Origin: an uncultured Pseudomonas sp. | GTDB taxonomy: Bacteria; Pseudomonadota; Gammaproteobacteria; Pseudomonadales; Pseudomonadaceae | DNA: 56,821 bases | Assembly (NCBI RefSeq): GCF_913777995.1 | Contig: NZ_CAJYVE010000047.1 | Coordinates: forward strand, 1 to 56,821 | Direction: 5' to 3' | Shown here: positions 1 through 56,821 of the stretch, piece after piece | How positions within the stretch are numbered: position 1 is the first letter of the stretch | Layout: every line of letters starts with the position of its first letter | Position numbers and translations under genes: made by a program | The notes under the pieces: generated by a model | Database searches by the model: none | Seen by the model: only the letters and a program-made list of their open reading frames with translations | Told to the model about the DNA's origin: nothing

Positions 1-36
1 AATTGGTCGTAGGTTCGAATCCTACACGACCCACCA
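1..36 (+). tRNA. tRNA-Lys(TTT), 3' end only
   Basis: Only the 3' part is inside the window. The T arm (stem GTAGG/CCTAC around TTCGAAT), the 3' acceptor strand ACGACCC, discriminator A and encoded CCA are visible. The acceptor strand and variable region match the bacterial tRNA-Lys pattern closely (5' partner would be GGGTCGT). The anticodon lies outside the window, so the isotype rests on similarity of this 3' part. Confidence 0.8.
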
Positions 37-144
37 CCTTTTAAGGCGGAAAAGACATGGTCGGGGCTTTCGTAGCAGAAGGTCAGGTCATACAGCCGTC
101 TGGAGCGAACCTTAAGGGCGCTTCAAACTGATGCAATATGAGAT

Positions 145-170
145 AACCCACCCATTGCGCTGGGTTTTTT
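145..170 (+). terminator. Rho-independent terminator downstream of tRNA-Lys
   Basis: An AACCCA/TGGGTT stem around a ten-base loop is followed by a T run. It lies about 110 bases after the tRNA and probably ends the tRNA transcript. The rest of the gene-free stretch 37-374 shows no other convincing feature. Confidence 0.75.
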
Positions 171-374
171 CGTTCTGGCGCCAAACTGACGGCGTAGCAC
201 GTGTCGCAACGGTTGTTTAAGTGTCTGAAACGAAACACATATTTTTCCGTGCACGAATGGATACCTGGCCCGTACCGGCAGATCGGGCGGCAGGCTCAGA
301 TTACCCTATATGGCTGCAGTACCCCAGAGTCTCTCTCAAGAGCCGCTGAGGATTTTCCGCAATGTCATCGTGGC

Positions 375-1340
375 TCAGGCCAGCAACCTGTCGATCAACG
401 CCTGCTCGTAATCGTTGAGAGGCTGATCTTCGTAGAGCTTGTCGGAGGCCGCGACCAGCGCCTGGCCCTCGATCTCACGCCCACTTTCGCCATATACATG
501 CCCAAGGTTCTCCAGCGACTGCAGGTTGCCGTGCAGAGAGAAGGAGATCAGGTACCAGCGCTCGGCCGCCTCGAGTTCGCCCAGGCGGTGATAGGCCACA
601 GCCAGGTTGTGCTGGGCGAATACGTGGTCGGATTCCAGGGCCTGCAACAACGCCTGCTTCGCCTGCTGATAGTCTTCGAGCTGCAGGTACAGAAGGCCAA
701 GATTGTTGTAGCCGTCGACATTGCCCAACTCGGCCGCGCGCCGGTAGGCCTGCTCGGCCTGCGGATAGCGTTCGGCATGCAGATGGACGTCGCCAAGCAG
801 GTTCAGCGCCTCCGGATGATCGTGGCGCACGGCGTTGTTGAGGTGCTCGACGGCGGCATCGTGATCGCCGTCCTGGTAGGCCATGCTGCCAAGGTAGAAG
901 TGGCTGCGGGGACAATCGTACTCGGCGGCTTTCTGGAAGTATTGGCGGGCGGTGTCGTGATCACCCTCCTGGAAGGCCATGCTGCCGAGGTTGTAGTGGC
1001 TGCCCGGATAATCGTGCTTGGCAGCCCTCTGGAAGTGTCGGCGGGCGACGTCGTGATCACCGTCTTGATAGGCCATGATGCCGAGGTTGTAGTGGCTGCC
1101 GGGATAATCGCGATCGGCGGCCATCTGGAAGTGTCGACGGGCATCGGCGCGATCGTCACGTGCCAGACTCACCGCGCCAACGCCGTTCATCCAGCGCGGG
1201 TCGGCGGGGCACGCCTTGGCAAGGGTCTGGAAGGACTCCAGCGCGGTGTCCAGATCCTGCTCGCGAAACGCCGCCCAGGCCTGCTCATTGAGCGCAGTCA
1301 CCTGCTCGTCACTGAGCGTTTTTTTATTCATGAACCACAT
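375..1340 (-). CDS. Tetratricopeptide/Sel1-like repeat protein
   Basis: A 321-residue protein built from helical repeats, probably a protein-protein interaction scaffold; its partner is unknown. The reading frame stays open upstream into the next gene, but AGGAA lies six bases before the ATG at 1340, which decides the start; a second ATG follows at 1331. There is no signal peptide, so a cytoplasmic place is likely. Residues 67-162 are three consecutive 32-residue units sharing the core GSHYNLG and a GDHD end. Further degenerate units follow, with YNNLGLLYLQLEDYQQA near 211-227 and HNLAVAYHRLGELEAAE near 244-260. The gene stands alone between tRNA-Lys and a small exported protein read on the other strand. 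The family assignment is from repeat pattern only. Confidence 0.8.
   Translation of the reverse strand: MWFMNKKTLSDEQVTALNEQAWAAFREQDLDTALESFQTLAKACPADPRWMNGVGAVSLARDDRADARRHFQMAADRDYPGSHYNLGIMAYQDGDHDVARRHFQRAAKHDYPGSHYNLGSMAFQEGDHDTARQYFQKAAEYDCPRSHFYLGSMAYQDGDHDAAVEHLNNAVRHDHPEALNLLGDVHLHAERYPQAEQAYRRAAELGNVDGYNNLGLLYLQLEDYQQAKQALLQALESDHVFAQHNLAVAYHRLGELEAAERWYLISFSLHGNLQSLENLGHVYGESGREIEGQALVAASDKLYEDQPLNDYEQALIDRLLA
855..1142 (-). repeat. Three tandem 96-bp coding repeats
   Basis: Residues 67-98, 99-130 and 131-162 of the TPR/Sel1-like protein are three in-frame 32-residue units, each starting AR(R/Q) and sharing GSH(Y/F). They are similar at the DNA level too, which suggests fairly recent internal duplication. 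Confidence 0.7.
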
Positions 1341-1506
1341 GGTGTTTCCTGCCTTGCGAGGGCCGACCATTCTAAAGGCGCTTACAGAAGCCAAACAAGG
1401 CAATGGCTCTGCTGGGCAGGTTCGAACCGTAACACCCCGGAAAATGAACTGTGTCCAACCTGAACGGTCTGCAACGTTGGAGCATTCTTTCCATAGGAGG
1501 TTTCTG

Positions 1507-1962
1507 GTGTCCTGGAAGTCAAACCTTGCAATTCTTGCCTTATCTGCCGCTGCCTTTTCGGCGCATGCCCAATCCGATAATGAAGTAGTCGAGGACATGC
1601 TGATGCGCTCGGCCAATGTCTGCCCAGGCCACAGCGCTGAACGCACCACGCCGACGGTGAAGAAAGTGCCGGTCGGTGCCCTGCGGGTCATGCTCGACCG
1701 AGGTCTGGTCATGTGCCCCGACCGGCGTCTCGATGCCGATGCTCCGGCGGTATTCTTCGGCAGAGTTGGCGTATTCGAATGGAACCCCGAGGTGCCTGAA
1801 AGCTCGGCTGTGATCGTCAAGCAAATCGACGCCATGACCCGCAAGGACGAGTACCCCTCGGACACGTTGGTGTGGGATGCCTCGGGCAGGCCACTTGAGC
1901 AACGTACGGTGCCTGCTTTCGAAGCCAAACCTGGCGCCGCTGTGCTGTACAAGATGCGTTAG
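1507..1962 (+). CDS. Small exported protein of unknown function
   Basis: A 151-residue protein starting at GTG, with an exact AGGAGG six bases upstream (1495-1500). That site argues against the longer frame that opens upstream in the promoter of the divergent TPR gene. Residues 1-22 form a typical signal peptide (VSWKSNLAILALSAAAFSAHA, predicted cleavage after AHA), so the mature product should be periplasmic or secreted. It contains two cysteines (near NVCPGH and VMCPD) that could form a disulfide. I recognise no catalytic motif or named family. It lies in the divergent gap between the TPR protein and mtlR, with no clear operon partner. Confidence 0.75.
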   Translation: MSWKSNLAILALSAAAFSAHAQSDNEVVEDMLMRSANVCPGHSAERTTPTVKKVPVGALRVMLDRGLVMCPDRRLDADAPAVFFGRVGVFEWNPEVPESSAVIVKQIDAMTRKDEYPSDTLVWDASGRPLEQRTVPAFEAKPGAAVLYKMR

Positions 1963-2124
1963 TCTTTCCAGGCGGCGTATGACGAAACATCGAATTGAAA
2001 ACAGCCTCACCCGCACAGGTGGGGCTCGTTCATTTTTGGCTGCTACACTGGCCTGCCCATGAGTGAACACAGCAGACATCCCAGCCTGAACCGACTGGCA
2101 TGTCGCCGAGCAACGGCGTAGCCC

Positions 2125-3030
2125 ATGACCCGGACATCCCGCGTAGCCGACCCGTCCTACGAACTGATGGACGACCACGAAGGCCATTCGCTGATCTACC
2201 GTCAGCATGGCTTCCCATCGCCCCTCGTACGCTGGCACTTTCACAAGGAATATGAGCTGCACCTGATCGTCGCCAGCTCCGGCAAGGTGTTCATCGGCGA
2301 CTACATCGGCAATTTTTCTCCCTATACCCTGTTTCTCACCGGCCCTGGCCTGCCGCACAACTGGATCAGCCAGGTGGAGGAGGGCGAGGTGGTGGAAACC
2401 CGCGACATGCTGGTCAACTTCACCGATGAGGTGCTGGAAAGCGGCAGTGCCGTGTTCGCCGAACTCGGTGGCCTGCAGCCCTTGCTGGCTCGCGCGCAGT
2501 TCGGTATCGAGTTTCGCGACCCGCAGATGATTCGCGAAGCCGGCGTGTTGATGAGCAAGATCGCCAGCAGCCGTGGCATTACTCGCCTGGGACATTTCTT
2601 CATCCTCATGGAGTTGCTCGCGGGCAGCGAGGACTACCAGTTGCTGTCGGGCGTGACCTCTTCGCAACTGGGTGACGAGCAACATGTCGAGCGTATCAAC
2701 CGGGCAGTGGACTACATCTTCCAGTACTACGCGCAGGGCATCAGCCAGGAAGAAGTTGCCGCGCACCTGGGCATGACCACCACCTATTTCTCGCGCTTCT
2801 TCAAGCAGGCCACCGGGCGTGGTTTCGTCGAGTTCGTCAACCGTCTGCGGGTCAGCAAGTCCTGCGAGCTGCTGAGCAAGAGCGACAAGCCGGTGACCGA
2901 CGTCTGCTTCGAGTCTGGCTTCAGCAATATCTCCAACTTCAACCGCCGCTTCCAGCAACTCAAGGGTATGACGCCGTCGGGCTATCGCAAGCTCGCGGTG
3001 CAGCGCCTCACCGAGCGAAACCTGTACTGA
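2125..3030 (+). CDS. mtlR: AraC-family activator of the mannitol operon
   Basis: A 301-residue transcription factor. The N-terminal part is a cupin-like sensing domain (HFHKEYELHLIV near residue 33, then a GDYIGNFSPYTLFLTGPGLPHNW-type stretch). The C-terminal ~100 residues carry the two AraC helix-turn-helix motifs, including QEEVAAHLGM and a GFSNISNFNRRFQ segment typical of the family signature. In Pseudomonas fluorescens MtlR activates the mtlE operon in response to polyols. Its position directly upstream of mtlEFGKDYZ on the same strand supports the same role here. The ribosome binding site is weak, so the ATG at 2125 is chosen by length and homology rather than by signal. A separate 227-base leader precedes mtlE. 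Confidence 0.92.
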   Translation: MTRTSRVADPSYELMDDHEGHSLIYRQHGFPSPLVRWHFHKEYELHLIVASSGKVFIGDYIGNFSPYTLFLTGPGLPHNWISQVEEGEVVETRDMLVNFTDEVLESGSAVFAELGGLQPLLARAQFGIEFRDPQMIREAGVLMSKIASSRGITRLGHFFILMELLAGSEDYQLLSGVTSSQLGDEQHVERINRAVDYIFQYYAQGISQEEVAAHLGMTTTYFSRFFKQATGRGFVEFVNRLRVSKSCELLSKSDKPVTDVCFESGFSNISNFNRRFQQLKGMTPSGYRKLAVQRLTERNLY

Positions 3031-3205
3031 GCCGGCAGCATTATCCACGCCGATATCCTCGAAAAGCCCCGTGCTAGAAAGGTCTTTCCGTAGCTATGTG
3101 GGTTTCTGTTCGTCCGTCGAGTGCAAAAAAGTATCGATCGTTGTGCGCTCAAGGATTTGTCCGCGCGAGCCAGCAGGGGGTGTAATCGAGCCCGAGCGAA
3201 ACAAA

Positions 3206-3213
3206 AACAATAA
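3206..3213 (+). promoter_or_regulatory. Crc/Hfq A-rich (CA) motif in the mtlE leader
   Basis: AACAATAA is an exact match to the AANAANAA catabolite-activity motif bound by Hfq with Crc in Pseudomonas. It sits in a longer A-rich run (3199-3213), 44 bases before the mtlE start codon. In an organism that prefers organic acids, this would repress translation of the mannitol transporter when better carbon is present. Binding is inferred, not shown. Confidence 0.6.
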
Positions 3214-3257
3214 CGTTCTTCCGTAGCCGCACGAGCGCGGAAGAGGAGTTCACAAGC

Positions 3258-4568
3258 ATGAACCACTCGATCAAAGCATTCGCAGCAGCCTCTTGCCTCT
3301 CCCTCAGCGTGGTCGCCCAGGGCGCCGAAACCCTGACCATCGCCACGGTCAACAACAGCGACATGATCCGCATGCAGCGGCTCGCCAAGGCCTTCGAAGA
3401 GCAGCACCCCGATATCCGCCTGAAGTGGGTGGTACTTGAAGAGAACGTGCTGCGCCAGCGTCTGACCACAGATATCGCCACCCAGGGCGGTCAGTTCGAC
3501 GTGCTGACCATCGGCATGTACGAAGCGGCGCTGTGGGGCGAAAAAGGCTGGTTGGAGCCGATGAAGGACCTGCCAGCCGACTACGACCTCGACGATGTCT
3601 TCCCGTCGGTGCGCCAGGGCCTGTCCGCCAAGGGCACGCTGTATGCGCTGCCGTTCTATGCCGAAGCCTCGATCACTTATTACCGCAAGGACCTTTTCCA
3701 GCAGGCCGGCCTGAGCATGCCTGAGCACCCGACCTGGGATCAGATAGCCCAGTTCGCCGGCAAGCTGCATCAGCCGGACAAGGGCGTGTACGGCCTGTGC
3801 CTGCGCGGCAAGGCCGGCTGGGGCGAGAACATGGCGCTGATCACCACCCTGGCCAATGCCTATGGTGCGCGCTGGTTCAACGAGCAGTGGCAGCCCGAAT
3901 TCACCGGCAGCGAGTGGAAGAGCGCGCTCAACTTCTACGTCGACAACATGAAGAAGTACGGCCCGCCGGGTGCCTCCAGCAACGGCTTCAACGAAAACCT
4001 GGCGCTGTTCAACAGCGGCAAGTGCGCGCAGTGGGTCGATGCCAGCGTCGCCGGCTCCTTCGTGACCGACACCTCGCAAAGCAAGGTCGCCGACGCCGTC
4101 GGCTTCACCTTTGCCCCGACCCAGGTCACCGACAAGGGCGCTTCCTGGCTGTACTCCTGGGCACTGGCGATTCCCACCAGTTCCAAGTCCAAGGACGCTG
4201 CCAGGACCTTCAGCGCCTGGGCCACCTCCAAGGCCTATGCGCAGCTGGTCGCCGAGAAGGATGGCGTGGCCAACGTGCCGCCAGGTACCCGCGCCTCGAC
4301 CTACAGCGATGCCTACATGCAGGCCGCGCCATTCGCCAAAGTCACCCTGGAATCGCTGAAGAAGGCCGACCCGGCCAACCCGAGTGCCAAGCCGGTGCCC
4401 TATGTGGGCATTCAACTGGTGACCATCCCCGAGTTCCAGGCCATCGGCACCAGCGTCGGCAAGCTGTTCGCCGCTGCGCTGACCGGGCAGATGCAGCCTG
4501 AGCAAGCACTGATGGCCGCCCAGCAGAGCACCGAGCGAGAAATGAAGCGCGCCGGGTATCCGAAGTAG
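3258..4568 (+). CDS. mtlE: Polyol ABC transporter substrate-binding protein
   Basis: A 436-residue periplasmic binding protein of the sugar/polyol (MalE-like) family that captures mannitol and related polyols for the MtlFGK importer. Residues 1-23 are a signal peptide (MNHSIKAFAAASCLSLSVVAQGA). The mature part begins with ETLTIATVNNSDM and contains EQHPDIRLKWV, typical of the family-1 solute-binding fold. The GAGGAG just before the ATG (about 3243-3248) supports the start. It is the first gene of the mtlEFGKDYZ run; a 132-base gap with a hairpin separates it from mtlF, as expected when a binding protein is made in excess over membrane subunits. The A-rich motif upstream points to catabolite repression. 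Confidence 0.93.
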   Translation: MNHSIKAFAAASCLSLSVVAQGAETLTIATVNNSDMIRMQRLAKAFEEQHPDIRLKWVVLEENVLRQRLTTDIATQGGQFDVLTIGMYEAALWGEKGWLEPMKDLPADYDLDDVFPSVRQGLSAKGTLYALPFYAEASITYYRKDLFQQAGLSMPEHPTWDQIAQFAGKLHQPDKGVYGLCLRGKAGWGENMALITTLANAYGARWFNEQWQPEFTGSEWKSALNFYVDNMKKYGPPGASSNGFNENLALFNSGKCAQWVDASVAGSFVTDTSQSKVADAVGFTFAPTQVTDKGASWLYSWALAIPTSSKSKDAARTFSAWATSKAYAQLVAEKDGVANVPPGTRASTYSDAYMQAAPFAKVTLESLKKADPANPSAKPVPYVGIQLVTIPEFQAIGTSVGKLFAAALTGQMQPEQALMAAQQSTEREMKRAGYPK

Positions 4569-4625
4569 CCGTCGCGCAGACCCAGCCTCAGCCCACGGGG
4601 CTCTGCGTGAGCCGGCGGTAGGCGG

Positions 4626-4647
4626 GGCATGGCGCCTGGGCCATGCC
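4626..4647 (+). other. Intercistronic hairpin between mtlE and mtlF
   Basis: An 8-bp perfect stem (GGCATGGC/GCCATGCC) with a six-base loop sits in the 132-base gap after mtlE and has no T run. Such structures protect the upstream message from 3' decay and raise binding protein over permease. This role is inferred from position. Confidence 0.5.
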
Positions 4648-4700
4648 TGGGCGATCCGCTCTCTGCTCACGTCACCACCCATTACGCCCTCGGAGGCATG

Positions 4701-5633
4701 ATGAACTCTACGGCTATCAACACACCTGCTGCACAGGCCGGCACGCCAGGCGGGCGCAAGCCCCGGCGCCTGGCGCCCGGCTGGTTTCTGGTCAGCCCTT
4801 CGGTCGCCCTGCTGTTGATCTGGATGATCGTGCCGCTGGGCATGACCGTTTACTTCTCGCTGATCCGCTACAACCTGCTGTATCCCGGTGAGAACGACTT
4901 CGTCGGCCTGGAGAACTTCCACTACTTCGTCACCGACGCCGCGTTCCTCTCCGGGGCTGGCAATACGCTGTTGCTGGTCGGCAGCGTGCTGCTGATCAGC
5001 GTGGTGTTCGGCGTGCTGATTTCCGCGCTGCTGGAAGCCTGCGAGTTCTTCGGGCGCGGCATCGTGCGGGTGCTGCTGATTTCGCCGTTCTTCATCATGC
5101 CCACGGTCAGCGCGCTGCTGTGGAAGAACCTGATCTTCCATCCGGTCTCGGGAATCCTCGCCGCCGTCTGGCAGTTCTTCGGTGCCCAGCCAGTGGACTG
5201 GCTGGCGCAGCATCCGCTGTTGTCGATCATCCTGATCGTGTCCTGGCAGTGGCTGCCGTTCGCCATCCTGATCCTGATGACCGCCATGCAGTCGCTGGAC
5301 CAGGAGCAGAAGGAAGCCGCGCGTCTCGACGGTGCCGGTCCCATCGCCATTTTCTGGCACCTGACCCTGCCGCACCTGGCGCGGCCGATCGCCGTGGTGG
5401 TGATGATCGAGACCATCTTCCTGCTCTCGGTGTTCGCCGAGATCTACACCACCACCAGCGGCGGCCCGGGTTACGAGTCGACCAATCTGGCCTACCTGAT
5501 CTACAACCAGGCCCTGCTGCAGTTCGACGTCGGCATGGCCTCGGCGGGCGGGTTGATCGCGGTGGTCATCGCCAACATCGCCGCCATCGTGCTGATCCGC
5601 ATGATCGGCAAGAACCTGACCGACCAACAGTGA
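4701..5633 (+). CDS. mtlF: Polyol ABC transporter permease 1
   Basis: A 310-residue inner-membrane subunit of the MalF type. Hydrophobic segments begin near FLVSPSVALLLIWMIV and recur to the C-terminus, giving about six membrane helices. The cytoplasmic EAA loop that docks on the ATPase is present as KEAARLDGAGPIAIFW. Two adjacent ATG codons (4698 and 4701) follow CGGAGG at 4691-4696. I chose 4701 because its spacing to the GGAGG is four bases rather than one. The frame is open further upstream to 4629 but without a site. It is followed after ten bases by mtlG, its likely heterodimer partner, and the ATPase gene mtlK comes next. Confidence 0.9.
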   Translation: MNSTAINTPAAQAGTPGGRKPRRLAPGWFLVSPSVALLLIWMIVPLGMTVYFSLIRYNLLYPGENDFVGLENFHYFVTDAAFLSGAGNTLLLVGSVLLISVVFGVLISALLEACEFFGRGIVRVLLISPFFIMPTVSALLWKNLIFHPVSGILAAVWQFFGAQPVDWLAQHPLLSIILIVSWQWLPFAILILMTAMQSLDQEQKEAARLDGAGPIAIFWHLTLPHLARPIAVVVMIETIFLLSVFAEIYTTTSGGPGYESTNLAYLIYNQALLQFDVGMASAGGLIAVVIANIAAIVLIRMIGKNLTDQQ

Positions 5634-5643
5634 GGGCAATCGG

Positions 5644-6477
5644 ATGCTGACGCTGAAACAATCCCGTCGCCTGCAGAGCCTGATCATCGGCGTCCTGGCC
5701 TGGGCCATCGCCGTGGTGATCTTCTTCCCGATCTTCTGGATGGTGCTGACCAGCCTGAAGACCGAGATCGATGCCTTCGCCACGCCGCCGCAGTTCATCT
5801 TCACCCCGACGCTGGAGAACTACCTGCACATCAACGAGCGCAGCGACTACTTCGCCTTCGCCTGGAACTCGGTGCTGATCTCGGTCTCCGCGACCCTGCT
5901 GTGCATGCTCCTGGCCGTTCCGGCGGCCTATTCCATGGCGTTCTTCGAAACGCGCCACACCAAGCGCACGCTGTTGTGGATGCTGTCGACCAAGATGCTG
6001 CCGCCGGTGGGCGTGCTGGTGCCGATCTACCTGCTGGCCAAGCAGTTCGGCCTGCTCGACTCGCGCCTGGCGCTGATCGTCATCTACACCCTGATCAACC
6101 TGCCGATCGTCGTGTGGATGATTTACACCTACTTCAAGGACATCCCCGTGGACATCCTCGAAGCGGCGCGCCTGGATGGCGCCACCACCTGGCAGGAGAT
6201 CGTCCGCGTGCTGCTGCCGATCGCCCGCGGTGGCCTGGCCTCGACCATGTTGCTGTCGCTGATCCTGTGCTGGAACGAGGCCTTCTGGTCGCTCAACCTG
6301 ACCAGCTCCGCCGCGGCGCCACTGACCGCCCTGGTGGCGTCCTACTCCAGCCCGGAGGGGCTGTTCTGGGCCAAGCTTTCCGCCGTCTCGACACTGGCCT
6401 GCGCGCCCATCCTGATCTTCGGCTGGATCAGCCAAAAACAACTGGTACGCGGCCTGTCCTTCGGCGCGGTGAAATAA
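5644..6477 (+). CDS. mtlG: Polyol ABC transporter permease 2
   Basis: A 277-residue MalG-type inner-membrane permease. The first helix is near residues 15-40 (IIGVLAWAIAVVIFFPIFWMV), and the EAA loop reads EAARLDGATTWQEIVRV. The family hallmark of a short N-terminus and a C-terminal -GAVK end is present. It starts ten bases after the mtlF stop and ends fifteen bases before mtlK, so the three transporter genes are almost certainly cotranscribed. Together with MtlF it should form the membrane pore for polyols delivered by MtlE. Confidence 0.9.
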   Translation: MLTLKQSRRLQSLIIGVLAWAIAVVIFFPIFWMVLTSLKTEIDAFATPPQFIFTPTLENYLHINERSDYFAFAWNSVLISVSATLLCMLLAVPAAYSMAFFETRHTKRTLLWMLSTKMLPPVGVLVPIYLLAKQFGLLDSRLALIVIYTLINLPIVVWMIYTYFKDIPVDILEAARLDGATTWQEIVRVLLPIARGGLASTMLLSLILCWNEAFWSLNLTSSAAAPLTALVASYSSPEGLFWAKLSAVSTLACAPILIFGWISQKQLVRGLSFGAVK

Positions 6478-6492
6478 CAGGAGACCTTCCAC

Positions 6493-7596
<1,104 letters not shown>

Positions 7597-7622
7597 CGCC
7601 GCTTTACCAAGGGATTTTCCAG

Positions 7623-9098
7623 ATGAAACTCAATCGCCAGCAGCTTTCCGGGCTGGGCGGCGCTGTCGCGCTGCCCAGCTATACCGCCGACATGATCCGC
7701 ACCGGCATCGCCCATATCGGCGTTGGCGGCTTTCACCGCGCCCACCAGGCGGTCTACACCGATGCCCTGATGAACCAGGGCCTGGCGCTCGACTGGGGCA
7801 TCTGCGGGGTCGGCGTGCGCGCCGCAGACCGCGCCATGCGCGATGCCCTGGCCAGCCAGGACTACCTCTACACCCTGGTCGAACTGGGCGACCAACCGAA
7901 CCTGCCGGTGCGGGTGATCGGCGCGATCAACGACATGCTGCTGGCCGAAGAGTCGCCCCAGGCATTGGTCGACAAACTGGCCGATCCGGCGATTCGCATC
8001 GTCTCGCTGACCATCACCGAAGGCGGCTACTGCATCGACGACAGCACCGGCGAGTTTCTCGCCGAGCTGCCTGCCATCCAGCACGACCTGCGCCACCCCG
8101 AAGCGCCGCAAAGCGTGTTCGGTATTCTCTGCGCCGCCCTGGCCAAGCGTCGCGCCGCCGGTATTCGTGCCTTCACGCTGATGTCCTGCGATAACCTGCC
8201 GCACAACGGCGCTGTCACACGCAAGGCGCTGCTGGCTTTCGCGCATCTGGCTGACCATGAACTGGCCACCTGGATCGACCACCATGTCAGCTTCCCCAAC
8301 GCCATGGTCGACCGCATCACACCGATGACCAGCGCGGCGCACCGCCAGCAACTGGCCGAGCAGCACGGCATCGACGATGCCTGGCCGGTGGTCTGCGAGC
8401 CCTTCGTGCAATGGGTGCTGGAAGACAAATTCGTCAACGGCCGCCCGGCCTGGGAAAAGGTCGGCGTGCAGTTCACCGACGACGTCACCCCCTACGAGGA
8501 AATGAAGATCAAGCTGCTCAACGGCAGCCATCTGGCACTCACCTACCTGGGCTTTCTCAAGGGTTACCGCTTCGTTCACGAAACCATGAACGACCCGCTG
8601 ATGCGCGAGTACGTGCGCACCTTCATGGACCTCGACGTGACCCCGCAACTGGCCCCGGTGCCGGGCATCGACTTGAACACCTACAAGGACACGCTGATCG
8701 AGCGCTTTTCCAACCAGGCCATCGCCGACCAGCTGGAGCGCGTGTGCTCGGATGGTTCGTCGAAGTTTCCCAAGTTCATCGTGCCGACCCTCAACCGCCT
8801 GATCGCCGACGGCCAGCCGCTGGAGCGGGGCGCCCTGGTGGTCGCCGCCTGGGCAATGTACCTGAAGGGCGTGGATGAGAACGGGGTGGACTATCGTATT
8901 CCCGACCCACGCGCCGAGTTCTGTCAGGCGTTGGTAGCCGATGACGCTCAGGTGCGCGAACGGGTACTGGGCGTCGAGGCCATCTTCGGCACGGCCATCC
9001 CGCAATCAGCTGAGTTCGCGGCGGCCTTCGAGCGCTGCTACGAGAATCTGCGCACGCTCGGGGTGACCCGCACCCTGCAGATCGTGCTGGGTAACTGA
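7623..9098 (+). CDS. mtlD: Mannitol 2-dehydrogenase
   Basis: A 491-residue long-chain polyol dehydrogenase that oxidises D-mannitol to D-fructose (and D-arabitol to D-xylulose) with NAD. The dinucleotide-binding motif GVGGFH is at residues 33-38. The segment KIKLLNGSH places Lys295, Asn300 and His303 exactly at the catalytic positions known for the Pseudomonas fluorescens enzyme. Length is that of the family. Its products feed the two kinases encoded next: fructose to MtlZ and xylulose to MtlY. The mtlY ATG follows the stop by only two bases, so translation is probably coupled. Confidence 0.95.
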   Translation: MKLNRQQLSGLGGAVALPSYTADMIRTGIAHIGVGGFHRAHQAVYTDALMNQGLALDWGICGVGVRAADRAMRDALASQDYLYTLVELGDQPNLPVRVIGAINDMLLAEESPQALVDKLADPAIRIVSLTITEGGYCIDDSTGEFLAELPAIQHDLRHPEAPQSVFGILCAALAKRRAAGIRAFTLMSCDNLPHNGAVTRKALLAFAHLADHELATWIDHHVSFPNAMVDRITPMTSAAHRQQLAEQHGIDDAWPVVCEPFVQWVLEDKFVNGRPAWEKVGVQFTDDVTPYEEMKIKLLNGSHLALTYLGFLKGYRFVHETMNDPLMREYVRTFMDLDVTPQLAPVPGIDLNTYKDTLIERFSNQAIADQLERVCSDGSSKFPKFIVPTLNRLIADGQPLERGALVVAAWAMYLKGVDENGVDYRIPDPRAEFCQALVADDAQVRERVLGVEAIFGTAIPQSAEFAAAFERCYENLRTLGVTRTLQIVLGN

Positions 9099-9100
9099 GC

Positions 9101-10600
9101 ATGTACCTCGGTATCGATTGCGGCACCCAGGGCACCAAGGCGCTGGTGCTGGATGCCGACAGCGGCCAGGTGCTCGGCGCGGGTAGCGCCAGCCATACGC
9201 TGCACAGCGGCGCCAATGGCCGACGCGAGCAGCAACCGCAGCAGTGGCTGGACGCTTTCGAACAGGCCACCCGCGAAGCACTGGCCACCGCCGGTATCAG
9301 CGGTGAGCAGATTCTGGGTATTGGCGTTTCGGGTCAGCAGCACGGCCTGGTGCTGCTCGATGAGCAAGGCACGGTGCTGCGCCCGGCCAAGCTCTGGTGC
9401 GACACCGAGTCGACCCCGCAGAACCGGCTTCTACTCGATCATCTCGGCGGCGAGGCGGGGTCGCTGCAGCGCCTGGGCGTGGCCATCGCACCGGGCTATA
9501 CGGTGTCCAAGCTGCTGTGGACGCGTGAGCACCACCCGGACCTGTTCGCCCGCATCGCGCATATCCTGCTGCCGCATGACTACCTCAACTACTGGCTCAC
9601 CGGGCGTGCCTGCAGCGAGTATGGCGACGCCTCCGGCACGGGCTATTTCGATGTCCGCACGCGCAGCTGGGACCGCGCGCTGCTCAACTTCATCGATCCC
9701 AGCGGGCGGCTGCAGCACGCGTTGCCGCCGTTGCTCGAAGCGCATCAGCCGGTGGGCCGCATTCGCCGGCAGATCGCCCGCCAACTGGGGCTCAACCCCG
9801 AGGCCGTAGTCGCCAGTGGCGGCGGCGACAACATGATGGGCGCCATCGGCACCGGCAACATCCGCCCAGGGGCGATCACCATGAGCCTGGGTACCTCCGG
9901 CACCCTCTACGCCTATAGCGATAAGCCGATGGTCAGCCCGCATGCGCAGGTGGCGACCTTCTGTTCGTCATCCGGGGGTTGGCTGCCGCTGATTTGCACG
10001 ATGAACCTCACCAGTGCCACGGGGTTGGTCCAGCAACTGCTGGAGGTGGATCTGCAGCGCTTCGGCGATTTGGTCGAGCAAGCGCCGATCGGCGCCGAGG
10101 GCTTGCTGATGCTGCCGTTCTTCAATGGCGAACGGGTGCCGGCACTGCCCGACGCGCGTGCCAGCCTGAGGGGCATGGACGGGGGCAACCTGACCCGCGC
10201 CAACCTGTGTCGGGCAGTGGTCGAGGGCACCAGCTTCGGCCTGCGCTATGGTCTTGACCTGCTGCGCGCCAGCGGCCTGCAAAGCCAGACCATCCAGTTG
10301 ATCGGCGGCGCGGCGAAGAGTCCGGTGTGGCGCCAGGTGATTGCCGACATCATGGGCACCCCCTTGGTTTGCCCGCAGCACACCGAAGCCGCCGCGCTGG
10401 GCGCTGCCATCCAGGCCGCCTGGTGCGTGATGCCCGGCGCGGATCGCCAGGCGCAGCTTGCCGCGCTGTGCGAGCGTTGCGTGCAGCTCGATGCCAGTAC
10501 GCACACCCAGCCAGACCCGGCGCGCACGGCGCAGTACGAACGCGTCTATCAGCGCTACCGTGAGCAGGTCAGCCTGCTGGCCGAGAACCCATTGGCGTGA
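9101..10600 (+). CDS. mtlY: Xylulokinase
   Basis: A 499-residue FGGY-family sugar kinase expected to phosphorylate D-xylulose, the product of arabitol oxidation by MtlD. The N-terminus MYLGIDCGTQGTKALVLD is the first phosphate-binding motif, GQQHG follows near residue 73, and the second ATPase lobe carries SGGGDNMMGAIGTG. A C-terminal QLIGGAAKSPVWRQ matches the adenosine motif. It starts two bases after mtlD. A 73-base gap before mtlZ contains an imperfect inverted GAACGCC/GGCG patch but no terminator. Confidence 0.92.
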   Translation: MYLGIDCGTQGTKALVLDADSGQVLGAGSASHTLHSGANGRREQQPQQWLDAFEQATREALATAGISGEQILGIGVSGQQHGLVLLDEQGTVLRPAKLWCDTESTPQNRLLLDHLGGEAGSLQRLGVAIAPGYTVSKLLWTREHHPDLFARIAHILLPHDYLNYWLTGRACSEYGDASGTGYFDVRTRSWDRALLNFIDPSGRLQHALPPLLEAHQPVGRIRRQIARQLGLNPEAVVASGGGDNMMGAIGTGNIRPGAITMSLGTSGTLYAYSDKPMVSPHAQVATFCSSSGGWLPLICTMNLTSATGLVQQLLEVDLQRFGDLVEQAPIGAEGLLMLPFFNGERVPALPDARASLRGMDGGNLTRANLCRAVVEGTSFGLRYGLDLLRASGLQSQTIQLIGGAAKSPVWRQVIADIMGTPLVCPQHTEAAALGAAIQAAWCVMPGADRQAQLAALCERCVQLDASTHTQPDPARTAQYERVYQRYREQVSLLAENPLA

Positions 10601-10673
10601 GAACGCCTTGAAGAGCACCTTTGAAAACGCCGGTCGTTGGCTCAGGTGCCTGTGAACCGATAGGGAGACACCC

Positions 10674-11627
10674 ATGTACCTGGTCTGTGGCGAAGCGCTG
10701 TTCGATGTGTTCATCCAGAACGACGGCCCGCGTAGCAACGAGCTGGCCTTCAAGGCCATCGCTGGTGGTTCGCCGTTCAACGTGGCGTTGGGGCTGCGCC
10801 GTCTGGGCGCCGTGTCGGCGCTGTTCACTGGCATCTCGTCGGACAGCCTCGGCCAACGGCTGCGCCAGGTGCTGCGCGAGGAGGGCGTCAGCGACGCCTG
10901 CCTGATCGCCAGCGATGCGCCGACCACCCTGGCCATGGTCGGCCTGGACGCCGAAGGCTCGCCGCATTACTCGTTCCGTGGCGAAGGCTGCGCCGACCGC
11001 CTGCTGCGTGCCGAGCATCTGCCGGCACTCGATGCCCAGGTGCGCGGCCTGCATGTCGGCTCGTTCTCGCTGGTGGTGGAACCGGTGGGCAGTACGCTGC
11101 TGCAACTGGTCCAGCGCGAACATCAGCAGCGCCTGATCAGCCTCGACCCCAACGTACGGCTCGGCCCGGCGCCGGACATCGCGCGCTGGCGTGAACGCGT
11201 CGAGGCCTTTGCCCGCTACGCGCACCTGATCAAGGTCAGCGAAGAAGACCTGCAACTGCTGTACCCCGAGCGCGACCCGCAACAGGTCGCGGCGGCCTGG
11301 CGCAACGAACGCTGCCAACTGGTGTTCCTCACCCACGGCAGCCAGGGCGCCAGCGTGCACAGCCGCCACGGGCAATGGTCAGCGCCCGCCGTGGCGGTCA
11401 CCACCCGCGACACCGTCGGGGCCGGCGACACCTTCCAGGCTGCGCTGCTCAGCTACCTGGCCCGCCACGCACTGGATACCCCCGAGGCGCTGGCGACGCT
11501 CAGCCGTGAGCAGATCGACGCGATGCTGCGCCTGGCCATCGAGGCGGCCGCCGTGACCTGTTCGCGAGTCGGCCCGGACCTGCCTTACCTGCACGAGCTG
11601 AGCGGCGATCACCTGGCAGTGCGTTGA
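10674..11627 (+). CDS. mtlZ: Fructokinase (PfkB family)
   Basis: A 317-residue ribokinase/PfkB-fold kinase expected to convert fructose from MtlD into fructose 6-phosphate. The N-terminal glycine motif lies near GGSPFNVALGLRRLG (residues ~26-40). The C-terminal signature DTVGAGDTFQAALL holds the catalytic aspartate and the anion hole. AGGGAGACACCC precedes the ATG at 10674. It is the last gene of the mannitol run by function, and no U-tract terminator is seen before the following PrpF-family gene. Confidence 0.93.
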   Translation: MYLVCGEALFDVFIQNDGPRSNELAFKAIAGGSPFNVALGLRRLGAVSALFTGISSDSLGQRLRQVLREEGVSDACLIASDAPTTLAMVGLDAEGSPHYSFRGEGCADRLLRAEHLPALDAQVRGLHVGSFSLVVEPVGSTLLQLVQREHQQRLISLDPNVRLGPAPDIARWRERVEAFARYAHLIKVSEEDLQLLYPERDPQQVAAAWRNERCQLVFLTHGSQGASVHSRHGQWSAPAVAVTTRDTVGAGDTFQAALLSYLARHALDTPEALATLSREQIDAMLRLAIEAAAVTCSRVGPDLPYLHELSGDHLAVR

Positions 11628-11702
11628 ACATCCTTGAGTCGGAGCGCGGCATGGCGTGCTAGCCTGCCGGCTCCACTGCCCCGCACTCAATCTGGAACGA
11701 TC

Positions 11703-12938
11703 ATGCCCAACGCCGAAGACTTGACTGCACATTCCATCGATTTGCGCTGCCGCGTCCATCTGGGGGTGATGGAAATCCCCGTGCATTACATGCGCGGTGG
11801 CACGTCCACCGGGGTGGTGATCTGGGAGCCCTTGCTGCCGAAGGATGAAGCGCTGCGCGACGAGTTGCTGCGGCATCTGATGGGGGTTCCGCAGGTGGGT
11901 GAGGCTCCGGGCAATCGGCAGATAGCCGGCCTGGGGCGTGGTCCGGCGACCAGCAACAAGGTGTTCCTGGCCAGGGTCGAACAGACGCCGGCCGGGCCGC
12001 GCCTGGTCAGTACGCTGGCGCAGCTGGCCAGTGGTCATGCCGGCATCGACTGGAGCGTGAACTGCGGGAACATGTCTTCGGCCTTGCCGCTCTGGGCGTT
12101 TGACAGCGCGATGATCGAGGCGCCCAAAAAAGGCGCCTGCGAGGTCGAGATTTTCAACAGCAATACCGGGGTCGTCACCCTCAGCCGCATGTGGCGGGGC
12201 GATGACGGTCGCTTTGCGCTGGCGGACATTCCTGGCGTGCTCGGAGCCTTCCCACGGGTCGATCTGTTCTTGCAGGATCCGGTTGGCAGCAAGACCGGGG
12301 TGCTGCTACCGACCGGCGCAGTGGTCGATGAGATCGAAGGCCATGAAGTGTCCTGTGTCGACGTGGCGGTGCCGATGGTCATCGCCAAGGCGGCGAGCTT
12401 TGGCAAGACCGGCCATGAATCGATCGCGGAGCTGGAAGGCGATGCGGCCTTCATGGCCGAGTTGCGCAAGGTCTGGGTGGCGGCGGGGCTGAAAATGAAG
12501 CTGCGCCGTCGCGACGGCGAGCTGATGACCCGCGCGGAGATCGAGCGCAGCGAAACCATTCCCAAGGTGTGCATCGTCGGCGCCCCGACCGAGGGCGGCA
12601 ATATCACGGTGCGTTACTTCACGCCACAGACCGGGCATGCCTCCATGGCGGTCTCGGGAGGCTGCTGCCTGGCCGCAGCCTGCCTGTTGCCGGGCAGCAC
12701 GGCGCATCAGGTGGCGCAACGGGTGAGCGCACCTGGCGCGACCTTTGGCGACATAGAGGTGAGCATCGAGAACCCGGCCGGCAAACTGGATGCGACGGTC
12801 ACCGCCCGGTGTGTCGAACAGCGAATCGAGATCCAGGCAGCCGCCTATCGCCGCAGTACGCAGATTCTCATGCGCGGGCATGTTCCCCTTTATGGCGCTT
12901 CAGCGGCGTTGCTCGATGCCCTGATCGGAGCACTCTGA
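11703..12938 (+). CDS. PrpF-family isomerase/tautomerase
   Basis: A 411-residue member of the PrpF family (diaminopimelate-epimerase fold). The family includes methylaconitate isomerase, aconitate isomerase and 4-oxalomesaconate tautomerase. The diagnostic N-terminal PVHYMRGGTSTG, the central NCGNMSSALP and the C-terminal TGHASMAVSGG are present. The substrate cannot be told from sequence. Start choice is uncertain: the ATG at 11703 is preceded by GGAACG, while an internal ATG at 11769 would give the shorter N-terminus usual for the family (EIPVHYMRGG). It follows mtlZ by 75 bases and could be read through, though no link to mannitol is known. A GC hairpin lies 35 bases downstream. Confidence 0.8.
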   Translation: MPNAEDLTAHSIDLRCRVHLGVMEIPVHYMRGGTSTGVVIWEPLLPKDEALRDELLRHLMGVPQVGEAPGNRQIAGLGRGPATSNKVFLARVEQTPAGPRLVSTLAQLASGHAGIDWSVNCGNMSSALPLWAFDSAMIEAPKKGACEVEIFNSNTGVVTLSRMWRGDDGRFALADIPGVLGAFPRVDLFLQDPVGSKTGVLLPTGAVVDEIEGHEVSCVDVAVPMVIAKAASFGKTGHESIAELEGDAAFMAELRKVWVAAGLKMKLRRRDGELMTRAEIERSETIPKVCIVGAPTEGGNITVRYFTPQTGHASMAVSGGCCLAAACLLPGSTAHQVAQRVSAPGATFGDIEVSIENPAGKLDATVTARCVEQRIEIQAAAYRRSTQILMRGHVPLYGASAALLDALIGAL

Positions 12939-12972
12939 ATACTGGCTGCAAAAAGCCTCGGCAAGATCGAAA

Positions 12973-12991
12973 GGCGGCCTTCAAGGCCGCC
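12973..12991 (+). terminator. GC hairpin after the PrpF-family gene, no T run
   Basis: A seven-base stem GGCGGCC/GGCCGCC with a TTCAA loop lies 35 bases after the stop. Lack of a T run makes this a weak or Rho-assisted terminator, or only a 3' stabiliser. Confidence 0.4.
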
Positions 12992-13150
12992 GCAACCGGC
13001 ACTTGTAACCTGAGTCGTTCTTATTCAAACCGGCGCGCAACAGGCTTGGCTGTCGGACGTGCAAATCTTTTGATCGAAGCGCCAGGAAAACCTTGCGGAT
13101 AATGGTGAATTGCCATTAATAATGTCCGGGCACCTCACGACTGGGGCTCT

Positions 13151-13169
13151 GCAGCAAGCAACTTGCTGC
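13151..13169. repeat. GCAGCAAG inverted repeat upstream of the chemoreceptor
   Basis: An eight-base perfect inverted repeat GCAGCAAG-CAA-CTTGCTGC lies about 24 bases upstream of the candidate FliA -35. It may be an operator or a small hairpin. Nothing else fills the 12992-13192 gap. Confidence 0.4.
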
Positions 13170-13192
13170 CGATGAACGGGGCCTGGCTGGGC

Positions 13193-13218
13193 TCAAGAAG
13201 GTATTTCTCAAGACGATA
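13193..13218 (+). promoter_or_regulatory. Candidate FliA (sigma-28) promoter of the chemoreceptor
   Basis: TCAAG, a 14-base spacer and GACGATA resemble the Pseudomonas FliA consensus (TCAAG, 13-15 bases, GCCGATA) with one mismatch in the -10. The promoter is 78 bases before the chemoreceptor ATG, as expected for a late flagellar-class gene. Confidence 0.5.
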
Positions 13219-13295
13219 GTGTTATTGGATCTCATGCCTCCGCCGCTGGACGACGGTGCCATGTGCCCTGGCTTAATGAATAACAGGAATAAGAA

Positions 13296-15287
13296 ATGGC
13301 CACGATTCGGATCCGCTACACCCTCATGTTCCTTGCTTTCATCGTTGCCACTATCGCGGCCACCGTCATCGGTATTCGCCTGTGGGTAACGCCGGACCTG
13401 GTCGCCGCTGGCGAGGCCTCGGTGCTGACCCGGGTCAACGATGTCGGCACCCGTATCTACCGCGAGCTGAATCAGATCCAGTCGCAGCAGCGCGCGATCA
13501 CCCAGGCGGTGCCGCTGCTGGACAGCCCGATGATCGATAAAGTGCTACCGGGCCTGGTAGACCAGTACGGTGACGTCAAGGTATTCGGCGGCGGTATCTG
13601 GCCATTGCCCAACCAACGCGAGCAGGGGCGTGACAAGTTCAGCACCTTCTACCACCGCGATGCCTCCGGCAAGCTGATCGTCAACACCCATTGGAACTCG
13701 GCCGAATCGCTCAACTACTGGGAACAACCCTGGTACCTCGCCGGCCTCAAGGCGCCCGCCGGGCAGTGCGCCTGGGCGGCTGCCTACAAGGATGCCGCGA
13801 GTGCCGAACCGCGCACCAACTGCGCCATGGCCATCCAGCGTGATGGCAAGCCTTACGGCGTGGCGACCATCGACATGACCCTGGGCTTCTTCAACCCGCT
13901 GGTCAACGACTTGCGCAAGAGCCTGGACGACACCGACATGATGATCGTCGAGGCAGACGGCAAGATCCTCAGCAACCTGACCGAGCTGGGCGATTCGCAG
14001 ATCCTCAACAACGTTTCCGCCTATGCTGGCCGTTCGCCCTTCGTTGCCGCCATCCAGCGCAACCTGGGCAAGCTGCAAGGCGATGCCGTGGTGCGCGATT
14101 TCTACGAAGACGAACACGGTACGCCGCACAGTTTCTTCCTGCGTCCCCTGGCCGGTACGCCTTGGCTGCTCGCCACCGCATTGCCGACCTCACTGCTGCA
14201 CGCCACCAACACCAGCATTCTGCAGACCCTGGCGCTGATCCAGTTGCCCCTTGTGGTACTGCTGGCGGCGATCATGGTCCTGGCGCTCGGCAAACTGATG
14301 GGGCGCCTGGGCATGCTGCAACGCAATATCGAATCCCTCTCGGCTGGCGATGCCGACCTGACCCGTCGTGTGCCGGTGCAGGGCAAGGACGAGGTGGATG
14401 CCGTGGCCGGTGCGGTGAATACCTTCATTGCCTACCTGCAACGCCTGATGGGCGAGGTGGGCGACGCGACCCAGCGCATCAACAGCGGTATCCGGCAGTT
14501 GCACGGGCAAGCCCAGCAGACCAGCTCCATCCTGGGCCGCCATGCCGCCGAGACCGACCAGGCGGTGACTGCCATCACCGAGATGAGCGCCACCTCCGAC
14601 TCCGTATCGCGCAGTGCCAGCGACACCGCCGACCTGACCCGCGCAGCCAACGGCCAGGCCGAACATTCACGGCTGACCGTGCAGCAGGCTTCCAATAGCG
14701 TGTTGGCGCTGGTCGAGCAGGTGGACGACGCCACGCTGAAGGTCAAGGCCATGGAAACCGATGCCGAGCGCATCAACCAGGTGCTGGGGGTGATCGGCGA
14801 GATCGCCGGGCAGACCAACCTGCTGGCCCTCAATGCCGCTATCGAAGCAGCGCGGGCTGGCGAGCAGGGCCGCGGGTTCGCGGTGGTGGCCGATGAGGTG
14901 CGGGCGCTGGCCGGGCGTACCCAGCAGAGCACCGCCGAGATCAACGAGATGCTCGGGCGGTTGCAGCAGGGCGTCAGCTCGGCGGTGTCGGCCATGGAAG
15001 TGACCAAGGCCAGCTGCCAGAGCACCGCTGACAAGACCCGTCAGGTGACTGCCGGCCTGGATGAGATGAGCGGTTCGGTGGCGCGCATCAGCGACCTGTC
15101 CACGCAGATCGCGACCGCTGCCGAGCAGCAGAGCGCGGTGGCTGGCGAGATCAACCAGAACATGGTCGCGGTACGCCACATGGTTGAAGAGCTGGTGACC
15201 AGTGGGACGCGCACCGCCGAAGGCACGACCGCAGTGCAGCAGTCCAACGAGCAGTTGATCGCCCTGGTCGGCCGCTTCAAGGTCTGA
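13296..15287 (+). CDS. Methyl-accepting chemotaxis protein with periplasmic double-Cache sensor
   Basis: A 663-residue transmembrane chemoreceptor. Helix 1 is at about residues 8-28. A ~270-residue periplasmic part follows with Cache-type features (FGGGIWP, the [13 protein letters not shown]-like segment near 140, [12 protein letters not shown]). Helix 2 is near residues 308-330 ([20 protein letters not shown]). Then come a HAMP segment and the signalling domain, whose hairpin tip reads [34 protein letters not shown]. The length and layout match Pseudomonas dCache_1 receptors for amino acids or amines, but the ligand cannot be read from sequence. The ATG follows GAATAAGAA with only a weak ribosome binding site. 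The gene is monocistronic, bounded by a FliA-like promoter and a bidirectional terminator. Confidence 0.93.
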
Positions 15288-15299
15288 CCGCCACCGACG

Positions 15300-15330
15300 A
15301 AGGCCTGAGCGGTCGCTGCTCAGGCCTTTT
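15300..15330. terminator. Bidirectional terminator between convergent genes
   Basis: An eleven-base stem AAGGCCTGAGC/GCTCAGGCCTT with a seven-base loop is followed by TTTT on the plus strand and mirrored by A residues upstream. It ends the chemoreceptor transcript and may also end the minus-strand operon whose last stop is at 15335. Confidence 0.8.
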
Positions 15331-15334
15331 CGTT

Positions 15335-16489
15335 TCAGTCGCGGCAGACGAATTCGAGCACGCGCTCGAGCATGGCGTCACAGGCGGCCAGTTGCTCGAC
15401 GCTGACGAATTCGTCGGGCTTGTGGCCCTGGTCCATGCTGCCGGGACCGCAGACCACCGTCGGCACGCCCGCCTGGTCGAACAGGCCGCCCTCGGTGCCG
15501 AAGGCCACCGTACCGAAATCACGCGAGCCGCAGAACTGCGCCAGCCACTCGGCGGCCGGGCTGTCCGGTGCGGTGTACAGCCCCGGGTAGCTGGACAGTT
15601 CATGGAAGTGGATGGCGCTCTGGCCGCTGACCGCCTGCATGGCCGGCAGCAGACTGTGCTGCGCGTAGTCGCGCAACTGTTCCAGCACGTGGGCCGGGTT
15701 CAGCGAGGGCAGGGCGCGCACTTCGAAGTCGAAGCGGCAGTGTTCCGGCACGATGTTCAGTGCCTGGCCACCCTGGATCACGCCGGTCTGCACGGTGGAG
15801 AAGGGTGGGTCGAAGTTCGTGTCGCAATGTTCCTGCGCTTTCAGGGTCTCGGCCAGGCGGCCCAGCTCGCCGATCAGCCGCGCGGCGTATTCGATGGCGT
15901 TCACCCCTTGCGGGGTGTAGGCCGAATGGCAGGCCGCGCCTTTCACTTCGCAACGTATCGCCAGCTTGCCCTTGTGCCCCAGCACCGGCTTGAGTTCGGT
16001 GGGTTCGCCGATCACGCAGAGCATCGGTTTCACCGCGCGCTGGCTCAGTTGCGCGAGCAGGCCGCGCACGCCCAGGCAGCCGACTTCTTCGTCGTAGGAC
16101 AGCGCCAGGTGCAGGGGGCGGCGCAAGGGTGCCTTGACCGCCGCCGGCACCAGCGCCAGCACGCAGGCCAGGTAACCCTTCATGTCGGCGGTGCCGCGCC
16201 CGTAAAGCCTGCCCTCGGCTTCGGTGAGTTCGAAGGCCGGGCGCGTCCAGGCCTGGCCGTCCACCGGCACTACGTCGGTGTGGCCGGACAACACGATACC
16301 CGGATGCTCCTGCGGGCCAATGGTAGCGAACAGGTTGGCCTTGGTACGGCTGTCGTTGTAGGTCAGCTCGGCGCTGACACCGAACGCGGCCAGGTAGTCG
16401 CGCACGTAGTCGATCAGGGCCAGGTTGGATTCGCGGCTGGTGGTGTCGAAGGCCACCAGCCGAGCCAGCAGGGCACGGCTGTCGTTCAT
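15335..16489 (-). CDS. ArgE-like M20-family deacetylase
   Basis: A 384-residue zinc hydrolase of the M20/ArgE group; members remove an N-acyl group from amino acids such as N-acetylornithine. The metal and catalytic residues are visible: H70 and D72 in SGHTDVVPVDG, D102 in GRGTADMKGY, E134/E135 in YDEEVGCLG, plus a GEPTELKPVLGHKG segment characteristic of acetylornithine deacetylases. The ATG overlaps the stop of the DUF1028 gene by four bases, so the two are coupled. As the last gene of an eight-gene catabolic-looking operon, it more likely acts on an intermediate of that pathway than in arginine synthesis; this is inference. It is therefore not given the symbol argE. Confidence 0.85.
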   Translation of the reverse strand: MNDSRALLARLVAFDTTSRESNLALIDYVRDYLAAFGVSAELTYNDSRTKANLFATIGPQEHPGIVLSGHTDVVPVDGQAWTRPAFELTEAEGRLYGRGTADMKGYLACVLALVPAAVKAPLRRPLHLALSYDEEVGCLGVRGLLAQLSQRAVKPMLCVIGEPTELKPVLGHKGKLAIRCEVKGAACHSAYTPQGVNAIEYAARLIGELGRLAETLKAQEHCDTNFDPPFSTVQTGVIQGGQALNIVPEHCRFDFEVRALPSLNPAHVLEQLRDYAQHSLLPAMQAVSGQSAIHFHELSSYPGLYTAPDSPAAEWLAQFCGSRDFGTVAFGTEGGLFDQAGVPTVVCGPGSMDQGHKPDEFVSVEQLAACDAMLERVLEFVCRD

Positions 16490-17163
16490 CGGTCGTCTCC
16501 CGGAACGCCGTAGCCCGGCGCACGGTCCGGGGCCAAGGCGCGGTCGATGTAGTCCTGCAGTTGCGGCCGGTAGGCCTGCCAGAGTTTCGCCAGTTCACCG
16601 ATAGGGTCCTGCTCGGCCCAGTCGACGCGCAGGTTGACGATCGGCCAACTGGGCTCGCCGACCACCAGCACGGCCGCCGAATGCACCGGGCCGGCTTCGC
16701 CACCCGCGGCCATGGCCGCCTGCATGGCGTGGATCAGGCGTTCGGCGAGCGGCCCGGTTGACTGTTCGAAGGCTTCGACCAGCACCTGGACCACGCGCGG
16801 GTCCTTGAGCATGTTGCCCGCTCCGACACAGTCACGGCCGCTGAGCGCGTGGTTTACGCCGAGGGTCTGGCTGCCGCTGAAATGTGCCGTGCGGCCCTGC
16901 GCGTCGATGACCGTCACCTGGCGATAGGCGCTGTAGGCGTCCTCGGCCAGGCTCAGGCGCAGCGCCTGTTGCGGGTCCTCGCCATGGCCCAGGTGGTCCA
17001 GGGTACGCGGGCCGAGCGCCGGCAGGGTGATGTTCTGCGAGCTTACCGCCCCGACACCCGGCCGTAGCCACGGGCAGCGCGCGCCCACGGCGATGCTCGA
17101 CGAGCTGATGGCGATGCCCAGTTGGCCGGTCTTGGCGCAGCGCGCCGTGATGGAAAAGGTCAT
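16486..17163 (-). CDS. DUF1028 family protein (putative Ntn-type amidohydrolase)
   Basis: A 225-residue protein of the DUF1028 family, recognised by the N-terminal MTFSITARCAKTGQLGIAIS, the central SQTLGVNHALSGRDCVGAGNML segment and NLRVDWAEQDPIGEL near the end. The fold is thought to resemble N-terminal-nucleophile hydrolases, but function is not established. Family members often sit beside RidA and peptidase or deacetylase genes, as here. It begins ten bases after the RidA-like stop and overlaps the ArgE-like start by four bases. GGAGG lies just before the ATG at 17163. It is plausibly an amidase on the pathway substrate; this is inference. Confidence 0.85.
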   Translation of the reverse strand: MTFSITARCAKTGQLGIAISSSSIAVGARCPWLRPGVGAVSSQNITLPALGPRTLDHLGHGEDPQQALRLSLAEDAYSAYRQVTVIDAQGRTAHFSGSQTLGVNHALSGRDCVGAGNMLKDPRVVQVLVEAFEQSTGPLAERLIHAMQAAMAAGGEAGPVHSAAVLVVGEPSWPIVNLRVDWAEQDPIGELAKLWQAYRPQLQDYIDRALAPDRAPGYGVPGDDR

Positions 17164-17173
17164 GCGCGCCTCC

Positions 17174-17590
17174 TTATTCGGGAATCACCGCGATTACGTC
17201 GATTTCCATCAGCCACTGCGGCTGGCCGAGCGCGGAGACCACCAGGCCGGTGGAGATGGGGAACACGCCCTTGAGCCATTTGCCGACTTCCTGGTAGACC
17301 GGCTCGCGGTAGCGCGGGTCGATCAGGTAGGTGGTGGTCTTGACGATATGGCTCAGGTCGCTGCCAGCCTCTTCGAGCAGTTGCTTGACGTTCTTCATGG
17401 CCTGTTCGGCCTGGGCACGCGGGTCGCCGAGGCCGACCAGGTTGCCGTCGAAGTCGGTGCCCACCTGGCCGCGCACGTACACGGTGTTGCCAGCGCGTAC
17501 CGCCTGGCACAGGTCGTTGTCCAGGGTCTGGTTGGGGTAGGTGTCCTTGGTGTTGAACATGCGGATGCGGGTGTGGGTCGGGGTGCTCAT
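17174..17590 (-). CDS. RidA/YjgF-family protein lacking the deaminase arginine
   Basis: A 138-residue member of the RidA superfamily (trimeric, cytoplasmic). The start is the ATG at 17590, preceded by AGGAG with six-base spacing; the open frame above it is not coding. Family features include GNTVYVRGQVGTD, QAMKNVKQLLEEAG and HIVKTTTYL. In RidA proper the motif FPARSCVEV carries the Arg (R105 in E. coli) needed for 2-aminoacrylate deamination. Here the same place reads FPISTGLVV, so that Arg is a Ser. This places it with the Rid subfamilies that lack imine deaminase activity, whose roles are mostly unknown. It sits between the flavin monooxygenase and the DUF1028 gene. Confidence 0.88.
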   Translation of the reverse strand: MSTPTHTRIRMFNTKDTYPNQTLDNDLCQAVRAGNTVYVRGQVGTDFDGNLVGLGDPRAQAEQAMKNVKQLLEEAGSDLSHIVKTTTYLIDPRYREPVYQEVGKWLKGVFPISTGLVVSALGQPQWLMEIDVIAVIPE

Positions 17591-17648
17591 GGCAGGCTCC
17601 TGAACAGGGTAGGGCGGCATGCGCTCGGGCATGCCGCAGCAGGGAACA

Positions 17649-18941
17649 TCAGGCGATACGCGACTGGGCGGCCGGCTCGGCGCTGGCGGCGGCGGGCGGA
17701 TAGTTCTGGTATTTGCGCTGGATGGCGATCTGGTCGGCGACATGCCGGGCATCGTGCCAGGCGCCCCAGATGAACGCCGATCCGCGACGGCTCAGCCAGG
17801 GCAGGCCGACGAAGTAGATACCCGGTTCGGCACCCACGCCCCGCTGGTGGCGCGGCTTGCCGTTGGCGTCGAAGGTGTCGACCTGCAGCCAGCTGAAATC
17901 GTTGGCGTAGCCGGTCGCCCAGATCACCGAGGTCACGCCGTGGGCCGCCAGGTCCAGTTCGCGCAGTGGCTCGCGAATGCACGCCGCATCCGGCACGCGC
18001 TCACGCGCCCCGGGCTCCTCCGGCATGTCCAGGCCGTTGCGCGCCACATAGGCGTCGGCGGCATCGAGCAGGGCCAGGTAGTTGGCGTCGCCGGCATCGA
18101 GGTTGTGCACCAGGTCGTCCTTGAAGCGCACCTTGCCATCGGCGAAGGTGTCGGTCAGGCCGACCAGGGTCATGCCGGCCTGGGCCAGGCGGCGGAAGTC
18201 CACGGTGTGCCCGCCGCGTGCGCCGCTGACGGCGATGGTCACGTGTTCGCGGCCCTTCTGCATGGTCTCGGTGTCCCACAGGCCGAGCACGCCCAACCAC
18301 CAGCAGAAGTCGCGGCCGCGATAGGCGCGCGGCGGACGGTCGTGGGGGCCGACCGACAGGTAGACACGCTTGCCGGCGCGCAGCAGTTCGTCGGCGATCT
18401 GTACGCCGGAAGAGCCGGCACCCACCACCAGGACCGCGCCTTCGGGCAGTTGCTGGGGGTTGAAGTACTGCGCGGAGTGGATCTGGTACAGGCCCTCGTC
18501 TTGTGGGGCGATGGCCGGAATCACCGGTTTCTGGAACGGCCCGGTGGCCACCACGACGCGTTGCGCATGCACGCTGCCTGCCGAGCTTTCGACGATGAAG
18601 CCGCTCTGGCCTTCGCAGCGGCTGACCCGGGTCACGGCCACGCCGGTGCGGATCGGTGCCTTGATGTGGCGGGCGTAGGTTTCGAAGTATTCGGCGATCT
18701 CGTCCTTGCCAGGGAAGCCGTCCGGGGGCGTCTGGAATTCCAGGCCCGGAAAGCGATCGTGCCAGGCCGGTCCGTTGGCCACCAGCGAGTCCCAGCGCCC
18801 GGTGCGCCAGGCTTCGGCAATGCGGCTCTTTTCCAGCACCAGGTGCTCGATGCCCAGGCGGCCCAGGTGTTCGCTCATCGCGACGCCGGCCTGTCCGGCG
18901 CCCACCACCAAAGTGTCGATCGTGGTCGGTAATTTGTTCAT
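17649..18941 (-). CDS. Flavin-containing monooxygenase-like oxidoreductase (CzcO type)
   Basis: A 430-residue FAD/NADPH oxidoreductase. The FAD dinucleotide motif GAGQAG is at residues 14-19 and the NADPH motif GAGSSG at 174-179, with ATGPFQKPVIP between them. The GLYQIHSAQY segment stands where the FMO fingerprint FxGxxxHxxxY is expected but is degenerate. A late ATGY (IWATGYANDF) is present. Such enzymes oxidise amines, thioethers or ketones (N-hydroxylation or Baeyer-Villiger reactions). The gene is fifth in the minus-strand operon, with 58 bases before the RidA-like gene. In this context it probably performs an oxygen-dependent step on a nitrogen-containing substrate; this is inference. 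Confidence 0.87.
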   Translation of the reverse strand: MNKLPTTIDTLVVGAGQAGVAMSEHLGRLGIEHLVLEKSRIAEAWRTGRWDSLVANGPAWHDRFPGLEFQTPPDGFPGKDEIAEYFETYARHIKAPIRTGVAVTRVSRCEGQSGFIVESSAGSVHAQRVVVATGPFQKPVIPAIAPQDEGLYQIHSAQYFNPQQLPEGAVLVVGAGSSGVQIADELLRAGKRVYLSVGPHDRPPRAYRGRDFCWWLGVLGLWDTETMQKGREHVTIAVSGARGGHTVDFRRLAQAGMTLVGLTDTFADGKVRFKDDLVHNLDAGDANYLALLDAADAYVARNGLDMPEEPGARERVPDAACIREPLRELDLAAHGVTSVIWATGYANDFSWLQVDTFDANGKPRHQRGVGAEPGIYFVGLPWLSRRGSAFIWGAWHDARHVADQIAIQRKYQNYPPAAASAEPAAQSRIA

Positions 18942-19050
18942 GACGGTACCCTTCGGCCGCCCGCTGGGGGTTCGGCCGTCAATCTGACAGTAGGAATCGA
19001 GTACGCGGCCCTGCTGTTGACTGCGTCCGGGCCGACGTCTTGTGTGCGTC

Positions 19051-19782
19051 TCAGTCCAGCACGGAAGGGTCCGCCTGGATCATCAGCGCCTTCATTTCGG
19101 CGAAGTGCTGCTCGGAAAAGTCGGTGATCTTTTCCCAGGCGCGTGCGGTCTTTTCCGCCACCTCGTCGGACAGCACGCGCAGCGGCTGGCCGGTGGACCA
19201 GGCGGCGACCAGCACCTGGCAGGCACGCTCCAGGGTCCAGATGTCGTCGAAGGCCTCGCCGATGGTCGGTGCGATCACCATCACCCCATGGTTGCCCATC
19301 AGCAGCCGCCGCTTGCCATCCAGCAGCCCGGCCAGGCGCGCGCCCTCGGCTTCGGTGTCGGCCATGCCGCCATACAGCTCGTCGATGGCCAGACGGTTGA
19401 AGTAGCGCGCGGTGTTCTGGTCGATGGGCGGTACGTGCGGCTTGGCCAGGCAGGCCACCGCCGTGGTGTAGACCGGATGCAGGTGCAGCACCACACGCGC
19501 TTCGGGCAGACGCCGGTGGATCTGTCCGTGAATCGACCAGGCGGTGGCGTCCACGTCGTCACGCTCGGCGTTGTGCGGGTCGTCCGCGTCGAGCAGCAGC
19601 AGGTCGCTGGCGCGGATGCGCGAAAAGTGCTTCCACTTCGGGTTGAGCAGGAAGCGCTTGCCGTCCTCGGACACGGCGGCACTGAAATGGTTGGCGACGG
19701 CTTCGTGCATGCCCAGGTGGGCAATGACGCGGAAGGTCGCCGCCAGGTCGATGCGCAGCTGTTCCTCGTGGGAGAGTGCCAT
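19051..19782 (-). CDS. Class II aldolase/adducin family protein
   Basis: A 243-residue zinc aldolase-fold protein. Residues near HEAVANHFSAAV, the zinc-site segment VVLHLHPVYTTAVACL and MGNHGVMVIAPT are the class II aldolase/adducin landmarks. Members split or decarboxylate 2-oxo or hydroxy acids, but many are uncharacterised. I chose the ATG at 19782 (MALSHEEQL), which has CTGGAGTGA upstream, over an in-frame ATG at 19812. A 109-base gap separates it from the monooxygenase gene and 51 bases from the binding-protein gene. It could cleave the carbon skeleton produced by the dioxygenase or monooxygenase; this is inference. Confidence 0.85.
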   Translation of the reverse strand: MALSHEEQLRIDLAATFRVIAHLGMHEAVANHFSAAVSEDGKRFLLNPKWKHFSRIRASDLLLLDADDPHNAERDDVDATAWSIHGQIHRRLPEARVVLHLHPVYTTAVACLAKPHVPPIDQNTARYFNRLAIDELYGGMADTEAEGARLAGLLDGKRRLLMGNHGVMVIAPTIGEAFDDIWTLERACQVLVAAWSTGQPLRVLSDEVAEKTARAWEKITDFSEQHFAEMKALMIQADPSVLD

Positions 19783-19833
19783 GGTCTTCACTCCAGAAGG
19801 GTCGTCTGCCAAACGCGGACGACCGGTGAGGGG

Positions 19834-20667
19834 TCAGGGTTTGGGCATCAGCTCGGCGATGTCCGCTTCGGTGGGGGCCTGGAAGTTGTACTTCTTCAGC
19901 AGGGCCGCGTATTCGGGGGTTGCGCTGTATTGCTTGAGGGCGTCGACCAGTGCGGTCTTCACCTCGTCGTTGCCTTTCTTCACGCCGAAGCCGTTGAGCA
20001 CCGGGTAGATCAGCGTGTCCGAGGAAATCACCAGGCGGTTGCCCAGCTTGTCGATCACCCCACGGGCCACGGCGGCGTCGGTGATCTGCGCCTCGACGGC
20101 CTTGGACAACAGCGCCTGGGTGGTCTGCGGGTCGGTGCCGAACTCGCTGATGGCGATCGGCTGCTTGCCGTTCTTCACGCAGTACTCGTCCGAGAGCTTG
20201 TGCAGTTGCTGCAGCCAGGAGGTCGCGCCCATCGAGCCGATCTTGTGGCCGCAGAAGTCTTCGGGGCGCTTGGGCTGATAGCTGCTGTCCTTGAGGGCGA
20301 TGATCGACTCGCCACTCTTGAGGTAGGGAATCATGTCGATGACTTTCATGCGCTCGGCGGTGATGTACATCGACGAGTTGACGATGTCGAAACGACCACC
20401 CTGCAGCCCGGTGATCAGGTTGGGAAAGCGCGTGTCGAGGGTTTCCACCTTGCGCCCCATGACCTTGCCCAGCCCGTCGAGGAACTCGATGTCGAAGCCG
20501 GCCGGCTGGTTGTTGTCCATGTACTCGTAGGGGAAGAAGGTCAGGTCCGAGCCTGCGCTGAGCTTGCCGGGTTGCTGGAAGGCCGAAGCGCCTGCCGAGG
20601 CCAGGGTGATCGCGGTGCCCAGCAGGGCGGTGGAAAGTGTTCGAGTCGAGACGCTTGGTCGTTTCAT
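19834..20667 (-). CDS. ABC transporter substrate-binding protein (polar amino acid family)
   Basis: A 277-residue periplasmic binding protein, SBP family 3. The start is the ATG at 20667 (MKRPSVSTRTL); the longer open frame runs antisense to the dioxygenase gene and is rejected. Residues 1-28 form a signal peptide ending in ASAGASA. The mature core has FFPYEYMDNNQPAGFDIEFLDGL-type and DTRFPNLITGLQGGRFD segments, typical of amino-acid and opine binders. A Cys pair (DFCGHKIG and DEYCVKNG) may form a disulfide. It surely serves the fused permease-ATPase encoded two genes upstream. The ligand is likely a zwitterionic or cationic amino-acid-like compound. Confidence 0.9.
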   Translation of the reverse strand: MKRPSVSTRTLSTALLGTAITLASAGASAFQQPGKLSAGSDLTFFPYEYMDNNQPAGFDIEFLDGLGKVMGRKVETLDTRFPNLITGLQGGRFDIVNSSMYITAERMKVIDMIPYLKSGESIIALKDSSYQPKRPEDFCGHKIGSMGATSWLQQLHKLSDEYCVKNGKQPIAISEFGTDPQTTQALLSKAVEAQITDAAVARGVIDKLGNRLVISSDTLIYPVLNGFGVKKGNDEVKTALVDALKQYSATPEYAALLKKYNFQAPTEADIAELMPKP

Positions 20668-20695
20668 GACGATGCTCCGCTGAGTGGGTAAAGGA

Positions 20696-21568
20696 TCAAC
20701 TGGCGGCCTGGTCGAGCCCGGCCTGTTGTACGAAGAAGGAAGCGCCGCGGGGCTTCTGCGGCAGGCGCACGCTGTTGGCGACGCTGCGTACCAGGCCGCT
20801 TTCCTGACCGGCGACCAGTACGCCGCAATGCTCGCTGGGCAGCGGGTTGTCGCCGAAGGGCAGGGCGTCCTCGGCGGCGTACACGCTGATGAACAGGGTG
20901 CGTGGCAGTTCGGTGTTGTTGGGGCTGGAGGCATGCAGCAGGCGGGTGTGCATGAAGCACACCGAGCCGGCCGGGCCGTAGCAGGCCACCGGCTGGCCGC
21001 AATGCTCGGCCACCACCTGGTCGTCGACGGCGCCGGTGAAGCGCCCGTCCTGCCAGTGCGACCACAGCGGGCCTTTGTGGCTGCCACGGATCACAGTCAG
21101 CGGACCGTTCTGCGGGGTCACTTCGCTGACCATCAGCAGGGCGGTGACCACGTCGTCATTGCTGTGCGGGGTGAACAGAAAATCCTGGTGCCATTTCACC
21201 TGGGTGGCGGTGTGCGGCAGCTTGGAGTTGATCTTGCTGTGGTGAAAGCGCGTGCCGCTGCCGCCGATCAGCTGTGCGGCGATGGTGGCCATCCGTGACT
21301 TGAACGCCACTTCGCGGTAGGCCGGTGAGATCTCGGTCGGCGAACTCACCCGGCGCAGCGAGGGGTGAGTGGCGCTGTGATCGCTTTCGATGTCGAAGCG
21401 CGGGCGGCCGTCCTGGGTCTTGCCCCAAGGCTGGGTGTGGCTGCGGCTGTCTTCCACCCACAGGTCGAAGTCGCCCTGCAGGGCAATGAGTTCTTCCTCC
21501 GACAGCACGTTCTCGACGACCAGGAATCCGTCCCGGTGAAACTGTTCGATCTGCGATTGTTCGAGCAT
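20696..21568 (-). CDS. PhyH-family Fe(II)/2-oxoglutarate dioxygenase
   Basis: A 290-residue phytanoyl-CoA dioxygenase-fold enzyme. The iron triad is readable: H127 and D129 in KWHQDF and H212 in LLHASSPN. R223 follows eleven residues later, where the 2-oxoglutarate-binding Arg is expected. A GPLTVIRGSHKG stretch is typical of the family, which includes ectoine hydroxylase and many small-molecule hydroxylases. It lies between the fused transporter gene (33-base gap) and the binding-protein gene (28-base gap). Placement inside an uptake operon suggests it hydroxylates the imported substrate or releases an N- or O-alkyl group. The exact substrate is unknown. Confidence 0.88.
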   Translation of the reverse strand: MLEQSQIEQFHRDGFLVVENVLSEEELIALQGDFDLWVEDSRSHTQPWGKTQDGRPRFDIESDHSATHPSLRRVSSPTEISPAYREVAFKSRMATIAAQLIGGSGTRFHHSKINSKLPHTATQVKWHQDFLFTPHSNDDVVTALLMVSEVTPQNGPLTVIRGSHKGPLWSHWQDGRFTGAVDDQVVAEHCGQPVACYGPAGSVCFMHTRLLHASSPNNTELPRTLFISVYAAEDALPFGDNPLPSEHCGVLVAGQESGLVRSVANSVRLPQKPRGASFFVQQAGLDQAAS

Positions 21569-21601
21569 GGCTTAGGTTTTCCGAGTAAGTGGGTGGAAAG
21601 C

Positions 21602-23122
21602 TCAGGCGAGCGACACATCCTTGAGAAAGGCCTCGACCCGTGGGTGCTGGCCATTGCGCAGAACCTGGGGGGCGTCGTCGCACACCACCCGGCCCTTTTC
21701 CATGAAGACGATGCGGTCCGAGACCTTGAAGGCGAAGTTCATCTCGTGGGTGACGATCACCATGGTGATGCCCTCCTGGGCCAGCGACTCGATCACTTGC
21801 AGTACCTCGTTGACCTTCTCCGGGTCGAGGGCCGAGGTCGGCTCGTCGAACAGCATGATTTGCGGGCGCATCATCAGCGCGCGGGCAATGGCCACGCGCT
21901 GTTGCTGGCCGCCGGACAGCTGGTGCGGGTACTTCCAGGCGTGATCGAGCATGCCGACCTTGTGCAGCAGCGCGTAGGCCTGCTGCTTGAGCGCGGCGGG
22001 TTCGTCCAGGTGGTGGTAGCGCGGGGCGAGCAGCAGGTTGTCGAGCACGCTCAGGTGCGGGAACAGGTTGAAGCTCTGGAACACCATGCCGATGTTCAGG
22101 CGGTGCTCGGTGTGTTCGATGAAGCGGGGCTTCTGCGCGCCGTCCTTGCGCAGGTGGATGAACGGCTGGCCGTTGATCTGGATCTCGCCGTTGTCGAGCT
22201 GTTCCAGGCCATTGAGCAGGCGGATCAAGGTGGTCTTGCCGGAGCCCGACGGGCCGATCACCGACACTACTTCACCGGGCTTGACCTGCAGGTTGACCGA
22301 GCCGAGCACCTCGACATCGTTGTACGCCTTGTGCAGCCGCGCAGCCTGCAGGGCGGGGGTGTGCAGGTCGAGCACCGGGCGCTGCACGGCGGCGGCCTGC
22401 TGGGTGGCCAGGGCCAGCACCTGCTCGTCGGGGGTACGGGTCACTTCACGCTGGGTGACATCGAGGAAGCGTTCCAGGCGTTTGAGCAGGAAGTCGAACA
22501 CGGTGACGATCAGCACGTAGTAGAAGGCCACGGCAGCCATGGTTTCCATGACCAGGAAGTTCTGTGAATACAGGCGCTGGCCGACCATCAGGATCTCGGT
22601 CAGGGAAATCACCGAGACCAGCGAACTCAGCTTGACGATGGAGATGTACTCGTTGGCCAGCGACGGCAAGGCTACACGCAGCGCCTGGGGGATCACCACG
22701 CGCCATTGCGTGCCCAGAAAACGCAGGCCCAGGGCTCGTGCCGCTTCACCCTGGCCCTTGGGAATCGACAGCAGGCCGCCACGGTGGATCTCGGCGACGT
22801 AGGCGGTCTCGCAGATCACCAGGGCGATGAGACCGGCCCAGAAGGGGTTGGCCAGCACCGCCGAAGTGGCCGGGATGGCCTGCGGCAGGTTGTAGATGAA
22901 GATCAGCAGCACCAGCAGTGGCACGCTGCGGAAGAACCAGATGTAGCCCCGCGCGGGCAGGTTGAGTGCGGGTAAGCGGGACTGCTTGGCCAGGGCGACG
23001 AAAAACCCCAGGGCGATGCTGATGACCCAGGTCAGGGTGCTGAGCTTGATGACCGTCCAGGTGGCCAGCCAAAACTGTGTATCGCCAAAAAGGCCGAACA
23101 TGTATTTCCAGTCGAAGGTCAT
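21602..23122 (-). CDS. Fused amino-acid ABC transporter permease-ATPase
   Basis: A 506-residue single polypeptide joining a HisM-type permease (residues ~1-222) to a GlnQ/HisP-type ATPase (~255-506), linked by ~35 polar residues. The permease half has about five membrane helices and the EAA loop GEAARALGLRFLGTQW (125-140). The ATPase half has Walker A GPSGSGKTT (290-298), Q349, signature LSGGQ (402-406), Walker B IMLFDE (422-427) and a switch His in VIVTHEM. These are usually separate proteins. The fusion is in one uninterrupted frame with all motifs intact. It is the first gene of the minus-strand operon, divergent from the LysR gene, and would need to dimerise to form a complete importer with the downstream binding protein. 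Confidence 0.92.
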   Translation of the reverse strand: MTFDWKYMFGLFGDTQFWLATWTVIKLSTLTWVISIALGFFVALAKQSRLPALNLPARGYIWFFRSVPLLVLLIFIYNLPQAIPATSAVLANPFWAGLIALVICETAYVAEIHRGGLLSIPKGQGEAARALGLRFLGTQWRVVIPQALRVALPSLANEYISIVKLSSLVSVISLTEILMVGQRLYSQNFLVMETMAAVAFYYVLIVTVFDFLLKRLERFLDVTQREVTRTPDEQVLALATQQAAAVQRPVLDLHTPALQAARLHKAYNDVEVLGSVNLQVKPGEVVSVIGPSGSGKTTLIRLLNGLEQLDNGEIQINGQPFIHLRKDGAQKPRFIEHTEHRLNIGMVFQSFNLFPHLSVLDNLLLAPRYHHLDEPAALKQQAYALLHKVGMLDHAWKYPHQLSGGQQQRVAIARALMMRPQIMLFDEPTSALDPEKVNEVLQVIESLAQEGITMVIVTHEMNFAFKVSDRIVFMEKGRVVCDDAPQVLRNGQHPRVEAFLKDVSLA

Positions 23123-23241
23123 CGTTATCAGGCCCGTTTGAGGAATGTGAAGTGCACGCTTAGTTGTGAGCGCCGTGTACCGATGCCTACAGAATCAATA
23201 ACCGAGTGACTTATCGTCAATTAGAAAATTACGTGCCTTTG

Positions 23242-23258
23242 CATAGGATTGTCCTATG
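23242..23258. promoter_or_regulatory. LysR-type operator palindrome
   Basis: CATAGGATTGTCCTATG is a perfect 7+3+7 palindrome and contains T-N11-A, the LysR box. It lies 119 bases upstream of the transporter ATG and 251 bases before the LysR gene, inside the 387-base divergent gap 23123-23509. No other strong motif is seen in that gap, which is markedly AT-rich around the palindrome. Confidence 0.65.
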
Positions 23259-23509
23259 TTAGTTATTGAGCTAGTTGTCCGGCTGACGGTGTTCAGTAAT
23301 ATGCTCTACGAGGGTGCGTGGCGCTGCTCATGGCCCGGATTTGCAGTATTTTGGTGCGCATTGGCAGGCCGGGTTCGGGTGTGGTTTTTAGCCATGTAGC
23401 GGATTTAACGGCGGTTTTACTGGGCGTGGCGGGCGTGGCACGGCTTTCGCTTGTGGATTGCAAACTATTCAGAAATCTGCACTGAAAAGTTTTTGGCTAT
23501 GGAGTTGTG

Positions 23510-24445
23510 ATGACCCACTTTACGTTGAGACAACTTCGATACTTTGTCGCCGTGGTCGAAGAAGACAGTATTGTCGAGGCCGCTCGACAATTGCATATCT
23601 CCCAGCCGTCCATTTCGGTGGCCATCAAGAATCTTGAAGAAAGTTTCAGTCAGAAGTTATTCATTCGGCATCACGCCCAAGGCGTTTCGCTGACCGCCAG
23701 CGGTCGCCGGCTGTATGAAAAAGCCAAGGAATTGCTGAGGCTCTCCTACGAGCTTGAACAGAACGCTCGTGCCGAGAACGAAATGGTCTCCGGCACCATC
23801 GCCATCGGCTGTTTCGAGTCGGCAGCGCCGCTGTACATGCCGCGCCTGGTGGCCGGTTTCAAGCGGCATTACCCGGAGATCACCATCCAGCTGCACGACG
23901 GCGAGCAGCACGAGCTGATGCATGGCGTGCACCGGGGGCGCTTCGACCTGGTGTTCCTCTACGACCTGGAGCTGGGTGACTCGATCAACAAGGAAAAGCT
24001 CAACGCCCCGCACAAGCCCTATGCGCTGCTGCCGGCAGCGCATCCGCTGGCCGGCAAGAAGGCCGTGACCCTCAAGGAGCTGAGCCGCGAACCGATGATC
24101 CTGCTCGACGTGGTGCCAAGCCGGAACTACTTCATCGACATCTTCAAGGAGAAGGGCTATCACCCGACGGTCGCCTACAGCTCGCCCTCGATCGAAATGG
24201 TGCGTTGCATGGTCGGCCAGGGCCTGGGCTTCTCGGTGCTGGTCACCCGCCCGACCACCGACCTGACCTACGACGGCAAGCGCCTGGCGCAGGTCAACAT
24301 CCATGACGAAATGCCTGCGTCGACCTTCATCATGGCCTACCTGCGCAACAACGAACCCACCAAGGCCACGCGGCTGTTCATGGACTACTGCCGCGATTTC
24401 GATCTGTCGCCGGTCATCAAGGAAGACGAGCCGTACGCTGTATGA
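23510..24445 (+). CDS. LysR-family transcriptional regulator
   Basis: A 311-residue LysR regulator. The N-terminal helix-turn-helix covers about residues 3-62 (LRQLRYFVAVVEEDS, AARQLHISQPSISVAIKNLEE). The rest is a periplasmic-binding-protein-like effector domain (GTIAIGCFESAAPLYMPRLV). An in-frame GTG at 23507 is also possible, but GGAG at 23501-23504 is better spaced for the ATG at 23510. It is divergent from the eight-gene operon and shares with it a gap carrying a perfect T-N11-A palindrome. It most likely activates that operon when its substrate or an intermediate is present; the effector is unknown. Confidence 0.92.
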   Translation: MTHFTLRQLRYFVAVVEEDSIVEAARQLHISQPSISVAIKNLEESFSQKLFIRHHAQGVSLTASGRRLYEKAKELLRLSYELEQNARAENEMVSGTIAIGCFESAAPLYMPRLVAGFKRHYPEITIQLHDGEQHELMHGVHRGRFDLVFLYDLELGDSINKEKLNAPHKPYALLPAAHPLAGKKAVTLKELSREPMILLDVVPSRNYFIDIFKEKGYHPTVAYSSPSIEMVRCMVGQGLGFSVLVTRPTTDLTYDGKRLAQVNIHDEMPASTFIMAYLRNNEPTKATRLFMDYCRDFDLSPVIKEDEPYAV

Positions 24446-24561
24446 GGCGACGGGGCGGCCCTTGTGCAGCGCAGGTCTTTTGTTGTGTACGGCAGCCGCA
24501 CACTGCCTGTCTGGGCGCTGGCCTGTTCTAATGGCGGCTTTCCCGGCTCAGGTAGCATGCC

Positions 24562-25614
24562 TTGACTCGATCCGCCTTCGCTCTATTGCTTGCCCTTGTG
24601 GCGTCCCCTGTTCTGGCAGCCGATGAAGCACCGCTTTATCGCGACATCAAGGATTGGCTGGTGGGTTGCGACAATACCCGCGCCTGCACCGCCATCGCGG
24701 CCGTACAAGCGCGTTACGACACCGGAACCGACACCTACAGCCTGCGCGTGACCCGTGAGGCGGGGCCGGGCGGTGAGTTGCGCGTGGGGCTGTTCAGTTA
24801 CAACCCGCCCACCGGCCAGCCGCTGCTCGACGGCCAGCCGCTGAGCATTCGCCTGGGCCCCGGACGGCCCGATACCGGCGATGTTGGGGAAGTCTTCGCC
24901 GTGCAGGGCGACAGCGCACAGCGTCTGCTCGCCGAGCTGCGCAATGGCAAGCAACTGAGCCTGCCGGTGGCTGACGGCGTGGTCGTGGCCTCGCTGTCTG
25001 GCATGAGCGCCGCGTTGCTGTTGATGGACTCCGTACAGGGGCGGATCGGTTCCACCACGGCGCTGGTACGCCAGGGGCCGGCGCCTGCCTCGAGCGTACC
25101 GACGGCACCGGCGCCCCCCTCGTTGCCGGCCTGGCAGGCTCCGGCGCCGCTGAGTCCGGTCGATAGCCAGCGGCTGTTGGATACGGTGATGGTCACTACA
25201 CGGGCGCAATGGCAGGCCGAGGTGTATGAGGACAGCCCTCCCGAGGGCAAGGCGTTTGCCCTTACTGCGAACCAGGCGCTGGTGATCATCAAGACCGGTT
25301 GTGCGGCGTATAACTGCACCTACAGCCTGTACCAGGTGCCGCTCGCGCACCCTGACCAGGCCCGCCCGATCAATATGGCCGAAATGTCCCGCTGGCCGGA
25401 CCTGCAGCCCACCGGCGAGGTGGACTTCGACCCGGTCACTGGCGAGTTGAGCAGCCTGCAGCTGGCCATGGGCATGGGCGGTTGTGGCACTTCGGCGCGC
25501 TGGCGCTACGACCGTGAGCAATTCAGGTTGACGCACCTGGCGCAGATGGGCGTTTGCATGGGGCTGAATGAAGCCCAGTGGCCGGTGTTGTGGCGCACCG
25601 TGGACGCGCCATGA
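24562..25614 (+). CDS. DUF1176 family exported protein
   Basis: A 350-residue protein of the DUF1176 family, function unknown. It starts at TTG; CAGG stands nine to twelve bases upstream, and residues 1-20 make a clear signal peptide ending ASPVLAA, which supports this start. Recognisable parts are PLYRDIKDWLVGCDNTRACTA and a C-terminal QLAMGMGGCGTSARWRYDREQFRL-type region with conserved Cys residues likely to form disulfides. A proline/alanine linker lies around residues 170-195. It should be periplasmic or lipid-free exported. It is tail-to-tail with the thioesterase-like gene (12-base gap). Confidence 0.82.
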   Translation: MTRSAFALLLALVASPVLAADEAPLYRDIKDWLVGCDNTRACTAIAAVQARYDTGTDTYSLRVTREAGPGGELRVGLFSYNPPTGQPLLDGQPLSIRLGPGRPDTGDVGEVFAVQGDSAQRLLAELRNGKQLSLPVADGVVVASLSGMSAALLLMDSVQGRIGSTTALVRQGPAPASSVPTAPAPPSLPAWQAPAPLSPVDSQRLLDTVMVTTRAQWQAEVYEDSPPEGKAFALTANQALVIIKTGCAAYNCTYSLYQVPLAHPDQARPINMAEMSRWPDLQPTGEVDFDPVTGELSSLQLAMGMGGCGTSARWRYDREQFRLTHLAQMGVCMGLNEAQWPVLWRTVDAP

Positions 25615-25626
25615 TCGACAGGCCGC

Positions 25627-26187
25627 TCAGCGGCCCGTCACGGCACCGCCAGCCTGTTCTTCGTCACGCAGGCCGGCGCTCAGCTCATCGCAACTGGCTG
25701 ACCAGCGTGCCAGCCACTCGGGCAATGGCGGTGAATGCTGCAGCCCCATTTCGGCGATGAGTTCAGCGGGCGCGAGGTTGCCCTTGGGGCCGCGAAACAG
25801 ACCGCGCATGATCACCACGCCAACCGTGCGGCCGTCCTTGACGAAGCGATGCTCGATGAAGCTCCACTTGTCGTCCCAGCCCAGCAGGCGTGTGTGAATC
25901 TCGAAACGCTCGAACAGTTTCAGTTCTCGCCTGAACTTGCCCCAGACATCACCGACGATCGGCCGCGCCCGATGCCGCAGCGCGGCGCGGAAGGCACCGC
26001 TGCGCAGCACGTAGTCCATACGCCCTACGTCGGCGAGGGTGAAGTAGCGGCCATTGGTGACGTGACGGTTCAAGTCCAGGTCCAGCGGCCATACCCGCAT
26101 CGGAATTACCGTGACGGCCAGGCCGTCGACCGGTCTGCGCCAGGGACGGCGCAGCAGCATGAAGATCAAGCGAAACCACAGATTCAT
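25627..26187 (-). CDS. Thioesterase-like (hotdog fold) protein
   Basis: A 186-residue protein resembling 4-hydroxybenzoyl-CoA/acyl-CoA thioesterases of the THEM6-like group. The hotdog landmark DLNRHVTNGRYFTLADVGRMD is at about residues 38-58. The N-terminus MNLWFRLIFMLLRRPWR is hydrophobic and basic and may anchor it to the membrane. Two starts are possible: 26202 (MQASF) and 26187 (MNLWF). I chose the latter because the anchor begins there and homologues I recall begin so; neither has a strong ribosome binding site. It is a single gene, convergent with the DUF1176 gene. Confidence 0.75.
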   Translation of the reverse strand: MNLWFRLIFMLLRRPWRRPVDGLAVTVIPMRVWPLDLDLNRHVTNGRYFTLADVGRMDYVLRSGAFRAALRHRARPIVGDVWGKFRRELKLFERFEIHTRLLGWDDKWSFIEHRFVKDGRTVGVVIMRGLFRGPKGNLAPAELIAEMGLQHSPPLPEWLARWSASCDELSAGLRDEEQAGGAVTGR

Positions 26188-26202
26188 GAACGAGGCCTGC
26201 AT

Positions 26203-26539
26203 GGCGAATGGAAGACTGCACTGTACGGTGTGGCCAGGGCATTCTGTAAATGCAGAAATGACTTATTCCCGGCGATTTGTGCAAGCGCGGCTTGCGCTGC
26301 ATGCCAGGCGGCCACCAGGCGCCTGTACAGGCGTCAAAAAGCATTAGGAATCATTGGCATACAGGCAGGTAAAAAGCTGTGTTAAAGGCGTGCATTAGCG
26401 TTAGAATCGGCGCGCTTTCGCCCTGGCGCCGCGCTGGCCGGATGGCCTGCGGCCCGACCCGCCGAGGGGCGGGCTTCTCCACCTGTTATACGGGTGTAAA
26501 CTTGCATGACGCGCCCGCGCGCACTCAGGTCCAGCCAAC
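26203..26539. other. Divergent intergenic region before nadA
   Basis: This 337-base gap lies between the thioesterase-like start and nadA. A TAGAAT at 26402-26407 could be a -10 for nadA, but I see no good -35 at the right distance. GC-rich stretches at 26420-26480 can fold but show no clear motif. Confidence 0.4.
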
Positions 26540-27598
26540 ATGACGCAGATTTCCGAACGCTTTCTGGTGCAGGCGCATCTGGCCGCCAAGCAGCCGAGGG
26601 TGTTGAGCCCCGAAGAACAAGCCGATTACCGCGCGCAGATCGCCGCCGAACTCAAGGCGCGCGATGCCGTGCTGGTGGCTCACTATTATTGCGACCCGGT
26701 GATCCAGGCCCTGGCCGAGGAAACCGGCGGGTGTGTCGCCGACTCGCTGGAAATGGCGCGCTTTGGCAAGAATCATCCGGCCAGCACCGTGCTGGTGGCC
26801 GGGGTGCGCTTCATGGGCGAGACCGCGAAGATCCTCACCCCGGAAAAGCGCGTGTTCATGCCCACCCTGGAAGCCACCTGCTCGCTGGACGTCGGTTGCC
26901 CCATCGACGAGTTCTCGGCGTTCTGCGACCAGCATCCGGAACGCACCGTCGTGGTGTATGCCAATACCTCGGCAGCGGTGAAGGCGCGTGCCGACTGGGT
27001 GGTGACCTCCGGTTGTGCACTGGAGATCGTCGAAAGCCTGATGGACAACGGCGAGAAGCTCATCTGGGCGCCGGACAAGCACCTGGGTCGCTACATCCAG
27101 CGCCAGACCGGTGCCGACATGCTGCTGTGGGACGGTGCCTGCATCGTGCATGAAGAGTTCAAGTCCAAGCAGCTGGAAGACATGAAGGCGCTGTACCCGG
27201 AGGCTGCGATCCTGGTACACCCCGAGTCGCCGGAATCGGTGATTGCCCTGGCCGATGCCGTGGGCTCCACCAGCCAGATGATCGCCGCGGCGCAGCGCCT
27301 GCCGAACAAGACGTTCATCGTCGCCACCGACCGCGGCATCTTCTACAAGATGCAGCAGCTGTGTCCCGACAAGGTGTTCATCGAAGCGCCCACCGCCGGT
27401 AACGGTGCGGCTTGCCGCAGTTGCGCACATTGCCCGTGGATGGCCATGAACACTCTGGAGCGGACCCTGCAGTGCCTGCAGGAGGGCAGCAACGAGATCT
27501 TCGTCGACCCGGCGCTGATTCCGCATGCGGTACGCCCGCTGCAGCGCATGCTGGATTTCACCCAGGCCGCGCGCCTGAAGCTGTCCGGCAACGCCTGA
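26540..27598 (+). CDS. nadA: Quinolinate synthase
   Basis: A 352-residue enzyme that condenses iminoaspartate with dihydroxyacetone phosphate to quinolinate in NAD biosynthesis. The three [4Fe-4S] ligands are at C114 ([10 protein letters not shown]), C201 ([10 protein letters not shown]) and C298 (in CRSCAHCPW), matching E. coli C113, C200 and C297. The AHYYCDP motif at residues 48-53 is typical. The start at 26540 gives the family length; no strong Shine-Dalgarno sequence is seen. It is transcribed alone and ends in a strong terminator shared with the convergent protease gene. Confidence 0.97.
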
Positions 27599-27615
27599 CC
27601 CCGCGTGCATCAACG

Positions 27616-27646
27616 AAAAAGCCCGGCATCGCTGCCGGGCTTTTTC
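27616..27646. terminator. Bidirectional terminator between nadA and the M48 protease gene
   Basis: AAAAAGCCCGGCA/TGCCGGGCTTTTT forms a strong symmetric stem with a short loop and A/T tracts on both sides. It serves nadA on the plus strand and the protease gene (stop at 27651) on the minus strand. Confidence 0.93.
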
Positions 27647-27650
27647 GTTG

Positions 27651-29084
27651 TCAGTTCATCATGTCCTTGACCAGGCGTTCCTGCTCGGCCAGTTCCTTCT
27701 GCCGCGCGTCGATGCGCGAGGCCAGCTGGAAGTTGTTGCTGGCGCGGCGCTTGGCGAAGTCCAGTTGCTGGATGGCTTGGCGGAAGTCGCCCATCAGGGC
27801 GAAATATTCGGCACGCGCCTGGTGCAGGCCGACGGTATTGCCGGTCAGGCCGCGGGCTTCGGCCACCTGGTACCAGATGTCCGGGTCGGCCTGGCGGTTC
27901 TTCAGCAGCGCATCCAGGGCCTTTTCCGCTTCGGCGCTCTTGCCTTGCTTGAGCAGGGCATCGATACGCGCCTGGTTCAGCGGGTAGTTGCCGGGGTACT
28001 GCACCAGCAGGCGTTCGGCCCGCTGCTGGGCGTCGGCCAGACGATTGCTGGTGATATCCAGGTCGATCTGCGCCAGGTTGTAGGTGATGTCGTCGGGGGC
28101 CTTGTCCAGCAGCGTCTTCAAGCCTTCGCGGGCTTCGTTGAGCTGTCCGCCCTTGATCTGCGCGATGGCCAGGCCGTAGCGGGCGTAGTCGGCCTTGGGG
28201 TTCTCGGTGAGCTGGGCGCGGAAACGCTTGGCGGCGATGCCAGGGGTTTCTTCGTAGATCAACGCGACCCTGGCGCGCATCAGCTGGTAGCGCATGCTGT
28301 CTTCCTTGCCCCCCGGCGGTGCCTGTTCGGCGCGGTTGCGGGTGTCGGCGATACGCGATTCGCTGACCGGGTGGGTGAGAAGGAATTCCGGCGGCTTGGC
28401 GTCGTAGCGGTACTGGCGCATCAGGCGCTCGAACATGGTCGGCATGTTACGCGGGTCGTAGCCGGCCTTTTCCAGGTTGAGAATGCCGATGCGGTCGGCT
28501 TCCTGTTCGTTCTGCCGCGAGAAGCGACGTTGTTCCTGAATCGCGGCGGCCTGAGAGCCGGCGATGGTGGCGATGCCGGCATCGCCGGCACCGGCGGCGG
28601 CCATGACGATACCGGCCAGCATTGCGGCCATGACTGGCACCTGCATGCGTTGCTGCGCCTCGACCCCCCTGGCGAAGTGGCGTTGTGACAGGTGAGCCAG
28701 TTCGTGAGCCATCACCGAGGCGTACTCGCCCTCGGTCTGCGCATAAAGGAACAGCCCGCCGTTGACCCCGATGATGCCGCCCGGTGCCGCGAAGGCGTTG
28801 AGCTGCTTGCTGTTGATCAGGATGAACTCCAGGCGCCGGTCCTGCACCTGGCTGGTCTCCGCGAGCCGGTAGACCGAAGTTTCCACGTAGTCCTTGAGCT
28901 GCGGGTCAGAGAGCTGGTCCACTTGCGAACGCAACATGCCCAGCCAGGCGCGACCCAACTGGTGCTCCTGTTCGGGGGAGACGATCGACGAGCTGGAATC
29001 GCCCAGCGACGGCAGGTCATCGGCCATGGCTGGGGAGGCCAGCAGGCAGGCCAGGGTGAGCAGTGTAGGACGCAGGAAATTCAT
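27651..29084 (-). CDS. M48 family periplasmic metalloprotease (BepA-like) with TPR domain
   Basis: A 477-residue zinc protease. The start is the ATG at 29084; frames above it run antisense to the TusA-like gene. Residues 1-21 are a signal peptide (LACLLASPAMA). The zinc motif HELAH is at residues 127-131 and the downstream glutamate ligand lies in NEQEADRIG. After about residue 280 the chain is helical repeats (ARYGLAIAQIKGGQLNEA, NYPLNQARIDALLKQG), as in BepA/YfgC, which monitors outer-membrane LptD and BAM substrates. Length matches BepA. The neighbouring divergent gene encodes a TusA-like sulfur carrier. Confidence 0.9.
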   Translation of the reverse strand: MNFLRPTLLTLACLLASPAMADDLPSLGDSSSSIVSPEQEHQLGRAWLGMLRSQVDQLSDPQLKDYVETSVYRLAETSQVQDRRLEFILINSKQLNAFAAPGGIIGVNGGLFLYAQTEGEYASVMAHELAHLSQRHFARGVEAQQRMQVPVMAAMLAGIVMAAAGAGDAGIATIAGSQAAAIQEQRRFSRQNEQEADRIGILNLEKAGYDPRNMPTMFERLMRQYRYDAKPPEFLLTHPVSESRIADTRNRAEQAPPGGKEDSMRYQLMRARVALIYEETPGIAAKRFRAQLTENPKADYARYGLAIAQIKGGQLNEAREGLKTLLDKAPDDITYNLAQIDLDITSNRLADAQQRAERLLVQYPGNYPLNQARIDALLKQGKSAEAEKALDALLKNRQADPDIWYQVAEARGLTGNTVGLHQARAEYFALMGDFRQAIQQLDFAKRRASNNFQLASRIDARQKELAEQERLVKDMMN

Positions 29085-29222
29085 GCACGCGGCTCTGGAC
29101 GAATGAACACCTACTGTAGCTGCCTCAATGGCTTGCTGACCAGAGTGCGGTATTCTTCGAGGCCTGTACGCAACATGCTGAACACTTTTTGCCAGGTGGA
29201 TGTGCCTGGCTGGAGAGAAACG

Positions 29223-29471
29223 ATGTCTGACGCTGTAGCTCCGCCGATCTGCGATGCCGAACTGGACGCTCGCGGGTTGAACTGCCCCTTGCCACTGCTC
29301 AAGGCCAAGATGGAACTCAATCGCCTGGACAGTGGCGCCGTGCTCAAGGTGCTGGCCACCGACGCCGGCTCGCAACGCGACTTTCGCAGTTTCGCGCGCC
29401 TGGCCGGTCATGCGCTGCTGCATGAGAACGTGGAGGGTGGAACCTATACCTACTGGTTGCGCAAGGCCTGA
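29223..29471 (+). CDS. TusA/SirA-family sulfur carrier protein
   Basis: An 82-residue protein of the TusA family. The active cysteine is C21 in LDARGLNCPLPLLKAK, the CPxP signature. E. coli TusA relays sulfur for tRNA 2-thiolation, but pseudomonads carry several paralogues, so the exact role is open. The ATG at 29223 is preceded by GAGAGAAACG. It is followed after 39 bases by an AI-2E/PerM transporter gene on the same strand, and is divergent from the BepA-like protease. Confidence 0.9.
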   Translation: MSDAVAPPICDAELDARGLNCPLPLLKAKMELNRLDSGAVLKVLATDAGSQRDFRSFARLAGHALLHENVEGGTYTYWLRKA

Positions 29472-29510
29472 TCAGGCACGGCGCCGCTTCACCGCACAAA
29501 AGGATGCTTG

Positions 29511-30581
29511 ATGTACAAGGTGCTTCACGACTGGATGCAGCGCTACTTCTCCGACGAGGAGGCGGTGGTGCTGGCCGTTCTGCTGTTACTGGGCTTCACC
29601 CTGATTCTCACCCTCGGTGGCATGTTGGCCCCGGTGCTGGCCGGGCTGGTACTGGCCTTTCTGATGCAGGGGGTGGTCAACCTGCTGGTGCGCCTGCGCC
29701 TGCCGGAGCGTCTGGCGGTCGGGCTGGTGTTCACCCTGTTCATCGGCGGCCTGCTGGTGTTCCTGCTGGTTCTGGTGCCGCTGTTGTGGCATCAGCTGAT
29801 CACCCTGTTCAACGAGTTGCCGGGCATGCTCGCCAAGTGGCAGTCGCTGCTGCTGTTGCTGCCCGAGCGCTACCCGCACTTGGTTTCCGACGAGCAGGTG
29901 CTGCAGGCCATCGAGGTGGCGCGGGGCGAAGTAGGCAAGTTCGGCCAGCTGGCGCTGACCTTTTCACTGTCGAGCCTGCCACTGCTGGTCAACCTGATGA
30001 TCTACCTAGTGCTGGTGCCGATCCTGGTGTTCTTCTTCCTCAAGGACCGCCAGCTGATGCGCCGCTGGGCACGCGGCTACCTGCCGCGTGAGCGGGCGCT
30101 GCTGACCCGGGTGGCCAAGGACATGAACCGGCAGATCGCCAATTACATCCGTGGCAAGGTCATCGAGATCTTCATCTGCGGTGCAGTCACCTACGTGGCC
30201 TTCGTGGCTCTGGGGCTCAACTACGCGGCGCTGCTGGCGCTGCTGGTGGGGATTTCCGTGGTGGTGCCCTATGTCGGCGCGGTGGTGGTCACCGTGCCGG
30301 TGGCGCTGATCGGGCTGTTCCAGTGGGGCTGGGGCGACCAGTTCATCTACCTGATGGCCATCCACGGCATCATCCAGGCGCTGGACGGTAACGTGCTGGT
30401 GCCCATGCTGTTCTCCGAGGCGGTGAACCTGCATCCGGTGGCGATCATCTGCGCGGTGCTGCTGTTCGGCGGGCTGTGGGGCTTCTGGGGGATTTTCTTC
30501 GCCATCCCGCTGGCCACGCTGTTCAAGGCGGTGCTCGATGCGTGGCCGCGGCAGGAACCGACAGTAGCGCCGATTCTCTGA
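29511..30581 (+). CDS. AI-2E/PerM family membrane transporter
   Basis: A 356-residue polytopic inner-membrane protein of the AI-2E exporter (PerM/YhhQ-like) family. Long hydrophobic stretches cover residues ~22-75 and ~150-180 and most of the C-terminal half, giving about seven to eight helices. The family region PYVGAVVVTVPVALIGLFQWG and the C-terminal GLWGFWGIFFAIPLATLFKA are present. Members export small molecules or ions, and the substrate here is unknown. AGGA at 29501 supports the ATG at 29511 rather than the in-frame TTG at 29508. It is likely cotranscribed with the upstream TusA-like gene. Confidence 0.88.
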   Translation: MYKVLHDWMQRYFSDEEAVVLAVLLLLGFTLILTLGGMLAPVLAGLVLAFLMQGVVNLLVRLRLPERLAVGLVFTLFIGGLLVFLLVLVPLLWHQLITLFNELPGMLAKWQSLLLLLPERYPHLVSDEQVLQAIEVARGEVGKFGQLALTFSLSSLPLLVNLMIYLVLVPILVFFFLKDRQLMRRWARGYLPRERALLTRVAKDMNRQIANYIRGKVIEIFICGAVTYVAFVALGLNYAALLALLVGISVVVPYVGAVVVTVPVALIGLFQWGWGDQFIYLMAIHGIIQALDGNVLVPMLFSEAVNLHPVAIICAVLLFGGLWGFWGIFFAIPLATLFKAVLDAWPRQEPTVAPIL

Positions 30582-30586
30582 AGGGC

Positions 30587-30611
30587 GAGGGCGGCAGCGG
30601 CTGCCGCCCTC
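30587..30611. terminator. GC-rich hairpin between convergent genes
   Basis: An eleven-base perfect stem GAGGGCGGCAG/CTGCCGCCCTC with a three-base loop fills the gap between the transporter stop and the bcp stop. No T run is present, so it acts weakly or with Rho. Confidence 0.55.
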
Positions 30612-30614
30612 CGC

Positions 30615-31088
30615 TCAGGCCTGGTTCAGCTCGCGGGCGCGGGCCAGGACCTCGTCGACATGGCCAGGCACCTTCACGCCGCGCCATTCATGACGCAGCA
30701 CGCCGTTCTTGTCGATCAGGAAGGTGCTGCGGTCCACGCCCAGGTATTCCTTGCCGTAGAGCTTCTTGAGCTTGATGACGTCGAACAGCGCGCACAGCGC
30801 CTCGTCCTTGTCGGAAATCAGCTCGAACGGGAAAGCCTGCTTGGCCTTGAAGTTCTCATGGGTCTTGAGGCTGTCGCGGGAGACGCCGAACACCAGGGTA
30901 TTGGCCGCTTCGAATTCCGCCATGGCATCGCGGAAGTTCTGGCCCTCGGTGGTGCAGCCCGGGGTGTTGTCCTTCGGGTAGAAGTAGATCACCACCTGAC
31001 GGCCCTTCAGGCCGGACAGGCTGACGGTCTGCCCGCTGGTGGCGGGAACCTGGAAATCGGCAACGGGTTGGTCGACTGCTACGGCCAT
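30615..31088 (-). CDS. bcp: Thioredoxin-dependent peroxiredoxin (BCP/PrxQ)
   Basis: A 157-residue peroxiredoxin that reduces hydroperoxides in the cytoplasm. The peroxidatic Cys is C45 in YPKDNTPGCTTEG. In E. coli BCP the resolving Cys is five residues later; here that place (residue 50) is Gln, so resolution must use C99 (DEALCALFD), another thiol, or a 1-Cys mechanism. GGAG stands eight bases before the ATG at 31088. The open frame above it is not coding. It is eleven bases downstream of gcvR on the same strand and probably cotranscribed with it. Confidence 0.93.
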   Translation of the reverse strand: MAVAVDQPVADFQVPATSGQTVSLSGLKGRQVVIYFYPKDNTPGCTTEGQNFRDAMAEFEAANTLVFGVSRDSLKTHENFKAKQAFPFELISDKDEALCALFDVIKLKKLYGKEYLGVDRSTFLIDKNGVLRHEWRGVKVPGHVDEVLARARELNQA

Positions 31089-31099
31089 CGGGGACTCCT

Positions 31100-31663
31100 T
31101 TACATGGGGGCTTGTGGGCGCCAAGGCTCGATCAGTGCATCGAGGTTCAGCGCATCGGCGAAATCCAGGAACTGATCACGCAGCCAGCTGATCTGGGTGC
31201 CGGCCGGCAAGGTCACGGTGAAGGTCGCGTTGAGCATGGTGCCGCCGGTCTGCGGTGCCAGGTAGGTATCGCAAGTGAGGTTCTCCAGTTCGACGTTGTG
31301 GTCGATGAAGAACTGGCACAGCTCGTTGACGATGTCCGGGCGGTAGGCCGAGCTGACGTAAGCCACGTAGGGCAGGGCCTCGGGACGGTTGTCCAGGGCC
31401 GCGCTGCGCACCACGCTGATGGTGAAAGCGTGTTTCTTGCTCAGGTTGGGCAGTGCGGCCTCTAGGCGAGCCAGGGCGTCCCAGCTGCCGGACACCTGCA
31501 GCACCAGTGCGCTGAACTCGCCGTGACGGGTCAGGCGCGAGCTGACCACCGAGCAGCGGCTTTCATGACTGGCCCGGCACAGGACGTTGGCCAGTTCCAT
31601 GGGGCTGGCGCCCAGGGCGCTGATGACGAGGAATTGTTCGCGGACGGAGGGGGTGGAGGACAT
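31100..31663 (-). CDS. gcvR: Glycine cleavage system transcriptional repressor-like ACT protein
   Basis: A 187-residue protein made of two ACT-type domains, as in GcvR. In E. coli GcvR binds GcvA and antagonises activation of gcvTHP when glycine is low. The N-terminal ACT begins FLVISALGASPMELANVL, and the second begins near VAYVSSAYRPDIVNEL. There is no DNA-binding domain, consistent with the family. It is divergent from dapA across a 383-base gap and leads into bcp, a gene order common in gammaproteobacteria. Confidence 0.88.
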   Translation of the reverse strand: MSSTPSVREQFLVISALGASPMELANVLCRASHESRCSVVSSRLTRHGEFSALVLQVSGSWDALARLEAALPNLSKKHAFTISVVRSAALDNRPEALPYVAYVSSAYRPDIVNELCQFFIDHNVELENLTCDTYLAPQTGGTMLNATFTVTLPAGTQISWLRDQFLDFADALNLDALIEPWRPQAPM

Positions 31664-31985
31664 GCAGCATTCCTAGATGATGAACGGTCGGTATCTGGCC
31701 TGCCTGGTGCGGACGATCGACGCGGCGGGCTGCACGACGAGGACCTCGAAGCCTTGGGTCGTGGCCTGCCGGGGCAGGGGCGCGACGCGCTGGAACGGGG
31801 CTGTCGGAGGGCAAGGCCGGACGATTGGACTCAGTGCGCAGGCGAACGATATCGAGCAAAGGGCCAAGGGTAGCGAAATACGGCGCGCAGGGGAATGCCG
31901 GGCGCGCTCCAGTCGCCTGACGGAATCACGCCCGACAAGCTGCCCATGCGCAGCGAGCTGCGCCCAAACGCCTGGCGCCGCCAGC

Positions 31986-32014
31986 TTGTACAAGGCTGAT
32001 GGCGCCAGTACCAT
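31986..32014 (+). promoter_or_regulatory. Sigma-70-like promoter of dapA
   Basis: TTGTAC and TACCAT are separated by 17 bases, 33 bases before the dapA start codon. The rest of the 383-base divergent gap (31664-31985), which must also hold the gcvR promoter, shows no feature I can support. Confidence 0.55.
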
Positions 32015-32046
32015 TACGGCTCTCTTTTTCCGGCAGGAGCGGTTGC

Positions 32047-32925
32047 ATGATTGCGGGCAGTATGGTGGCGCTAGTCACACCCATGGATGCGCAAGGTAGT
32101 CTGGACTGGGACGCCCTGAGCAAACTGGTGGACTTCCACCTGCAAGAGGGCACCAACGCCATCGTTGCCGTGGGCACCACGGGCGAGTCGGCGACGCTGG
32201 ATGTGAATGAGCACATCGAAGTGATTCGTCGCGTGGTCGACCAGGTGGCCGGACGTATACCGGTCATCGCCGGCACCGGTGCCAACTCCACCAGCGAAGC
32301 GGTTGAGCTGACCCGCAATGCCAAGAGCGCCGGTGCCGATGCCTGCCTGCTGGTCGTGCCGTACTACAACAAGCCGACCCAGGAAGGCCTGTTCCAGCAC
32401 TTCAGCCATATCGCCGGTGCCGTCGACATTCCGCAGATCCTCTACAACGTTCCGGGCCGTACCGCCTGTGACATGCAGGCCGAGACCGTGATCCGCCTGT
32501 CCAAGGTGGACAACATCATCGGCATCAAGGAAGCCACCGGCAACCTGGAGCGCGCCAGGCAGATCATCGAAGGCGTGAGCAGCGACTTCCATGTCTACTC
32601 CGGTGACGACGCCACCGCCGTGGAACTGATGCTGCTGGGCGGCAAGGGCAACATTTCGGTCACCGCCAACGTCGCCCCGCGCGCCATGAGCGACCTGTGT
32701 GCCGCCGCCCTGCGCGGTGATGCCGCCGCGGCCCGTGCCATCAACGATCGCCTGGCGCCGCTCAACAGCGCGCTGTTCGTCGAATCCAACCCTATCCCCG
32801 TGAAGTGGGCGCTGCATGAGCTGGGCCTGATGCAGACCGGTATCCGTCTGCCGCTCACCTGGCTCAGCCAGTCCTGCCACGAACCGCTGCGCCAGGCCAT
32901 GCGCCAGGCCGGTGTACTGGTCTAA
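32047..32925 (+). CDS. dapA: 4-hydroxy-tetrahydrodipicolinate synthase
   Basis: A 292-residue aldolase of the lysine/diaminopimelate pathway, joining pyruvate and aspartate semialdehyde. The Schiff-base lysine is K161 in IGIKEATG, and the catalytic Tyr lies in [16 protein letters not shown] at residues 43-50 is the class signature. CAGGAGCGG precedes the ATG at 32047. The bamC gene follows within 20 bases (TAA and ATG almost touching), so the two form an operon, as in many gammaproteobacteria. Confidence 0.97.
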
Positions 32926-32942
32926 TGAGGAAGTACAACGCA

Positions 32943-34064
32943 ATGAAGCGATTGGCCGGACTTTCCGCACTTGCCCTGATCATCTCCAGCACCAGTGGCT
33001 GCGGCTGGCTGTGGGGCCCTGACGGGTACTTCCGTGATCGCGGCAGCGATTACCTGGAAGCCACCCAGACCGCACCGATGCAGGTGCCTTCCGACATCAC
33101 CAGCGTCAAGCGCATGGATCCGCTGTTGCCGATCCCGCGCAATGTCGCCGACAGCGCGCAGAAGAGCGGCGAGTACCAGGTACCCCGTCCCCAGCCGCTG
33201 AGCGTCGATTCCGCGCAGTCCAGCGACTTCAGCCTGCAGCGCAATGGCGATGCGCGCTGGATCCTGGCCCAGCGCCCACCGGCCGAGGTCTGGCCGATCG
33301 CCCACCAGTATTTCGAAGACAACGGCTTCCGCATCGCCGAAGAGCGCCCGCAGACCGGTGAGTTCACCACCACCTGGCAGCGCAGCGACGAACTCTCCGC
33401 GCCTGTGGCGCGTCGCCTGGGGGCCAGCGGCACCGCCAGTGACGCCGAGACTCGTGTGCGCGTGCGTATCGAACCGGGCGTGCAGCGCAACACCAGCGAG
33501 ATCTACGTGGTCAGCGTCAGCCGTCCGGCGGGCAGCACCAGCGAAGTGGAATTCCCGGCGCGTACCGTCAACCTGGGCGTCGACTCGTCGCTGACCGATG
33601 ACCTGCTGGCCAGCATGAGCCGCAACGCCGAGCAGGGCGGTTCGGTGTCGCTGCTCGCTGCGCGTGACTTCGATGCGCCAAGCCGCGTGAGCCTGAGCAC
33701 CGACGGCAACGGCAACCCGGTGCTGAACGTGGGTGAGGACCTCGACCGTGCCTGGTCCAGTGTCGGCCGTGCCCTGGACCAGGGTGACTGGCGTGTCGAA
33801 GACATCAACCGCAGCCTGGGCCTGTACTACATCAACCTGGCCGAGCGCGCCAAGCAGCCTGACGAGAAGCCCGGCTTCTTCAGTGGCATGTTCGGCAACA
33901 AGCCGACCAAGGAAGAGCTCGAAGCCCGTGCCGAGCGCTATCAGGTACGCCTGAGCAAGGTCGGTGACAGCGTGCAGGTGACCGTAGAGAAGAACATCAA
34001 TACCGTGGCGCCTGCCGATGTGGCACGCCGTGTATTGAGCGTCATTCAGGACCACCTGGGCTAA
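32943..34064 (+). CDS. bamC: Outer membrane assembly lipoprotein BamC
   Basis: A 373-residue lipoprotein of the beta-barrel assembly (BAM) complex. The N-terminus MKRLAGLSALALIISSTSGCG is a lipoprotein signal with Cys20 as lipidation site. The NlpB region follows with the unstructured BamD-binding stretch around GPDGYFRDRGSDYLEA, then two helix-grip domains. The ATG at 32943 is chosen because the signal peptide starts there; an in-frame ATG at 32925 overlaps the dapA stop and would add six residues. The next gene starts with GTG immediately after the TAA. Confidence 0.92.
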   Translation: MKRLAGLSALALIISSTSGCGWLWGPDGYFRDRGSDYLEATQTAPMQVPSDITSVKRMDPLLPIPRNVADSAQKSGEYQVPRPQPLSVDSAQSSDFSLQRNGDARWILAQRPPAEVWPIAHQYFEDNGFRIAEERPQTGEFTTTWQRSDELSAPVARRLGASGTASDAETRVRVRIEPGVQRNTSEIYVVSVSRPAGSTSEVEFPARTVNLGVDSSLTDDLLASMSRNAEQGGSVSLLAARDFDAPSRVSLSTDGNGNPVLNVGEDLDRAWSSVGRALDQGDWRVEDINRSLGLYYINLAERAKQPDEKPGFFSGMFGNKPTKEELEARAERYQVRLSKVGDSVQVTVEKNINTVAPADVARRVLSVIQDHLG

Positions 34065-34823
34065 GTGCGTTTTGCGGTGCTGGGCAGCGGCAGCCGTGGC
34101 AATGCCACGCTGGTCGCGAGCCGCGATACCTATGTGCTGGTCGACTGCGGCTTTTCGCTGCGCGAGACCGAGCGGCGCCTGGCCAGGCTGGGCGTCGCAG
34201 CCGAACAACTGAGCGCGATTCTGGTAACCCACGAGCATGCCGACCATGTGCATGGCGTGGGTTTGCTGTCTCGGCGCTACAATCTGCCGGTGTATCTCAG
34301 CCGTGGCACCTTGCGCGGGCTGCGCAAGCCGGTGGAGGCCGCAGGCCTGCTCAATGCCGGCGAACGGCTGCGCATCGGTGCGCTGGACATCGACGTGGTG
34401 TCGGTGGCCCACGATGCCCTGGAGCCGACCCAGTTCGTCTTCAGTGACGGTCAGCGGCGTTTCGGCGTGCTGACCGACCTGGGCTCATACTGCCCGGGCG
34501 TATTGCAATGCTATCAGGGCCTGGATGCCCTGATGATCGAGGCCAACCATTGCCGCGACATGCTTGCCAGGGGACCGTACCCGGTCTTTCTCAAGCAGCG
34601 GGTGGGGGGCGACACAGGACATTTGAACAATCACCAGGCCGCGCGCCTGGTGAGCGAGCTGGGATGGCAGACACTGCAACACCTGGTGCTGGCCCATCTG
34701 AGCAGCAAGAACAACCGGCCGCAGCTGGCCCGGCAATGTTTCGTCGACACCCTCGGGTGCGACCCGGACTGGCTGCAACTGGCCGATCAAGATTGTGGGC
34801 TCGACTGGCGCCAGATCGCCTAG
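34065..34823 (+). CDS. MBL-fold metallo-hydrolase (YycJ/WalJ-like)
   Basis: A 252-residue metallo-beta-lactamase-fold hydrolase. The metal motif HEHADH is at residues 56-61, and the N-terminal [12 protein letters not shown] is typical of the YycJ group, some of which are nucleases. The GTG start abuts the bamC stop without a base between, implying translational coupling. The start has no independent ribosome binding site. The order dapA-bamC-MBL-purC is conserved in Pseudomonas. The in vivo substrate is not known. Confidence 0.88.
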
Positions 34824-34858
34824 CCGCAGTCTCAACCTCAACGCAAGCGGAGCCCATC

Positions 34859-35569
34859 ATGGAAAAACGCGAAGAACTCTACCGCGGCAAAGCCAAATCG
34901 GTTTACAAGACCGATGACGCCGACCGCCTGATCCTGCTGTTCCGTAACGACACCTCGGCGTTCGACGGCAAGCGTATCGAACAGCTGGACCGCAAGGGCA
35001 TGGTGAACAACAAGTTCAACGCCTTCATCATGCAGAAGCTCGAAGAAGCCGGCGTACCGACCCAGTTCGACAAGTTGCTGGGCGACAACGAAGCGCTGGT
35101 GAAGAAGCTCGACATGATCCCGGTCGAGTGCGTGGTGCGTAACTACGCAGCCGGCAGCCTGGTCAAGCGCCTGGGCGTCGAAGAGGGCATGAAGCTCAAC
35201 CCCTACACCTTCGAACTGTTCCTCAAGGACGACGCCAAGGGTGATCCGTTCATCAACGAATCCCACGTCGTGGCCTTCGGCTGGGCCAACGCCGAGCAGC
35301 TCGCGCGCATGAAGGAGCTGTCGCTGAAGGTCAACGAGGTGCTGAGCAAGCTGTTCGACGACGCCGGCCTGCTGCTGGTCGACTTCAAGCTGGAGTTCGG
35401 TGTGTTCCACGGCCAGATCGTCCTGGGCGACGAGTTCAGCCCCGATGGCTGCCGTCTGTGGGACAAGGAAACCCGCAAGAAGATGGACAAGGACCGCTTC
35501 CGCCAGGGTCTGGGCGACGTGATCGAAGCCTACGAAGAAGTCGCGCAGCGTCTGGGCGTGCCGCTGTAA
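34859..35569 (+). CDS. purC: Phosphoribosylaminoimidazole-succinocarboxamide synthase
   Basis: A 236-residue SAICAR synthetase of de novo purine biosynthesis, which joins CAIR and aspartate with ATP. The N-terminus [12 protein letters not shown] is the ATP-binding start. [20 protein letters not shown] and [19 protein letters not shown] are the two PROSITE-type signatures. Length is typical of the short bacterial form. CAAGCGGAGCC precedes the ATG. It ends the dapA-bamC-MBL-purC group, and tRNA-Ser follows 81 bases later with its own promoter. Confidence 0.97.
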
Positions 35570-35599
35570 GTTCGCAAGCGCTTGATAGCACGAAAAAAA

Positions 35600-35625
35600 T
35601 TGCAGAAAAGACTCGACTTCTGCAA
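35600..35625. repeat. Inverted repeat overlapping the tRNA-Ser promoter
   Basis: TTGCAGAA and TTCTGCAA form a perfect eight-base inverted repeat with a ten-base loop that contains the start of the -35. It could be a weak purC terminator (A-rich upstream, no T run downstream) or an operator. Confidence 0.4.
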
Positions 35626-35640
35626 TAAGGCTGGTATCAT
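35613..35640 (+). promoter_or_regulatory. Sigma-70 promoter of tRNA-Ser
   Basis: TCGACT and TATCAT are separated by 16 bases, and the -10 ends ten bases before the mature tRNA 5' end. A GC-rich GCGCGCC follows, as in stringently controlled stable-RNA promoters. Confidence 0.6.
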
Positions 35641-35650
35641 GCGCGCCATT

Positions 35651-35740
35651 GGAGAGATGCCGGAGTGGTCGAACGGGACGGATTCGAAATCCGTTGTGTC
35701 AGCAATGGCACCTAGGGTTCAAATCCCTATCTCTCCGCCA
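35651..35740 (+). tRNA. tRNA-Ser(CGA)
   Basis: A 90-base class II tRNA. The acceptor stem is GGAGAGA/TCTCTCC, the anticodon CGA is in GGATTCGAAATCC, there is a long variable arm, the T loop is TTCAAAT and the CCA end is encoded. All standard stems pair. Confidence 0.97.
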
Positions 35741-35747
35741 TACATCG

Positions 35748-35779
35748 AAACCCCGTGAGTTCAGGCTCGCGGGGTTTTT
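35748..35779 (+). terminator. Rho-independent terminator of tRNA-Ser
   Basis: CCCCGTGAG/CTCGCGGGG (one G-T pair) with a short loop and TTTTT follows the tRNA directly. Confidence 0.92.
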
Positions 35780-36051
35780 CGTTTGTGGCGGATTTTTCCG
35801 CGCGCTCCTCAGTCACGCCATGGTTGGCAATTTTCAGGCGCCAATCGGCTGACGAAACTTCTCGTTAGTTACAGGCAGCCAGCAACTTTAGAATACCGGC
35901 GGTGCGTACGATTTTATTGTCGGACAGTTCTGTCGCGGTATTTAAAGGTGGGCGGTATGAAGCGGGTTTTCATCGCTAAGTTTTCAACCCCATTCAGGCT
36001 CGGTAAGTTTCGCGAACGTATTGAAAACTGTCGCTCAGCAATTCTGAGGCT

Positions 36052-36197
36052 CTAGGTTTTGTACGAAAAGTCGGCGAGCGAAGGTCAGGCAAGGCAAAAA
36101 CAGGCGAGGAAGCGGAGTTTACTGGAGTAAATGAGCATTCCGAGTCTGTTTTTAACGCAGCATGGCCGAGCGCAGGCACTTTTCGTACAAAACCTAG
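36052..36197. mobile_element. 138-bp MITE-like element with 4-bp CTAG target duplication
   Basis: Two 16-base perfect terminal inverted repeats (GTTTTGTACGAAAAGT at 36056 and its complement ending at 36193) enclose 138 bp and are flanked by CTAG on both sides. There are inner inverted repeats as well (AAAAACAG/CTGTTTTT and TTTACT/AGTAAA at the centre), so the whole element can fold into one hairpin. It has no coding capacity. CTAG duplication is typical of IS5-group transposases, which suggests mobilisation in trans by such an element. CTAG is self-complementary, so it could belong to the repeat instead. Confidence 0.75.
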
Positions 36198-36224
36198 GTC
36201 GGCCATGTAAGCCGACCTGTTTTT
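36196..36224. terminator. Terminator hairpin abutting the MITE-like element
   Basis: AGGTCGGC/GCCGACCT with a seven-base loop is followed by GTTTTT on the plus strand. On the minus strand, downstream of the receptor gene ending at 36235, the T run is supplied by the terminal repeat of the adjacent element. Confidence 0.75.
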
Positions 36225-36234
36225 CGGAATGAGA

Positions 36235-37266
36235 TCAAGGCAACCGCTGTTCGATCACACCCAGCCAGCCCATGCCCGGATAAGTTTCGAAGCCGGGTGT
36301 CAGTGAATAGCCCTGGATGCTGTTCTGCGCCAGGGTGCTGTAGCCGGTCTTCTGGTCCGGCCGGGTCTTGAGCTCGATACTCTGCCCCAGCGGAGCCTGC
36401 GGGTCCGAGCTGGCAATGATCCGGTGGCTGGCATCGACCATCATCACTCGCGTGCGTGGTCGCTCCTCGTCGCTCAGGCGCACGCCATTGATCACCGAGT
36501 CCGACTGGTTCTTCCAGTCGAAGAAGATTCCAATGACACCGACCGCCGACGAGTGCTTGCTGGCATTGCTGCGCACGGCGGCGCTGAATGCACAGGTCTG
36601 CGAGCCATTGAGCAGGGGCTCCGCTGACACTTCACCCGCAAAGTACTGGTCGCCTGAGCTGTGCCGTATGGCCTGCTTGAACCAGGGGGTCTCGCTGACG
36701 TTGGCGCCGATCACCTTGCCGAAGGTATCGGGCCGGCCGGAGGCGATCACGGTGCCCGTGGTATCGGCCACCCAGATGTCGAGGTACACCGTGTAGCTGT
36801 CGAGGATGACCCCCAGGCGCTCGCTGCAGTGGGCGCGGCTCTGCGGCGTTGGGTTGGTCAGGGCGTCGACCAGCGAGGCATCGGTGGCCCACCAGCGCAC
36901 GTCGCAGGTGCGTTCGTACAAGTTGCGGTCAATGATTTCGATCAGGTTCAGTGCCAGGTCGGCCAGCCGTTGTCCCCGCACATCGAAGCACATGCCCTGG
37001 CCCAGCTCGGTCAGTTCGTTGACGGCAGCTTGCAGGTCTTGCGTCAGGCCGCTGGCAATTCTGGAAATCTGTTCGGAGATGTTCTTCACTTCTTCGGCAA
37101 CCACGGCAAAACCTTGCCCGGCTTTGCCTGCGTGGGCCGCTTCGATCAATGCATTGATCGCCAGCAATCGAGTTTGACGGGTAATCAGTTGTATATCGCT
37201 GACGCCACGAGTCGCGAGCGACTCCACTTCACGCGACAGGGTCACAATCCGTTCGGGCTCGATCAT
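36235..37266 (-). CDS. Soluble receptor-like protein: short MCP signalling segment plus C-terminal Cache domain
   Basis: A 343-residue protein without any membrane helix. Residues ~1-80 carry a truncated chemoreceptor signalling hairpin (RQTRLLAINALIEAAHAGKAGQGFAVVAEEVKNIS), the CheA/CheW contact tip of MCPs. After a conserved linker (RGQRLADLALNLIEIIDRNLYERTCDVRWWATD) comes a Cache-type sensor (YLDIWVADTTGTVIASGR, WFKQAIRHSSGDQYF). This order is the reverse of a normal MCP, and the signalling part is about a third of usual length. It may be a cytoplasmic sensor that works through the chemotaxis core or by itself. The ATG at 37266 has only a weak site (GAAG). The region upstream shows no missing N-terminal part. 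Confidence 0.82.
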   Translation of the reverse strand: MIEPERIVTLSREVESLATRGVSDIQLITRQTRLLAINALIEAAHAGKAGQGFAVVAEEVKNISEQISRIASGLTQDLQAAVNELTELGQGMCFDVRGQRLADLALNLIEIIDRNLYERTCDVRWWATDASLVDALTNPTPQSRAHCSERLGVILDSYTVYLDIWVADTTGTVIASGRPDTFGKVIGANVSETPWFKQAIRHSSGDQYFAGEVSAEPLLNGSQTCAFSAAVRSNASKHSSAVGVIGIFFDWKNQSDSVINGVRLSDEERPRTRVMMVDASHRIIASSDPQAPLGQSIELKTRPDQKTGYSTLAQNSIQGYSLTPGFETYPGMGWLGVIEQRLP

Positions 37267-37874
37267 TTTCTTTATGCTTCAATAAGTTGTAGTTGGCGGC
37301 AGCCGATGCACTGTAATTGTGCAGAAAAGAGCGAGTGGCATCATTATTATTCATAGGCCTGGAAGTCTGTGCTTCCTGTTTTAATTGCTGTTTTTCGCCG
37401 TGCCCTCGACTTCGCTAATGTAGTTTTTAAGGTCATTAGCCTGCAAGTATTCCTTCCTTTTGTTTGAAAAGTATTACTGCTGGGATTTCATCCTGTGGTC
37501 TGTGCGAGTGAGCGCCCGATCGCCTGCCTATTTTGTGAGGGGCACTCTAATGGCTCTAGTCCGGGGCGAACCGAGATGCGCTCGATCACTCGTCATGAGT
37601 ATGCAGACGAAAAGGCGCCGAGTGGAACCTGAGCAGGCTTCCGTGCCCCACCTACCGCCATGCCCGGTCTTTGGTCTGCAAGGCGCCTGGTGTGCGATAC
37701 GAGGCGAGTCGCTGTTCTTGCAACAGCCTTCGCTTGCATGTCATCAGGCTTGTCTATTCTTGGTGCAGGTGCTGACGTCAGGTTGGGAAAATTCATAGCC
37801 GACGAGAAGCGCCATTCATTGCCCGTCGCGTGTGCGGCTTGGGCTCAGTTTCGATGTATGCCAAGGAGTTGCAG
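37267..37874. other. 608-base intergenic region without a supported gene
   Basis: The first ~200 bases are AT-rich and probably hold the receptor-gene promoter. Short frames exist on both strands (37460-37798 and 37593-37796), but neither has a good ribosome binding site or a recognisable product. I see no repeat or RNA signature. Confidence 0.5.
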
Positions 37875-38339
37875 ATGAGCGATGCAGAGCAAACCGCGCA
37901 GGCGCCAGACCAGGGTTACCAGCAGTTGATCGCCCAGTTCCAGGCCCAGGGGCGGCAGATCGACTGGTTGCTGCAGTGGCTGGTGAAGTTCGTGGTCAAT
38001 ACCAAGGTCGAGCTGGGCGTAACCCTCTCGGTCGGCGGCAATCTGATTTCCGGCCATCTGATTGGGCATGACGCCTATTTCGAGCAACTGGCTGATGACC
38101 TGGCCGCGCCGTTCGGCCAGTTTCACAATGGCACCGACCAATCGATGAAAGAGATGATCCTGTCGTTCAAGCCCGGTGAACTCGCCGAGGATGACAACCA
38201 CGCCTTTCATTTCATTCATCTGCGGGACTGCAAGACCTATTCTTCGGATCAGAGTCCGATCTGCGAGAACGGTGTGCTATGGCGGGGCCGCATCGCGGCG
38301 GTGGAAGGCTTCAGCATCGGGCGTATCGTGACGCACTGA
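37875..38339 (+). CDS. GvpU-like protein
   Basis: A 154-residue cytoplasmic protein similar, as far as I can recall, to the gas vesicle accessory protein GvpU. The supporting stretch is IDWLLQWLVKFVVN followed by VELGVTLSVGGNLISGHLIG and DAYFEQLADD. It has no signal peptide. AAGGAG lies seven bases before the ATG at 37875. No gvpA or other gas vesicle gene is in the window, so buoyancy is very unlikely and the protein probably has another role, perhaps self-association or chaperone-like. It is followed by three hairpins in the 391-base gap before maeA. The family call is from memory of the motif and could be wrong. Confidence 0.55.
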   Translation: MSDAEQTAQAPDQGYQQLIAQFQAQGRQIDWLLQWLVKFVVNTKVELGVTLSVGGNLISGHLIGHDAYFEQLADDLAAPFGQFHNGTDQSMKEMILSFKPGELAEDDNHAFHFIHLRDCKTYSSDQSPICENGVLWRGRIAAVEGFSIGRIVTH

Positions 38340-38362
38340 GTCGCCGTCAAGCGGACAAAGAA

Positions 38363-38497
38363 AAGCCCGCCGATGGGGGAGCGGGCTTAAGTTCACACTT
38401 GGGAGCGACTTCACGATGCAACATTGGCTGTGAAAACTTCGTGAAGTCGCCAGCACCGCCTGCATCTTTTTTCAGGCCGGCGTCGTTCGAGACGCCG
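38363..38497 (+). other. Cluster of three hairpins between the GvpU-like gene and maeA
   Basis: AAGCCCGC/GCGGGCTT (38363-38388, a terminator-like stem with only a short T tail) is followed by GCGACTTCACG/CGTGAAGTCGC (38405-38450, eleven perfect pairs), a TTTTTT run at 38467-38472 and CGGCGTC/GACGCCG (38478-38497). The region could be a 3' end with nested terminators or a small RNA. The remaining bases to 38730 show no other feature. Confidence 0.45.
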
Positions 38498-38730
38498 ATC
38501 ACCTGGCCGTCCTCGGGCGGTCATGAGGGGCTGGCAGGATGAATGGCTAAATAATGTCGTTTTCTCGCGACAAAATGTCGCGCCGCACCATAGGGCGAGT
38601 AATATATGCGCCCATCACCGATTGCTCCGGTATGGCCTGAGATCACTGGCACGAAAAATCGAATAGAAACGCCAGGTTGTACGCCCCGGTCTTGTACAGA
38701 ATCAATGAGAGACGAAAAGGCGAAGAAGAG

Positions 38731-40422
38731 ATGACCAACACCACCCGTCCGCTTTACATTTCCTACGCGGGCCCATCCCTGCTCGAAATGCCCCTGCTGA
38801 ACAAGGGCAGTGCGTTCACACCGCAAGAGCGTATCGATTTCAACCTCATCGGCCTGCTGCCGCAGAACGTGGAAACCATCGAAGAACAGGTGACCCGGGT
38901 CTACAGCCAGTATCAGCAGTGCGCCAGCAACCTGGACAAGCACATTTACCTGCGCTCGATCCAGGACAACAACGAGACCCTGTTCTTCCGCCTGCTGGAC
39001 GCGCATCTGGAAGAGATGCTGCCGATCATCTATACCCCCACCGTGGGCCAGGCCTGCCAGGAATTCTCCAAGATCTACCGCACCCATCGCGGTCTGTTCA
39101 TTTCCTATCCTGACCGCGACCGCATCGACGACATCCTGCGCAGCGCCACCAAGGACCGTATCAAGGTCATCGTGGTCACCGACAGCGAGCGTATCCTCGG
39201 CCTGGGTGACCAGGGCATCGGCGGCATGGGCATCCCGATCGGCAAGCTGTCGCTGTACACCGCCTGTGGTGGCATCAGCCCGGCCTACACCCTGCCCATC
39301 GTGCTGGATGTCGGCACCAACAACCAAGAACTGCTCGACGACCCGATGTACATGGGCTGGCGCCACGAGCGCGTGACCGGCCAGGAGTACCAGGACTTCG
39401 TCGCACTGTTCATCGAGGCCGTGCAGCGCCGCTGGCCGGACGTCCTGCTGCAGTTCGAAGACTTCGCCCAGGCCAACGCCATGCCGTTGCTGGACAAGTA
39501 CCGCGACGAGCTGTGCTGCTTCAACGACGACATCCAGGGCACCGCGTCGGTGGCCGTGGGCACGTTGCTGGCGGCCTGCAAGGCCAAGCAGGAAAGCCTG
39601 GGCCAGCAGAAGGTGGTGTTCCTGGGCGCGGGTTCGGCGGGTTGCGGTATCGCCGAGCACATCATCGCCGCCATGCAGGTCGAAGGCCTGAGCGAAGCCG
39701 AGGCGCGCAAGCGCATCTTCATGGTCGACCGTTTCGGCCTGCTCACCGAAGGCATGGACAACCTGCTGGACTTCCAGAAACGCCTGGCGCAACCGGCTGC
39801 CGACGTGGCTGGCTGGGCGACGGGTGGCGAGTCCTACGCGTCCCTGCTGGACGTGGTCAGCCACGCGGGGGCCACCGTGCTGATCGGCGTGTCCGGCCAG
39901 CGTGGCCTGTTCAGCGAAGCGGTGATCCGCGAGCTGCACAAGCACTGCCCGCAACCGCTGGTGATGCCGCTGTCCAACCCGACTTCCAAGGTCGAGGCGA
40001 CTCCCGAGGAAATCCTCACCTGGACCAACGGCCAGGCCCTGGTCGCCACCGGCAGCCCGTTCGCACCGGTGAGCATCAACGGTCGCACCGTGCACATCGC
40101 CCAGTGCAACAACTCCTACATCTTCCCCGGTATCGGTCTGGGCGTAGTGGCCTGCAAGGCGTCGCGCATTACCGACCGGATGCTGATGGCCGCTTCCAAC
40201 GCGCTGGCCGAGTGCTCGCCGATGGTGACCGGGGAGGGCGACGCCGTACTGCCGCCGCTCAAGGACATCCAGCAGGTCAGCCGCAAGATCGCCCTGGCGG
40301 TGGCCAAGGAAGCGCAGGCCGAAGGTCTGGCGCTGGAAACCTCCGAAGAGCATCTGCTCGACGCCATCGAGCGCAACTTCTGGGTGCCCGAGTACCGTAG
40401 CTACCGTCGTCGTTCCAACTGA
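38731..40422 (+). CDS. maeA: NAD-dependent malic enzyme
   Basis: A 563-residue oxidative decarboxylase converting malate to pyruvate and CO2 with NAD. The start is the ATG at 38731 ([26 protein letters not shown]), preceded by GAAGAAGAG; the frame above is not coding. The catalytic Tyr lies in PIIYTPTVG and the lysine in [18 protein letters not shown]. The metal site is in FEDFAQANA and the nucleotide fold in [16 protein letters not shown]. Length matches the large SfcA-type enzyme rather than the PTA-fused MaeB. It is transcribed alone. Confidence 0.95.
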
Positions 40423-40431
40423 TCGACCCTC

Positions 40432-40458
40432 GCCGGAGCGCCGTCAGCGCGCTCCGGC
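40432..40458 (+). terminator. GC hairpin after maeA, no T run
   Basis: GCCGGAGCG/CGCTCCGGC forms nine pairs around a nine-base loop, ten bases after the maeA stop. There is no U tract, so terminator function is tentative. Confidence 0.45.
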
Positions 40459-40570
40459 ACCTCTGGCCATCGGCCAGCTCAGATGAAGATCCGCCAAAGA
40501 CTTGCAGCCCGGCGCGCGTCAAGCGGCGCTGGCGATATATACTGCGCGCCATTATCCAAGGGAGAGCCTT

Positions 40571-41689
40571 GTGGCCATCGATATTCACTGGGTCCGCGAC
40601 GACGACAGCCTCGCCCGCCAATGTGCACACTGGCAGTCGCTGCCATTCATCGCCCTCGACACCGAGTTCATGCGGGTCGACACCTTCTATCCGATTGCCG
40701 GCCTGTTGCAGGTCGGTTATGCCAATGACGCCTGGCTGATCGATCCGTTGCTGATCGAAGACTGGCGGCCCCTGGCCAGGCTGCTGGAAGACAGCTCGGT
40801 CACCAAGGTGCTGCATGCCTGCAGCGAAGACCTCGAGGTCCTGCTGCGCCTCACCGGCAGCCTGCCGGTGCCGCTGTTCGACACCCAGCTGGCTGCTGGC
40901 TACCTGAACATTGGTTTCTCGATGGGCTATTCACGCCTGGTACAGGCGGTGCTGGACATCGAGCTGCCCAAGGCCGAGACCCGCTCCGACTGGCTACAGC
41001 GGCCATTGTCCGAAACCCAGATCAGCTACGCGGCCGAAGATGCCGTGCATCTGGCCGAGCTGTTCGAGCGGCTGCGGGTGCGCCTGTCCGAGGAAAAACA
41101 GGCGTGGTTGCTGGAAGACGGCGCCGAACTGGTGGCCAACCTGCGTCGCGAGAGTGACCCGCGCGAGGCCTATCGCGACACCAAGCTGGCCTGGAAGCTG
41201 TCGCGCCAGCAACTGGCGGTGCTGCGGGAGCTGTGCGCCTGGCGTGAGCAGCAGGCCCGGGCGCGCAATCAGCCGCGCAATCGTATCCTGCGTGAGCAGT
41301 CGCTGTGGCCGCTGGCCCGCACCCAGCCGGACAACCTCACGGCACTGGCGCGTATCGAAGACATGCACCCGCGCACCGTGCGCCAGGATGGCGAGTTCCT
41401 GCTGCAACTGATCGCCGGCGCAGCCAGGCAACCGGCGCAGCAGTGGCCCGAGCCGCTGCCCGAGCCGTTGCCCATCGAAGCTTCCGGCATCCTCAAGTCG
41501 CTGCGCGCCATCGGCCAGCAGTACGCCGAACGCCTGGACATGGCGCCGGAGCTGATGCTGCGCAAGAAAACCCTGGAGCAGCTGCTCAAGAGCGGTTTCC
41601 CCCAGGGGCCTTACCAATTGCCCGACTCACTGCGTGGCTGGCGCCGTGAGCTGATGGGCCAGGCATTGCTCGACAGCCTGGCCAATTGA
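40571..41689 (+). CDS. rnd: Ribonuclease D
   Basis: A 372-residue 3'-5' exoribonuclease for tRNA and small-RNA 3' maturation. It starts at GTG, with GGGAGAG eight bases upstream. The DEDD exonuclease residues begin with D30 and E32 ([16 protein letters not shown]), and later ones lie in [11 protein letters not shown] and [10 protein letters not shown]. An HRDC helical domain follows ([18 protein letters not shown]). Eleven bases after its stop comes the YcgL-family gene with TTG start; the pair is conserved in gammaproteobacteria. Confidence 0.96.
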
Positions 41690-41700
41690 GGAGAACAGCC

Positions 41701-41994
41701 TTGAAACGTATCTGCTCCATCTACCGCAGCCCGAAAAAGAACGAAATGTACCTGTACGTGCTCAAGAGCGACGTGCTGACCCGCGTGCCCGAGGGCCTGC
41801 TGACGGTCTTTGGCACCCCGCAACACGCCTTCGACCTGGTCCTGACCCCGGAGCGCAAGCTGGCCCGTGAGGACATCGCCAAGGTGCTGGAGAACCTCGA
41901 CAACCAGGGTTACCACCTGCAGATGCCGCCGCCTGAAGACGAGTACATCGAACACCTGCCTGAAGAGCTGCTGCGTCGCAACGACCCGGCATGA
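41701..41994 (+). CDS. YcgL domain-containing protein
   Basis: A 97-residue protein of the YcgL family, function unknown. It starts at TTG with GAGGAGAAC upstream (41688-41696). The family core is [17 protein letters not shown] at the N-terminus, then [12 protein letters not shown] and [13 protein letters not shown]. It is coupled to rnd and is followed by a 91-base gap before the hydroxyacid dehydrogenase gene. Confidence 0.92.
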
Positions 41995-42085
41995 TTTCAC
42001 CTGCTCCCGGCACCCGTGCGGCGCCGGTCGAGCGAGGCTTCCCATTCCCGTTTGCCAGACGTCTAAGTCTCCCCGGATTGCCCGC

Positions 42086-43018
42086 ATGCGCGTTCTGATC
42101 GCCGAACATGATTACCTTCTCTACACCCGTCTGCTGCAGGAAGCCGCACCCGATATCGAAATTCTCAGCAGCGGCGACTCCGCGCAGCTGGCGGCGATGG
42201 CCCCTCAAGCGCAGGTCTGGCTGGGCCAGCCCGACCTGCTGGCCAGCCTGCTGCTGCAGGGCAGCAAGCCGCAATGGATACAGTCCACCTGGGCCGGGAT
42301 CACCCCGCTGCTGGACGAGCGCCTGCCGCGTGATTACCGGCTGAGCCGGGCGGTGGGCATCTTCGGCCAGGTGATGGCCGAATACATGCTCACCTACATG
42401 CTCGGGCACGAACGTGAGGTCCTGGCCCGCTTGATGAGCCAGGTCGAGCGCAAGTGGGACAACCGTCCGGGCCAGAGCCTGGCCGGGCGCAAGGTGCTGA
42501 TCGTCGGCACCGGTGACATCGGTCGCAGCGTGGCGCAGTTCCTCAGGCCGTTCGGCGTGCAACTGTATGGCGTGGCGTCCACGGCGCGTGAGGAGCAGGG
42601 GTTCGAACAGGTGGTCAGCCTGCAGGACATGCCCGAGCTGCTCGGTGACATGGATTACGTCATCAACCTGCTGCCCAATACCCCCCAGACCCATGACCTT
42701 TACGATGCACGACTGTTTGCGTGCTTCAAGCCCACGGCGCTGTTCATCAATGCCGGGCGGGGTGTCGCGGTGGTCGACGCAGACCTGGTGGCGGCGTTGA
42801 AGGATGGCCTGCTGGCCGGTGCGGTGATCGATGTCTGCCGCCAGGAGCCGCTGCCGCAGCGGCATCCGTTCTGGACCGCCTATGGCCTGCTGCTGACCGG
42901 GCACAGCTCGGCGCCGACCTCGCCGGCGGCCATGACCGGACTGTTCCTGAACAATCTGCGAGCCTTTCAGGCCGGTGAAACGCTGCGCGGCGAGGTGGAC
43001 TTCAGCAAGGGCTACTGA
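42086..43018 (+). CDS. D-2-hydroxyacid dehydrogenase family protein
   Basis: A 310-residue NAD(P)-dependent dehydrogenase of the glyoxylate/hydroxypyruvate reductase type (GhrA/YcdW-like). The Rossmann motif is GTGDIGRSVAQFL near residue 138, the catalytic region NAGRGVAVVDADLV holds the Arg, and the catalytic His is in LLTGHSSAPT. The substrate, probably a small 2-oxo acid, cannot be fixed. The ATG at 42086 lacks a strong ribosome binding site. The gene is convergent with the nitroreductase gene, and the gap holds REP sequences and the 140-bp repeat. Confidence 0.9.
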   Translation: MRVLIAEHDYLLYTRLLQEAAPDIEILSSGDSAQLAAMAPQAQVWLGQPDLLASLLLQGSKPQWIQSTWAGITPLLDERLPRDYRLSRAVGIFGQVMAEYMLTYMLGHEREVLARLMSQVERKWDNRPGQSLAGRKVLIVGTGDIGRSVAQFLRPFGVQLYGVASTAREEQGFEQVVSLQDMPELLGDMDYVINLLPNTPQTHDLYDARLFACFKPTALFINAGRGVAVVDADLVAALKDGLLAGAVIDVCRQEPLPQRHPFWTAYGLLLTGHSSAPTSPAAMTGLFLNNLRAFQAGETLRGEVDFSKGY

Positions 43019-43048
43019 GCCAGCCTTCTGCAGGAACGGCTTCAGCCG

Positions 43049-43188
43049 CAATACTGGCCAGTTAGACCGGGTAGCGGCTTCAGCCGCGAAGCGACCTCCT
43101 GTTCACAACAGATTCAGTGAATTTCCTGGCCCTTTCGCGGCTAAAGCCGCTCCCACCGGGCCACATGCCGCTTAAGCGAACAGTATTG
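43049..43188. repeat. 140-bp dispersed repeat, copy A, with CAATACTG inverted ends inside REP sequence
   Basis: The element runs from CAATACTG to CAGTATTG and is about 93% identical to a second copy at 56424-56566. Inside are REP-like palindromic pieces (GCGGCTTCAGCCGC, TTTCGCGGCTAAAGCCGC). REP fragments also flank it (CGGCTTCAGCCG to 43048 and GGCTTCAGCCGCGAA from 43188), and another follows at 43209-43225. The gap 43019-43245 between convergent genes is entirely made of this material. Confidence 0.85.
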
Positions 43189-43245
43189 GCTTCAGCCGCG
43201 AAAAGAGTCTCGGCTGAAGCCGGTCCCGCAGGGCCGTAATGCACC

Positions 43246-43839
43246 TTACAGGCTGAAATCACCCTCGGCGGCCAGTTCCTTGACCGGGCGCCGCGGGCTC
43301 GGGGCTTCGCGGCCTTGCAGATACTCCGGCAGGCTGGCCTTGTCGCCGGCCTTGCCGACGGCGATCACCGCGTGAATGGCGTACTCGTCGGGAATCTTCA
43401 GCTCGCGGCGCGTCAGGTCCTGGTCGAACCCGGCCATGCCATGGGTATGCCAGCCACTGAGGCTGGCCTGCAGGGCAAACAGGCCCCAGGCCGAGCCGGT
43501 GTCGAAGGTGTGCCACAGTGCCGGGCTCTCTTCGCTGGCGCCGGGTGCTACGAAGGTGGTCTTGGAGATGACCACGACCAGCGCCGAGGCATGCTGCGCC
43601 CAGCTGCGGTTGAATTCGTTCAACAGGCCCAGGTAACGCTCCCAGCTCGGGGTGCCACGACGCGCATAGAGAAAGCGCCAGGGCTGCGAGTTGTAGGCCG
43701 AAGGCGCCCAACGCGCGGCTTCGATGAAGCTGAGCAGGGTTTCTTGCGCAATCGGCGCGTCGCTGAATGCGCGCGGCGACCAGCGCTGGGTGAATTGCGG
43801 GTGGATTTCGAAATCGGTTACGCGAGGATTGGTGCTCAT
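43246..43839 (-). CDS. Nitroreductase family protein
   Basis: A 197-residue FMN oxidoreductase-fold protein. The flavin phosphate-binding start is RWSPRAFSDAPI, and AARWAPSAYNSQPWRFLY is the classic nitroreductase signature. LFALQASLSGWHTHGMAGF and a C-terminal HAVIAVGKAGD follow. Members reduce nitro groups, quinones or other electron-poor compounds with NAD(P)H; the native substrate is unknown. GACAGCC precedes the ATG at 43839 with no strong site. It is divergent from the YcgN-like gene. Confidence 0.9.
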   Translation of the reverse strand: MSTNPRVTDFEIHPQFTQRWSPRAFSDAPIAQETLLSFIEAARWAPSAYNSQPWRFLYARRGTPSWERYLGLLNEFNRSWAQHASALVVVISKTTFVAPGASEESPALWHTFDTGSAWGLFALQASLSGWHTHGMAGFDQDLTRRELKIPDEYAIHAVIAVGKAGDKASLPEYLQGREAPSPRRPVKELAAEGDFSL

Positions 43840-44038
43840 GGCTGTCCCGTGAGTGAACGATTGAAGGGCATGGCTTGGATGGGCCGTGGTCGGCAGGCAT
43901 CGGAAGGGGGAAACCAGCCAAAGCTACTGCGACAAGACGTCACTGACAAGCGGCACGAACGACGACCAGCCCTTGGCCCGCTGCACACATGCCACTAGAC
44001 TGGCGGCCTTTTCACGCACCGGATTCACTGCCCGCGCC

Positions 44039-44485
44039 ATGACCTCCGCCGACCCCTTCTGGACTCGCAAGACGCTCGACCAACTCAGCCCGCAGGAATG
44101 GGAATCGTTATGCGACGGCTGCGGCTTGTGCTGCCTGCAGAAGCTCGAGGACGAGGAAGACAACAGTGTCTATTACACGCGTATCGCCTGTCGGCTGCTG
44201 GACCTGAAGACCTGCCGTTGCAGCGATTACCCCAATCGCCGCGAGAAGGTGCCGGACTGCATCCAGCTTACGCCGGGCCAGGCAGAGTCATTCAAGTGGC
44301 TGCCACCGACCTGCGGCTACCGCCTGGTCAGCGAAGGCAAGGACCTTCCGGCATGGCACCACTTGGTCAGCGGCGACCCGAAAGCGGTGCACCGCAAGCG
44401 CATCTCCCAGTCCGGTCGCATGCTCAGTGAAGACAGCGTGCCCGAGGATGACTGGGAGGATTACCTGATCTTCCGCGCCGGCTGA
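44039..44485 (+). CDS. YcgN family cysteine-cluster protein
   Basis: A 148-residue protein of the YcgN/YkgJ type. A cysteine cluster C-x2-C-x2-CC ([11 protein letters not shown], near residues 28-35), then [19 protein letters not shown] and PTCGYRL suggest a metal or iron-sulfur centre. The function is unknown. The start is the ATG at 44039 ([11 protein letters not shown]); the frame above it overlaps the nitroreductase promoter and is not coding. It ends five bases from the stop of the convergent DUF2892 gene. Confidence 0.9.
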
Positions 44486-44490
44486 GGGGG

Positions 44491-44856
44491 TCAGACGCCA
44501 GTCTTGGGTTCGGTGATCGCGTCGACGATCTTCGGTGCGGCCTTCTCGGCCCGTTTCTTCAGGTCATGCAGCTCGGCGCCGGCGCGTTCGATGTCGGAGC
44601 GTGCGCTGTACAGGTCCTGGCGGCCCTTTTCCAGCAGGCTCTTGGCCGAACAGTGGCCGGTGATGCCGCGTGCCAGTATCGCGCCGCCGAGGGCCAGCTG
44701 CACCAGGCCCAGCAGGCCGCCGCGGCGCACCCCTTTGCCCATCAGTGCCACGCCGCCAGCCAGCGAGGTGATGCGTTCCCAGCCCTGTACGTTCTGCTCG
44801 GGACGCGGGGCGGGCAGTGGACGGTCGATGCGTTCGATGATCGGGGTCTCGCTCAT
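44491..44856 (-). CDS. DUF2892-type inner membrane protein
   Basis: A 121-residue small membrane protein. One hydrophobic hairpin covers residues ~29-65 (ITSLAGGVALMGKG, GGLLGLVQLALGGAILARGITGHC), resembling the YgaP-like DUF2892 membrane domain. A charged C-terminal helix follows (LEKGRQDLYSARSDIERAGAELHDLKKRAEKAAP), likely a coiled coil. The N-terminus has a proline-rich PLPAPRPEQN stretch. The ATG at 44856 is preceded by TGGAGAGCC. Its function is unknown. Confidence 0.75.
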   Translation of the reverse strand: MSETPIIERIDRPLPAPRPEQNVQGWERITSLAGGVALMGKGVRRGGLLGLVQLALGGAILARGITGHCSAKSLLEKGRQDLYSARSDIERAGAELHDLKKRAEKAAPKIVDAITEPKTGV

Positions 44857-44922
44857 GATGGCTCTCCAGTCTGTTGAATCACAACTGACTGCCAGGCCTG
44901 TCGACCGTTCCCGCCAATTGCG

Positions 44923-45423
44923 TCACTGGCTGCCGGAAGGTGCCAGCTTGTCGCGACCGAACTGCGGGCCGGAGCGGGTGTTGTTGCCCTTGACCAGGCG
45001 GTCGTAGAGCACCACGTTGACCGTTGCCGCGAGGTTCATACAGCCCTCGGTGGGGATGTACACCACGTCCTCGCACCAGTCGCGAATTTCCTGGTCCAGC
45101 GAGCCGTCCTCGGGGCCGAAGATGTACAGCGCGCGGTCCGGGTGGGTGTACTCGGGCAGCGGGCGGGCGCCTTCGACCAGTTCCACGGCCACCGGGGTGC
45201 AGCCCAGGGGCAGGATCTGGCGCAGGTCTTCAATGCCGATCAGCGGGATGTCCTGGTGGATCTTCTTGGTGTCGGTGACGAAATCCCGGGCCCGCTCGTA
45301 GCGCTTGCCGGTGTAGAACACCGAGGCGGCGCCGTAGCAGCCGGCGGCGCGCATCACGGAACCGACGTTTTCCGGTGACTTGGGGTTGTACAGGCCGATA
45401 CAGGCGTAGCGTTTGTTGCCCAC
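44923..45423 (-). CDS. TrmH/SpoU family RNA methyltransferase
   Basis: A 166-residue SPOUT RNA 2'-O-methyltransferase. The three knot motifs are seen in order: NVGSVMRAAGCYG (motif 1), LYIFGPEDGSL (motif 2) and IPTEGCMNLAATVNVVLYDR (motif 3). The short length resembles TrmL/TrmH-like tRNA methylases without an N-terminal RNA-binding domain. The exact tRNA or rRNA target is not clear. A REP-like sequence lies upstream of its promoter. Confidence 0.9.
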   Translation of the reverse strand: MGNKRYACIGLYNPKSPENVGSVMRAAGCYGAASVFYTGKRYERARDFVTDTKKIHQDIPLIGIEDLRQILPLGCTPVAVELVEGARPLPEYTHPDRALYIFGPEDGSLDQEIRDWCEDVVYIPTEGCMNLAATVNVVLYDRLVKGNNTRSGPQFGRDKLAPSGSQ

Positions 45424-45482
45424 GGTGAAGGTGCTCTGAAAGAAAGCCCGGCAGTATACGCAATACTTTCAGCGCCTGCGGA

Positions 45483-45513
45483 CTCCTGTGGGAGCCAGCG
45501 TGCTCGCGAAGGC
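45483..45513. repeat. Single REP-like palindromic sequence
   Basis: CTGTGGGAGC followed by CAGCGTGCTCGCGAAGGC matches the usual Pseudomonas REP pattern (GTGGGAGC ... GCTTGC ... GCGAA). It lies between the methyltransferase promoter and the copB stop. Confidence 0.6.
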
Positions 45514-45521
45514 TGCGTTAC

Positions 45522-46445
45522 TCAGAACCAGAATCGCACCCCCAGCACCAGTCGCGCCTCGCTGCGTGGATCATCCGCCAGCGCGGCATTCTGGCCATAC
45601 AGGCGTTTCCAGGTCACCCCCACATAGGGGGCGAACTCGCGGTGCAGCTCATAGCGCAGGCGCAGCCCCAGCTCGCTGTCGGCCAGGCCGGAACCGACCT
45701 CGCGCGCCGCGTCGTTGCGGCCATACAGGTTGAGTTCCGCCATGGGCTGCAGGATCAGCCGCTGGGTCAGCAGCAGGTCGTATTCGGCTTCCAGGCGCAA
45801 CGCGGTCTGACCGCCTTCGCCGAGGTAAGCGGTGGCCTCGGTGTCCAGGCCATACAGCGGCGTGCCCTGAATGCCGAACGCTGCCCAGGTCTGCGGGCTG
45901 CCGGGCTGGAAATCCTGGCGCAGGCCGCCGAGCAGGTCCCACCAGGGCGAGATCGCGTGGCCCCAGAGCGCCTGTGCCTCGGCATGCTCGGTGCGGCCCT
46001 GGCTGCGTTCGCCCTCCGAACGCAGCCACAGGCGGTCGACATCGCCACCGACCCAGCCTTCGAGGTTCCAGGCCAGGGCACTGCCATGCCGGGCGTCCTG
46101 CCATTCCAGGCGGTCCATCCGCAGCTGATGACGCCAGGCGTCGTCGTGCATGCGGTGACCGGCCGGGTCCTGATACACCGCCGCGCGGTCGGCGTCGGTC
46201 AGGGCGGGCACCGGGGAGGGTGCGCCAGGCTCGGCTGGAGCGTGGTGGCCGGCGTGCGCATCAGGCTGTCCTGCCGCAGGCATCGGGTGATCGGCATGCG
46301 CGGGCGCTGCGGCGCTGCCGAGCGGTGGGACATTCACACCCATGTGGCCGGCGTGGTCCATGGCCGCTTCGCCGCAAGGCGGCAACAGCGCCAGGCTGGC
46401 ACCCAGCAGCAGGGTAGGGCCGCGCCAGACGGGCATGCGCTTCAT
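45522..46445 (-). CDS. copB: Copper resistance outer membrane protein CopB
   Basis: A 307-residue outer-membrane protein of the CopB/PcoB family. A signal peptide ([27 protein letters not shown]) is followed by a Met/His-rich segment ([30 protein letters not shown]) for copper binding. After about residue 90 comes a beta-barrel with a C-terminal aromatic residue (LGVRFWF). Its ATG overlaps the copA stop by four bases (ATGA), so the two are translated together. Only copA and copB are present; no copC, copD or copRS lie next to them in the window. Confidence 0.92.
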
Positions 46446-48199
46446 TCTTCGACCCTCACTTCCCGGAACATGCCGGTTTCCATGTGATACAGCAGGTGGC
46501 AGTGATAGGCCCAGCGGCCCAGGGCATCGGCGCTGACCCGGTAGCTGCGCCGCGTGCCCGGCGGCATGTCGAGGGTGTGCTTGCGTACCTTGAAGCGTCC
46601 GTGCTCGTCTTCCAGGTCGCTCCACATGCCGTGCAGGTGAATGGGGTGGGTCATCATGGTGTCGTTGACCAATACGATGCGTACCCGCTCGCCGTAGGTG
46701 AGGCGCAGCGGCTCGGCATCGGAAAACTTCACGCCGTCGAACGACCAGGCGAATTTTTCCATGTGCCCGGTGAGGTGCAGTTCCAGGGTGCGGGTCGGCT
46801 CGCGGCCATCGGGGTCGGCGAAGGTGCTGCGCAGGTCGGCATAGGTCAGCACCCGCCGGCCGTTGTCGCGCAGGCCGATGCCGGGATCGTCGAGCCTGGC
46901 CGTGGGGTGGGTGGCCTGCATGTCGACCAGCGGATTGTCGGCTTCGCTGGCCGGGTGGTCGATGGACGTGGGGGGCTGGCTCATGCCGGTGTGGCCCATG
47001 GCGGCGTGATCCATATTCGCCATGGCGCCGTGTGTCATGCTGTCCCGACGCTTGCTGTCGTGCTGCATGTCAGGCATTTCGCCGTGGTCCATGCCCATGT
47101 CGCTCATGCTCAACAGTGGGCGCGGATCCAGCGCCGGCACCGGCGCGCGAAGGCCGGGGCGGCTGGCCAGGGTGCCGCAGGCGAAGCCGCTGCGGTCCAT
47201 GGCCTGGGCGAACAGGGTGTAGGCCGGCGCGCTCGGCTCGACGATCACATCGAAGGTTTCCGCCATGGCGATGCGCAGCTCGTCGACGACCACCGGTTCG
47301 ACGTGCAGGCCGTCGGCGGCCACCACGGTCATCTTCAGGCCAGGGATGCGCAGGTCGAAGTAGCTCATCGCCGAGCCGTTGATCAGGCGCAGGCGCACCT
47401 TCTCGCCCGGCGTGAACAGCCCGGTCCAGTTCATGTCCGGGGGCAGGCCATTCATCAGGTAGGTGTAGGTGGCGCCGCCGACGTCGGCGATGTCGGTGGG
47501 GTTCATGCGCATCTGCGCCCACATGCGCCGCTCGGCGACGGTCTGCTGCCAGCCATCGCGGCCCACGTCGTCGATGAAGTCAACCAGGGTGCGCTGGTGG
47601 TGGTTGTAATAGTCGCCCTGTTGCTTGAGCTTGCGCAGCAGGGTGGCGGGTTGTTCGTCGGTCCAGTCGCTGAGCATCACCACGTGCTCGCGCTGGTACT
47701 CGAAGGGTTCCGGTTCGCGCGCGTCGATGATCAGCGGCCCGTAGACGCCGGCCTGTTCCTGCAGGCCGGAATGGCTGTGGTACCAGTAGGTACCGTGCTG
47801 GCGGACCTTGAAGCGGTATTCATACAGCCCGCCGGGGGCAATGCCGGCGAAGCTCAGGCCAGGCACGCCGTCCATGTTGGCCGGCAGGATGATGCCGTGC
47901 CAGTGGATGGAGGTGTCCTGGTTCAGGCGATTACGCACCCGCAAGGTCACCGTGTCGCCCTCGCGCCAGCGCAGCAGCGGGCCGGGCAGGCCGCCGTTGA
48001 CGGTCAGCGCGGTGCGTGGCTGGCCGGTAAGGTTCACCGGCGTCTCGCCGATCCACAGGTCGAATTCGTTGCCGCGCAGTTCCTGCAGTGCGGTATTGCC
48101 GGCGGCGCGCAAGGGCCGCGGCCACAGGCCCAGGCCGCCCAGCAGGCTACCGGCCGCCAGGCCCTGAACGAAGGTGCGTCGTGAGGTATTGAAAGCCAT
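46442..48199 (-). CDS. copA: Multicopper oxidase CopA (copper resistance)
   Basis: A 585-residue periplasmic multicopper oxidase, probably oxidising Cu(I) to less toxic Cu(II) and binding copper. The start at 48199 gives the Tat signal [17 protein letters not shown] with Arg7 and Arg8. Copper ligands are visible in [28 protein letters not shown] and [15 protein letters not shown], the last holding the type 1 site. A Met/His-rich loop (around residues 365-410, [11 protein letters not shown] and [15 protein letters not shown]) marks the CopA subfamily. A candidate cop box lies 71 bases upstream. It is the first gene of copAB. Confidence 0.95.
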
Positions 48200-48269
48200 G
48201 GCGGTGAAGTCCGTCCTTCGCAAGCGGTGCGTCGGACGGGACGATGCCACAAGGGGCCGGGGCGGGTGA

Positions 48270-48283
48270 TTACATTTGTGTCA
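48270..48283. promoter_or_regulatory. Candidate cop box (CopR-type operator) upstream of copA
   Basis: TTACA-TTTG-TGTCA has the inverted five-base half-sites with a four-base spacer known for copper-responsive CopR/CusR-type regulators. It lies 71 bases upstream of the copA start, in the 131-base gap before yajD. Confidence 0.5.
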
Positions 48284-48330
48284 GCTCACCCGCACGGGCG
48301 AGGTGGCGGCGCGAGACGCTGCGAATTCGA

Positions 48331-48696
48331 TCAGTCGTCCTTCTTCATCAACCCGGCCAGGGCTGCAAACGGGTTGTGCGTGGCCTTGGCGATCTTCGGC
48401 GTGCTCAGTGACTCTTCGCTGAAGTACTGCTGGTCGGTGTAGCGGGCATGCTCGTTGTCGTGGCAGTACAGGCACAGCAGCTCCCAGTTGGAGCCGTCCT
48501 GCGGGTTGTTGTCGTGGTTGTGGTCACGGTGATGCACGGTCAGCTCGCTCAGGCGCTTGCCGGAAAACTCCCGGGCGCAGCGACCGCAGACATGCGGGTA
48601 CATGCGCAGTGCCTTTTCCCGGTAGCCCCTTTCGCGTTCGCGTTGGGTTTCGGCAAGGATGCGGTCCAGTTTGGAGGTGTTCGACGGGGTGGTCAT
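48331..48696 (-). CDS. yajD: YajD family HNH nuclease
   Basis: A 121-residue HNH endonuclease-fold protein. Two zinc-type CxxC pairs (CGRC and CLYC) surround the HNH core HHRDHNHDNNPQDGSNWELL. The family is conserved in gammaproteobacteria without a defined role. The C-terminal part (KATHNPFAALAGLMKKDD) is as in YajD. It precedes copA on the same strand with a 131-base gap and 57 bases follow the cyclic-nucleotide-binding gene. It appears independently expressed from copAB. Confidence 0.93.
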   Translation of the reverse strand: MTTPSNTSKLDRILAETQRERERGYREKALRMYPHVCGRCAREFSGKRLSELTVHHRDHNHDNNPQDGSNWELLCLYCHDNEHARYTDQQYFSEESLSTPKIAKATHNPFAALAGLMKKDD

Positions 48697-48753
48697 GGGC
48701 GTGCCTGATGCGAAAAAGAAATACCCCGCCAGTCTAGTCGCTGGCGGCGTGTT

Positions 48754-49227
48754 TCACACCTGCTGCGCGAGCAATTGGCCATCCACCATGCGCAGACGCT
48801 TGGACAGCGAGATGGCCAGGGCGCGGATGATCCGTGCGGCCATCTTGGGCATTTCCTCGATCATCTTGTCCAGCGAGTCGCGGCCCAGGGTCAGCAACTG
48901 GCAGTCACTGGCCGCGATGCAACTGGCCGAGCGGCGCTCGCCGTCCAGGACCGCCATCTCGCCCAGGGCGCGTCCGCGGCGCAGGGTGGCGATGTCCACC
49001 GGCTTGCCATCGGGGTTGAGCTTGCGCACCACCACGCTGCCCTGGTGGATGATGCACATGAAGGTGCCGGCATCGCCTTCGTTGAAGATCACCTGGTCGC
49101 GGGTGAAGTCAGTGATACTGAAATAGCCGGCGACACTGGCCAGGTCGCTTGGCGGCAGCGAGTCGAACAGGCCGCAGTCGAGCAGCATGTCGTAGATCGC
49201 GGTATTGAGGTTGGACGGTTCGGACAT
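48754..49227 (-). CDS. Cyclic nucleotide-binding domain protein
   Basis: A 157-residue protein consisting of a single CRP-type cyclic-nucleotide-binding domain. The phosphate-binding cassette reads GRALGEMAVLDGERRSAS (near residues 85-102). A short helical tail (MAARIIRALAISLSKRLRMVDGQ) follows; there is no DNA-binding domain. It may bind cAMP, cGMP or c-di-GMP and act on a partner protein. The start at 49227 is chosen over the longer frame, which overlaps the S9 peptidase gene. It lies downstream of that gene, separated by a GC-rich hairpin. Confidence 0.85.
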   Translation of the reverse strand: MSEPSNLNTAIYDMLLDCGLFDSLPPSDLASVAGYFSITDFTRDQVIFNEGDAGTFMCIIHQGSVVVRKLNPDGKPVDIATLRRGRALGEMAVLDGERRSASCIAASDCQLLTLGRDSLDKMIEEMPKMAARIIRALAISLSKRLRMVDGQLLAQQV

Positions 49228-49273
49228 GGTTCGGTCTTGTTCCGGTTGATCCTGTAGAGGGCCGCGTGGCCAT

Positions 49274-49298
49274 GCCTGCCCCGAACGGCGGGGCAGGC
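49274..49298. terminator. GC hairpin downstream of the S9 peptidase gene
   Basis: GCCTGCCCCG/CGGGGCAGGC gives ten pairs with a five-base loop between the peptidase stop and the start of the next minus-strand gene. There is no T run, so attenuation or mRNA protection is as likely as termination. Confidence 0.5.
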
Positions 49299-49307
49299 GG
49301 CCGGGAT

Positions 49308-51362
49308 TCAAGGGGTCAGGCCGAGTACCTTGAACACGAAGCCGTATTCCAGTGCGACATCGCGCAGGCCCTGGTAGCGCCCGCTCATGCCGCCATGTCC
49401 GGCACCCAGCTCGGTCTTGAGCAGCAGCAGGTTGGCGTCGGTCTTCAGTTCGCGCAACCGCGCCACCCACTTGGCCGCTTCCCAGTACTGCACCCGGCTG
49501 TCGTTGTAACCGGCGATCACCAGCAGCGCCGGGTAGGCCTGGGCCTGCACGTTCTCGTAGGGCGCATAGCCCTTGATGCGTGCGTACACCTCGGGCTCCT
49601 CGGGATTACCCCACTCATCGTACTCGGTGATGGTCAGCGGCAGGTCGGGGTCGAGCATGGTATTGAGCACGTCCACGAATGGCACTTCGGCAATCGCTGC
49701 GCGGAAAAGTTCGGGGCGCTGGTTGAGCACCGCGCCGATCAACAGGCCACCGGCGCTGCCACCGCTGATCACCAACTGATCGGCGCGAGTGATGCCGCAG
49801 GCGATCAGGTGTTCGGCGCAGGCGATGAAGTCGCCGAAGGTGTTGTGCTTGTGTTCCTGCTTGCCGGCCCGGTACCAGGCTTCGCCCAGCTCGCCACCAC
49901 CGCGCACATGGGCTATGGCGAAGGCCACGCCGCGGTCGAGCAGGCTCAGGCGTGCATGGGAAAACCACGGGTCGAGGCTGGCGCCGTAGGCGCCGTAGCC
50001 ATACAGGTACAGTGGCGCCGGCTGGCCCACGCGGTCGCGGCGCATTACCAGGCTGATCGGTACCTGGGTGCCGTCGGCCGCCGTGGCCCACAGGCGCTGG
50101 CTGACGTAGGCATCGGCGTCGAATTCGCCGAGCACCGGGGTCTGCTTGAGCACCTGCTGCTCACCGTTGGCCAGCAGCAGCTGGCGCACCTGCGCTGGGC
50201 GATTGAGCGACTGGTAGCGCAGGCGGATACGGTCGCTGTCGAATTCCAGGCTGTCCTGCACGTACAGGCTGTAGGCGGCATCAGGCAGTTGCACGCGATA
50301 GGCCGGCAGACCTTCGGGGCGCACCTCGATGACCGGCAGGCCGCCTTCGCGCAGGCTCAGGGTCATGGCCTTGGCGTTGAGGGTCAGGCCGTCGAGCATC
50401 ACCGTATCGCTGTGCGGCACCAGCGGCTGCCAGTCGCTGCGCTTGGGAATGGAGGTGGCCGGCGCCTGGTACAGGGCGAAGTTGATGCCGTCCTGGTTGC
50501 TGCGGATGAACCAGGTCCACTGGCCGTTCAGCAGGCCGTGGTCGACGTCGTACTCATGGCCTTCCTCGCGCGGCGCCAGGCAGGTGAAGGCCTGCTGCGG
50601 CTGGTCGGCATCCAGTACCCAGGCTTCGCTGGTGGTCTTGCTGCCCAGTTGCAGGAGCAACTGGCGCTCGGAGCTGCTGCGCCCGCAATGCAGGAAGAAA
50701 CGTCCGTCCGGCTCGCAGAATACCTCGGTGGCCGAGGCGTCGCCCAGGCGGTGACGGTAGAGCTTCCAGGGACGGTGGGTGTCGTCCAGCTCGCCGAAGA
50801 ACAGCGTCTGGCTGTCGTTGGCCCAGGTCATGCTGCCGTCGCAGTTTTCGAAGGGCAGGGCGCGGACTTCGCCGGTGCCCAGTTCCTTGACGAACAGCTG
50901 GTAGATCTCGTCGCCCGAGGTGTCCAGGCTGTAGGCCAGACGCTGGTGGTCGGGGCTGATGCTGAAGGTACCCAGCGAAAGGAAGCCGCCAGCCGCCAGT
51001 TGGTTGGGGTCGAGCAGCAGTTGCTCCTGGCTTTCGTCGGCTTCGCAGCCATTGCCTGTCGGACGCGGGCAGCGGTAGTGGCGAGCATATTCGTCGCCGG
51101 CGGTGGTACGCGTGTAATAGAGGTACGGCCCCCAGGGCGAGGGCAGCGACAGGTCGGTTTCCTGGATGCGGCCCTTGATCTCCTGGAACAGGGTTTCGCG
51201 CAGTGCCTGCTGGTCCGCCAGGTTCTGATCGAGGTAGGCGTTCTCGGCCTTCAGGTGTTCGAGGACCTCGCTGGTGTCGCGTTCCTGCAGCCAGGCGTAA
51301 GGGTCTGCACCGTCGCCCTTGCGGGCCACCGGAGGGGTAACGGGAGTAGCGATAGAAGACAT
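49308..51362 (-). CDS. ptrB: S9 family oligopeptidase (oligopeptidase B-like)
   Basis: A 684-residue serine peptidase of the prolyl-oligopeptidase family that cuts short peptides, typically after basic residues. An N-terminal beta-propeller (about residues 70-400) caps the catalytic alpha/beta-hydrolase. The nucleophile is in VISGGSAGGLL, the acid lies in the later VIAGYNDSRVQYWE and the His in ELGAGHGGMSGRY. There is no signal peptide, consistent with the cytoplasmic enzyme. A divergent gene begins 97 bases upstream. Confidence 0.9.
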   Translation of the reverse strand: MSSIATPVTPPVARKGDGADPYAWLQERDTSEVLEHLKAENAYLDQNLADQQALRETLFQEIKGRIQETDLSLPSPWGPYLYYTRTTAGDEYARHYRCPRPTGNGCEADESQEQLLLDPNQLAAGGFLSLGTFSISPDHQRLAYSLDTSGDEIYQLFVKELGTGEVRALPFENCDGSMTWANDSQTLFFGELDDTHRPWKLYRHRLGDASATEVFCEPDGRFFLHCGRSSSERQLLLQLGSKTTSEAWVLDADQPQQAFTCLAPREEGHEYDVDHGLLNGQWTWFIRSNQDGINFALYQAPATSIPKRSDWQPLVPHSDTVMLDGLTLNAKAMTLSLREGGLPVIEVRPEGLPAYRVQLPDAAYSLYVQDSLEFDSDRIRLRYQSLNRPAQVRQLLLANGEQQVLKQTPVLGEFDADAYVSQRLWATAADGTQVPISLVMRRDRVGQPAPLYLYGYGAYGASLDPWFSHARLSLLDRGVAFAIAHVRGGGELGEAWYRAGKQEHKHNTFGDFIACAEHLIACGITRADQLVISGGSAGGLLIGAVLNQRPELFRAAIAEVPFVDVLNTMLDPDLPLTITEYDEWGNPEEPEVYARIKGYAPYENVQAQAYPALLVIAGYNDSRVQYWEAAKWVARLRELKTDANLLLLKTELGAGHGGMSGRYQGLRDVALEYGFVFKVLGLTP

Positions 51363-51458
51363 GCCGTGCTCTCTTGAACGTGGTTCACATCCCGGGCGCG
51401 CCGGGGCGGTGAAAAGCCGTTATCATAAGCGCCTATTCGACTGGCTTACACGTACGAC

Positions 51459-51947
51459 ATGACTGAACACGACTATCTGATCGCCTGGGGTGTCTACGCC
51501 TTCGCCGCACTGGGCTGCCTGCTGGTGCTGTTTGTAATGACCGGCTGGATGTGGCGCTACCTGAAGGAACCGCTGCGGGTGATCGGCGCTGTGCTGCTGT
51601 TCACCCCCACGGTGGTCGACCCGGCCCGCGACCTCTATGCCCCGGCAGTGGCGATTTCCGCGCTGGACCTGCTGTTCAAGGTTGGCAGCAACGTCTGGAC
51701 CGCAGTCCTCGACCTGGCCATGTACGGCCTGTGTGCCTTTCTCGCCTATCTGGTCTTCGTGCTGGTGCGCTGGCCGATCGAGAACAAGCGCAAGGCCCGC
51801 GCGGAGCGTGAAGAGGCGCGCCGCAAGGCCTTGCAGGCCGATGACGCCGAGGACGACCAGCCACCGGCTGCAGAAGCCCGGCCTGTCGCGCGCCCGGCCC
51901 CTGCGCCGGCATCGGCGGCGCGCACCCGCGTGGAGCCGCGTCTTTAA
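51459..51947 (+). CDS. Conserved inner membrane protein of unknown function
   Basis: A 162-residue protein with two or three membrane helices in its first 110 residues (IAWGVYAFAALGCLLVLFVMTG, then VAISALDLLF and LCAFLAYLVFVLVRWPI). A long charged cytoplasmic tail ends in a Pro/Ala-rich segment (AEARPVARPAPAPASAA). I recognise no named family. It is divergent from the peptidase gene, and a TATCAT at 51421-51426 is a possible -10. The glutamine amidotransferase gene follows after 33 bases and is likely cotranscribed. Confidence 0.8.
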   Translation: MTEHDYLIAWGVYAFAALGCLLVLFVMTGWMWRYLKEPLRVIGAVLLFTPTVVDPARDLYAPAVAISALDLLFKVGSNVWTAVLDLAMYGLCAFLAYLVFVLVRWPIENKRKARAEREEARRKALQADDAEDDQPPAAEARPVARPAPAPASAARTRVEPRL

Positions 51948-51980
51948 GTCCAGCCTTACCCTGCAGCGAGAACCCTGAGC

Positions 51981-52775
51981 ATGTGTGAACTGCTGGGCAT
52001 GAGTGCCAATGTCCCGACCGACATCGTTTTCAGCTTCACCGGGCTGATCCAGCGCGGCGGTCGCACCGGGCCGCACCGCGATGGCTGGGGCATCGGTTTC
52101 TACGAAGGGCGCGGCCTGCGCCTGTTCCAGGACCCCGCAGCGAGCAGCGAGTCTGAAGTCGCGCAACTGGTGCAGCGCTACCCGATCAAGAGCGAGGTGG
52201 TCATCGGCCATATCCGCCAGGCCAACGTCGGCAAGGTGTGCCTGGCCAATACCCATCCTTTCGTCCGTGAGCTGTGGGGGCGCAACTGGTGCTTCGCCCA
52301 CAACGGCCAGTTGGCGGAGTTCGCGCCCCGGCGCAGTTTCTACCGTCCGGTCGGAGATACCGACAGCGAAGCCGCCTTCTGCGACCTGCTCAATCGCGTG
52401 CGGGAGACGTTCCCGGAGCCGGTGGAGGTCGAGCAACTGCTGCCTATCCTGGTTCAGGCCAGCAGCGAGTATCGCGGCAAGGGTGTGTTCAACTGCCTGC
52501 TCAGTGATGGCGACTGGCTATTTTGCTTCTGTTCCACCAAGCTGGTGCACATTACCCGCCGGGCGCCATTCGGCCCGGCGCGGTTGAAGGATGTCGACGT
52601 CATCGTCGACTTCCAGGCCGAGACCACGGCGCACGACGTGGTCACGGTGATCACCACCGAAGCCCTTACCGAAAACGAAACCTGGACAGGTTACCAGCCG
52701 GGACAGTGGGGGCTTTGGCGCAAGGGCGAGTGCGTGGCCGAGGGGACGGCCGAGTCTGAGCGAACCCACCCATAG
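51981..52775 (+). CDS. Class II glutamine amidotransferase (YafJ-like)
   Basis: A 264-residue Ntn-type glutaminase-fold protein. The catalytic Cys is residue 2 (MCELLGMSANVP), exposed after Met removal. The family stretches GPHRDGWGIGFYEG, VVIGHIRQANVG and NWCFAHNGQL follow in order. No synthetase domain is attached, so the acceptor of the released ammonia is unknown. It is likely in an operon with the flanking membrane-protein genes (25-base gap to the next). Confidence 0.92.
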   Translation: MCELLGMSANVPTDIVFSFTGLIQRGGRTGPHRDGWGIGFYEGRGLRLFQDPAASSESEVAQLVQRYPIKSEVVIGHIRQANVGKVCLANTHPFVRELWGRNWCFAHNGQLAEFAPRRSFYRPVGDTDSEAAFCDLLNRVRETFPEPVEVEQLLPILVQASSEYRGKGVFNCLLSDGDWLFCFCSTKLVHITRRAPFGPARLKDVDVIVDFQAETTAHDVVTVITTEALTENETWTGYQPGQWGLWRKGECVAEGTAESERTHP

Positions 52776-52800
52776 AACAAAACGACAATGAGGGACCTCA

Positions 52801-53325
52801 ATGCTGCGAAGTTATCTGCGACTGGTACTGTTCACCGCTGCCCTGTTGTTCGGCGTCCAGGCGCCGGGCCTGATCAGTGACTACAGCAAGCGGGTCGAGG
52901 CCCACCTGATCGAGGCCCAGCAGGCCATCAAGGGCTTCAAGGCCACGGCGCAGCAGTTCTTCAACGGCGACATCCAGGCCTTGATCCAGCATTACCGCAA
53001 CAGTGACGACCCGGTGTTCCGCAATGACGCGACCAACATCGAGAACCTGCTGGCCCGTACCCAGGTGCTGGAGCGTCAGTGGCTGGGCCTGCAGGGCTCC
53101 TGGGTGGCCAAGGGCTGGCACGTGGTCATCGCTGCCGACCCCGATATCCGCCGCGAAACCCTGGACGGCTACACCTGGCAGGTGCTGCTGGCCCCCGCAG
53201 TGATCGTCTGGGGCATCGCCAGCGCGTTCGTCGTCACCTTCCTGGTCGAAGGCCTGTTGCTGCTGCTCGGCTGGGTGGTCAACGGTGGCCGCCGGCGGCC
53301 GGCGATGCGCGCCGAGTGGCGCTGA
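52801..53325 (+). CDS. DUF2937 family membrane protein
   Basis: A 174-residue protein of the DUF2937 family, function unknown. A hydrophobic N-terminus (LRLVLFTAALLFGVQAPGL) and a C-terminal pair of helices (VLLAPAVIVWGIASAFVVTFLVEGLLLLLGWVV) flank a soluble middle part. It is convergent with the WbqC gene, and the two stops share a short hairpin. Confidence 0.85.
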   Translation: MLRSYLRLVLFTAALLFGVQAPGLISDYSKRVEAHLIEAQQAIKGFKATAQQFFNGDIQALIQHYRNSDDPVFRNDATNIENLLARTQVLERQWLGLQGSWVAKGWHVVIAADPDIRRETLDGYTWQVLLAPAVIVWGIASAFVVTFLVEGLLLLLGWVVNGGRRRPAMRAEWR

Positions 53326-53342
53326 GGCACTGCTCCCTCAGC
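53321..53342. terminator. Small hairpin overlapping two convergent stop codons
   Basis: GCTGAGG/CCTCAGC forms seven pairs across the stop codons of the DUF2937 and WbqC genes. There is no T run. Confidence 0.35.
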
Positions 53343-54057
53343 AGACCACGCGGGTCTGCCCGTCAATGAAGGCCGCTACCTGCTGCGGCGCGTTCCACAT
53401 CAGCACGTCGAGAATCGACAGGTTCTCGATGAAGGGGTAGGGCCCGGTGTCATAGGTCATCGGGCTCAACTCCAGAAAGCGCAGCTCGATCTGCCGATCC
53501 CGCCATTCCTCCTGCCTGAAGATCGCCCGACCGCCCGGCGCGTTGATGTAGCGCTGCGCGTGCAGCAGGTCGCTGATTTCCAGCGCCCATTGCCCGGCGT
53601 GCTCGATCGGCGGTAGCGGCAGGCGCAGTTGTGAGCAGCGTTTCCAGGTGAAGTCCATGCCCAGGTAGTCGCACACGGTCTGCAGGCTGCGTGCATTCAG
53701 CTCGGTGAGGCGGTCGCCCTGGCACAGGGCAAAGGTGCGTTCGACCACCTCCAGAACCTGCCTGAAGAACGGCGCCTTGTGCCGGTAGTGCTCCAGCTGG
53801 CCCCGAATCCGGCGTCGTGCGGCATCGGCGTCGATGACCCGGGTCTGCTCGATACGGTGACCTTCGGCGCGGCTCACCGGTACGGTGATGTACTGCCAGC
53901 CGCCGTGGCCATCCTGGATGCGGTTGCGGTTCATCCAGCTCTTGCGGTGGTAGTCGACGATGTCGAACAGCAGACCCTGTTCGACTGAAGCGATGAGTTG
54001 GTAGTAGCCCAGATACGGAAAGAAGTAAGGCTGCATGATGCCCAGGGTTTTGATCAT
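53338..54057 (-). CDS. WbqC family protein
   Basis: A 239-residue protein of the WbqC-like family, often found near polysaccharide or O-antigen loci and proposed to act in amino-sugar modification. The signature is the N-terminal GIMQPYFFPYLGYYQLI (residues 6-22) and HRKSWMNRNRIQDGHGGWQYITVPV. The catalytic role is not proven in general. No sugar genes surround it here, and it stands alone between the DUF2937 gene and the VWA gene. Confidence 0.88.
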   Translation of the reverse strand: MIKTLGIMQPYFFPYLGYYQLIASVEQGLLFDIVDYHRKSWMNRNRIQDGHGGWQYITVPVSRAEGHRIEQTRVIDADAARRRIRGQLEHYRHKAPFFRQVLEVVERTFALCQGDRLTELNARSLQTVCDYLGMDFTWKRCSQLRLPLPPIEHAGQWALEISDLLHAQRYINAPGGRAIFRQEEWRDRQIELRFLELSPMTYDTGPYPFIENLSILDVLMWNAPQQVAAFIDGQTRVVC

Positions 54058-54279
54058 ATGCGCGTGCGCACCTGTCCGGAGCGGCGGACCGCTCGGTTCT
54101 TGGGGACTGCTCGGTGTGTGCGAAGCGCAGATGACGCGAGGGGGAGGAGTGGCGGGACTGCGGGCGATCCGTTCCAGGCCTTGTGCTTGCCAGCCCCCTC
54201 AGGTTAGACGGGTGGCTGGGGCAGCCGGGGCCGCCCGTCGGGCGGTGGCTGCGTCATGCGGGCGCGGTGTCGGGCGGTT

Positions 54280-55458
54280 TCACTTGGCCAGGTAGCGAAT
54301 GCCCTCGTCGAGGCCTTCAAGGGTCAGCGGGTACATGCGCTGTTCCACCAGGTCGCGGATGATGTGCGTCGAAGTGGTGTATTCCCAGGCATGCCGGGGG
54401 TAGGGGTTGATCCAGATGAGCTTGCGGAACTTGGCCATGAAGCGCTGCATCCACAGGTAGCCGGGCTCTTCGTTCCAGTGTTCGACGCTGCCGCCGGGCT
54501 GGCTGATCTCGTAGGGTGCCATGGCTGCGTCACCGACGAAGATCACCTTGTAGTCGGCGCCGTAGGTGTGCAGTACGTCCTGGGTAGCGATGCGCTCGGC
54601 GTTGCGGCGCAGGTTGTCCTTCCACAGGGTCTCGTACACGCAATTGTGAAAGTAGTAGTACTCCAGATGCTTGAACTCGGTCTTGCAGGCCGAGAACAGT
54701 TCTTCGCAGACCTTCACGTGGGCGTCCATCGAACCGCCGATGTCGAACAGCAACAGCAGCTTCACGGCGTTGCGGCGCTCCGGGCGCATCTGGATGTTCA
54801 ACAGACCGGCGTCGCGGGCGGTGTGCTCGATGGTGCCGTCCAGGTCGAGTTCTTCGGCAGCGCCTTCGCGGGCGAATTTGCGCAGGCGGCGCAGGGCCAC
54901 CTTGAGGTTGCGGGTGCCCAGTTCGACCTGGTCGTCGAGGTTGCGGTACTCGCGCTGTTCCCAGACCTTCACCGCCTTGCCCTGGCGCTGCCCGGCATCG
55001 CCGACGCGGATGCCCTCGGTATGGTAGCCGCCGGAACCGAACGGGCTGGTGCCGCCGGTGCCGATCCACTTGTTGCCGCCGGCGTGGCGTTCCTTCTGTT
55101 CGGCCAGGCGCTGCTTGAAGGCTTCCAGCAGCTTGTCGAGCCCGCCGAGGGACTGGATCTGCGCACGCTCCTCGGGCGTCAACGAACGCTCGAACTCCTT
55201 GCGCAGCCAGTCTTCGGGAATCAGTGCCTGCAGGGCCTCGTCCAGGTCCTGCAGGCCGTTGAAGTAGGCGCCGAAGGCGCGGTCGAACTTGTCGAAATGG
55301 CGCTCGTCCTTGACCAGGATCGCCCTGGCCAGGAAATAGAATTCATCGATGTTGGCGAACACCACACGCTGCTGCAAGGCCTCGATGAGGTCGAGCAGTT
55401 CGCGCAGCGAGACCGGCACCCTGGCGGCGCGCATTTCGTTGAACAGGTTGATCAGCAT
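54280..55458 (-). CDS. VWA domain protein (CoxE-like) paired with a MoxR ATPase
   Basis: A 392-residue protein with a helical N-terminal part and a C-terminal von Willebrand A domain. The metal-dependent adhesion motif, canonically DxSxS, reads DIGGS at residues 239-243, so the first Ser is Gly. A glycine-rich linker (IGTGGTSPFGSGG, ~132-144) precedes it. With the upstream MoxR ATPase (28-base gap) it should form a chaperone pair that remodels or inserts cofactors in a partner protein; the partner is not in the window. Confidence 0.9.
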   Translation of the reverse strand: MLINLFNEMRAARVPVSLRELLDLIEALQQRVVFANIDEFYFLARAILVKDERHFDKFDRAFGAYFNGLQDLDEALQALIPEDWLRKEFERSLTPEERAQIQSLGGLDKLLEAFKQRLAEQKERHAGGNKWIGTGGTSPFGSGGYHTEGIRVGDAGQRQGKAVKVWEQREYRNLDDQVELGTRNLKVALRRLRKFAREGAAEELDLDGTIEHTARDAGLLNIQMRPERRNAVKLLLLFDIGGSMDAHVKVCEELFSACKTEFKHLEYYYFHNCVYETLWKDNLRRNAERIATQDVLHTYGADYKVIFVGDAAMAPYEISQPGGSVEHWNEEPGYLWMQRFMAKFRKLIWINPYPRHAWEYTTSTHIIRDLVEQRMYPLTLEGLDEGIRYLAK

Positions 55459-55485
55459 GACGATGGGCCTTTGTCCGGGGTGCGC

Positions 55486-56331
<846 letters not shown>

Positions 56332-56423
56332 TGTCGGTCCTCGGATTAAAGGCGTGACTATAGCGCAAGGGCGCGTTGATTCGTGGCGGTGAGTCGCGGC
56401 TGGAACCGTTCCGACCTTAGCCA

Positions 56424-56566
56424 CAATACTGGTCAGTTAGGCCGGGTAGCAGCGGCTTCAGCTGCGAAGCGACCGCCTGTTCACACCAGATGCAGTGAAT
56501 TTCCTCGCGCTTTCGCGGCTAAAGCCGCTCCCACCGGGCCACATGCCGCTTAAGCGAACAGTATTG
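56424..56566. repeat. 143-bp dispersed repeat, copy B
   Basis: This copy matches 43049-43188 with about nine substitutions and one three-base insertion and has the same CAATACTG/CAGTATTG ends. A further partial end follows (GCCGCAATACTGATCTTTTAGACC, from 56575), as if another unit starts there and is degraded. It lies upstream of the MoxR gene. Confidence 0.85.
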
Positions 56567-56696
56567 GCTTTAGCCGCAATACTGATCTTTTAGACCAAAG
56601 CAATCCGATGTGGCGTCGCTTTTGCTTTTCAAGCACAGAACTTACAGACGCCGCCGAACGCGACTTCGGTGCAGGCCGAGTGGAGGTGTCATGGAA

Positions 56697-56807
56697 GGGG
56701 GTAAGCCGGCAGGGAAGCCGGCTTAGGCGCACTGGGCCAGGGACGGCCCATTGCGCCGACCCCCTGGAATGGCGCCGGAAGGAGGGAAGTCTGCCCGCAG
56801 GGCAGAC
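56697..56807 (+). other. Structured segment, candidate regulatory leader of a gene beyond the window
   Basis: An outer stem GGGGGT/ACCCCC (56697-56702/56759-56764) encloses two hairpins, AAGCCGGC/GCCGGCTT (56703-56724) and GGCGCACTGGGCC/GGCCCATTGCGCC (56726-56757, twelve of thirteen pairs), giving a three-way junction. Their loops read AGGGAA and AGGGAC. A third perfect hairpin follows at 56789-56807. The window then ends in CCAGGAGCA, which looks like a ribosome binding site. Confidence 0.5.
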
Positions 56808-56821
56808 CCAAGCCAGGAGCA

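Follow-up and report, generated by a model that had tools for sequence, protein, structure and literature searches.

A two-module gene cluster in Pseudomonas that may feed an imported imidazole compound into the imidazole-4-acetate pathway

The window discussed here is a 56,821-nt stretch of DNA from an uncultured Pseudomonas sp. (contig NZ_CAJYVE010000047.1). Eight minus-strand reading frames and a divergent LysR gene are all present in it, and the families given to them in the original prediction are confirmed by the reading frames and by Pfam and NCBIfam assignments. The features are these:

23507..24445, plus strand: LysR regulator, probably HinK-type, 312 aa (HTH_1 and LysR_substrate; 6m5f_A match)
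23243..23257, no strand: dyad ATAGGACAATCCTAT, 135 bp ahead of the ABC start, a candidate operator for LysR (promoter comparison)
21602..23122, minus strand: ABC permease-ATPase fusion, polar amino-acid type, 506 aa (BPD_transp_1 36-220, ABC_tran 275-430)
20696..21568, minus strand: PhyH family Fe(II)/2-oxoglutarate dioxygenase, 290 aa (PhyH 1.9e-27)
19834..20667, minus strand: SBP family 3 solute-binding protein, 277 aa, with an N-terminal signal-like stretch (SBP_bac_3 2.4e-29)
19051..19782, minus strand: class II aldolase-fold protein, NovR/TqaM-like, 243 aa (Aldolase_II 4.4e-39; NF005689)
17649..18941, minus strand: flavin monooxygenase (FMO), HinF-type, predicted imidazoleacetate monooxygenase, 430 aa (Pyr_redox_3/FMO-like; tree clade)
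17174..17590, minus strand: RidA protein, HinL-type, 138 aa (Ribonuc_L-PSP 1.2e-22)
16486..17163, minus strand: DUF1028 protein, HinH-type, predicted amidase, 225 aa (DUF1028 9.1e-68)
15335..16489, minus strand: M20 amidohydrolase, HinG-type, predicted N-formylaspartate deformylase, 384 aa (Peptidase_M20, M20_dimer; NF005710)
15300..15328, no strand: 11-bp inverted repeat, candidate terminator, between the M20 gene and a convergent chemoreceptor gene (read from the sequence)

From the ABC gene to the M20 gene the coordinates leave intergenic gaps of 33, 28, 51, 109, 58 and 10 bp, followed by a 4-bp overlap. Judged by how far matches from other loci reach, the SBP, aldolase-like and RidA genes probably start at 20667, 19782 and 17590; the longer frames listed for these three merely extend upstream. 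The idea of a single catabolic unit that has an importer and a LysR gene of its own is supported, and judging by gene spacing the eight genes are putatively cotranscribed. A promoter scan gave 0 sites against 1.2 in shuffles, and a terminator scan gave 6 against 6.0, with the repeat at 15300..15328 not among the flagged sites. The chemoreceptor (13296-15287) was considered as a member and is left out of the unit: 7 of 61 loci have a signalling-domain match near the M20 gene, and the ligand domain has no match other than itself. The NCBIfam entry matched by the M20 protein, NF005710, is the 'acetylornithine deacetylase' subfamily.

Synteny across relatives is positive. The sample is 80 named loci, the best 80 of 190 relatives from one scan, so it describes the closest relatives and does not give a rate for all; only loci longer than 9,000 bases were kept. 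All eight families lie inside the fetched stretch in 59 of these best 80 of 190, the ABC-PhyH-SBP-aldolase-like set is found in 79, and PhyH and the aldolase-like gene co-occur in all 80. In the same best 80, copies of the ABC fusion (79 loci) are 75-93% identical and those of RidA, where present, 84-98%. The cluster extends past Pseudomonas into the Enterobacterales and marine gammaproteobacteria. Within the window's genus, 24 of 249 genomes are PhyH-positive and every one of them is among the 175 with a close RidA (hypergeometric 1.3e-4, kinship ignored).

The last four genes, FMO-RidA-DUF1028-M20, have the same enzyme classes in the same order as hinFLHG. This is the module that takes imidazole-4-acetate (ImAA) to aspartate in histamine catabolism, and in the order F-L-H-G it consists of an FAD monooxygenase, an enamine deaminase and a pair of amidases (PMC8231116, PMC6467879); the P. 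putida U proteins HinH, G, F and L have the accessions AWA45227-AWA45230 (PMC6467879). The four classes and their order are those of Pseudomonas putida U and of P. aeruginosa PA5393-PA5390, and a LysR of probable HinK type is nearby in the window. We believe that family, order and context make a HinFLHG-type lower half well supported. Order, class and context are likewise what suggests orthology to the individual Hin proteins, with DUF1028 taken as HinH and M20 as HinG from order and class; the one solved homologue of DUF1028, 2imh, is a hypothetical protein. The claim that no characterised pathway has this combination must therefore be given up as far as these four genes go, and lower-type genes also stand in loci with a hinC-type aminotransferase. 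Betaine or opine substrates are not supported: the lower half points to an imidazole. Opines, betaines, pyrimidine vitamins and N-acyl amino acids were all dropped as substrates by reasoning, genomic support wanting. What survives is that a compound which probably contains nitrogen is oxygenated and that its amide bonds are probably cleaved by the DUF1028 and M20 proteins.

The regulator is consistent with this. It matches 6m5f_A, which we take to be HinK, with 371.5 bits across residues 1-297. In six enteric loci the LysR genes next to hin-type genes are 70-72% identical to it, those of Pseudomonas hin-type loci only 53-57%, and we consider it probably HinK-type. Chosen subsets of promoters were compared for the dyad, allowing up to 2 mismatches: it is in 8 of 19 upper-unit promoters, all eight from Pseudomonas, not in the other 11, enteric ones among them, and in 0 of 32 FMO/hin-type promoters. 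A regulator site common to both modules was sought and not found, and given these absences such a site is not supported.

The ABC, PhyH, SBP and 'aldolase' genes form a unit that is separable from the lower four. In the literature searched we found no description of this unit, and a search on DUF1028 and combinations of the family names gave no match. The label 'unassigned' fails for the lower four, which match hinFLHG. All 13 genomes searched for DUF1028 have it. In 11 of them it is missing from the stretch fetched around PhyH, and in 6 of those 11 it sits in a hin-type locus with an aminotransferase (81-93%). Hin-type loci have the HinC-type aminotransferase at 79-93%. Nothing above 54% appears in any of 30 linked genomes, and the same search recovered it at 81-93% in three unlinked genomes, which serve as positive controls because the aminotransferase was already known there. 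The best relative in the window's own genome, whose assembly is 92% complete, is 38%. Where the hin systems have hinC, the window has no close copy in its genome and carries the ABC-PhyH-SBP-aldolase-like genes in front instead. It could be argued that histamine or external ImAA is what the lower four genes are for and that the PhyH transporter operon is an unrelated neighbour, as the halves are separable and found apart. We think this very unlikely: the joining of the halves is conserved across genera, and neither the window genome at its 92% completeness nor the 30 linked genomes has a close HinC-type gene.

The monooxygenase tree bears on whether ImAA is where the two modules meet. For the trees, matched segments of up to 380 residues and identical rows were removed. 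The window FMO falls in one clade with FMOs from aminotransferase-bearing (hin-type) loci, and PhyH-linked FMOs are spread over different parts of the HinF-type tree (a minimum of 5 changes, after matches below 62%, same-label rows more than 95% identical and L229-L232 were also removed, taking 80 rows to 56). In 27 of the best 80 of 190 loci the upper unit is joined to an FMO of the other clade and to another LysR, and five genomes with an other-clade FMO additionally keep a HinF-type locus, so in such cases the modules may meet at a compound other than ImAA. One could go further and suppose that the feed is something else everywhere, for example a substituted imidazoleacetate accepted by both FMO clades, and that the HinF-type genes are recruited paralogues with shifted specificity. 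Those 27 loci and five genomes are what this idea has in its favor. We judge it unlikely in view of the separate positions of PhyH-linked FMOs in the HinF-type tree and the 6 of 11 genomes whose unlinked DUF1028 lies in a hin-type locus with an aminotransferase.

The closest PDB relatives of the aldolase-like protein in the upper unit are the NovR decarboxylase and TqaM, although the match to TqaM (5.6e-22) is nearly equalled by 4xxf, labelled fuculose-1-phosphate aldolase (3.1e-21). Ala81 is invariant in 16 aligned copies; NovR, TqaM and 4xxf have Ala or Gly there, 4xxf having Gly. This is probably the position of the catalytic Glu of FucA (Glu73), which would then be absent from the window protein. 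The metal-site histidines, HxH and NHG, are retained, so both the sequence kinship and the histidines of the NovR/CloR/TqaM family are found here. NovR and TqaM are iron-dependent oxidative decarboxylases of 2-hydroxy acids, and we propose the same activity for the window protein in place of the aldol cleavage originally predicted. The alternative is that PhyH makes a beta-hydroxy compound from an N-acyl or similar substrate and that a true class II aldolase cleaves it. The Aldolase_II match, the retained histidines and the 4xxf score would suit this, but NovR and TqaM are the nearest solved relatives, the invariant Ala sits at the presumed FucA Glu position, cleavage of beta-hydroxyhistidine would not yield ImAA, and the lower four genes match the known imidazole pathway. 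We hold it to be improbable. With 3 short pieces set aside and genomes fetched twice counted twice, the Gln in the TAWxIHGQ stretch of the aldolase-like protein is present in 102 of 102 copies at at least 64% identity and missing from 31 of 31 below 64%. In other proteobacteria, aldolase-like proteins of about 40-54% identity are not part of such clusters within the 20 kb fetched. The same subgroup (70%) occurs on a Rhizobium plasmid together with RidA, DUF1028, M20 and a D-2-hydroxyacid dehydrogenase, no PhyH match being found in the 20.7-kb stretch, and enteric plasmids with a related cluster carry an alpha-hydroxy acid oxidase. The dehydrogenase and the oxidase point to a 2-hydroxy acid.

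The PhyH protein has its HxD...H triad and 2-oxoglutarate Arg (H127, D129, H212 and R223, invariant in 16 aligned sequences), and of 104 matched copies, with twice-fetched genomes counted twice, 102 have both motifs. Its PDB relatives include ectoine hydroxylase (4.7e-14). The SBP was aligned with E. coli HisJ/ArgT: the equivalent of HisJ Arg77 is kept, that of Asp161 is kept in most copies, and the Ser72 position is Tyr in window-type SBPs. The Arg and Asp positions are presumably the residues holding the alpha-amino acid in HisJ, and their retention suits histidine derivatives better than imidazolepropionate. The same two modules may instead import an alpha-amino acid, an N-methylated or otherwise substituted histidine. 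PhyH would then hydroxylate next to nitrogen, causing demethylation or a deamination to imidazolepyruvate, and the aldolase-like protein would oxidatively decarboxylate the 2-oxo or 2-hydroxy acid to ImAA. The polar amino-acid type of the SBP and fused ABC fits this, the Tyr could suit a substituted amino group, and in Caballeronia a Rieske oxygenase and an ABC importer occupy the place expected for the upper unit. Against it, PhyH could not reach imidazolelactate from an amino acid in a single step, the operon is without a reductase or aminotransferase, and the SBPs adjoining PhyH in loci L123 and L174 have a gap at the Asp position. We take this seriously as a possibility while leaning away from it.

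In the reading that we favor with some confidence, the operon joins two modules beside a HinK-like LysR gene and takes an imported imidazole C3 acid to ImAA and on to aspartate. The SBP and fused ABC would import an imidazole that bears a C3 acid side chain, PhyH would hydroxylate it with 2-oxoglutarate to a 2-hydroxy acid (imidazolelactate), and the NovR/TqaM-like protein would decarboxylate that oxidatively to ImAA. The monooxygenase would then oxygenate ImAA and open the ring, RidA would take care of an imine or enamine intermediate, and the DUF1028 and M20 proteins would strip the remaining N-formimino and N-formyl groups to leave aspartate. We infer ImAA as the junction, along with the PhyH and aldolase-like chemistry and a substrate that is imidazolepropionate or a histidine derivative. 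The boldest version is a bacterial alpha-oxidation in which imported imidazolepropionate goes by PhyH to imidazolelactate, by the NovR/TqaM-like enzyme to ImAA and by HinFLHG to aspartate; we offer it tentatively and would not be surprised to see it fail.

Parts of this scheme have parallels. TqaL and TqaM of fungal 2-aminoisobutyrate biosynthesis pair a 2-oxoglutarate oxygenase with a NovR/CloR-like class II aldolase-fold oxygenase, a likeness in which kinship was compared for TqaM only; unlike our proposal, that route is biosynthetic and valine-derived, with a hydrolase step between. In phytanic acid alpha-oxidation, PhyH alpha-hydroxylation is followed by one-carbon shortening, but of CoA esters and by another enzyme. 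The Rut pyrimidine pathway opens an N-heterocycle with a monooxygenase, a Rid protein and hydrolases, though the monooxygenase and hydrolase families and the substrate are different.

An oxidative supply of imidazole-acetate from an imported histidine-like compound looks to be absent from the literature searched. This work assigns a widespread cluster of previously unknown purpose to imidazole catabolism, an assignment that a few pure compounds would suffice to test. If we are right, an oxidative entry into imidazole-4-acetate would be added beside histamine, a so far uncharacterised subgroup within the aldolase-like family NF005689 would have a role, and the travelling together of DUF1028, RidA and M20 genes would be accounted for. 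Imidazolepropionate is a gut-derived metabolite linked to human disease. If its alpha-oxidation is real, the cluster would be a genetic route for its aerobic removal, and the NovR/TqaM fold would have been put to catabolic use.

The window is the whole of contig C47 in its assembly. The operon comprises eight closely spaced minus-strand genes, whose families as named in the original prediction agree with the assignments made here. The upper genes encode a fused ABC permease-ATPase, PhyH, a binding protein (SBP) and a class II aldolase-like protein; the lower ones encode a flavin monooxygenase (FMO), RidA, DUF1028 and M20 proteins. The layout is as follows.

23507-24445, LysR gene, divergent from the eight-gene set
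23122 down to 15335, minus strand, the eight-gene operon
13296-15287, chemoreceptor gene with a dCache domain, convergent to the operon

The ligand domain of the chemoreceptor is without a match in any other fetched locus. An 11-bp inverted repeat in the gap that separates M20 from this convergent gene is a possible terminator; a simple promoter and terminator scan of the window did no better than shuffles. Further along, at 3258-12938, a carbohydrate ABC importer, a mannitol-type dehydrogenase, FGGY and PfkB kinases and PrpF look like an ordinary sugar-alcohol operon.

The lower block is also found without the upper genes. It lies beside a class III aminotransferase-type gene, an aldehyde dehydrogenase and an NCS1-type permease in K. 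aerogenes; it adjoins a GMC oxidoreductase, an aldehyde dehydrogenase and a permease on a K. pneumoniae plasmid and in Acetobacter, and a Rieske oxygenase and ABC importer in Caballeronia. These neighbours led us to compare it with histamine catabolism. The hinFLHG enzymes (PA5393-PA5390) are described as taking imidazole-4-acetic acid to aspartic acid under the LysR regulator HinK, which responds to imidazole-4-acetic acid (PMC8231116). HinF is given as an FAD-monooxygenase (EC 1.14.13.5), HinL as an enamine deaminase, and HinH and HinG as amidases, the latter EC 3.5.1.8 (PMC6467879). On these descriptions the enzyme classes and their order are the same as in the window. By order, class and context, the lower half looks like the known hinFLHG module. 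Across its first 297 residues the window LysR protein scores 371 bits against 6m5f and 3fzv; we take both to be P. aeruginosa proteins, and 6m5f to be HinK. Its identity to the LysR proteins of hin-type loci, which bear a HinC-type aminotransferase, is 70-72% in six enteric loci and 53-57% in Pseudomonas.

Within the window's genus, PhyH was detected at E <= 1e-30 in 24 of 249 genomes. We scanned named genomes and retained the best 80 of 190 relatives, from Pseudomonas, Stutzerimonas, Klebsiella, Raoultella, Kluyvera, Pantoea, Mangrovibacter, Chimaeribacter, Pluralibacter, Marinomonas, Oceanobacter and some metagenome bins. Among these best 80, the four upper genes occur together in 79, the exception being a Marinomonas locus (L123) with PhyH, the aldolase-like gene and a different ABC system nearby, and all eight families lie inside the fetched stretch in 59. 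In many enterics the lower genes form a second block on the strand opposite to the ABC gene. RidA is the most conserved protein, with 84-98% identity to the window copy where present. One locus (L112) has two adjacent SBP copies (64% and 60%). In two others (L082, L102) the LysR and aldolase-like genes are each split into two adjoining matches, which suggests a frameshift or an assembly error. Locus L274 (genome G204) has a RidA gene on either side of one hin-type cluster, the two lying about 10 kb apart and sharing 97% and 94% identity with the window copy.

How the two halves came together can be asked of the FMO. In a broad tree of 116 distinct rows, the window FMO falls within a 72-row clade (support 96), here called HinF-type, that includes FMOs of aminotransferase-bearing loci. 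Apart from it stands a clade of 39 rows (support 100, branch 0.92), made up of FMOs from PhyH loci of the P. fluorescens type and from plasmid clusters of E. coli, Klebsiella and Pantoea. In a more careful tree, for which the HinF-type rows were thinned to 56, the PhyH-linked FMOs fall mostly in two groups, enteric/marine and Pseudomonas/Stutzerimonas, both nested in larger clades that also hold unlinked or hin-type FMOs. The linked state changes at least five times on this tree, so the joining of the PhyH unit to the HinF-type block has, as far as the FMO phylogeny tells, been made or broken repeatedly, which suggests an intermediate shared by both modules. FMO and LysR types covary among the best 80 of 190 loci: 42 have a HinF-type FMO and window-type LysR, 27 have the other type of each, one has a HinF-type FMO with neither LysR, and in ten the FMO is absent from the stretch. 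In at least five genomes that combine PhyH with an FMO of the second type (G017, G175, G048, G139, G209), a HinF-type locus is present as well, so the product of the upper unit may differ there.

A close RidA is found in 175 of the 249 genomes, including all 24 with PhyH (hypergeometric 1.3e-4, kinship ignored). DUF1028 was present in all 13 genomes probed, 11 without it in the stretch around PhyH and two linked controls. Among the 11, the unlinked DUF1028 lies with the HinC-type aminotransferase in six (L297, L299, L300, L301, L304, L264). Its companions are a HinF-type FMO, RidA and M20 in L302 and L303, an FMO of the second type in L305 and L306, and, within the fetched stretch, M20 only in L307. 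The HinC-type aminotransferase is 79-93% identical across hin-type loci, the query's own left aside. None above 54% was found in 30 genomes having a HinF-type FMO beside PhyH (one, L078, has no DUF1028 or M20 in the stretch); the same search gave 81-93% in three unlinked genomes known beforehand to carry it, our positive controls. The best match in the window genome is 38%. Given this absence, it seems to be the PhyH unit, in place of the histamine branch, that acts as supplier in linked genomes.

What the upper unit might supply depends on its enzymes. PhyH retains the triad for iron (H127, D129, H212) and the arginine for 2-oxoglutarate (R223). The nearest PDB relatives of the "class II aldolase" are the decarboxylase NovR (1.2e-23) and TqaM (5.6e-22), followed by 4xxf, labelled fuculose-1-phosphate aldolase (3.1e-21); E. 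coli-type FucA entries score about 1e-8. NovR/CloR and TqaM are iron enzymes of the oxidative decarboxylation of 2-hydroxy acids. At what we take to be the site of the FucA catalytic Glu, the window protein has Ala81, invariant across 16 copies; NovR has Ala, and TqaM and 4xxf have Gly. The Gln in TAWxIHGQ occurs in 102 of 102 copies at or above 64% identity and in 0 of 31 below. A 70% copy of this Gln group lies on a Rhizobium plasmid (L228) in a cluster with RidA, DUF1028, M20, a D-2-hydroxyacid dehydrogenase, an HpaB-like monooxygenase and LysR, and with no PhyH match. A 2-hydroxyacid dehydrogenase is frequent in clusters that have the other FMO type, and an alpha-hydroxy acid oxidase is present in some of them. 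Related clusters (L219/L225, L226, L227, L306), carried by plasmids of E. coli, Klebsiella and Pantoea and by one Pseudomonas genome, combine RidA-DUF1028-M20 and an FMO of the second clade with a polyamine-type ABC importer; they also encode quinone oxidoreductase, GST, type II dehydroquinase and 2-hydroxyacid dehydrogenase, and some have an alpha-hydroxy acid oxidase gene in addition. Of 299 plasmid records that match DUF1028, 110 are from Klebsiella.

If the two modules meet at imidazole-4-acetate, the 2-hydroxy acid with one more carbon would be imidazolelactate, and the simplest PhyH substrate yielding it would be imidazolepropionate. We infer, link by link, a route from imidazolepropionate through imidazolelactate to imidazole-4-acetate, which would be the new part. 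The substrate clues are mixed. At E. coli HisJ positions that we presume contact the ligand, Arg77 is kept in nine of nine SBPs compared and Asp161 in six of nine, the latter being a gap in L123 and L174 and Asn in the second L112 copy; the window-type SBP has Tyr at position 72 and Phe at 14. On these residues a histidine derivative is as likely as imidazolepropionate. Plain histidine is unlikely to need the PhyH route, since the window genome encodes histidine ammonia-lyase.

The regulation of the two modules offers a further comparison. In the window, the palindrome ATAGGACAATCCTAT lies upstream of the ABC gene, at a distance of 135 bp. When up to two mismatches are allowed, it recurs in 8 of the 19 promoters chosen, each of the eight from Pseudomonas, and in none of 32 FMO/hin-type promoters. 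These counts do not support a single site common to both modules' promoters.

Among the papers listed by full-text searches, with most subscription journals outside their scope, none ties a PhyH or class II aldolase-like protein to imidazole-4-acetate; one of those listed, a Polynucleobacter study, contains both family names, once each (PMC7522526). We read the operon as a known pathway to which a new upstream variant has been joined. Common bean root exudates, as tabulated, include imidazolelactate, imidazole-4-acetate and histidine (PMC4192682), which fits plant-associated hosts.
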